Of a stretch of 35,302 nt of DNA, positions 1 to 35,302 are shown piece after piece. The stretch comes from Planctomycetota bacterium (lineage in GTDB: Bacteria; Planctomycetota; Phycisphaerae; Phycisphaerales; UBA1924): positions 1-35,302 of the forward strand of contig RFGK01000222.1 of assembly GCA_003697045.1 (NCBI GenBank). The letters run 5' to 3'. Each line of letters opens with the position of its first letter. The first letter of the stretch is position 1. The notes below the pieces were generated by a model, which worked only from the letters and a program-made list of their open reading frames with translations, ran no database searches and was not told the origin of the DNA. Position numbers and translations under genes: made by a program.

Positions 1-536
1 ATTGAGCCTCGCGGGTTGTCCGTATCCTGCCAGTCCAAGGTGCCGACGAACGCCCAGTCGAATGCTGCCAGTGCTGCGACAACGTCTGCCTCGCGCTGGG
101 CCGGTCCGAACCGGGCGAGTTCGACATCCAGATTGTGCCGGACGGTTGCCTTGATGGCCCGTTCGAGTGAAACGGCGAGAATCTCAGGTTGTCGCCCGAA
201 GAAATCGTCGCTCAAGAGATACTTGATGGCCTCGGCGCCTTCGCTTTGTGCGCCTTCAACCTGGGATGCCAGTTCTTCCAGGTACCGCTCGGGGTCGTAG
301 TCGGTTTGAAGCTGTTTGAGCACTTCCTCTGAGAGTCCGAGCGATTCCAGCGAGCTCTCGCGTGAGGTTGTCCGCGGACTCGAGTGAGCCTCGGCATCGG
401 CAAGTGCACGCCGGACGGATTCGCGAACCGCTGCCCGCAACTCGCGCTCGGCATGGCGCGACAGCGGCGACGAGCACCCGCTCGCCAGAACCAGCCCCGT
501 TACGACCGAGCACGAAAGCACCCTCTTGATTCTCAT
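1..536 (-). CDS. TolC-family outer-membrane efflux lipoprotein (N-terminal part, cut by window edge)
   Basis: The frame reads on the minus strand from ATG at 536 to the left edge without a stop, giving 178 residues. It starts with a basic n-region, a hydrophobic stretch and a lipobox-like LASGC, so it is probably lipidated at Cys21. After a variable, charged linker comes a segment with the pattern AVSLERAIKATVRHNLDVEL followed by an alternating Ala/Glu stretch and FDWAF. This matches the first helical repeat of TolC/outer-membrane efflux proteins, as found in planctomycetes. TolC-family proteins form trimeric outer-membrane channels for tripartite efflux pumps or type I secretion. The rest of the gene and any pump partners lie outside the window. 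The family call rests on about 60 residues, so it is probable rather than certain. The gene diverges from the SH3-like gene at 684. Confidence 0.65.
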   Translation of the reverse strand, partial: MRIKRVLSCSVVTGLVLASGCSSPLSRHAERELRAAVRESVRRALADAEAHSSPRTTSRESSLESLGLSEEVLKQLQTDYDPERYLEELASQVEGAQSEGAEAIKYLLSDDFFGRQPEILAVSLERAIKATVRHNLDVELARFGPAQREADVVAALAAFDWAFVGTLDWQDTDNPRGS

Positions 537-683
537 GAGACTTCAACGTAGCGCCGTCGGGAACGGTGGTCAAAGCCCTGACGGGGGGAGACTTGCCCCT
601 CCTTGACGATGGATCGTTCCTGATCGCGTACACTTGAGCGCGTGATCACACCTGTTTGGTGCACCGTGGTCAAGGAGCCCGTC

Positions 684-2015
684 ATGATGTTTCACCTCGC
701 CCGTGCATGTGCCCTCGTCGCCGTGGCGTTGATTTCTCAGATCGCATCGTCTCAGGCGGCCGAATATGCCGTCGTCGGAGAATCCGGAGCAGCCATGCGG
801 GCGGGCGACATGCCCAGGTTTTATCGTGTCACCACGCTCGAGCCGGGCACGCTGGTGCAGGTCCTCGGCGAGTCGAACGGCTGGGCCGAGGTCGTGTATC
901 CGGAATCGCTCAACGTCTACGTCGAGGCGTCGCGCTCGCGGAAGATTGACGACACAACCATCGAACTGACCAAGCCGAGCAGCCTGCTCGCGCCGAGTGC
1001 ATTGCTTGGCGCCAGCGGAAGCTGGTGTCCGCTGTATGAAGAGCCTCTGCCGGTCGGCACCAGGCTCGAACTTGTCGAGGAAGCGGTGGGGCTCGATCAG
1101 AAGGTCACCAAGTACCTGGTCAAACCCCCCCGTGCGTTGCGCCTGCCGCGCGGGTTTGTCAAGAAGGACCAGCTGCGCACGCCCACCCCGGGCGAGCTGG
1201 CGTCGGTCAGCCGGCCCGACGAGGGCGCCACGCCGGCTCGGGCGACCGACGATCCTGAACCCGGAAAAGTCGCTCCCCCGAAGGAAGATGTGAAAACCGT
1301 CGAGGCAGGAGAGGAGGGGCCCCCGACATATGAGGGCGTGGATACCTCACTGCTCGGACCGATTGTGACGCGGGACCTTCCCCCGGTTCAAGCGACCGGG
1401 CAAGCCGAAACGCTCGCGACGGACGGCGTCGCCCAGCCCAAGGCTGTCGAGCCCTCGCGTGATCTGGCAACTCTGACGATCATGCAGCTCAATCAGGCGT
1501 TCGACGAGTTGCGGTCGCTGCCGCGTGAGCAGATGGACGCGGGGCTTGAGGAGCTGTTGGCCGAGTGTCGTCGAAGTGCCAAGGCTTTGGCTTCCGAGCC
1601 CGCCCTGGTCGAGTCGATCCAGCAGCGAATTCGCTGGATTGAGCTGCGGATGAAGCTTCGCGACCAGCGCCGCCGCATCCAGCAGACGCTCGACGAGGCC
1701 GACCAACGCCGCAGCCAGCTTGCCGAGCAGATCCGGGCCTGGCAGACGTCGCGTTCGTACACCGTTATCGGACGTGTTTCGCCCAGTACTCTGTATGACG
1801 GCAACCGCCTGCCGCTCATGTATCGCGTTGAGTCCGTCGACGGGCGGGGATACCAGCGCACGATCGGCTACCTGCGTCCCGGGCCCGGCGAAGACTACGA
1901 GGAGTTGATCGGTGCGATCGTCGGCGTGATCGGCCAGAGCACCTTCGACTCGGCGCTGGGTGTGCGGATCATCACTCCCGAACGCATCGATCCGCTCGAT
2001 CCGCAGTCTCCCTGA
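684..2015 (+). CDS. Exported protein with SH3-like domains and coiled coil, function unknown
   Basis: ATG at 684 is preferred over an in-frame upstream ATG at 642 because AAGGAG lies at 672-677, seven bases upstream, and because the product then begins directly with a signal peptide (MMFHLARACALVAVALISQI, predicted cleavage after SSQAA near residue 26). The product is 443 residues. Residues about 27-100 look like a bacterial SH3 domain (YAVVGESGAAMRAG, then a GTLVQVLGESNGWAEVVYP core), and residues about 110-165 look like a second, more divergent one. A Pro/Glu/Asp-rich linker follows (about 165-255), then a long charged heptad-like helical region (about 260-352) rich in Gln, Arg and Glu. The C-terminus (about 355-440) is beta-rich and SH3/KOW-like. 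Such proteins act in the periplasm, often in contact with peptidoglycan or protein partners; no enzymatic motif is visible. The specific role is unknown. Confidence 0.75.
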   Translation: MMFHLARACALVAVALISQIASSQAAEYAVVGESGAAMRAGDMPRFYRVTTLEPGTLVQVLGESNGWAEVVYPESLNVYVEASRSRKIDDTTIELTKPSSLLAPSALLGASGSWCPLYEEPLPVGTRLELVEEAVGLDQKVTKYLVKPPRALRLPRGFVKKDQLRTPTPGELASVSRPDEGATPARATDDPEPGKVAPPKEDVKTVEAGEEGPPTYEGVDTSLLGPIVTRDLPPVQATGQAETLATDGVAQPKAVEPSRDLATLTIMQLNQAFDELRSLPREQMDAGLEELLAECRRSAKALASEPALVESIQQRIRWIELRMKLRDQRRRIQQTLDEADQRRSQLAEQIRAWQTSRSYTVIGRVSPSTLYDGNRLPLMYRVESVDGRGYQRTIGYLRPGPGEDYEELIGAIVGVIGQSTFDSALGVRIITPERIDPLDPQSP

Positions 2016-2385
2016 AGGCGCGCAGCTGAGTCTCAAGTGCGTAGGAACCGCACAAGCATGGGACTGCTGGTGGGGGCCGGCCCCTTGTGCCGGTGACGCT
2101 CGTTGTGGTGAAGGTCCGGGATAATCGTCGCAAAGCGCAGGTGCTGCAGGGTGTGCTGCGGGAATTGCGGGAATTGTCGTTCATCTGCGGAAAACGTGCT
2201 CAAGTTTCCGGCTTGTCGAGCCGTAGAAAACGTGGGCGCCGATCTGCGTTGATCGGGCCCGTCCCAGGGATGGGAGCATCTGATCCGGGTGTAGTCCAAT
2301 GAGGGTGGAATCCCGACACGGACAAGAGACAGCCGGCCTTCCATGGATGGAGGGATTCAGAGAACGATGAGAAGTAAAGGCTGTC
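2016..2385. other. Gene-poor intergenic stretch
   Basis: These 370 bases separate the SH3-like gene from the small doubtful ORF at 2386. Short open frames exist on both strands, but their translations are rich in Arg, Ser and Pro and show no recognisable domain or convincing ribosome binding site. The one structured element I can see is the bulged inverted repeat at 2047-2094, described separately. I see no tRNA or riboswitch pattern. Confidence 0.5.
2047..2094. terminator. Bulged inverted repeat after the SH3-like gene (possible terminator or RNA hairpin)
   Basis: ACCG-CACAAG at 2047-2056 pairs with CTTGTG-C-CGGT at 2084-2094, giving ten base pairs with one bulged C at 2090. The loop contains the perfect 12-base palindrome GGGGCCGGCCCC at 2073-2084, which could form a competing hairpin or a dimeric structure. 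It lies 31 bases after the stop codon of the upstream gene. There is no T-run after it, so it is not a standard intrinsic terminator. A 3'-end stabilising structure or a protein-binding palindrome are alternatives. Confidence 0.3.
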
Positions 2386-2688
2386 ATGCAAAAAGACCAG
2401 AGTACTCGGAGAATCGCTCGTCCGGTATCCCATCGGCGGAGCGTCTGTCGCACGCTTGAAATCAACGCAGCCCGCGAGCATCTTGCCCGCCTGGACGATT
2501 ACCAGGATGAGGTGATGGATGTCGTCGTGGAGAGGCTTTGGGACGCGCTCGGATTGGATGAGGCAGTGCCGCAACGGCGTGAGAACGACCCGTCGGGCAA
2601 AGCCTCGGTGCCGGGTTGTGTGGGCATTCATGTCCGACCGGAGGTTTCCGACCAGCTCTCCCGCCGGCGCTCTCTCTCGGCCCGATGA
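2386..2688 (+). CDS. Small hypothetical protein (doubtful)
   Basis: This is an open frame of 100 codons ending 21 bases before the FIST gene. The middle part (INAAREHLARLDDYQDEVMD and on to a DALGLDEAVPQRREN segment) has the amphipathic, acidic composition of a real helical protein, and its codon usage is G/C-rich at third positions. Both ends are Arg/Ser-rich and look less natural. No strong ribosome binding site precedes ATG 2386 and I recognise no family. It may be a genuine small protein co-transcribed with the FIST gene, a remnant of a longer gene, or chance. Synonymous-substitution analysis against related genomes would decide. Confidence 0.35.
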   Translation: MQKDQSTRRIARPVSHRRSVCRTLEINAAREHLARLDDYQDEVMDVVVERLWDALGLDEAVPQRRENDPSGKASVPGCVGIHVRPEVSDQLSRRRSLSAR

Positions 2689-2709
2689 CGAGGGGTACAG
2701 TGCCTCTCG

Positions 2710-3975
2710 ATGGGGCATGTTGAGAGCGAACCTGAGATTTACGGAGCACGTATGGGGTGGGGGCTTTCCGGCCACCACGATCCCGAGCTTGCCACGCTGC
2801 ACGTTATTGAGCAGGTACGCCAACAAATCGGCCCGGGAGCGGCGCAGTTTGCGTTTCTGTTCGTGAGTGCCGGCCTGATGGACCGGGCTGCAACGATCGC
2901 GGCGCGCACGGCCGAGGCGTTGGGGACCGACGCCATCATCGGGTGTTCGTCCCCTGGTTTGATCGGGGGCCGATCGACACTCGAACAGCGCACAGGCGTT
3001 GCCCTTCTGGCAGCACAGATCCCCGGCATTTCCGTGCGGCGCTTCGCGATTGACCCGCGTGAAGAACCAACCCGGGACGATGATTGGGACGCCCTGGTCG
3101 CCGAGCGCATGCTGATCGACGCACACCGGGGGTCGATCGTGCTCATCGATCCGGCGACCATGCCGACGAGTCGGCCCATTGACAGGCTTGACGCAGCCTT
3201 CAAGAGCGTCCCCCTTTTGGGGGCACTCACTTCAAACACCCACGGCAAGCCTGCGGCGCTCGTGGATGGTCCGCGCGTACGAACCGGCGGTCTGGTTGGG
3301 CTCTCGATCGGGGGAGACGTCGCGATCGACGTGGTGCTGGCTCAGGGATGTCGACCGGTTGGTTCGCCCGTCGTCGTGACATCTGCCAAGCGGAACCTGA
3401 TTTGCGAGTTGTCCGGTCGGCCGGCGATCGAAGTGATCCGGGAGGTGGCGCACACGTTCGATCATGCCGATCGGCGGATGCTTGCGTCGGGGCTTTATAT
3501 TGGTCTGGCCATTGACGAATACCGCGAACGGTTCGGACGTGGCGACTTCATTGTGCGCAAAGTTGTGGGGGGGCATGAACCATCGGGCGCAGTGGCAATT
3601 GATGCTCAGGTCCGGGCCGGACGAACCGTGCAGGTGCACTTGCTCGACCCCGAACTTGCGCGCTCTGATCTGTCGCTCCTGCTGGATGGGCAAAAGCTCC
3701 ATTCGCGTCCGCTCGGGGGCTTGCTCTTGACCGACGCTGGCCGAGGGCGGGAGCTCTTCGGCGATGACTGGAGCGATGCGATCGCCGTCGCACGGGCGTT
3801 CGACCAGTCAGAGAGTGGAGTCGACGCGGCCAAGGTCGGACATGAGATCGCAGAGTCTGGTGGATCTATCCCCTTGTCCGGGTGTTTTACGTCTGGTCAG
3901 CTGGCTTGCAGCGGCGGCGCATGCCGAGCGCATGCGCTCGCTGCATGTCTGGCGTTGTTTCGTACGCCGACTTGA
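2710..3975 (+). CDS. FIST N/C-domain sensory protein
   Basis: The 421-residue product has the FIST layout. The N-terminal FIST domain (about residues 12-190) begins with GARMGWGLSGHHDPELA, which corresponds to the family's ligand-associated opening, and contains the glycine-rich IIGCSSPGLIGG. The FIST_C domain (about 215-375) begins near GGLVGLSIGGDVAIDVVLAQ, followed by the GCRPVG and VVTSAKRNLICELSGRPAIE segments typical of it. FIST proteins are proposed to be small-molecule (possibly amino-acid) sensors, usually linked to signal-transduction domains. Here it is a stand-alone cytoplasmic protein with no attached kinase, chemotaxis or cyclic-di-GMP domain. The last 35 residues carry several Cys (GCFTSGQLACSGGACRAH), a common FIST_C ending. 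ATG 2752 (inside GARMGWG), with CGGAG just upstream, is an alternative start that would trim 14 residues. Confidence 0.85.
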   Translation: MGHVESEPEIYGARMGWGLSGHHDPELATLHVIEQVRQQIGPGAAQFAFLFVSAGLMDRAATIAARTAEALGTDAIIGCSSPGLIGGRSTLEQRTGVALLAAQIPGISVRRFAIDPREEPTRDDDWDALVAERMLIDAHRGSIVLIDPATMPTSRPIDRLDAAFKSVPLLGALTSNTHGKPAALVDGPRVRTGGLVGLSIGGDVAIDVVLAQGCRPVGSPVVVTSAKRNLICELSGRPAIEVIREVAHTFDHADRRMLASGLYIGLAIDEYRERFGRGDFIVRKVVGGHEPSGAVAIDAQVRAGRTVQVHLLDPELARSDLSLLLDGQKLHSRPLGGLLLTDAGRGRELFGDDWSDAIAVARAFDQSESGVDAAKVGHEIAESGGSIPLSGCFTSGQLACSGGACRAHALAACLALFRTPT

Positions 3976-4066
3976 AGCAGACGAGCGGGGGTAGCCATTT
4001 CGAGATCGGCCGCTAGTATCACGGTCCCACAGCAGCACACTTTCTGCCCACAGGAATGGGGGATCG

Positions 4067-5476
4067 ATGCTCGGACGAATCTTCAAGGCATATGACATTC
4101 GAGGGGTGTATCCGGATCTGCTCAATGACCAGATGGCCTGGCAGATCGGATACGGATGTGCCAAGTTTCTGCTTGATGATGCAGCGGCAGCGGGCGAGAC
4201 GACTCCGATGATGCGCAACCTCGTTGTGGGTCGAGACATGCGTGCGAGCAGTCCGCAGCTGGCCGAGCAACTCATTGAGGGGATCCGGGCCTGTGGCGCC
4301 AGCGTGATTGATCTGGGGCTTGTGGATACGCCGATGGTGTATTTCGCAATCAACTACCTGGACTGCGCTGGCGGCGTGATGGTGACAGCCAGTCACAATC
4401 CTCCGGAGTACAACGGGTTCAAGGTTTCGAAGCGCAAGGCCAAGCCGGTGGGTGAGCACAGCGGGTTGGCCGAGGTTCGCAAGCATGCTGCGATGGTGGA
4501 TCGAACGCTCGAGCCGGTGCCGGGTACATCCGTTGAGGAGCGGGATTTGTGGGAGCCGTACCGCAAGCACGTGCTGTCATTTCTGAAGCTCGGGGGAAAG
4601 CCGCTGAAGGTTGTCGTCGACGCAAGCAACGCGATGGCGGGAACGATGATCCCCAGGATTTTCGGCAAGAATGGGAAGAACATCGACGGGCTGCAGATCG
4701 TCGAGTTGAACTTTGAGAACACGAAAGGGGAGTTTGCGCACGAGCCGAATCCACTTGTGGCTTCAAATCTGGTGCAGCTCCAGGACGCGGTGCGCAAGCA
4801 CAAGGCCGATCTTGGTATCTGTTTCGACGGCGATGCGGATCGGTGTGTCGTGGTTGATGAGAAGAGCCAGGTCGTCGGTTGTGACCATTTGACGGCACTG
4901 ATCGCACGGTGGTATCTGCAGCAGCGCCCCGGTGCGGCGGTGGTGTACGATCTTCGATCGACCAGGGCAGTAGCAGAAGAAGTCGAAAAGGCCGGGGGCA
5001 AGGCATATCGCGGGCGCGTCGGGCATGTGTTCATGAAATCGCTGATGAGCGAGCACAGGGCCGTGTTCGGCGGCGAACTGTCGGGGCATTTCTACTTTGC
5101 CAGGAACTTCAACGCGGACTCGGGCGTGATTGCCATGGCAACGGTGTTGTCGGTTCTGAGCGAACTGGACGAGCCGCTCAGCGAGCTGATCGCACCGATC
5201 GCCCGGTACGAGCAGTCGGGTGAGATCAACTTTGAGATCGAAGAGAAGGATGAAGCACTTGAAGCGCTCAAGGCGCACTTCCAGGATCGGGGCGCGATCG
5301 ACGAGCTGGACGGCGTGACGATTGATTGCTTTGAGAGCGAAGGCTGGTGGTGCAACGTGCGCAAGAGCAACACAGAGCCGTTACTGCGGCTCAACGCCGA
5401 AGCGCGTGATCGCGCGTTGCTGGACAAGGCGATCGAGGAGATTTCGCCGATGCTCGGCGTGCGTGTGGCGCACTAG
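4067..5476 (+). CDS. manB: Phosphomannomutase/phosphoglucomutase (alpha-D-phosphohexomutase)
   Basis: The 469-residue product has the four-domain phosphohexomutase organisation at normal length. The start IFKAYDIRGVYP carries the substrate-binding YDIRG. The active-site loop TASHNPP is at residues 107-113 with phosphoserine Ser109. The Mg-binding loop DGDADR is at about 254-259, the sugar-specificity loop GGELSGH at about 335-341, and the C-terminal phosphate-binding loop RKSNTEPLLRL at about 431-441. It interconverts hexose 1- and 6-phosphates through a bisphosphate intermediate in the cytoplasm and supplies GDP-mannose or UDP-glucose precursors for lipopolysaccharide and other glycans. GELSGH (rather than GEESGH) fits the bifunctional mannose/glucose AlgC/ManB type, but substrate cannot be fixed from sequence. 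fabI follows 45 bases later on the same strand. Confidence 0.95.
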   Translation: MLGRIFKAYDIRGVYPDLLNDQMAWQIGYGCAKFLLDDAAAAGETTPMMRNLVVGRDMRASSPQLAEQLIEGIRACGASVIDLGLVDTPMVYFAINYLDCAGGVMVTASHNPPEYNGFKVSKRKAKPVGEHSGLAEVRKHAAMVDRTLEPVPGTSVEERDLWEPYRKHVLSFLKLGGKPLKVVVDASNAMAGTMIPRIFGKNGKNIDGLQIVELNFENTKGEFAHEPNPLVASNLVQLQDAVRKHKADLGICFDGDADRCVVVDEKSQVVGCDHLTALIARWYLQQRPGAAVVYDLRSTRAVAEEVEKAGGKAYRGRVGHVFMKSLMSEHRAVFGGELSGHFYFARNFNADSGVIAMATVLSVLSELDEPLSELIAPIARYEQSGEINFEIEEKDEALEALKAHFQDRGAIDELDGVTIDCFESEGWWCNVRKSNTEPLLRLNAEARDRALLDKAIEEISPMLGVRVAH

Positions 5477-5521
5477 GGACAACGAGGTTTCCGCGCGGAA
5501 GGAATGCCACAAGGAGCGACG

Positions 5522-6307
5522 ATGGGATTGCTCGAAGGAAAGACCGGACTGATCGTGGGCATTGCCAATGACCGCTCGTATGCGTGGCATATTGCCAAGT
5601 CGTTGATCGAGCAGGGCGGGCGCTGCGCGTTCACACACCTTCCTGGTGACAAGAACGAGCGGCGAACACGACGCGCGATCGAGCAGCTCGGGGTGAGCGA
5701 CCCGTGGCTTGTGCCGATGGATGCGTCGAGCGATGCTGATCTGGACGAAGTGTTTGCACGGTACCAGAACGACCATGACCGGCTGGACTTTCTCGTGCAT
5801 TCGATCGCGTTTGCGGATCGGGCCTACCTTCAGCCGGGGGCGTTTGCGGGGACGCCGCGGCAGGCGTACCTGGGCGCGATCGACGTGAGCGCGTACACGC
5901 TTTTGGCCATGGCGCATCGAGCGCGTGAGCAGATGGCAGCCAACGGTGGAGGGTCGATCATGGCGATGAGTTACTACGGCGCCGAGAAGGTGGTGCCGGG
6001 GTATAACGTCATGGGTGTGGCCAAGGCGGCTTTGGAATGTACGGCCCGGTATCTGGCGTCGGAACTGGGCGAACAGAATATCCGCGTCAACGTGATTTCG
6101 GGGGGGTATCTCCGCACGCTGGCAAGCTCGGCCGTCGGAGGGACGGACTCCATGGCCGAGCACAATCTCCAGCGTGCGCCGCTGCGTCGCAACGTCGAGG
6201 GTGCGGACGTTGGTGGAACGGCGGCGTGGCTTGCTTCGGACCTTTCGCGTGGAGTGACGGGGGAGACGATTTACGTGGATTGTGGCGTCAACATCATCGG
6301 GCTGTAA
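5522..6307 (+). CDS. fabI: Enoyl-[acyl-carrier-protein] reductase FabI (NADH)
   Basis: ATG 5522 is preferred over the in-frame ATG 5504 because AAGGAG lies at 5511-5516, five bases upstream, and because MGLLEGKTGLIVGIAND matches the normal FabI N-terminus. The product is 261 residues, the usual size. The dinucleotide-binding start GLIVGIANDRSYAWHIAK is present, as is SIAFADR. The catalytic set is Tyr151 (SYYGAEK), Tyr161 and Lys168 in PGYNVMGVAK, the FabI-specific Tyr-X6-Lys spacing. It catalyses the last reduction of each fatty-acid elongation cycle. This is the target type of triclosan; nothing in the active site suggests a resistant variant, though I cannot judge this firmly. It follows the phosphohexomutase gene and may be co-transcribed with it. 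Confidence 0.95.
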   Translation: MGLLEGKTGLIVGIANDRSYAWHIAKSLIEQGGRCAFTHLPGDKNERRTRRAIEQLGVSDPWLVPMDASSDADLDEVFARYQNDHDRLDFLVHSIAFADRAYLQPGAFAGTPRQAYLGAIDVSAYTLLAMAHRAREQMAANGGGSIMAMSYYGAEKVVPGYNVMGVAKAALECTARYLASELGEQNIRVNVISGGYLRTLASSAVGGTDSMAEHNLQRAPLRRNVEGADVGGTAAWLASDLSRGVTGETIYVDCGVNIIGL

Positions 6308-6428
6308 GAGGCGTGCGCGGATCGTTCGGGATCGATTGGGCGGGCGTCGAGATCCGATAAGCGGAAATTCTTGGGACAACCGGGTGTTTTCGGGTGCTCT
6401 GAGCGTGCCGCTCGCCGATGAAGCGCGC

Positions 6429-6716
6429 ATGACCGGCTCGATTTCCAATCTCGCCGGGTCCGTTTCCGGCGCACACTTGGTGTCGAAACAGGGCCAGAGC
6501 GAGAAGTCTCGGGAGACGGCGCGGAAGGACAAGGCCAAGCCGTCACAGGCCGAGACGCAGGATGTGGTCGAGCTTGAACACGCCGACGCGGTGCGCAATC
6601 TCAAGGACGAGACGCAGGAAGAGGCCCAGGAAGACCGCGAGGAGCATCCGAGTTACGGCTCTGACGGGCGAGCGGACGAAGGGCCAAGACGTCCGAGGCT
6701 CGATGTGCGGGGGTAG
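6429..6716 (+). CDS. Small highly charged protein of unknown function
   Basis: ATG 6429 opens a 95-residue frame. The longer frame upstream starts inside an Arg-rich stretch of fabI trailer and is unlikely to be coding. The N-terminus MTGSISNLAGSVSGAHLVSK is Ser/Ala/Gly-rich. The rest is dominated by Glu, Asp, Lys, Arg and Gln (for example DVVELEHADAVRNLKDETQE) and ends in a short Pro/Arg tail with LDVRG. There is no signal peptide, membrane segment or cysteine. From memory, short planctomycete proteins with a similar Ser-Ile-rich start, charged helical middle and a terminal IDVxx-like motif occur, but I cannot confirm homology here. No clear Shine-Dalgarno is visible. It lies 121 bases after fabI and converges with the gene on the minus strand 22 bases later. 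Confidence 0.5.
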   Translation: MTGSISNLAGSVSGAHLVSKQGQSEKSRETARKDKAKPSQAETQDVVELEHADAVRNLKDETQEEAQEDREEHPSYGSDGRADEGPRRPRLDVRG

Positions 6717-6738
6717 CGCCGGGCAGGGTGGTGGATGT

Positions 6739-8208
6739 TCAGGCAGCGTGCCGGTCAGATGTTGAACCGATGGCGGGCAGGCCGCGTGATTCGGCGCGGC
6801 GCACCCGCGTGAGTTCCCTGATGACGCGATAAAGCACCACGGCGTCCTGGTCGCGCCCGACAAACCATCCGGCGTAGCGAAGATCCTCGATCAGATCATC
6901 GCGGAGGAAGTCGAGCTGTTCGTAGTCATGCTGGGCGGCGAGCAGACAGACGCCGGCGCAGATGCGCCCGAGTGTCAGTGAGCCTGCGCCCCCCAGGTCC
7001 ATCTCAGACTGAACGAAAGCGTGCTGATCGAGCACGAGCTGGTCGGCATGGGCGCGAACAAGCGGATCGGCGCGCAGCAGGGCATCGATGGCGGCTTCGT
7101 CGTCAAGGTTGGCAAAGCGAATGGCGGCAAGGCGCAGCCACGTTTCCGGTCGATCGGCCAGGAATCGCGCCATGTCTTCCATGAGCGAGCGTCGGTCGAT
7201 CATGGGAATGCGGGCTGCGGGAGTGACGAGCCATGCGCTGACAACGGCGGCGGCCATTCGTTCAAGCACGGTGGCTTGCGCGGGATCGCGTGGCGCGAGA
7301 ATCTGGGCGAGTCTGCGCATCGCTCGGACGCGAAATGCGCCCGGGTCGATCGCGCCGGGCTGTTCGATGCCATCGAGCGGGATCCGGCCGCAGAGCCGAT
7401 CGATCAGTGAGAGGCGTGCCGGGCATCTGGCCTGAACACCGGCTGCGACGAGCAGCGCGGTGACGAGCGGATCGTCGGACTCGCTGTCGGGGAGCAGGTC
7501 GATGGTGACTTGCGCGGGATCATTCTGGTGCGGGAAGACGCTGGCAAACGAGAGCGGCCTTGGGATGGACCAGTCGAACCAGGTGGCTTCGGTGCCTTCC
7601 GGTTCCGGGAGGGTTGCCAGGCCGCGCTGGATGTCATCGACCCGGAAGACCACATCAATGCCGTGTGCGGGCATGACGTCGGCGTCTGCAAGAAGTCTCC
7701 AGCGAACCGGGACCGGCGATTCATGGCGCATCACGGCGTGCGCAGTTTCCTCGGGGGCGATGATCACGATTTTCACAGGAGCGGCCAGCTCGGGATGAGC
7801 GTCAAGCGCCTGGCAAGCGCAGTTTCGAAGATCGTCCAGAGAACGGTGCTCGAAGTTCCACGCAGCGATGAGTAGATCAGACACGATCGCGCGGAGAGCG
7901 ACCCAGTATCGGAGTATCGGTGCGAGGCGGCGCTGTGTGAGCGGTGAAAGTGCGATCCAGCGTTGGCGATCAATCGCGGGAAGCGATGCTTCGAGCAGTT
8001 CAAGCCAGCCCCTTCGCCAGCATGCGTAGACCGCGGCGATGAGCCACAACCCGATCGGAAGCCCGAGCAGGGAGGTGGCAAGCCATGAAGCTCCGAGAAG
8101 ATAGGTTGTGGCCACGACGACGGCTGTGGAGCACAGCACGACGGCCGACGGCGAGACAGTCGCGGACAGCGCCGGTTCGGAACGCATGGGGCGAGGCAAC
8201 GTCGTCAT
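6739..8208 (-). CDS. Predicted membrane-anchored protein of unknown function
   Basis: From ATG at 8208 the product is 489 residues; an in-frame ATG at 8280 would add 24 residues, and neither has a visible ribosome binding site. Near the N-terminus there are two closely spaced hydrophobic segments (within about residues 20-65, VVLCSTAVVVATTYLLG and LLGLPIGLWLIAAVYAC), forming a membrane hairpin. The remaining 420 residues look soluble, rich in Ala, Leu, Arg and Asp, with repeated helical segments (LRLAAIRFANLDDEAAIDAL, LRADPLVRAHADQL) that suggest an alpha-helical repeat, but no named domain is recognised. Orientation of the large domain is probably cytoplasmic. The HIT-family gene lies just upstream on the same strand. 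Function is unknown; no catalytic motif is visible. Confidence 0.75.
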   Translation of the reverse strand: MTTLPRPMRSEPALSATVSPSAVVLCSTAVVVATTYLLGASWLATSLLGLPIGLWLIAAVYACWRRGWLELLEASLPAIDRQRWIALSPLTQRRLAPILRYWVALRAIVSDLLIAAWNFEHRSLDDLRNCACQALDAHPELAAPVKIVIIAPEETAHAVMRHESPVPVRWRLLADADVMPAHGIDVVFRVDDIQRGLATLPEPEGTEATWFDWSIPRPLSFASVFPHQNDPAQVTIDLLPDSESDDPLVTALLVAAGVQARCPARLSLIDRLCGRIPLDGIEQPGAIDPGAFRVRAMRRLAQILAPRDPAQATVLERMAAAVVSAWLVTPAARIPMIDRRSLMEDMARFLADRPETWLRLAAIRFANLDDEAAIDALLRADPLVRAHADQLVLDQHAFVQSEMDLGGAGSLTLGRICAGVCLLAAQHDYEQLDFLRDDLIEDLRYAGWFVGRDQDAVVLYRVIRELTRVRRAESRGLPAIGSTSDRHAA

Positions 8209-8382
8209 GGGACTGGTTGGATCGACCGGAAGGGTTGCGGTGTTCAGCGCATGGACGAATCTGCATGCCAATCGGCTCAACCCGCGCCGATCGTGCGGGA
8301 AGCGATGTTCCCGGACGGCCGGCGGGGACGTTGCGTGGCGGATCGGGCGCAGGGGCCTGAAAGCGGGGAGGAGGCAGGGGAA

Positions 8383-8805
8383 TCAGAGCAGCCGGGCGAT
8401 TCGCCGCCCCAACTCGGCAGCCTGCTCGGGATCCTGATCGATTGGCTCCCACTCCATGTTCAGACCGGCCTGGCCGTTGCGATCGGGAAAGCGCGGGATG
8501 ATGTGGAAGTGGACGTGAGGAACGAGCTGGCTGGCGGCCACGCCGTTATTTTGGAGCACATTGAAGGCCTGAGCGCCGGTGACCTTCATGATGGCGCGAG
8601 CGATCCGAGGAAGGACTTTCCCGACCGCGGCTGCCGATTCATCGGAAAGCTGGTCGAGCGTTTCGGCCGGCTCTTTCGGAATGACGAGCGTGTGCCCTTC
8701 GCTGAGGGGGTTGATATCGAGGATTGCGATGCACATGTCATCCTCGTATACCTTCTGGCAGGGGACTTCCCCACGAATGATCCGGCTGAAAATCGAGTCG
8801 CTCAT
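8383..8805 (-). CDS. HIT-family nucleotide hydrolase/transferase (Hint-like)
   Basis: From ATG 8805 the product is 140 residues, the normal size for bacterial HIT proteins; a longer open frame extends upstream into antisense of mutL and is not used. The N-terminal strand SIFSRIIRGEVPCQKVYEDD and the segment LDINPLSEGHTLVIPKEPA are typical. The catalytic histidine triad is HVHFH at residues 97-101 followed by IIPRFPD, preceded by NVLQNNGVAASQ, the Hint-type phosphate-binding strand. These enzymes hydrolyse adenosine phosphoramidates or related dinucleotides through a His-AMP intermediate in the cytoplasm. The physiological substrate is not predictable. The gene diverges from mutL with 52 bases between starts. 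Confidence 0.92.
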   Translation of the reverse strand: MSDSIFSRIIRGEVPCQKVYEDDMCIAILDINPLSEGHTLVIPKEPAETLDQLSDESAAAVGKVLPRIARAIMKVTGAQAFNVLQNNGVAASQLVPHVHFHIIPRFPDRNGQAGLNMEWEPIDQDPEQAAELGRRIARLL

Positions 8806-8857
8806 GGGGACATGATACTCATGCGGCCGGCGGCTCCCAAGCCCGTACAATCGCCCG

Positions 8858-10693
8858 ATGGGTCCAGAGTCCGGGATTGAGAATCGCCCTTCGATACAGA
8901 AGCTGCCGGCGTTGCTGATCAACCAGATCGCAGCGGGGGAGGTCATCGAGCGCCCCGCCAGCGTGGTCAAGGAACTGGTCGAAAACAGTCTTGACGCAAA
9001 CGCCACGCGGGTAGAGGTCGATCTGGAAGGCGGCGGGATCGAGCTGATTCGCGTGCGAGACGACGGGTGCGGGATTCCCCGCGAGGAGCTGGCACTGGCG
9101 ATCAGCCCACACGCGACGAGCAAGATTCGTCGGGCTGAGGATCTTGATGAGATTGTGACGATGGGGTTTCGCGGCGAGGCCCTTGCGTCGATTGCGTCGG
9201 TGGCACGAATGCGCGTGCTTTCCAAGCCTCGCGAGCAGGATGAGGCGTGGGAGATCGTCTGCGAAGGGGACGAGGTGCGCGAGCCTCGTCCGGCGGCCGG
9301 GGCGCCCGGGACGACGATCGAAGTGCGCAATCTGTTTTTCAACACGCCAGCACGGCGGAAGTTTCTGCGAACGCCGGGAACCGAACAGAGCCGATGCCTG
9401 GAATGGATGACCGATCTTGCCATGGCGCACCCGAATGTGGGGTTTGTTGTACGATGCGACGGACGGGTGAGGGTGGAGACGACACCGAATCAGCAGCCGC
9501 GGGATCGGGTGTTGGCGTTGCTGGGAAAGGAGCTGGCCGAGGAGCTGATTGAAGCGCGGGCGGATCTGTTTGAGGATGAGCGTGGGCTTTCGTTGTGGGG
9601 GCTTGTTGGACGACCAGCGATCGCGCGGGCGACGCCGCGGGCGCAGCATGTGTTTCTCAACGGGCGTGCGGTGCGCGATCGGACGATTCAGCACGCGCTC
9701 AAGGAGGCGTATCGAGGGCTGATCGAGCCGGGCAGGCATCCGACCGCGGTGCTGTTGATCGCGATGTCGCCACGGGCGGTCGACGTGAACGTTCATCCGG
9801 CCAAGTTGGAGGTGCGGTTTCGGGATCAGTCGGCGGTCCACCAGGCGGTCTTGCATGCGGTCCGTGAGGCGCTCGGCGCTGCCGACTTGACGCCTTCGGT
9901 AACGAAGGGAGCTCAGAAGTTCTCGCCGGGACTTCCCGGCTCTGGCAGAGGTGTCGAGCACGAGGTGCGAGCGGATGCGCTGGTCGAGTTTCTTCGTCGT
10001 GGGCCGATGCCGGCGCCTCGGGAGATTCGCCAGGCGATGGCCCCGGCCGATGAAGAACAGGCAGAGCCTTCCGGGGGATGGGAGGCAACAGAGCAGGTCT
10101 TGCCGACGCCGAGGCGTGTTGATCGGGTGCTCCAGATTCACAACAGCTATCTGGTGACGCAGGATGCCCAGGGCATCATCATCATCGATCAGCACGCGCT
10201 TCATGAGCGGATCATGTTTGAGCGGCTTGCGGCGCGGGTGAATCGAGGGCCTCTGGAGAGCCAGCAGTTGCTCACGCCGGTAATGGTGTGTGCGACGCGG
10301 CGACAGATGGAGCTGGTCGAGCAACTCGGCCCACTGCTCGATCGTTGCGGGATTACCCTGAGAACGATGAGCCCGACCGCGCTGGGGGTCGAGTCGTTTC
10401 CTTCGCTCCTGTTTCAGCGAGGCGTTGACCCGGCCGAGTTCATCACAGAGCTACTCGAAAAGGCCGAGACCGAGCGGTTTGTGCCTTCGGACGAGGCGGC
10501 GCTGCACGAAGTGCTCGACATGATGGCGTGCAAGGCGGCGGTCAAGGCTGGAGATCACATGAGTGATGCGGAAATGGAGGAGCTGTTGCGGATGCGCGAT
10601 CGAGTGGAAAGGAGTGCGTCATGTCCGCACGGTCGCCCGACGAGTGTGCGATTGTCCATTGAACAGTTGGAAAAGCTCTTTCACCGGCGGTGA
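8858..10693 (+). CDS. mutL: DNA mismatch repair endonuclease MutL
   Basis: The 611-residue product has the GHKL ATPase domain and the MutL C-terminal dimerisation/endonuclease domain. ATPase motifs: INQIAAGEVIERPASVVKEL with the N-box VENSLDA (about residues 41-47), DDGCGI (68-73), SPHATSKI and GFRGEAL (103-109). The C-terminal metal-binding endonuclease motif DQHA-X2-E-X4-E starts at residue 444 (DQHALHERIMFE), and the supporting motifs ACKAAVKAGD and CPHGRP are also present near the end. It is therefore a nicking MutL, as in most bacteria lacking MutH, rather than the E. coli type. It couples MutS mismatch recognition to strand incision. Its 3' end overlaps the convergent glycosyltransferase gene by 13 bases. 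Confidence 0.97.
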   Translation: MGPESGIENRPSIQKLPALLINQIAAGEVIERPASVVKELVENSLDANATRVEVDLEGGGIELIRVRDDGCGIPREELALAISPHATSKIRRAEDLDEIVTMGFRGEALASIASVARMRVLSKPREQDEAWEIVCEGDEVREPRPAAGAPGTTIEVRNLFFNTPARRKFLRTPGTEQSRCLEWMTDLAMAHPNVGFVVRCDGRVRVETTPNQQPRDRVLALLGKELAEELIEARADLFEDERGLSLWGLVGRPAIARATPRAQHVFLNGRAVRDRTIQHALKEAYRGLIEPGRHPTAVLLIAMSPRAVDVNVHPAKLEVRFRDQSAVHQAVLHAVREALGAADLTPSVTKGAQKFSPGLPGSGRGVEHEVRADALVEFLRRGPMPAPREIRQAMAPADEEQAEPSGGWEATEQVLPTPRRVDRVLQIHNSYLVTQDAQGIIIIDQHALHERIMFERLAARVNRGPLESQQLLTPVMVCATRRQMELVEQLGPLLDRCGITLRTMSPTALGVESFPSLLFQRGVDPAEFITELLEKAETERFVPSDEAALHEVLDMMACKAAVKAGDHMSDAEMEELLRMRDRVERSASCPHGRPTSVRLSIEQLEKLFHRR

Positions 10694-11760
10694 GGCCGGG
10701 ATGGATTCAGCGGCGCACCTGGACAAGCCCCCGCGTTGCGTTCGTTCAGTCGCACCAGGCAGGCGTTGAGCACTTCTTCCACACCAATGCAGCGCATGAG
10801 TGCTGCTTGTGCATCGTTCTTGTGATTGATGGGCTCTCCGGGCAGGCGGTGCTGGATGACGTCAGACTCGCGCCGGTACGGCCCGACACGCGCGACATCG
10901 GTTGGGCCGAACAATGCGACGATCGGGCGATTGAAACCGACAGCCATGTGCAGCGCAGCCGAGTCGTTGGCGACGACGAGGCGTGCACGCTCGATGACGC
11001 CCATCAACTGACCGACCGAAGTCTTGCCGACCAGATCGACCACGCGGTTCGATTGGTGGGCCAGTTCGAGCAGCGGGGCGCATTGGTCCTGTTCGCCCGG
11101 GCCTCCGACGACGACGATGTGGGCGTCCGTGGCATTGAGCAACTCGTCAACAAGTGTGCGAAAGCGATCGATCGGCCAGCGTTTTGAGGGCCAGCGGCTG
11201 GTCGGGGCGATGACGATGGGCTTTGGGGGACAGACTGCTGCCGCGTGGCGCTGAGCGTCGGGTGTGGTATAGAGGCGCATGTTTGGCACGGGCTCGATGC
11301 CCGCTCGCTCGAGCAGGGCGAGCATGCGATCGACGGTGTGCATGGAGCGATCGACGCGATGCCGTTCGTTGTAGAAGATCGCGGCGCCCTCGGCTGCGTT
11401 TGCAAAGCCGATCCGTCGGGGGGCTCGCGATGAGTATGTCAGCCAGGCGCTGCGAAACAGTCCCTGAGCGTCGATTGCCAGGTCATAGCCGGGGGTGCGC
11501 AGCGAGCGTGACCATTTGAGCACGCGGTCGATTCGTCCGGTTTTCATCAGTTGTCCAAGCCGGCGTCTTGGGAAGGGCACAACGGTTCGCACGTCGGGAT
11601 GGGCTTCGACGGCCTCGGCAAAGGTGTCCTGGACGAGCCAGTCGATGGCGGCCTGTGGAAAGGCGCATCGAAGGCTGGCAGCCAGCGGAACCGTGCGGCA
11701 CACATCGCCGAGGGCGCTGGGGCGGACGAGCAGAATGCTTCGTGGTGTATGCAAAGGCAT
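10681..11760 (-). CDS. Glycosyltransferase family 9 (ADP-heptose:LPS heptosyltransferase-like)
   Basis: The 359-residue product begins with the GT9 signature SILLVRPSALGDVCRTVPLA. It has the usual second-lobe motifs: IVIAPTSRWPSKRWP for nucleotide/phosphate contact, HIVVVGGPGEQD, and the donor-binding ANDSAALHMAVGFNRPIVAL followed by FGPTD. GT9 enzymes transfer heptose from ADP-heptose to the lipopolysaccharide inner core at the cytoplasmic face of the inner membrane. This supports a diderm envelope. Whether it acts as heptosyltransferase I, II or III cannot be decided. The C-terminal about 20 residues (ending in LNPSRPHRR) are encoded partly opposite the mutL stop. It diverges from the exported protein gene at 11850 with 89 bases between them. 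Confidence 0.9.
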   Translation of the reverse strand: MPLHTPRSILLVRPSALGDVCRTVPLAASLRCAFPQAAIDWLVQDTFAEAVEAHPDVRTVVPFPRRRLGQLMKTGRIDRVLKWSRSLRTPGYDLAIDAQGLFRSAWLTYSSRAPRRIGFANAAEGAAIFYNERHRVDRSMHTVDRMLALLERAGIEPVPNMRLYTTPDAQRHAAAVCPPKPIVIAPTSRWPSKRWPIDRFRTLVDELLNATDAHIVVVGGPGEQDQCAPLLELAHQSNRVVDLVGKTSVGQLMGVIERARLVVANDSAALHMAVGFNRPIVALFGPTDVARVGPYRRESDVIQHRLPGEPINHKNDAQAALMRCIGVEEVLNACLVRLNERNAGACPGAPLNPSRPHRR

Positions 11761-11849
11761 GCAAGCGGGTGAGGAATATGCCCGAAAGATTCGTATCGCC
11801 GATCCGAATGAACCCGTACGATCCGGGAGATCGAAACAGGAGACGTGCC

Positions 11850-13697
11850 ATGATAGAGCGACTCAGGAAATCGGGTGTGGTGCTGGCGGCCGGGGCCGCG
11901 TTGGTTGCAGGATCGGCTGGGGCCCAGCCGTTGCTGGTCATCGAGACGGCTCCGATGCGGGAGTTGGCACCCGATCCACTCGACGCGGGGCTTGTGGAGG
12001 CTGTGAGCATGCTCCCGGTTCGCGTGCGTGAGTTGGCAACGGAGATTCCAGGATTTGACCGTGCCGCTGCGGAGCTGATTGCCCAGGCGATGAGCACGGT
12101 GTCCAGACCGATGACCCTGGCGATTGTGCATGACCCCGACATTGTCGGGCCGACGATGGGCTATGGTGCGGTTCTCTCGTTTGAGTTTGAAGACCGGGCG
12201 TCTGCCGCGGGGCTGCACGAACAGCTTTTGGCTGCGCTTGCGACGGGTGGTGGGCCCGCGCCCGAGCCTTCTCCGGTTGCAGACGGCATGATGCAGCTTG
12301 TGCCTCCGGACGGGCCGGCGATTGTGTTCGGTCCGCGCGAGGGTGGAGGCGCTTGGCGATATGAGTTCCACGTTGGGTTCGTTGATGGTGCATGGGATTT
12401 GATCGCCGGGGCCGATCCTGAACATCATGGAAAGGCCGTGGCGCAGATGACACTCGACATGGCTGCGCTGACGCCCGTGGTCGAGATGGTCCGGCACGAG
12501 ATCGAGCAGGAGGATGAGCCGAACATGGCACACCTGTTCGATGACTTTGAAAACGCAGGGCTGATCGGGCCCGATGCGTTCAACATGAACCTGGCCATGA
12601 GTTACCAGGACGATCACGTCTTGACGACAGCCCGGATCAACGAGATCGGCAAGCTCTGGTCTGCGTTGTCGCTTCCGACCGGCGCGATTGATCGCGAGCA
12701 CTTCAAGCTTGTGCCGGCCGATGCGTGGACGGCCTCGTTCGGCCGCTTTGATCTTGAGATGCTTCGTGCCATCGTCGAAAAGCTGGACGAGTACGAAGTG
12801 CCGGCGTCTCAGTATGTGGAATACTTTGCCGAGTCGACCGGGATTCACCTCTTTGATGACATCGTGGCTCCACTCGGGGGCGATGCGATCGTCTATCGCT
12901 CGGAATCAACCGGCGGCGGCGGATTGCTCAGCTCGGTCATGCTGCTTGAAGTGCGCGATCGTGAGCGGATGCTGGCAACCAACAAGAAGCTGACAGACTT
13001 TGCCAACATGACGGCGATGATGATCCCCGTCGCGGGCAAGTACGTGCGGATCGCGCCGTGGACGCATGACGGGATTGATCTGTTCTCGCTCCGCTTTCAG
13101 GGGGTGCCGATTCCGCTTGAGTTGACGTTTGGGTATGAAGGCAACTGGATGGTCGTCGCGCCAACACCACAGGGGGCCATCGCGGCGGTGCGCCAGATTC
13201 GTGGACAAGGCGATGACGGGCTGGGCTCGGTGCGTGCGTTTACGTCGCAGTTGCCGCGTGGGCGGGAGCTGTATTCGGCGTCATTTGTAAATGCCGAGAG
13301 AGTTTCGCACCTGGGATACGGCACGGTGTCGCTCCTGGGGTCGGGGCTTGCGAACATGTCGCGTTCGCCTTGGGATCGTTCGCGTGAACCCGGGCTGATC
13401 GTTCCTCCCTACAACGATCTCAAGGATGCGCTGCGTTCGCCGGTGACCTGGTCGTACTGGGACGGGTCGGCTCTGGAGGTGCGTGCCGTTTCAGGGAGGT
13501 CGCTGATTGCGAACATGGTCGTCGGGCTTGGCAAATCCGGTGGCGCGGGCTTGGCGCAGGTGGTCGGCGCCCTGTCTGCGCAGGCTGCGCAGGAGGCGTC
13601 CTTCGGCATCGCTGAGGCTGGTTTGCGGATGTTTGCCGCGACCGACCCGATTGGTCAGTTGCTGCTGGCCTCATCGCTGTTTGAGCTGGCCGAGTAA
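11850..13697 (+). CDS. Exported protein of unknown function (615 aa)
   Basis: The frame is open further upstream, but ATG 11850 is chosen because AGGAG sits at 11838-11842, seven bases upstream, and because the product then starts with a clean signal peptide (MIERLRKSGVVLAAGAALVA, predicted cleavage after AGA near residue 23). The mature protein has about 590 residues with alternating hydrophobic strands and acidic loops, and no further membrane segment. Features include an aromatic segment WRYEFHVGFVDGAWDLIAG, a conserved-looking WTASFGRFDLEML, and a later GIDLFSLRFQGVPIPLELTF. The overall layout (signal peptide, two similar alpha/beta halves, PDAWTASFG-like strand) is reminiscent of the DUF3352-type exported proteins of planctomycetes and cyanobacteria; this is an impression, not an established match. 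No catalytic motif is visible. A hairpin with a short T-rich tail follows at 13724. Confidence 0.8.
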   Translation: MIERLRKSGVVLAAGAALVAGSAGAQPLLVIETAPMRELAPDPLDAGLVEAVSMLPVRVRELATEIPGFDRAAAELIAQAMSTVSRPMTLAIVHDPDIVGPTMGYGAVLSFEFEDRASAAGLHEQLLAALATGGGPAPEPSPVADGMMQLVPPDGPAIVFGPREGGGAWRYEFHVGFVDGAWDLIAGADPEHHGKAVAQMTLDMAALTPVVEMVRHEIEQEDEPNMAHLFDDFENAGLIGPDAFNMNLAMSYQDDHVLTTARINEIGKLWSALSLPTGAIDREHFKLVPADAWTASFGRFDLEMLRAIVEKLDEYEVPASQYVEYFAESTGIHLFDDIVAPLGGDAIVYRSESTGGGGLLSSVMLLEVRDRERMLATNKKLTDFANMTAMMIPVAGKYVRIAPWTHDGIDLFSLRFQGVPIPLELTFGYEGNWMVVAPTPQGAIAAVRQIRGQGDDGLGSVRAFTSQLPRGRELYSASFVNAERVSHLGYGTVSLLGSGLANMSRSPWDRSREPGLIVPPYNDLKDALRSPVTWSYWDGSALEVRAVSGRSLIANMVVGLGKSGGAGLAQVVGALSAQAAQEASFGIAEAGLRMFAATDPIGQLLLASSLFELAE

Positions 13698-13723
13698 GCG
13701 ACAACAGCAGGCAAGCGGATGTG

Positions 13724-13751
13724 GGGGGCGGCCTTGCACTGCCCCCTTTCT
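13724..13751 (+). terminator. Putative intrinsic terminator after the 615-aa exported protein
   Basis: GGGGGC at 13724-13729 can pair perfectly with GCCCCC at 13741-13746 across an 11-base loop, and is followed by TTTCT. It lies 26 bases after the stop codon, in the convergent gap before the end of gspE. The T-tract is short, so termination may be partial. Confidence 0.5.
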
Positions 13752-13867
13752 GCTGGAAGCAATCGCAGGCCGGGCTTTCTCTTGCGGGAGCTCAAGACGG
13801 TGACGGACCACACCAGCACACGGCTGGGCGAGCGTCATCTCATGCAGGGCCGATTGGCACGAAGGCG

Positions 13868-15550
13868 CTATGCGCTGAGGGCACGGGCAACTTCGCTCAA
13901 GGTGGTGATCCCCTGGCGGAACTTTTCGTACCCGTCGTCCTTGAGCAGACGCAGCTTGCCATCGGCAAGGGCACGGCGGGCGATTTCGGGAGCGTTGCAA
14001 CGCTCCATGATCATCTCGCGTGTGTGCTGATCGAGCTGGAGCAACTCGTAGACTCCGACGCGTCCGCGAAATCCGGTATTCCGGCACGCCCGGCATCCGC
14101 GGCCGATCATGGGTGATGCCTCGGGTCCGAGCTCACAATCGGGCGGGAGCTCTTCGGCTTGCGGTTCGTAGGGTTCGGCGCACTCGGCGCAGATGCGACG
14201 CACGAGCCGCTGCGCGAGCACACCCTCGACCGACGATGAGACTAGGAACGGTTCGACGCCCATGTCCAGCAGGCGGGTCGTTGCGCCGGCAGCGTCGTTG
14301 GTGTGCAAGGTGCTGAAGACGAGGTGACCGGTCAGGGATGCCTGAATGGCAACCTCGGCGGTCTCCTTGTCGCGAATTTCTCCGACCATGACCACGTCGG
14401 GATCGTGGCGGAGAATCGAACGCAGCCCGGAGGCAAAGGTGAGCCCGGTTTTTGTGTTGACCTGGATCTGGTTGACCTTGGGGACGTGATACTCGACAGG
14501 GTCTTCAACGGTGATGACCTTGATCTCATCGGAGACGATGCGGTTGAGGCTGGCGTAGAGCGTGGTGGACTTTCCTGAACCGGTGGGGCCGGTGACGAGC
14601 ACGATGCCGTGCGGGCGTGTGATGAGATTGTCCCATCGGGCCAGCGTTTGCGGGTCCATCCCGAGATCGTTGAGCGAGAGAAGCACGGCGGTCTTGCTCA
14701 GCAGGCGCAAGACGACACCTTCGCCGAAGAGCATTGGAATGACACTCATGCGCAGGTCAAACTCCTGCGCCGGGCCGTTGGCCGGACGGTGGACGAAGGT
14801 GATGCGTCCGTCCTGGGGCTTGCGTTTTTCGGCGATATTGAGGTTGGCCATGATCTTCAGGCGGCTGACAATGGCTGCGCCGAAGCGATTGATCGTGGCG
14901 GGCACGTTTGCCCGTTGCAAGATGCCGTCGATGCGATAGCGGACGACCAGCTCATCTTCGTACGGCTCGATGTGTACGTCAGTGGCGCGTTCGTTGACGG
15001 CTTCGACGAGGATGTCGTTGACGAGCTTGATGACCGATGCTTCTTCGGCCTGCTCGATCTCCGGTGAGTCGCCGGCGGTCACTTCCGGCTCGTCGCGCTG
15101 ATCGGTGGAGAGCTGGTCCAGCGTGTCGCCGCCCACGCCGTAGTGGACACGAATGAACTTGCTCAGCTCTTCTTCGTCGGCAAGGACCAGCTCAATCGAG
15201 CATCCGGTCAGAAGGCGAAGCTCGTCAAGTGCGGTGATCTCGAAGGGGTCGCTCGTGGCGACGGTCAGCGTGCCGTTATGCCGATCGATGGGCACGCAGC
15301 TCTGGCGGTAGACCAGCTTGGGGGGAAGGGTCTCGAGCACTTCGCGGGATGGTGTCAATGCGGTCAGATCGACCACGGGCATCTGGAACTGATCGCCGAG
15401 CGCTGAGAGAACCTGGTTGCGGGAGACGAAGCCGAGGCGGACGAGGACGCGATCGAGGCGCTCACCGCTTTCTCGCTGAGCGGCCAGCGCCTGTTCAAGC
15501 TGATCGCGCGTAATCAGCCCTTTTTCGACGAGAATCAGCCCAATGCCCAT
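13868..15550 (-). CDS. gspE: Type II secretion system assembly ATPase GspE
   Basis: The 560-residue product has the complete GspE/PilB layout. Residues 1-130 form the T2SSE_N (MshEN-type) domain (MGIGLILVEKGLITRDQLEQ). The ATPase carries Walker A GPTGSGKS at 321-328, the Asp box near ITVEDPVEY (347-354), Walker B VVMVGEIRD at 386-394 and the His box LVFSTLHTNDA. The tetracysteine zinc site CxxC/CxxC is at residues 454/457 and 486/489, as in GspE and PilB. A purine-rich AGGAAGAG precedes ATG 15550. It is the cytoplasmic hexameric motor that drives pseudopilus assembly through GspF and GspL. It lies on the strand opposite to the rest of the secretion genes, 1.6 kb from gspF, downstream of the QueD-like gene. 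A PilB role in type IV pili is the alternative; the nearby gsp operon favours GspE. Confidence 0.93.
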   Translation of the reverse strand: MGIGLILVEKGLITRDQLEQALAAQRESGERLDRVLVRLGFVSRNQVLSALGDQFQMPVVDLTALTPSREVLETLPPKLVYRQSCVPIDRHNGTLTVATSDPFEITALDELRLLTGCSIELVLADEEELSKFIRVHYGVGGDTLDQLSTDQRDEPEVTAGDSPEIEQAEEASVIKLVNDILVEAVNERATDVHIEPYEDELVVRYRIDGILQRANVPATINRFGAAIVSRLKIMANLNIAEKRKPQDGRITFVHRPANGPAQEFDLRMSVIPMLFGEGVVLRLLSKTAVLLSLNDLGMDPQTLARWDNLITRPHGIVLVTGPTGSGKSTTLYASLNRIVSDEIKVITVEDPVEYHVPKVNQIQVNTKTGLTFASGLRSILRHDPDVVMVGEIRDKETAEVAIQASLTGHLVFSTLHTNDAAGATTRLLDMGVEPFLVSSSVEGVLAQRLVRRICAECAEPYEPQAEELPPDCELGPEASPMIGRGCRACRNTGFRGRVGVYELLQLDQHTREMIMERCNAPEIARRALADGKLRLLKDDGYEKFRQGITTLSEVARALSA

Positions 15551-15639
15551 CTCTTCCTCTTCTACACGGTACCCGCTCTATGGGGTTCAGGTCTACCCCT
15601 CTCGAGTGTCACAAAGGCGTCACAGCGTGCGACAGACTG

Positions 15640-16437
15640 TCAGGCCGGATACGTGCAACGTGTCCGATCGGTCTCCCATACGGTAATGGAGACCAGGTGG
15701 GTCCCACTGAATGCATCGGCCAGGGGGCCTGCGAGAGTCTCAAAGAAAACGCGGGCAATATTTTCGACCGAGGGATTGACACCCGAACCGGGTGCAAACT
15801 CCCGGGTGTCGAGGTTGAGATGTTTGTGGTCGAACGGCTGAATGATGAGCTTGTCGACGAGTTGCTCAAGCTGAGCCGGGGTCGGGCACACCTGTTCGGG
15901 GCCGAGAGGGATTCGCACTGCGACTTCGACCTGGTAGTTATGCCCGTGTCCGCTGGGGTTGTTGCATCGGCCGAAAAGAGCGGCGTTTTGCTCATCGCTC
16001 AGCTCGGGCACATGGAGCCGATGCGCTGCAGCCAGATCGAATCGGAGCAACATGACGGCTGTGGAGGTATCGTCGGCGTTCATCGCAACGGCATGGTACG
16101 GGGTCAGACGCCACGTGACCGACTCAAAGATGGATCCGAGCGATGAGCTGGACACGGCACTGACGATGGAGGGCAGCAGGCGGACCGGGGCCGTTTCGGG
16201 GGCGAGCGCACAGGCTTCTGCGATGAGTGGGACAACGCTGGTTCGCACAACACGGTCGATTTGGCGTATGTCGATGAGGTATCCTGTATGTGGGTCGGGC
16301 TCGCCGGTGCATGCAACGTCGAGCTCGTAGTATCGCCCGAGCCCGCGCATGGCGGGCACGCCGCCGAACCCGTTGGAGCCATCTGTGTGCCCGCCGGGGT
16401 TGATTGAAAATCGAACGGTGCGTCTGAGCCGTACCAT
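15640..16437 (-). CDS. Two-domain 6-pyruvoyl-tetrahydropterin synthase/QueD-like protein
   Basis: ATG 16437 gives 265 residues, about twice a normal QueD (about 120). The C-terminal half (about 131-265) is a full PTPS domain: zinc ligands His139 (AAAHRLH), His164 and His166 (SGHGHNYQVEV), catalytic-type Cys158 in FGRCNNPSGHGH, the DHKHLN motif near 203-208 and Glu256 (ITVWETDRT). The N-terminal half repeats the same fold pattern (RFSINPGG, RGLGRYYELDV at 31-41, GYLIDIRQIDR), but the His of the first motif is Asn and the HGH motif is LGR, so it has lost its metal site. Active family members make 6-carboxy-tetrahydropterin for queuosine/deazapurine synthesis or related pterins. The degenerate half probably has a structural or substrate-shaping role. 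gspE follows 89 bases downstream on the same strand; no functional link is apparent. Confidence 0.82.
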   Translation of the reverse strand: MVRLRRTVRFSINPGGHTDGSNGFGGVPAMRGLGRYYELDVACTGEPDPHTGYLIDIRQIDRVVRTSVVPLIAEACALAPETAPVRLLPSIVSAVSSSSLGSIFESVTWRLTPYHAVAMNADDTSTAVMLLRFDLAAAHRLHVPELSDEQNAALFGRCNNPSGHGHNYQVEVAVRIPLGPEQVCPTPAQLEQLVDKLIIQPFDHKHLNLDTREFAPGSGVNPSVENIARVFFETLAGPLADAFSGTHLVSITVWETDRTRCTYPA

Positions 16438-16492
16438 CGTTGAAAGTCTAGATTGAGATCGGTGCTGTGCACGGATCGTCAAGGAGAAGTTC

Positions 16493-17155
16493 ATGAAACG
16501 ATTGATGATTGCTCTGCTCGCCGCTTCGCTGGTCGGATGCTCGGAGGGAACGCAGGAGCCCGCGGAACAGTCGGGCACCCGGGAGGCCGAACCTGCAGGA
16601 GCTGAGGACGCGGGCGGACAGGTGCGTGAGGCTGTTGAGGCTGCGAACTCTGACGGCAATCAGGGTCAGGCCGAGGCGCCGTCTCGGTACGTGCTTTCGT
16701 ACACGATGAATCGCATCGACGGCACGCCGGAATCGCTTGAGAAGTACAAGGGCAAGGTTGTGCTGATTGTCAATACGGCGAGCAAGTGCGGGCTGACTCC
16801 CCAGTATGAGTCACTTCAGACGCTGTATGACGCCTATCGCGACGAAGGGCTTGTGGTGCTGGGTTTTCCGGCCAACCAGTTCAACAACCAGGAGCCGGGG
16901 AGCAATGAAGAGATTGAGCAGTTTTGCACGGAGAACTACGGGGTGAGCTTCCCGATGTTTGAGAAGGTTGTGGTCAAGGGAGAGGGCACGTGCGGGCTGT
17001 ACAGGCAGCTTGCTGCGCTCAGTGCCGAGCCGAGCTGGAATTTTACCAAGTATCTGGTTGACCGTGAGGGCAACTTCGTGGAGAGGATCGACCCGCGGAC
17101 GGATGTCGCCGATCCGGAGGTGGTCAAGAAGATCGAGGCGTTGTTGCGAGGTTGA
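16493..17155 (+). CDS. Glutathione peroxidase-family thiol peroxidase, lipoprotein
   Basis: AAGGAG at 16481-16486 precedes ATG 16493. The 220-residue product starts with a lipoprotein signal peptide and lipobox SLVGC (Cys16), followed by an Ala/Glu/Gln-rich linker to about residue 62. The GPx fold follows. NTASKCGLTPQYESLQ has peroxidatic Cys99 in place of selenocysteine, GFPANQFNNQEPGS has Gln133, and SWNFTKYLVD has Trp182 and Asn183, completing the catalytic tetrad. A second cysteine at 145 (EQFCTENYGVSFPMF) is at the position of the resolving Cys in thioredoxin-dependent GPx enzymes. It probably reduces peroxides at the periplasmic face, using a thioredoxin-like reductant rather than glutathione. 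Its start diverges from the QueD-like gene by 55 bases, and gspF begins 35 bases after its stop, so it may lead the gspF transcript. Confidence 0.92.
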   Translation: MKRLMIALLAASLVGCSEGTQEPAEQSGTREAEPAGAEDAGGQVREAVEAANSDGNQGQAEAPSRYVLSYTMNRIDGTPESLEKYKGKVVLIVNTASKCGLTPQYESLQTLYDAYRDEGLVVLGFPANQFNNQEPGSNEEIEQFCTENYGVSFPMFEKVVVKGEGTCGLYRQLAALSAEPSWNFTKYLVDREGNFVERIDPRTDVADPEVVKKIEALLRG

Positions 17156-17190
17156 ACAGATCGGGGTCTGCGGGTCGATGAAGCTGATTG

Positions 17191-18387
17191 ATGCCGAGCT
17201 TTGAGTACACGGCGATTGCGGCCGGGGGTGGCCGAGTCAAGGGCGTGCTCGCGGCGGCGAGTGAGGCAGCCGTGCTGGCCGAACTCGAAGCCAAGCAGCT
17301 CACCGCCGTGTCGGTCTGCGAGCAGCGTGAGGGGCGTGGATTCGGGCGGAGGATTTCGAGCGCTCGGCTTGCCCGGGCGTACTTGCAGATTGCTGACCTT
17401 CTCAGGGCGGGGGTGCCGGTGATGCGAGCGCTCTCGCTGCTCGGACGCCAGAAGAGCGATCGGCGGTTGGCGGCGGTGTTTCGCCGGCTGGCTGAGCACG
17501 TGGGCGAGGGTGGAGAGATTTCCGAGGCGATGGAGACTCAGCCCCAGGTGTTCCCGCGGATCCATGTTGCGATGATCCGGGCCGGCGAGCGCGGCGGGTT
17601 CCTTGAGCAGGTGTTCCAAAGGCTCGGGCAGTATGTCCAATCACAGGCCGAGCTGCGCTCGAAGGTGATTGGAAACATGATCTACCCGTGCGTGCTGATG
17701 GGGGTCGGTCTGATTCTGCTCGCCGTGATTTTTACGGTGTTTGTGCCGAACTTTGAGTCGGTGTTTGACGGACTGAAAGAGCGTGGAGAGTTGCCGGCGA
17801 TCACGTCGGCCCTGTTTTTTGTCAGCCATGCGCTCGGGCGATATGGACTGGTCACGCTGGTGGTGTTGGTCATTGCGGGTGTCGCGCTCTGGCGTGCGAG
17901 CAAGCGTTCCGATGTGCGCCGGTTTCTGGTCGTGGCTCGCACGAGGCTTCCGGTGATTGGGACTCTGACCCGGGCGATGGCGACGGCCCGGTTTTGCAGG
18001 ATGCTGGGCACGATGGAGGCCAATGGTGTGCCGTTGCTGACGGCCATGCAGATTGCCAGGCACGCGGCTGGAAATATTCTGATGGAGGAGGCGATCGACG
18101 AGGCGATCGAGGCTGTGCGTGCGGGCGAGTCGCTTGCCGGTCCACTTGGGCAGAGCGGCATGTTCGATGAGGATGTGATCGAGATGATCTCGGTCGGGGA
18201 AGCGGCTGGCAATGTGGACGAGGTGATGCTGGGAATTGCCGAGACGGTTGAAGGAAGGGTGAACCGACTGCTGGACACAGCGGTAAGACTGATTGAGCCC
18301 TTGATGCTCCTGCTGATTGCGGGCGTGGTGGTGTTGGTTGCGGTGTCGCTGTTGCTGCCGATGTTGAAGATGAGTGCGGCGTTGTGA
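17191..18387 (+). CDS. gspF: Type II secretion inner-membrane platform protein GspF
   Basis: The first ATG is at 17191; the preceding in-frame TTG at 17188 is less likely. The 398-residue product starts MPSFEYTAIAAGGGRVKGVL, the usual GspF N-terminus, and has two T2SSF helical-bundle domains (about residues 58-180 and 260-385). Family motifs include LRAGVPVMRALSLL, VAMIRAGERGGFLEQVFQRL and, in the second repeat, LEANGVPLL-like MEANGVPLLTAMQIAR and MISVGEAAGNVDEV. Three hydrophobic segments lie at about 163-187, 216-232 and 365-390. It anchors the GspE motor and guides pseudopilin insertion. It follows the peroxidase gene by 35 bases. It is separated from gspG by 219 bases, unlike the tightly packed genes after it. 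Confidence 0.95.
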   Translation: MPSFEYTAIAAGGGRVKGVLAAASEAAVLAELEAKQLTAVSVCEQREGRGFGRRISSARLARAYLQIADLLRAGVPVMRALSLLGRQKSDRRLAAVFRRLAEHVGEGGEISEAMETQPQVFPRIHVAMIRAGERGGFLEQVFQRLGQYVQSQAELRSKVIGNMIYPCVLMGVGLILLAVIFTVFVPNFESVFDGLKERGELPAITSALFFVSHALGRYGLVTLVVLVIAGVALWRASKRSDVRRFLVVARTRLPVIGTLTRAMATARFCRMLGTMEANGVPLLTAMQIARHAAGNILMEEAIDEAIEAVRAGESLAGPLGQSGMFDEDVIEMISVGEAAGNVDEVMLGIAETVEGRVNRLLDTAVRLIEPLMLLLIAGVVVLVAVSLLLPMLKMSAAL

Positions 18388-18442
18388 GGCGGCATACGAC
18401 ATATGGTGGGGTGTTTACCTGCAGGCCGCTTGGGTAGTGGTA

Positions 18443-18471
18443 TTGATTGGTTGGGAGCGTTATGCTAGTTT
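18443..18471 (+). promoter_or_regulatory. Candidate sigma-70-like promoter upstream of gspG
   Basis: In the otherwise GC-rich gap between gspF and gspG there is a relatively AT-rich patch with TTGATT (18443-18448), a 17-base spacer and TAGTTT (18466-18471). This is about 135 bases before the gspG start. The match to the -35/-10 consensus is moderate, and planctomycete promoters are poorly known, so this is only a candidate. Confidence 0.3.
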
Positions 18472-18606
18472 GGGCTAAGTAACCGGGCGTGCGAGCGTGA
18501 AGTGGGCTCGCAGTGTGCGATTGGTCGATGCTGAGGGAGTCCCCGGCGTGCGGCCGAGGGAGGACGATCGGAGCACGGAAACTGATTGCGGCGAAAGGAC
18601 GAGGTG

Positions 18607-19116
18607 ATGGGAGAAAGGAAGATGCGGCAGAGAGTCAAGAGAGCCCGTCGGGGATTCACGCTGATTGAGGTGATGATCGTTCTGGCCATTGTGCTCGCGT
18701 TGGGGGCAATCGTGAGCGTGGCGGTGCTCTCGCGGAGAGATGACGCGAACATCAGCCTGTGCAAGACGGATCTGACGAACCTCGAGAAGGGGCTCAAGTG
18801 GTTTTACTTTGAGTACAACCGCTACCCGACGGACGAGGAAGGGCTCGCGGTCTTGTGGAGCCCGGACACGCTTGACCCCGAGCTCGATCCGACGAAGTGG
18901 AAGCCTCAGCTCGAAAAGCCCCTCCCCAAGGACCGGTGGGGCCACGAGTGGATGTACATGCAGCAGCGTGACGACGATCCGACGAAATACGCGTTGTGGT
19001 CGGTCGGACCGGACGGTGAAGACGGGACCGAAGACGACATCAAGACGTGGTCCGAAGATGAGTTGGACAGCGACTTTGGATTCGAGCCGATGGACTCGCC
19101 GGATTCCGGGGGCTGA
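18607..19116 (+). CDS. gspG: Major pseudopilin GspG
   Basis: ATG 18607 is preferred: GAGGTG lies just upstream, and an upstream TTG at 18586 is weaker. The product is 169 residues with a 16-residue basic prepilin leader ending RRG, then FTLIEVMIVLAIVLALGAIV with Glu at mature position 5. After the N-terminal helix come the GspG features NLEKGLKWFYFEYNRYPTDE and the C-terminal LPKDRWGHEWMYMQ region. The segment GPDGEDGTEDDI is the acidic calcium-binding loop typical of the major pseudopilin. The protein ends in an acidic tail (DELDSDFGFEPMD) longer than in proteobacterial GspG. After prepilin-peptidase cleavage it polymerises into the pseudopilus. No prepilin peptidase gene is in the window. 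Confidence 0.93.
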   Translation: MGERKMRQRVKRARRGFTLIEVMIVLAIVLALGAIVSVAVLSRRDDANISLCKTDLTNLEKGLKWFYFEYNRYPTDEEGLAVLWSPDTLDPELDPTKWKPQLEKPLPKDRWGHEWMYMQQRDDDPTKYALWSVGPDGEDGTEDDIKTWSEDELDSDFGFEPMDSPDSGG

Positions 19117-19165
19117 ACAACTCCTTGAAACGGCGTGCTCTGTCCTGACCGCACGGCGGCCTGGT

Positions 19166-19963
19166 GTGCGGCGTGGGCTGACGGTCTTTGAGCTCATGGT
19201 TGCCATCACGTTGATGGGGGCGCTGATTGCCATCTCCATCCCGCTTGTTCTCGATCGCACGCGGGACATTTCGTTCGATGAGACACTTGCGCAGATCGAG
19301 CGTGTGGCTTCGGTTGTCAGGGCCGATGCGCAGCGGCGCAGCGAGGCTCTGGCGTTGGAGTGCCGGTGGTCGGAAGAAGATCAACTGGTGCGGATCGGAG
19401 TGGTCAAGCTGGAGCAGAACGAGCGCGAGTCGACAGGTTCGGTGTTCGACCTGCCGTTCAATGAAGGGGTGGGAAGAGTCGATGCTTCCGTCGAGATGAT
19501 GCCGTCCTTTGACGTCATGCTCACGCTTGCGAAAGGATACGAGTTGCGCCGGAGGATTCCGGAGATGTATTTCGACCGGGCGGGGGAAGCTTTGCTGCAA
19601 ACGGAAACCACGTTCGGTGACTTGCAGCAGGACGAAATGGACCCCGTCGGATTCGACATGGATGCATCGCAGGATGATGGTTGGGGCGAGCTCGATCATC
19701 CTCCGCGCAGGCTTGTTATCGCTGTTTTTCTACCGGACGGATCGCTGATGGGCGAGGAGCGCTTGTATCTGCTCGGCCCGGGCGGGCGCGTGGGGGCGAT
19801 CACGATGAGCCGTTGGCTCGGACGGGTCCGGGCGGAGCGTGTGAATCTTTCGATGACGCCCGGCGGGGAGCTGGACGAGGCAAGCGGGGGAGGCGAGGCG
19901 TTGGGCCCGGCCCCAGAGGGTTCGGCGGGCGGAGACACATCGACGCCGGAGGATGCTCCATGA
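19166..19963 (+). CDS. gspH: Minor pseudopilin GspH (GTG start)
   Basis: The open frame extends upstream into gspG, where it is only an out-of-frame shadow. GTG 19166 is chosen because it yields the very short leader MRRG before LTVFELMVAITLMGALIAIS, identical to the leader of the next gene and with Glu at mature position 5. The product is 265 residues, long for GspH (usually under 200). The globular part has an acidic character (DLQQDEMDPVGFDMDASQDD). Two beta-strand pairs near PPRRLVIAVFLPDGSLMGEE and the C-terminal Gly/Glu/Pro-rich tail (GGELDEASGGGEALGP) are unlike typical GspH. The H assignment rests on position between G and I and on the prepilin motif rather than on the globular fold. 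The stop overlaps the gspI start as ATGA. Confidence 0.75.
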   Translation: MRRGLTVFELMVAITLMGALIAISIPLVLDRTRDISFDETLAQIERVASVVRADAQRRSEALALECRWSEEDQLVRIGVVKLEQNERESTGSVFDLPFNEGVGRVDASVEMMPSFDVMLTLAKGYELRRRIPEMYFDRAGEALLQTETTFGDLQQDEMDPVGFDMDASQDDGWGELDHPPRRLVIAVFLPDGSLMGEERLYLLGPGGRVGAITMSRWLGRVRAERVNLSMTPGGELDEASGGGEALGPAPEGSAGGDTSTPEDAP

Positions 19964-20523
19964 GGCGTGGGGGCATGCTCTTTGAAGTGATGGTCGCGCT
20001 TGCGATCTTGCTGATGGCGTCCATGACGCTCGGGGCGATCGTCATGCAGAGCGTTGGAGCCATGGATCGAACGCGCAGATCAATGCAGGCGTGCGACCTT
20101 GCGCGCTCGACGATGGCACAGATCGAAGCGGGGATTCTCGATGCGGCCAGCGTGAGCGGGCCGGTGCGCCGGTGGGATGCGTCGATGTTTCTCATGCCCG
20201 AGGACGCGTTTGCTGCGGCGGGAGGGGCCGAGCCGGTTGAAGCCTCGGCCGAGCTTCCCGGCGAGATACCGGTCGGTGTTTCGGAGAACATCGGCCCGGA
20301 ATGGTCGGTCGAGGTAGAGACGGAGCCGACCGAGTTTGACGGGTTGTGGCTCGTGACGGTGACTGCGCAACTGCAGGCTGCGCAAGCGCCTGACGTGGTG
20401 CTGGCGTCGTACACGCTTCGGCAGGTGGTGCGACTGGGCACCGAGCCGGAGGATGTGGCTGGCGAAGAAGACGAGTTGATGGATGCGGCGCGTCGTGGCC
20501 TTCAACGAGGGGGGCGTCCATGA
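19960..20523 (+). CDS. gspI: Minor pseudopilin GspI
   Basis: ATG 19960 overlaps the gspH stop (ATGA). The 187-residue product has leader MRRG and then GMLFEVMVALAILLMASMTL, with Glu at mature position 5. Beyond the helix, LARSTMAQIEAGI matches the GspI pattern of a helix with a conserved Ala/Glu stretch. A Pro/Ala/Glu-rich insertion (about residues 75-105) precedes the beta-sheet PEWSVEVETEPTEFDGLWLV. In characterised systems GspI nucleates the pseudopilus tip with J and K. The stop overlaps the start of gspJ. Confidence 0.8.
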   Translation: MRRGGMLFEVMVALAILLMASMTLGAIVMQSVGAMDRTRRSMQACDLARSTMAQIEAGILDAASVSGPVRRWDASMFLMPEDAFAAAGGAEPVEASAELPGEIPVGVSENIGPEWSVEVETEPTEFDGLWLVTVTAQLQAAQAPDVVLASYTLRQVVRLGTEPEDVAGEEDELMDAARRGLQRGGRP

Positions 20524-21245
20524 CACGGCGTGGGTTTTCTCTGCTGGAAGTCATGCTTGCCATCGGCATTGTGCTGGTGCTCTCCGGCGTGATCTATGCG
20601 TTTCTCTTCGACCTGATGGATGCGCGTGAGCGCATCGTGCGATACAGCGATCGGTCGCGCGTGGGCATCGGGATGATGGAAACGATCGAGCGCGACTTGA
20701 TGACCACGCTGGCGGGCAGTTCACGCTTTGGCGCGGGAATCAAGGGCGGATCGACCTGGCTGACCTTGCTCAGTCGCAGTGTCACGCTGCCGATTGAGAC
20801 GGATTCGCAGACGGTGCTGGGTGATTTGCAGGGGGTGAAGTTTGAGTGGCAGCCGGGCCGGGGGGAGCTGAGGGCGAGTCGATGGGACGTGCTTTCGGGT
20901 GAGACGGCGCTTTCCGAGGTCATCTCCGAGGAAATCGAGCATCTGCAAATCCGTTACTACGACGGGCGTGCGTGGCGCGGCACATTTGATTCGTCTACGA
21001 CGGGCAGGCTGCCTGTTGCTCTTGAGGTCGCGGTGTGGTTTGGTACGCCCCGGAGGCCGGCGCCGTCCGCGGGGAGCTTTGAGTCGGTTGGCTTCAGGGA
21101 TGAGCCTGGGTTCAACGAGGCGTTCGACCCGGGATCGTGGGAGCGTGAGACGACGGACGTGCAGCTGCCGACTCGTGAGCCCGACCGCGTGCGCGTGATG
21201 GTGATACCCGATGGGCCGGAGGTGGGCATGGAGGCGTCACCATGA
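20520..21245 (+). CDS. gspJ: Minor pseudopilin GspJ
   Basis: ATG 20520 overlaps the gspI stop (ATGA). The 241-residue product has leader MTRRG and FSLLEVMLAIGIVLVLSGVI, with Glu at mature position 5. The globular domain has features of GspJ: RDLMTTLAGS after the helix (usually RDLxQ), GVKFEWQPGRGELRASRWD and a strand with IEHLQIRYYDGRAWRGTFDS, then LPVALEVAVWFG. GspJ is a tip subunit partnering I and K. The C-terminus is extended by about 60 residues rich in Pro, Glu and Gly. The stop overlaps the gspK start. Confidence 0.85.
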   Translation: MTRRGFSLLEVMLAIGIVLVLSGVIYAFLFDLMDARERIVRYSDRSRVGIGMMETIERDLMTTLAGSSRFGAGIKGGSTWLTLLSRSVTLPIETDSQTVLGDLQGVKFEWQPGRGELRASRWDVLSGETALSEVISEEIEHLQIRYYDGRAWRGTFDSSTTGRLPVALEVAVWFGTPRRPAPSAGSFESVGFRDEPGFNEAFDPGSWERETTDVQLPTREPDRVRVMVIPDGPEVGMEASP

Positions 21246-22930
21246 CCACGAGCCGGCGCAGGGGCATGATGTTGCTGGCGGTGATGATCGTCATCGTCCT
21301 GGCGTCGCTGATTGGATCGACGCTGCTGGTGTCTGTTGATGCGGAGCGTTCTGCGGCCCAGACGACGCTGCGACGCACGCAATCGCGAGCGCTGGCCTGG
21401 TCGGGAGTGCAATATGTGACGGCTCAAATCGCTGCACAGCGCGAGCGGCTGCTCGAAGGGCAGGAGATTGAAGTCGATCACGAGTGGGTTTTGTATGAAG
21501 AACCAACGGGAACCAGAGCGGTGGTGCGGTTGGTGCCGATGGGGCCGAGTCGCACGCATCTGGTGTCGGAGACAGGCAAGATCGACATCAATCATGCGAG
21601 CAAGGAGATGCTGGCGAGCCTGCCGGGCATCGGAACGGAGGAGCGTGCGCAGAGGATCATTGATGCCCGGCCGTTCACGAGCGTCGAAGAGCTCGTGCGT
21701 GTCGAAGGTATTGTGGCCGACGTGCTGTACGGGTTTGTCGATGCACCCGACCCCCTTGGACCCGGGCAGTCCGGGCCGGGCGAAGCGTCGCTGTCGAGTG
21801 CAAGCGAGTCGATCGAGCCGATCCCTTCGATCGACGAGTTCGATGGCAGCCTCACCGAACCCAGCCTGATCGACCTGCTGACGGTGTTCAGTTTCGATCC
21901 GAACGTGCAGGCGGGGATCGAGAGTCCGGACAAGCGTGGCAAACTTCGGGTCAACCTCAATGTGCCGTGGTCGGACCGGTTTGAGCGGGCGATTGAAGAC
22001 CAGTGGGGCCGAGAGGCCGTAGCCGTCGTCAAGCAGCTCTTTGACTCCGGCATGCAGTTTCGCAGCGATCGCGAGCTGATCGAGAATGTGAGAAGGATGG
22101 GGATCGAGGACGTCGAGATCATTCGACAGATTGTTGATGCAGTCACGACGACGGACGACATGTATCGGCTCGGCCGCGTGGACATCCTGCGTGCGTCTGC
22201 GGCAGCACTGGCGGCACTTCCGGGGATCGACGCGACGCTTGCGGAGGAGATCATTGATCTGCGCGATCGACTTTCTGATGAAGCTCGCCTGTCGCCGATG
22301 TGGCTTGTCGATGAAGGTCTGATCACATTGGATGAGTACCTTGAGCTTGCTGATCTGGTGACGACCCGATCGATGCAATGGCGTGTGCGGATCGAAGCAG
22401 GATTTCAGGAACCCGCGGCGTATGCGAGCCAGCCGCCGGGCGTGGGTGAGTCTGTCCTCGAGGGTCTGGCCGAGTTAATGGCCGAGGAAGCGCCCCTGCG
22501 TGACCGGGTGGTCTACGACGTTGTAGTCGATGTGTCATCGGAGCGTCCGCGTGTGGCGTACATGCGGGAGGTGACGATGCTTGATCTTGCCCAGCGATTG
22601 CGCCAGGCCGATGTGGATGAACGCATTTCGCAAGATCAGCGTGCATTCGAAGAGGCGCTGTGGGCGGAGATGGGGCTGGACGAGCTGATGAGCGAGGAAT
22701 CGCCGCTTGCGGGGCAAGCCGAGGATGTGCGTCTTGCAGATGGACCTTCCTGGCGTTCGGGGTCGCGCATCGACCAGCGTCGAGCGGATCGAGCGAATCG
22801 GTCGACCGAACGTTTGCAAGCTCGTCGCTCGAGGCTGCAGGAGGTGCCGCAAGCAGAACCAGAGCCGACGATGCCGGGCGACCCGGTCGATCGGCGGATC
22901 GGGCGCTGGCGTGCTGGAGGTGAGCGGTGA
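21242..22930 (+). CDS. gspK: Pseudopilus tip protein GspK, with two helix-hairpin-helix segments
   Basis: ATG 21242 overlaps the gspJ stop (ATGA). The 562-residue product has leader MTTSRRRG followed by MMLLAVMIVIVLASLIGSTL. As is usual for GspK, mature position 5 is not Glu but Ala. Two helix-hairpin-helix motifs are evident: DINHASKEMLASLPGIGTEE (about residue 114 on) and VDILRASAAALAALPGIDAT (about 312 on), corresponding to the SAM-like T2SSK regions. The protein is well above the usual length of about 320-350. The extra length lies in a Ser/Glu/Pro-rich linker (about 175-205), a second alpha-helical region and a Glu/Arg-rich C-terminus (about 490-562). GspK caps the pseudopilus. The stop overlaps the next start as GTGA. 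Confidence 0.85.
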   Translation: MTTSRRRGMMLLAVMIVIVLASLIGSTLLVSVDAERSAAQTTLRRTQSRALAWSGVQYVTAQIAAQRERLLEGQEIEVDHEWVLYEEPTGTRAVVRLVPMGPSRTHLVSETGKIDINHASKEMLASLPGIGTEERAQRIIDARPFTSVEELVRVEGIVADVLYGFVDAPDPLGPGQSGPGEASLSSASESIEPIPSIDEFDGSLTEPSLIDLLTVFSFDPNVQAGIESPDKRGKLRVNLNVPWSDRFERAIEDQWGREAVAVVKQLFDSGMQFRSDRELIENVRRMGIEDVEIIRQIVDAVTTTDDMYRLGRVDILRASAAALAALPGIDATLAEEIIDLRDRLSDEARLSPMWLVDEGLITLDEYLELADLVTTRSMQWRVRIEAGFQEPAAYASQPPGVGESVLEGLAELMAEEAPLRDRVVYDVVVDVSSERPRVAYMREVTMLDLAQRLRQADVDERISQDQRAFEEALWAEMGLDELMSEESPLAGQAEDVRLADGPSWRSGSRIDQRRADRANRSTERLQARRSRLQEVPQAEPEPTMPGDPVDRRIGRWRAGGER

Positions 22931-24519
22931 ACGTAGAGCCTACGGGCGGCATGGTGCTGATTGACCTGGCTCAGGACGTGCTGGCTGCGGCGGCGGTCAA
23001 TGTGAGCGCGCGCGGGATGACGGTCAATCGAGTGGCGTTGGCATCGCGCCCGAATGAAGTTGAAGCCGATGCACCCGATCAGGTTGGACAATGGGTCCGC
23101 CACTCGCTCGATGATGCGGGGATTTCAACGCGCCGGGCGGTCTTTGCGGTTCCGCGTGCCGAGGTGGTGCTCAAGGTGCTCGAGCTTCCCACGGCGGGGA
23201 TTGAAAGCGAGGCCGAGCTGTGCCAGGCAGTCCGGCTGCAGATGACGCGGCAACTGACGATGCCGATCGACGAGTCGATCATTGATTCGGTCACGCTTCC
23301 TGCGCGGGGCGATGATCGGATGACCTGCGTGCTGGCGGGAGCGATTCATCGCGATCGAGTTGAGTGGTATCGGCAGGTTGCGCGCGCCGCGGGGTTGAAA
23401 ATCGCAGGCGTGCGTCTGCGCAGTGGCGGTATTGCCCGTCTGGCGGGCGGGGCGGATGGGCCTGTGCTTGCCATTGCTTCGGGTGCGGAAACGACGGATT
23501 TTGTGGTGGCCGAGCATGGGCGTGTGCTCTTTGCCCGCTCGGTGGAGTTGCAGCATGCCACGCCGGAGCTGTCGCTGCCATTGTTGCGTGATGAAGGGGG
23601 TGGAGATCAGGAGCAGGATCTTCTGCAACGTGTGGCTGTTGAAGCCAAGCGCACGTGGATGAGCTATCGCGTCTCCCAGCGGGCCGAGGATGTGCGGTCG
23701 ATTGTCGTGATGGGACAGGGTGAGACAGCCCAGCAGTTGTGCGAGCGATGCCAGGCGATGCTCGAACTTGAGGCTCACTGCGTCGAGCTGCCGGCGTCGT
23801 TGCGGATCAAGCCGAGCCTGAGTGACGAGACACTCGGGACGTTTTTGCCGCTGCTGGGTCTCGGTGTGCGGCTGGAAGATGGCTCGAAGGGGCTAGATTT
23901 TCTGAATCCAAGACGACCGCCGGACGTGGGCGCCCGTCGAAGGCAGCTGGCACTTGCCGGCATGTTTGCGTTGGTCGTTCTGGGTGGGGCCGGGTACTTG
24001 TTTGGGCAGAATGTGATCGGACAGCTTGAGGCCGAGCTGAGCGTCAAGCAGACCCGGGAGCGCGAGCTTTTTGAGGAATACGTTGCCTATCTGAAGGAGC
24101 GGGCCCGGGCCGAGCACGTGCAGCGATGGGACGCGATCGACGCCGATTACATCGGGCACCTTGCCTGGCTGACCGGGCGATTGCCTGATCCGAAGATTTC
24201 GCTTGCCGACCGGGTTGACATGACGCTCGTGGGCGAGGTTCGGTATGAAGGGAGAAGCTTTCCCGAGGGGCGATGGTCAAGTGTGAGCAGGCTGGCGGTG
24301 GACGTGTCGGGCAAGGTGAGCGATCGATCGATTGCCCTCGAGCTTCGTGAGCGTCTGTTGGAGACGGGCCTGTTTACCGTGGTCAATCGTGGTCCCGACG
24401 TTGCTGACCGGTACGACTTCGAGCTGACAACGCAGTACCTTTCGCCGGACGATGCGATACGCGAAACGGATTCGGTCGACGCGGGTGCGACGGCCTCGGA
24501 GGAGGAGACAACGCCTTGA
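22927..24519 (+). CDS. gspL: GspL/PilM-like actin-fold assembly protein with membrane segment
   Basis: GTG 22927 overlaps the gspK stop (GTGA). The 530-residue product has an N-terminal actin-like domain (about residues 8-325): a MVLIDLAQDVLAAAAVNV phosphate-1-like strand, AVFAVPRAEVVLKVLELPTA as in PilM/GspL, and GPVLAIASGAETTDFVVAEH at the second subdomain. One transmembrane helix follows at about 341-360 (LALAGMFALVVLGGAGYLFG), then a short coiled coil. The periplasmic alpha/beta domain (about 400-510) resembles the ferredoxin-like PilN/GspL C-terminus. It would recruit GspE on the cytoplasmic side and contact the GspM-like protein in the periplasm. It is longer than typical GspL (about 400), and its cytoplasmic half looks closer to PilM, effectively a PilM-PilN fusion. 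Confidence 0.78.
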   Translation: MNVEPTGGMVLIDLAQDVLAAAAVNVSARGMTVNRVALASRPNEVEADAPDQVGQWVRHSLDDAGISTRRAVFAVPRAEVVLKVLELPTAGIESEAELCQAVRLQMTRQLTMPIDESIIDSVTLPARGDDRMTCVLAGAIHRDRVEWYRQVARAAGLKIAGVRLRSGGIARLAGGADGPVLAIASGAETTDFVVAEHGRVLFARSVELQHATPELSLPLLRDEGGGDQEQDLLQRVAVEAKRTWMSYRVSQRAEDVRSIVVMGQGETAQQLCERCQAMLELEAHCVELPASLRIKPSLSDETLGTFLPLLGLGVRLEDGSKGLDFLNPRRPPDVGARRRQLALAGMFALVVLGGAGYLFGQNVIGQLEAELSVKQTRERELFEEYVAYLKERARAEHVQRWDAIDADYIGHLAWLTGRLPDPKISLADRVDMTLVGEVRYEGRSFPEGRWSSVSRLAVDVSGKVSDRSIALELRERLLETGLFTVVNRGPDVADRYDFELTTQYLSPDDAIRETDSVDAGATASEEETTP

Positions 24520-25583
24520 AGCTGTCTCCATTCAAACTCGCGACGGGGCTGATTGCGGCGTTGGGCGTCGTGGGAGTGGGATACGCCGTGATCAACTCGG
24601 CCTATCTCAAGCCCGCAGCCAGGCTGCGCGACCAGATCGCAGGCATGGATGCGACGTATGAGCGTGCGTCGCGGGTGATGGAGGATTGGCCGAAGTATCG
24701 CGGCCAGCTCAGAGACTTTGGGCGCACACTGATCGGCAGCGAGTTTGATCAGGTCGAGCATCGGCTGCGCACGAGTCTGCAAGCCATCGGCGAACAATCC
24801 GGGCTTCGAGGTGTGCAGGTGAGCAACGGCCGACCGAAGGCGGAGCGAACGCCTCTGGCGACGGCCCGGCTTCGAGGCTCGCTGGGGCGCAAGCTCGCCG
24901 AATCCACCGACTTTGGGATCATCAAGGGAGCATTCAAGGGCGTTGGAACCCTCGAACAGGTGGTTCAGGCGATGGCAGTGTTGCAGGTTCAGCCCTGGCT
25001 TCACCGGATTGACCGGGTATCGATTGCGCCGCGTGGGCGTGAGAGGGTGAACTTCGAGCTCGATGTGGCGTTTTCGGTGATGTTTGCTCCGGATTTGTGC
25101 CCTGCCGAGGCGGGGATGCCGGCAATCGTCGAACCGGGTGAAGACGTACTCACGAAGGTGCGGGCGATTGCTGCGCGGAATGTGTTTGTGGCGCCCCCGC
25201 CGGACAAGCCGGACGAGCCGCCGGTGGTTGAACCGGAACGGGAGGAAGTGGCGCCGCCTCCGCCGCCGCCTCCGTACGACCGGTGGAAAGTGACGGGGCT
25301 GGTCGAGCGGCGTGTGGAAGGAACGACGGTGAGCGTCGAAGCGTGGGTGCTCAATCTTGACAGCGGGGAACGTCGCATTCTGACGCCCGGGGATGAGATC
25401 CTGGGGCATGTGCTCGAGTGGGTCGACGGAGAGCGTGGATATTTCGTTTTCGAGGGGAGAAGGGTCGTGATCGCCCAGGGGCAGACACTGGCCGACCGCG
25501 TGCCCGCAGATCCGGTAAACTCTCCGGAGTCGGATGGAAGCAACCAGCCGGCATCCGGAGCCACGGCGGGTGAAGGAGAATGA
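24516..25583 (+). CDS. GspM/PilO-like inner-membrane protein with GspC/PilP-like C-terminal domain
   Basis: The start is TTG 24516, overlapping the gspL stop (TTGA). The next in-frame start would remove the membrane anchor. The 355-residue product has a single N-terminal helix (about residues 8-26, LATGLIAALGVVGVGYAVIN), a short coiled coil and an alpha/beta domain (about 75-195, with VVQAMAVLQVQPWLHRIDRV) resembling the GspM/PilO ferredoxin-like fold. A Pro-rich stretch with seven consecutive prolines (about 225-253) follows. The last domain (about 255-335, RWKVTGLVERRVEGTTVSVE) has the strand pattern and the TPGDEILGHVLEWV loop of a GspC homology region or PilP domain, which docks on secretin N0. 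The window contains no separate gspC, so this fusion may supply that function. Domain calls are from pattern, not from a search. Confidence 0.65.
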   Translation: MKLSPFKLATGLIAALGVVGVGYAVINSAYLKPAARLRDQIAGMDATYERASRVMEDWPKYRGQLRDFGRTLIGSEFDQVEHRLRTSLQAIGEQSGLRGVQVSNGRPKAERTPLATARLRGSLGRKLAESTDFGIIKGAFKGVGTLEQVVQAMAVLQVQPWLHRIDRVSIAPRGRERVNFELDVAFSVMFAPDLCPAEAGMPAIVEPGEDVLTKVRAIAARNVFVAPPPDKPDEPPVVEPEREEVAPPPPPPPYDRWKVTGLVERRVEGTTVSVEAWVLNLDSGERRILTPGDEILGHVLEWVDGERGYFVFEGRRVVIAQGQTLADRVPADPVNSPESDGSNQPASGATAGEGE

Positions 25584-25585
25584 CC

Positions 25586-28500
25586 ATGGACCGCATCGAC
25601 GGCGGAAGTTCGAAGGTCAGGGTGGCAGTCGCAGCGACGTTGATTGCCTCGGCGGGTTTGGCGGTATCGGCGGCGTTGGGTCAGACCAGCCCGCAGCCGG
25701 CCGCTTCAGAGCAGCCCGCGGAACCCAGCGGGGAAGTTCGCATCAGGTTCAACTTCGATGGCGTCGCATTCGACCAGGTGCTCGATTTCTTTGCGCGCGA
25801 AACGAACCTTCCGGTCATCCGCGAGGCGGCCGTTCCCAACGGCACGCTCAAGTTCATCAGCGCGCGCGACTTTGCACTCGGTGAGGCGATTGAGGTTTTC
25901 AACTACAGCCTGCGCGCGCACGGCGTGCGGCTGGTGCATGAGGGAGATTTCCTGTATCTGAGATCGCTGGATGGCGTGGCTGCCGACGCCAGGCCGGTCA
26001 ATCCGGATGATCTTGCAGCCGTGATCGATCAGGATGCTTCGGCATTTGTGACGACGTACATCCCGCTGAACAACGCCATGGCCGAGACCGTGGTCGAGCA
26101 GATCAAGCCGTTGATCCGTCCGCCGGGTCTGGTGCAGGCGATCAGTCGCCAGAACATGCTGATTCTGGTCGAAACGGCCGCACAGTGCCAGCGGATTTAC
26201 GAGATCATCACGCAGATCGACCAGGTGCGTCCGGCCGACATCGGCTTCGAGGTTTTCCCGGTTCGATACACCACGTCACAAAAGCTGGTCACAACGCTCA
26301 AGGGGTTGGTGCCGGAGCGTGACCAGATCATGGTCACGGACAAGAACGGCAAGGCTTCCATCATTGAGGATGTGAGCAAGCCCCCGCTGAGATTGACCGC
26401 CGATGATCGGATCAACTCGGTGATTGCGGTCGGTCCGACGGCCCGGCTGCCGGTGGTGCAGGAGCTGATCGCGCTGCTCGATTCGCCGGAGGGTGGCTCG
26501 GCGGGGTCGGGGGTGGGCGGCCCGCAGATGAAGGCCTTTGAAGTCGTGGGCGTGACGCCGGGTGCGGCTGCCGAGCAGATTCGCTCGCTGTTCGCAGCCC
26601 TTCCTGATGCGCGCAAGCCGACGGTGCAGCCTCTGGACGATGTGTCGCGTGTCATGGTGGTCGGGACGCCCGAGCAGCTGGTTCAGACCAAGGCGCTGCT
26701 CGAGGTGATCGATCCGACGGCAGACGGGCAGACCCGGCTCGACCGGGCCGCCCGGGTAATCGAGGTTGAGCACCTTCGCCCCGAGCAGGCGATGCAGATC
26801 GCCCAGCGGCTGCTGACTGTGCGGCAGAACCGAATGCTCAGCTACGCGCCCGCACCGAGCGGGAAGGGGTTGATTGTCGCGGGGCCTTCGGCAGATGTGG
26901 ACGCGCTGGAACAGTTGATCGAGGGGATCGACGTCAAGCCTGAAACCAGGCAGGAAGTGCGCGTGGTGACGATCAGCTCGGGAGATGTCGAGCAGGTCAT
27001 CGCCAAGGCGCGTGAGCTGGATGAGCTGACCGACGAGGCTGTGGATGATCCGGTGCGGAGCATTGTCGATGCGGACGCCCGCACGGTGACGCTTGTCGGA
27101 TCAAGCAGCGGGCTTGCTCGATTCGAACAGCGGATTCGTTCGGCCGAGCGGTCGATAGTTGTCGAGCGTGAGTCGAGGACGTACACCGTTGAGAATGTCA
27201 GGCCTACGGAGTTGAGTTCGAGGCTGTCGCGTCTGCTCCGCCCGATGCTGGAGCCGGAAGATGGCACGCCTTACGTTTCTCCGACGATTGAGCCGCTGGA
27301 CGAGCTGGACAAGCTGATCGTGCGGGCGTTGCCCGAGCAGTTTTCGACCATCGAGGGGCTGATCGAGCAGCTCGATGAGGAGCGTCCGGGTGAGAGACAA
27401 CTGCAGGTGATGTCGCTGCGGGGTCCGAACCCCGAGCAGTTGGTGGAGCGTGCGCTGGAGCTGTACGCGGCACAGACCGCAGGCATGGACGAGACCGAGG
27501 CCGGTCCGATCGAGTACGAGATCGACAAGCAGGCGGGCAAGCTGCTGGTGCAGGGGCGCAGCAATGCGCTGCGGCTGTTCGGCTCGGCGCTGCAACAGGC
27601 GCAGCAGCTCATGCCGCCGGTGCGGACGACGAGGCTGATCGAGATTGAGAATGGCGATGCGTCGGAGCTGTTGGAGCCGCTCAACGAGTTTCTCGCATCT
27701 GCCGATTCGATTGATCCGGCGCGAGAAGTGCCTGCGCCGACGATCAGTGTTGTGGAGCGGACGAACTCGCTGATGGTGACAGCTGAGGATGCTCAGCATC
27801 GGCTCATTGCCGACTATGTCAAACGGCTTGATCGGATTGAGCAGTCGGATCTGCCGCCGCTCAAGCTGCTTCAGTTGCGTACAGCGGATGCGCAGAACAT
27901 TGCTTCGATGCTCACGACGCAGTACGCCAAGCGTCCGCCCGCGGAGCGGATGTCCAAGCCGGTGGAGATTCGTGCCGATGCCAACACGAACACGCTGATC
28001 GTGGCGGCACACTCGGAGCTGTTTGATGAGATCAAGGCGTTTGTCGATGAGTTGAACAAGGAGGAATCGGACAAGCCGGAACGGATCACATTCCTTTTCC
28101 CGCTCAAGGTCGCCAAGGCGATCGACGTGGCTCAGGCGATGGACAAGCTGTATCCACAACCTCCGATGCCGGCCGATCGGTACGGACGTCCGATGCCCTG
28201 GTTGCAGGAACCGAAGGAAGTGACGGTTTCGGCCGATCCATCGAGCAACTCGTTGATCATCGACGCTCCTGCGGATCGTGAGGACTCATTGCGCGAGCTG
28301 GCCGAGAAGCTTGACCGCGTCGAGGTGCCTCCGGTAGCCGAGCTGCGGACGTACCACGTGGTCAATGCCGATCTGAACTCGGTGGCGAGAATGCTGCAAG
28401 GGCTGAGCCGGAACGGCTCACTGAGCAGCCCGGCATCGTCCGGTCGTCCAAAGGTTCCGGTCGTGATCGAGACTGAGCCTCGCAGCTCGACCCTGATTGT

Positions 28501-31500
28501 TGCCGGCGACGAAGTGACTTTTGAAAAGGTCGAGCAGGTGTTGACGAGCCTGACCGCGGTGCCGGTTGAGCGTGGCCTGCGGATCGTTCCGATTTCCAAC
28601 GCCGACGCGGCGGAGGTGCGCGATCGTGCGCTGGTGATTTACAACGCGCAGATCGCACAGATCCCGGACGCCAATCCGGTGGATGTCACGGTCGATGAGA
28701 AGTCGAACTCTCTGGAGGTTGTCGCCGACGCCGAGGCGATGGCCCGGTTCATGAAGATTCTCGACGAGCTGCAACGACAGATCGGCCCGGCGCGCGAGGT
28801 GCGGATGATCGAGCTGCGCCTTGCCAAGGTGAGCGAGGTGATCGGGTTCCTTGAGGAGCTTGTCGCAGCGAGTGAGTCGCTCAAGCTCACGGGAGGGCCG
28901 GACCCGGTCTTTGAGCCGATCGAGACGACCAACTCGATCATGGTTGCTGCGCAGCCGATGCAGTTTGCCATCATTGAGCAGCTCGTGAGGAGTCTCGACA
29001 ACCAGCAGGTGGCCGAGCGGCCGCCGTTGCGGATCATGAAGCTGCGATCGACCGATGCGGCCAACCTGGCGTCGGTGCTGACGCGTTCGTATCAGCAACG
29101 TCCGGCCGATGAGCGAGCCAAGAAGCCGGTGGATATTCAGGCAGACGCGGCAACGAACACACTGATCGTCTCGGCTCATGCGGACGTGATGCCCGAGATC
29201 GAGGCGATCGTGAATGAGTTGAACGAGTCAACGTCTTACGACGAGTCGGACCGGCAGATTCGGATCTTTCCGCTGAAGATCGCGCGTGCAGAGGAGCTTG
29301 CGCGGACGATTGACGAGATGTACCCGGAGCCGCCGATGCCGCGGGATTCGCGGGGCAATCCGCGCCCGGATCTTCAGCAGCCGAAGGAAATTTTTGTTCG
29401 TGCCGATCGTGCGACAAACTCGCTGATTGTTGATGCGCCGACGGAACGGCTTGCCGGGTTTGAACAGATCGTCAATCAGCTCGATCAGGCACAGCTTTCC
29501 GATGACGTTGAGCTTCGTACCTATCGCGTCGAGCGTGCGGACCTGGCAGCCGTGCAGGCGACGCTGCGCAGCCTGGCCGACAACGGAGCACTGTCGAGCA
29601 ATGTGCAATCACCGATTACGATCAGCACGGAGCCTGCCAGTCGCACGCTTGTGGTGAGTGGGCCGTCGGAGATTTTCGATCGCGTTGAGTCCGTTCTGCG
29701 GGAAGTGGATGGGCAGTACGCCCGCCCGGCGACGACGCTGAAGATGTATCCGCTCGAACATGCGCGGGCGGATCGACTCAAGGCAGTGATCGAGCAGATG
29801 CTCTCTGCGCGGCTGCGCGAGCGCCAGCGCGAAGAAGGCACGGCAGCGATCGACATTGATGAGTTGCTCGAGATTGCAGCGGATCCGGGCTCAAATACGT
29901 TGATCATCTCGGCGCCGGACGAGTTGCAGGAGGCGGCTCAGCAGTTGATCGAAGTGCTCGATACCGAGGCGTCGGCGCTCGGTCGCTCGACCGTTCGCGT
30001 TGTGCCCTTGACCTACGCCGAAGCTTCGCAAGTGGCCCAGACGCTCAACCAGGCGTTGCCAAGCATGGAGCTTCCAAGCGGGGAAGGCGTGCAGATCCTG
30101 CCGGCGGCAAGTTCAAACGCGCTGCTGCTGGCCGGGGCGGATGCTGATCTGAAGAAGATCGAAACGCTCATCGAGCCACTCGATCGACAGCCGTTCGATC
30201 CTGAAAAACCCGATGTTCAGACCTTCCCGCTTGAGCATGCGGATGCAGCCACGATTGCAAAGACGGTCGAGCGGCTGCTGGTTGAACAGCAGCAGACCGA
30301 CCCGCGCATTCTGATGTTACAGATGCGGGCGAGGAACTATCGGTATGTTGAGCCGCCGAAGATTCGCGTGGAAGCCGAGCCGCGGACGAACAGTCTGATC
30401 GTCTCGGGTCCAACCGCGACGATCGAACTTGCGCGGGCGATGATCGAGCGTCTTGACCAGCCGGCTGAAGATCCGGGTCGGACCACGGTCACGTTTACTC
30501 CGGCCAATGCCGATCCGTCACAACTGGCGGCGACGGCATCGAGGCTGATGCAGGCAGTGCTTCCACAGGGAAGGCACCCGCTTGAGATTGCCGCTGAGCC
30601 GACATCAGGGGCGGTGATTGTGATCGGTCAGCCTGATGAGGTTTCGCAGGCTGTGCAAAAGCTCGCGGAGATCGACGAGCGGACGCCTTCGCTGCCCATG
30701 GTCGATGTCAAGTCGTTCGAGCTTTCGCACGCAGCGGCGACGGGGGTGGCGGCTGCGGCTCGTACGATGCTCAGTGACCAGACCCGTTGGCCGGAAAGCA
30801 TGATCCGGGCTCAAAAGGCGGGGCTTCGCCTGCCGGCCGTGTCGGTCAGCGCGGATGCAGCGACGAATCGACTTCTGGTGAGCGTGGCCTCGCCGCTCAT
30901 GCCTTTGGCCGAGCAGGTTATCGCTGCGCTTGATCAACCAAGACAGAGCGGCTCAGTCGAGGTCAAGGTATTCCGGCTTGAAAAAGGGGAAGCTGAATCG
31001 GTCGCAGCCGCGTTGCAGCAGGCATTGCGGGCTGGGCAAGAGCCTGGTGAGATTGCTCCGAGCGTGACGGCCGAGGCGGCGAGCAACTCGGTGGTGGTGG
31101 CTGCCACGTCTGACAGACTGGCTCAGGCGGGTGAGTTGATCGAAGCAATGGACGAGGCGGTTGAACCGGCGGGTGTCGGCGTGCGGACGGTCTACCTCGA
31201 ACACGCCCAAGCCGAAGCGATTGCGCCACTGGTGCAGCAGATCATTGAACGCAAGGACCCGCTTGCAGAAACGGACCCGCGCTCGCGTCCGTTTCTCATG
31301 CGTGATCTGCTGCGATCAGGCGTGAGGGTGGACGAGACTCCCGTGCGGGTTGTGGCCGAACCGAGGCTCAATGCGCTGGTCATCAGCGCGCCGGCATCGG
31401 TGCTGGAACTGGCCGAGCAGGTCATACGCGGGCTGGATGTCGAGCGGGGGCCTGGTGGCCCCAGTGGCGGCCGTGTGGTGCGCGTCATCACGCTCGAAAA

Positions 31501-34500
31501 CGCCGACGTAGGGCAGTTGAGCGAAAGTATCGGCGAGTTGTTCGAGTCGGACGAGGCGGGCAATGTCCCGCCGATCGTGCGCGTCGATATTCAGAGCAAC
31601 TCGCTGATCGTCCGCGGGACGAGTGAGCAGATTGCGTCGATCGAAGCGCTTGTGAGTGAACTTGACGCTGCAACGCTCAGCTCGTCGCGGCAGCTCCGCA
31701 TGATTCCGATCGATCGCTCCCGGGCCGATGCCCAGCTGATGGCGCGCACCCTGCAACGCATGCTGGAGCAACAAGGGGGAGTCAAGGTCGAAATCATCTC
31801 GGCTGAGGAGCTGCTCGAACGGCGCGAAAAGGAAGAGGACGACAGCAGCGACGCGGGGTTTGGTATCCCCCGATTTCATGGGATCGGCCCGTGGGTGATC
31901 AGTCACGCAATCGCCAGCGTGCAAGACGCACCGCAAGGTCAAGCCGACGAAGAGCCTGAAGTTGTCATTGCCGTCGATCCGGACACCAACTCGCTGCTGG
32001 TGGTGGGTGCGCCGCGGATGACCGACCGGGTGGCGGCCCTGGTCAAAGAGCTCGAACAACAAATGCCCGCCGAGCCGACCGGCGTGCGCATCGTCACGCT
32101 TCCATCAACTGCGGACGCGAGCAACGTTGCAAGCATCGTCACGCAAACCGTGCGTGAAGTCGGTCGGGCAAGCCCAACCAATCCGGGCGGGTTCACGGGA
32201 ACCGTCTCGGTGCGTCCAGACACGATCGGCAACGCCGTGATCGTCTGGGCAAATGACACGGATTTTGAGTCTGTTTCGGAGATCATCGCGGGCGTGTCAC
32301 GCCTGGCGAGCACGATCGAACTGACGGTCAAGGTGTACCCGTTGGAGAATGTCTCGGCAAGGCAAGCCGTCGCCTCGTTGCGCGATCTTTTCAGCACATC
32401 GCCGCGGGGGCGTCAGGCGCAGCAACTTCTCGAAATGACGCTGCGCAGTCCCGGGGGGGAGGCAATCCGCGCCAAAATCGATCCCAGGCAGACAAGTTTG
32501 GTGGCCGATCCGAGCGACAGCGCGCTGATCGTTGCCGGCACCGATGAAACCATCGATCTGGTTGACCGTTTCATCGGGATGCTCGACCAAAGCCCGGTGA
32601 CCAATCGCATGGCGATTGTCCAGTACAAGCTCGCAAGCGCACAGGCAGCCCAGCTTGCCGGGACGTTTCAACAGCTCTTCGACGCCCAGCGCAGCGGCGC
32701 CGGACGCAATGCTTCAAGCATTCCGCGGGCCCGCTTTGTGGCCGATCAGCGAACCAACAGCCTGCTCGTGACCGCGACCAGCGAACAGCACAACGAAGTT
32801 GCGCGTCTTCTCGCTTCGGCGGACATGCAGATGGACGACGAGGACGTCGTGTTCGAGATCATTCCGCTCAAGAACGCATCACCCGTCGCGGTTCGGCGCA
32901 TCGTCGAGCAGGTCGTTGTCGGACGCGATCCGGCATTGCGCGAGCGGATCCAGATTTCGGCCGAAGATGCGTCTCGTTTGTTTGTTGTCAAGGCACCGCG
33001 CGATGACATGGAGCGGATCAAGAGCATCGTGGCACAAGTTGACGATGTTGAAATCGGGAGTTTCCCGATCCGCTCGATCAAGCTGAAGACGGCCAACGCA
33101 CTGGAAGTGGCGGGGCAGTTGCAGCAGTTTTTCCGCGAGCGAGGCTCGATCTCAGGCAGGAGAGGGCCGCAGAGTGGGGGGGCTGCGATTGTCGGAGACG
33201 AGCGCAGCGGGACCCTCATCGTCTCGGCGTCGGACAGAGATTTCGAGCAAATTGCGTCAATGGTGGAGCTGTTCGACGTACCGGCCGAGAGCCGACAGCT
33301 GCAATACCACGTGGTTCATCTGAAGAACGCCCGTGTGTCTGATATTCAAACCACTGTGCAAAACCTGGCCTGGGAGCTGCAGGTTGAGCGGTTGGGAGGC
33401 TGGTGGGGCAACGCGCGTCGATCAAGCGCCTCAACGGGAACCCTGATCGTGGAAACCAATGAGCGCACCAACAGCGTGCTGGTGTTCGGTCAGGGAGAAT
33501 CGGTCGACACAATCCTGCAAATCATCGATGAGCTTGATCGTCCGCAGGCCGAGGCGACGCAGCTTGAAGTCCGGGCGGTCAAGGCCGAGGGCGCCGATCT
33601 GAACGCGCTGGCCCAGATGATCGAGCAGGCCACTGCCACGCCGGGTTGGCGCAGCTGGCAGGGGCGCGATCCTGATGCGGTGAGTGTTGAGGTGGACGGG
33701 GAGCGCGGGCTGCTGATTCTCGTCGGCGACAAGGCGCGGGTGGACCTTGCCGAGGGGTACATCAAGCAGATCGCCGAGGCCGGAGTCGAGTCGGGCCGGT
33801 CGATCAAGTCGGTCAAGTTGCAGTATGCCGACGCCTTTGGTGCAGCGCAGAGCCTTTCTCGCTTCTTTCAGGCTCGTGCACGGGCGCAGGGCTTGCGGGA
33901 AACAAGCGTGACGGTGACCGGATCGCGTGATGGGAATGTGCTGCTGGTCTCGGGCGATGAGGATCAGTTGGCCATGGTGGACGAGCTGATTGCCCAGATT
34001 GATCAGCCGGAGCTGGGGGATGACCGCGAGATCGAGTTGATCGGAGTCAAGCACATCGACCCTGCCGAAGCCGTCCGCACGGTGCAGCAGATGTTCCCCT
34101 CGCGTCGCGGGGACGAACAGGTGATTGTCAGTGCGCAGCCGTCGCAAAGCTCGGTGCTCGTCTCGGCCCGCGGGGAAGACATGGAAAAGGTCCGCCAGCT
34201 CCTGGCGCAGATCGACACGCTTCCTTCAAATGAATCGGCCCGTATTGTCACTGTTCCGCTCAAGTCGGCTCGTGCGGCCGATGTTGCCGATACGCTCAGC
34301 AGCGCCCTGCCGGAGGGCGTGCGTGTGCAGATCACACCGATGGAACGGACCAATGCGATCATGCTCACCGGCTCGGAGGAGGCCATCGAGCTGGTTCGTG
34401 AACAGATCGAAAGCCTTGATGTGGAGACGGTTCAGTCTCCGGTGCAGTTTCGCCGCTTTGAGATCAAGCACCAGGCAGCGTCGGACATGGCCTTTACGAT

Positions 34501-35302
34501 CCGCACGATGATGCGCGGCCGTCCGCGTTCTCCCGGTACACCGGAGCCGAACTTCGATCCGCTGTATGAGGACAACGTGCTCGCCGTGACGGCGAGTGCG
34601 GACGAGATGCCGTTCATCGAGCAGATCATCAAGGAGATTGATACTCCCAAAGCCTCGGCGCGGAAAACGCAGTTCGTCAAGCTGCGGTTTGCCCCGGCTG
34701 CGTCGACTGCTGAGGCGCTCAAGGTGTTTTACGGTCGGCTTGCGCCCGAGGCTGTGACTCCGGCCGAGCGCGATGTGACCATCGTGCCCGACCCGGCAAC
34801 CAACTCCCTGGTCATTAGTGCTGACGAATCGGTGTGGGAAGGCATCGAAAGCCTGCTTGAACAGCTTGATACCGAGGAATACGACACGTCGCAGCAGCTT
34901 GTCGTGATTCCACTTCAGCACGCCGATGCACGCAGCGTGGCTCAGGCGCTCAATGAAGGTCTGCGTGCACCGCTGGAAGATCAGCTTCGACGCGAGCAGC
35001 TCCGGCTGCGTGAGGAATCACGCCGCCGAGGAAACCAGGGCGTGGATACCTATGAGCCGACGGTGCTCGTGTCGAGCGAGGGGACACCCACGGTTTCGGC
35101 CGAAGTGCAGACCAACTCGCTGATTGTCTTTGCGGGCCGCAAGGAGCTTGAACGAATCGAAGCCATCGTCAAGCAGCTCGACGTACCCGACTTTTTGCGG
35201 CTACCCGAGCCGCGTGTGATTCCGCTTGCGAGCGGGCGTGCGTCGAACATTGCGCGGGCGGTCCAACAGGCATTCGCCCAGCAGGGTACGCGACAGGGCG
35301 GC
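25586..35302 (+). CDS. gspD: Giant secretin GspD-like protein with about 38 tandem N1-type domains (5' part, runs off window)
   Basis: AAGGAG at 25573-25578 lies seven bases before ATG 25586 (a second ATG at 25580 is too close to it). The frame is open for 3,239 codons to the right edge. A signal peptide (VAVAATLIASAGLAVSAALG) is followed by an N0 domain at about residues 52-123 (FNFDGVAFDQVLDFFARETN). From about residue 153 onward the protein is an unbroken series of secretin N1-type domains of about 80 residues. Each ends in a strand-helix signature such as RTNSLIVSGPTATIELARAM or ATNTLIVSAHADVMPEIEAI, then LD. I count 38 signatures and the start of a 39th; ordinary GspD has three. No secretin pore or S-domain appears in the window, and I found only one cysteine. 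Position after G-M and the overlapping operon structure support GspD. A non-pore scaffold made only of N domains is the alternative. Confidence 0.85.
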   Translation, partial: MDRIDGGSSKVRVAVAATLIASAGLAVSAALGQTSPQPAASEQPAEPSGEVRIRFNFDGVAFDQVLDFFARETNLPVIREAAVPNGTLKFISARDFALGEAIEVFNYSLRAHGVRLVHEGDFLYLRSLDGVAADARPVNPDDLAAVIDQDASAFVTTYIPLNNAMAETVVEQIKPLIRPPGLVQAISRQNMLILVETAAQCQRIYEIITQIDQVRPADIGFEVFPVRYTTSQKLVTTLKGLVPERDQIMVTDKNGKASIIEDVSKPPLRLTADDRINSVIAVGPTARLPVVQELIALLDSPEGGSAGSGVGGPQMKAFEVVGVTPGAAAEQIRSLFAALPDARKPTVQPLDDVSRVMVVGTPEQLVQTKALLEVIDPTADGQTRLDRAARVIEVEHLRPEQAMQIAQRLLTVRQNRMLSYAPAPSGKGLIVAGPSADVDALEQLIEGIDVKPETRQEVRVVTISSGDVEQVIAKARELDELTDEAVDDPVRSIVDADARTVTLVGSSSGLARFEQRIRSAERSIVVERESRTYTVENVRPTELSSRLSRLLRPMLEPEDGTPYVSPTIEPLDELDKLIVRALPEQFSTIEGLIEQLDEERPGERQLQVMSLRGPNPEQLVERALELYAAQTAGMDETEAGPIEYEIDKQAGKLLVQGRSNALRLFGSALQQAQQLMPPVRTTRLIEIENGDASELLEPLNEFLASADSIDPAREVPAPTISVVERTNSLMVTAEDAQHRLIADYVKRLDRIEQSDLPPLKLLQLRTADAQNIASMLTTQYAKRPPAERMSKPVEIRADANTNTLIVAAHSELFDEIKAFVDELNKEESDKPERITFLFPLKVAKAIDVAQAMDKLYPQPPMPADRYGRPMPWLQEPKEVTVSADPSSNSLIIDAPADREDSLRELAEKLDRVEVPPVAELRTYHVVNADLNSVARMLQGLSRNGSLSSPASSGRPKVPVVIETEPRSSTLIVAGDEVTFEKVEQVLTSLTAVPVERGLRIVPISNADAAEVRDRALVIYNAQIAQIPDANPVDVTVDEKSNSLEVVADAEAMARFMKILDELQRQIGPAREVRMIELRLAKVSEVIGFLEELVAASESLKLTGGPDPVFEPIETTNSIMVAAQPMQFAIIEQLVRSLDNQQVAERPPLRIMKLRSTDAANLASVLTRSYQQRPADERAKKPVDIQADAATNTLIVSAHADVMPEIEAIVNELNESTSYDESDRQIRIFPLKIARAEELARTIDEMYPEPPMPRDSRGNPRPDLQQPKEIFVRADRATNSLIVDAPTERLAGFEQIVNQLDQAQLSDDVELRTYRVERADLAAVQATLRSLADNGALSSNVQSPITISTEPASRTLVVSGPSEIFDRVESVLREVDGQYARPATTLKMYPLEHARADRLKAVIEQMLSARLRERQREEGTAAIDIDELLEIAADPGSNTLIISAPDELQEAAQQLIEVLDTEASALGRSTVRVVPLTYAEASQVAQTLNQALPSMELPSGEGVQILPAASSNALLLAGADADLKKIETLIEPLDRQPFDPEKPDVQTFPLEHADAATIAKTVERLLVEQQQTDPRILMLQMRARNYRYVEPPKIRVEAEPRTNSLIVSGPTATIELARAMIERLDQPAEDPGRTTVTFTPANADPSQLAATASRLMQAVLPQGRHPLEIAAEPTSGAVIVIGQPDEVSQAVQKLAEIDERTPSLPMVDVKSFELSHAAATGVAAAARTMLSDQTRWPESMIRAQKAGLRLPAVSVSADAATNRLLVSVASPLMPLAEQVIAALDQPRQSGSVEVKVFRLEKGEAESVAAALQQALRAGQEPGEIAPSVTAEAASNSVVVAATSDRLAQAGELIEAMDEAVEPAGVGVRTVYLEHAQAEAIAPLVQQIIERKDPLAETDPRSRPFLMRDLLRSGVRVDETPVRVVAEPRLNALVISAPASVLELAEQVIRGLDVERGPGGPSGGRVVRVITLENADVGQLSESIGELFESDEAGNVPPIVRVDIQSNSLIVRGTSEQIASIEALVSELDAATLSSSRQLRMIPIDRSRADAQLMARTLQRMLEQQGGVKVEIISAEELLERREKEEDDSSDAGFGIPRFHGIGPWVISHAIASVQDAPQGQADEEPEVVIAVDPDTNSLLVVGAPRMTDRVAALVKELEQQMPAEPTGVRIVTLPSTADASNVASIVTQTVREVGRASPTNPGGFTGTVSVRPDTIGNAVIVWANDTDFESVSEIIAGVSRLASTIELTVKVYPLENVSARQAVASLRDLFSTSPRGRQAQQLLEMTLRSPGGEAIRAKIDPRQTSLVADPSDSALIVAGTDETIDLVDRFIGMLDQSPVTNRMAIVQYKLASAQAAQLAGTFQQLFDAQRSGAGRNASSIPRARFVADQRTNSLLVTATSEQHNEVARLLASADMQMDDEDVVFEIIPLKNASPVAVRRIVEQVVVGRDPALRERIQISAEDASRLFVVKAPRDDMERIKSIVAQVDDVEIGSFPIRSIKLKTANALEVAGQLQQFFRERGSISGRRGPQSGGAAIVGDERSGTLIVSASDRDFEQIASMVELFDVPAESRQLQYHVVHLKNARVSDIQTTVQNLAWELQVERLGGWWGNARRSSASTGTLIVETNERTNSVLVFGQGESVDTILQIIDELDRPQAEATQLEVRAVKAEGADLNALAQMIEQATATPGWRSWQGRDPDAVSVEVDGERGLLILVGDKARVDLAEGYIKQIAEAGVESGRSIKSVKLQYADAFGAAQSLSRFFQARARAQGLRETSVTVTGSRDGNVLLVSGDEDQLAMVDELIAQIDQPELGDDREIELIGVKHIDPAEAVRTVQQMFPSRRGDEQVIVSAQPSQSSVLVSARGEDMEKVRQLLAQIDTLPSNESARIVTVPLKSARAADVADTLSSALPEGVRVQITPMERTNAIMLTGSEEAIELVREQIESLDVETVQSPVQFRRFEIKHQAASDMAFTIRTMMRGRPRSPGTPEPNFDPLYEDNVLAVTASADEMPFIEQIIKEIDTPKASARKTQFVKLRFAPAASTAEALKVFYGRLAPEAVTPAERDVTIVPDPATNSLVISADESVWEGIESLLEQLDTEEYDTSQQLVVIPLQHADARSVAQALNEGLRAPLEDQLRREQLRLREESRRRGNQGVDTYEPTVLVSSEGTPTVSAEVQTNSLIVFAGRKELERIEAIVKQLDVPDFLRLPEPRVIPLASGRASNIARAVQQAFAQQGTRQGG
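26042..35302 (+). repeat. Tandem array of about 38 secretin N1-type domain repeats inside gspD
   Basis: Each unit encodes about 80 residues: a first half with a strand and helix (pattern xxxFPLKxAxAxExAxxxxxM), a variable-length loop, and a second half with a [TS]N[ST]L[IV][VI] strand and an amphipathic helix ending in LD. Units diverge strongly from each other in both DNA and protein, so the array is old and not a recent slippage expansion. Loop lengths vary; the largest insertion is at about 31792-31962. The array continues past the window edge. Confidence 0.85.
27170..30703 (+). repeat. Five-domain super-repeat, about 1,170 bp, three consecutive copies
   Basis: The motif E-x-R-T-Y that opens one kind of N domain recurs at 27170, 28340 and 29510, exactly 1,170 bases (390 codons) apart each time. 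Other anchors agree for copies 1 and 2: the FPLK proline at 28100 and 29270 (1,170 apart) and the Asp of R-T-A-D/R-S-T-D at 27887 and 29054 (1,167 apart). Each copy contains five different N domains in the same order, with matching loop peculiarities such as the PQPPMP/PEPPMP loop. Copy 3 is about 1,194 bases and more diverged. The unit was therefore duplicated as a block of five domains. Confidence 0.7.

Follow-up and report, generated by a model that had tools for sequence, protein, structure and literature searches.

Does a gspD-like reading frame that is still open at the end of its contig encode a true secretin, and what could such a protein do with dozens of N domains? Ordinary GspD proteins of the type II secretion system (T2SS) carry N0 and three N1-type domains before the pore, and known secretins have three to six ring-type domains. 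The window, i.e., the whole stretch of 35,302 nucleotides that was analysed, is an entire contig (G000:C231) of a 2.83 Mb genome in 292 contigs, and the frame's lack of an end is therefore the contig break.

Reading frame, domain array, and missing C-terminus

The giant gspD (25580..35302, + strand) has no stop codon up to the contig end and comprises 3,241 codons from the ATG at 25580, which are the 5′ part of an open frame of ~4,584 codons; the remainder was located on contig C146 of the same genome. The likely start is the ATG at 25586, whose spacing to the AAGGAG Shine-Dalgarno sequence is better than that of the ATG at 25580, and from there the 3,239 open codons reported in the earlier note were confirmed as real up to the contig end. 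The ATG at 25580 overlaps the stop codon of the preceding gene (the GspM-HR partner described below), and because of this overlap and the Shine-Dalgarno sequence the giant gspD was regarded as translationally coupled.

The product begins with a Sec-type signal peptide region (AVAATLIASAGLAVSAALGQ; 25586..25690, +), which was read by eye in the sequence. The following N0 domain (25751..25945, +) matched PF21305 at an E-value of 0.0015, i.e., under the Pfam curated cut-off, and the N0 block is conserved in the alignment of orthologues (A5); searched as a profile against the PDB, it yielded PilQ N0 as its sole match, a weak one (E 0.018). The N1-type array (26057..35302, +), supported by profiles and fold, contains exactly the 38 complete domains that had been counted by eye, plus a 39th truncated by the contig end. 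These counts were obtained with an iterated profile; PF03958 alone recovers fewer copies (at least 34 in the window frame). Domains 8–12 and 13–17 (27632..29965, +) form a tandem block duplication, in which domains 8–11 pair with 13–16, and this block is lost in shorter giants. Domain 25 (31697..32059, +) contains a long disordered insertion, in which a short hydrophobic stretch resembles a signal peptide, and is the site at which the array is split in genus g54. In domains 17–25 of the window protein, neighbours were seen to alternate in similarity and length, as if rings were paired.

The C-terminus, proposed to be sought beyond the contig with PF00263 and PF03958, was found on contig C146, which opens mid-frame with a 537-codon 5′-open frame encoding half an N domain, two whole N domains, the PF00263 pore (E 4e-46), and a tail. 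The window frame aligns with that of a congener (G001) over residues 5–3241 at 79% identity with 5 gap positions, and the C146 piece aligns with residues 4048–4584 of the same 4,584-codon frame at 85%. Since both thus align to successive parts of the G001 frame, they are, judged by alignment, one gene of ~4,584 codons with ~806 residues in the assembly gap of ~2.4 kb. Two congeners (G001 and G002) have the gene intact, with open frames of 4,584 and 4,594 codons, respectively, each with N0, exactly 50 N domains, and the pore; the G001 protein has ~497 kDa from the likely start and a single cysteine. An assembly or annotation artefact, i.e., collapsed or mis-joined repeats, was rejected as having next to no probability and is refuted for the relatives: although the gene is split over two contigs in the source genome, the window gene has no DNA-level tandem repeats, which argues against repeat collapse, end-to-end orthologues, including that of G001, come from dozens of independent assemblies, dN/dS is well below 1, and intact copies in single-contig genomes (G265, G128, G421) show none of the stop codons or assembly errors that had been named as a possible flaw inside the array.

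The gsp operon and the identity of the giant protein

The earlier note had placed the gene in a translationally coupled gsp operon, and E, F, G, minor pseudopilins, K, L, and M were indeed found in the window. A divergent gspE ATPase gene (13868..15550, −; PF00437 E 7e-131, MshEN) is followed by gspF (17188..18387, +; PF00482 E 1e-52), the major pseudopilin gene gspG (18586..19116, +; PF08334 E 5e-20), two minor pseudopilin genes that were recognised by sequence only, one gspH-like (RRGLTVFELMVAITLMGAL; 19113..19963, +; start approximate) and one gspI-like (prepilin start MRRGGMLFEVMVALAILL; 19960..20523, +; no Pfam match above cut-off), gspJ (20520..21245, +; PF11612, N_methyl), gspK (21242..22930, +; PF03934 E 2e-5, HHH_3), a gspL/PilM-like gene (22927..24519, +; PF11104 E 7e-12), the partner gene (24516..25583, +), and the giant. 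This order is kept in G001 for the genes called there.

The partner is a fusion of a GspM/PilO-like part, a proline-rich linker, and an HR domain of the GspC/PilP type, and is the predicted inner-membrane partner of N0. Its structural model consists of a membrane helix, a coiled coil, the PilO/GspM domain, the linker, and the HR domain. The model matched PilO (2rjz) with Z 11.6 and an rmsd of 2.1 over 97 residues, and its HR domain matched the GspC chain of the GspC–GspD crystal (3oss_C) with Z 8.4 and an rmsd of 1.8 over 61 of 65 residues, followed by PilP (2lc4, Z 7.2) and 6hcg_e (Z 5.6). A sequence profile of the HR domain found no match in the PDB, i.e., the domain is visible by fold only. 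HR-type domains of GspC and PilP bind the secretin N0. The partner gene adjoins most giants; in G046 it lies apart on the same contig and in G060 on another contig. Among 40 genomes, strong partner matches occurred only in giant-bearing ones, the best E-value in the other 34 being 2.6e-5.

Domains 28–33 (32615..34024, +) were modelled with 57 orthologues, resulting in six beta-alpha-beta-beta-alpha units at pLDDT 83; this was a single-chain model (pTM 0.39), which fixes neither inter-domain orientation nor ring formation. Its best PDB matches were EpsD/ExeD/GspD at E-values of ~1e-9, and it matched XcpQ N012 with Z 11.4. The same beta-alpha-beta-beta-alpha topology was reported for N1–N5 of PilQ (PMC5745081).

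The protein is almost certainly a T2SS GspD whose stalk is greatly enlarged. The PF00263 pore, on C146 as well as in all complete giants, upholds the proposed GspD-type secretin with a C-terminal pore, and is joined by PF03958 N1-type domains, N0, and the gsp operon; with 31–56 N1-type domains in place of three, the family departs in number, not in kind. PilQ secretins are marked by AMIN domains and a PilMNOP operon. The first 400 residues of the giant contain no AMIN domain, the neighbours resemble PilM/PilO as well as GspL/GspM, and GspG, GspJ, and GspK are of T2SS type. Like the T2SS secretins EpsD, ExeD, PulD, and XcpQ, the giant has N0, N1-type domains, a C-terminal pore, a gsp operon, and an HR-type inner-membrane partner; unlike these, it has 31–56 instead of three N1-type domains, reaches ~497 kDa per chain (congener), and its partner fuses the GspM and HR domains in one protein.

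A giant periplasmic or surface scaffold, or an adhesin, that merely borrows N domains would account for size and repeat number, in which the protein resembles giant adhesins such as SiiE (53 Ig domains, 595 kDa; PMC5466336), and poreless N-domain arrays do occur elsewhere in Planctomycetota. SiiE is, however, built of another domain type, secreted by a T1SS, poreless, and extracellular, whereas a secretin pore terminates every complete giant and the gene sits in a gsp operon beside its HR partner. This explanation was therefore rejected as largely refuted and is very improbable, in agreement with the earlier judgement that a stray adhesin was unlikely.

Distribution, domain number, and origin of the family

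Besides Planctomycetota, the survey covered control genomes and the 80 best loci of a search for relatives. The named relatives among these 80 loci belong to Planctomycetota, order Phycisphaerales, consistent with the planctomycete host that had been suggested. Within this order, the array was present in 114 of 251 genomes and 64 of 128 genera, mostly in frames of 3,500–5,086 codons. The viral contigs searched yielded no relative, and the plasmids searched gave no match for gspL. Phycisphaerales giants also occur in public records labelled as cyanobacterium (RHKP01, QWIH01) and Vicinamibacteraceae (WYBR01), and these labels appear to be wrong (L074, L112, L135). The giant lies in three frames at L132/L064 (G051, PNC21) and L110 (PNC22), due to sequencing indels or decay.

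N-domain numbers in 68 complete giants ranged from 31 to 56, with exactly 50 as the mode (25 of 68). Between genera, each domain has its counterpart at the same position of the array (46–50 of 50 reciprocal best hits), and shorter giants mostly lack whole blocks, e.g., domains 18–21 or 8–12; by sequence comparison, the array grew and shrank in blocks. A strict ruler with one fixed domain number was rejected, as counts vary in blocks between 31 and 56, though 50 is the mode. Conservation is uneven, with domains 10 and 15 at ~71% versus ~36–38% in others, and similarity along the array has a period of 2 (p ~0.003). Overall dN/dS among near relatives was 0.08–0.14, and between G001 and G002 it was 0.03–0.12 in every 400-codon bin. 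Purifying selection, as estimated from these codon comparisons, acts along the entire array.

In a tree of the pore, a single clade (95/96) unites the giants and also contains one five-domain copy of 833 codons from G060. The clade neighbours ordinary GspDs of 741–873 aa in which three N domains were detected (G044, G048, G056, etc.); the G056 secretin (773 aa) has N0, three N domains, and the pore, and adjoins a gspM-type gene. The simplest reading of the tree is that the giants arose by growth of an ordinary GspD. The arrays of families f5 and f6 (G060, G041) group with the rest by pore, but their domains are difficult to align in order (4 and 8 reciprocal best hits); these families may possibly have grown their arrays separately. 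G060 encodes both a 4,234-codon giant (G060:C296, L030) and the 833-codon secretin with five N domains (G060:C34, L060), whose pore falls in the giant clade.

The source genome also encodes secretins of ordinary length, one of 871 aa (STN plus one N domain) and one of 824 aa (N0 plus four N domains). These ordinary secretins (L194, L195; contigs C177, C197) differ in surroundings: the 871 aa protein is encoded beside TPR and pseudopilin genes, and the 824 aa protein has no recognised gsp genes nearby. Poreless arrays of N0 and N domains were observed in other planctomycete classes (L157, G296:C48, 3,265 codons; L158, G165:C1, 2,701 codons). They share with the giant N0 and 20–27 detected N-type domains, and differ from it in lacking a secretin pore on the polypeptide and in lying outside Phycisphaerales. 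The G296 array gene precedes gspE, gspF, and pseudopilin genes. Within ~9–10 kb downstream, a pore was not found.

In genus g54 (G058, G338, G395; L244, L242, L243), the array is encoded by two genes, with the break inside domain 25. The first gene encodes N0 plus 17–20 domains and terminates within domain 25, and the second encodes the remaining half of domain 25 and has the pore at its end; both halves start signal-peptide-like. The two genes of G338 share an ATGA, in which the start codon of the second overlaps the stop codon of the first, and GGAGGA precedes this start. Both halves are under purifying selection (dN ~0.19–0.24, dS 0.61–0.80). Hence, the array need not be a single chain, and it must reassemble. 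In intact giants, the domain 25 insertion was often seen by eye to carry a short hydrophobic stretch; AxA-Q often comes next, and the insertion resembles an internal signal sequence in this respect. In 53 of 72 giants the position of the insertion could be identified. A simple signal rule matched within it in only 11 of 72, i.e., 11 of 107 matches came from what is estimated as 1.6% of array residues, and in only 10 giants did it contain the array's most hydrophobic 15-mer. For the giants in general, this pattern is at most suggestive of a signal peptide within domain 25.

Possible arrangements of the N domains

We consider it somewhat more likely than not that most of the rings form one long tube. 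The secretin stalk would have grown from N0 and three N1-type domains to N0 and ~50, and the giant protomers would assemble like other secretins. At the inner membrane, N0 would be docked to the HR domain of the neighbouring GspM-HR protein, the pore would sit in the outer membrane, and the N domains would be stacked as coaxial rings. The resulting periplasmic tube of ~51 rings would take cargo and pseudopilus across a periplasm that is wide or invaginated. XcpQ N012 forms three rings of 80 Å height (PMC5646246), and Thermus PilQ reaches a length of 350 Å with its cap and six rings (PMC5745081). At ~27–38 Å per ring, extrapolated from these two, 51 rings would measure ~140–190 nm, and we infer that all domains would lie in one coaxial tube of roughly this length. 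Like the giant, Thermus thermophilus PilQ (N0–N5, 13-mer) has extra N1-type domains, and its stack spans a wide periplasm (PMC5745081); unlike the giant, it is a type IV pilus secretin, and its six rings, called unusual and among the largest characterised (PMC5745081), are eight- to nine-fold fewer than those predicted here. Paired rings have been described in PilQ (PMC5745081), and the period-2 similarity of the array, which recalls them, was counted for a stack over a string.

Several observations were counted against the tube or limit it. Domain number varies between 31 and 56 within one order, so its length would not be strictly fixed, and the poreless arrays in Planctomycetia-type genomes imply that arrays can exist outside a secretin chain. 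A pseudopilus of ~150 nm is not known from a T2SS. The 824 and 871 aa secretins of the source genome would be too short for a uniformly 150 nm periplasm, which argues against a simple wide periplasm. The Planctomycetia studied have a convoluted periplasm that is enlarged in places, and tight contact sites of inner and outer membrane (PMC5394234); with such local variation, giant and ordinary secretins could act at different sites. A described Phycisphaerae isolate is without crateriform structures (PMC8882080).

The same variation of periplasm width within one cell (PMC5394234) would suit a flexible tether, in which the pore and a few near rings would act as a normal secretin and most N domains would be beads-on-a-string arms reaching an inner-membrane platform at variable distance. 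Short linkers join the domains, the AlphaFold2 (AF2) model does not define how they are oriented to each other (pTM 0.39), and isolated XcpQ N domains are dimers or dodecamers (PMC5646246). However, a spacer would need neither purifying selection that is uniform nor fixed positions of its domains nor an order of period 2, and the two polypeptides of g54, cut inside domain 25, would leave such a tether severed, whereas a ring stack could be built from two chains, which favours an assembled stack. We regard the tether as unlikely. Still less probable is a substrate-holding or gating chamber, in which successive rings would hold, fold, or meter cargo and length would provide volume rather than bridge membrane distance. 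It would fit that every position has its own conserved identity and that some domains, i.e., 10 and 15, are far more conserved than others, but a structural stack whose ring contacts differ by position would predict the same data.

For the long tube, a more detailed version is put forward tentatively, as possible rather than probable: ~51 rings and 140–190 nm, with 50 rings in many genera, and domain 25, the middle ring with its signal-peptide-like stretch, as a built-in joint, at which two exported chains would meet in one genus and which may be cut by signal peptidase elsewhere.

Earlier reports on giant or planctomycete secretins were not found in the open-licence literature searched. Secretin stalks are thought to match the width of the periplasm that they cross. 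Planctomycetes have an enlarged periplasm with macromolecule traffic via unknown machines (PMC5394234). A family with 31–56 N domains would rank among the longest bacterial trans-envelope channels, and the giant would tell the width of the working periplasm in Phycisphaerales. Its natural length series (31, 36, 39, 46, 50, 53, 56), together with the split version, would provide a test of how ring stacks are assembled and how their length is set.
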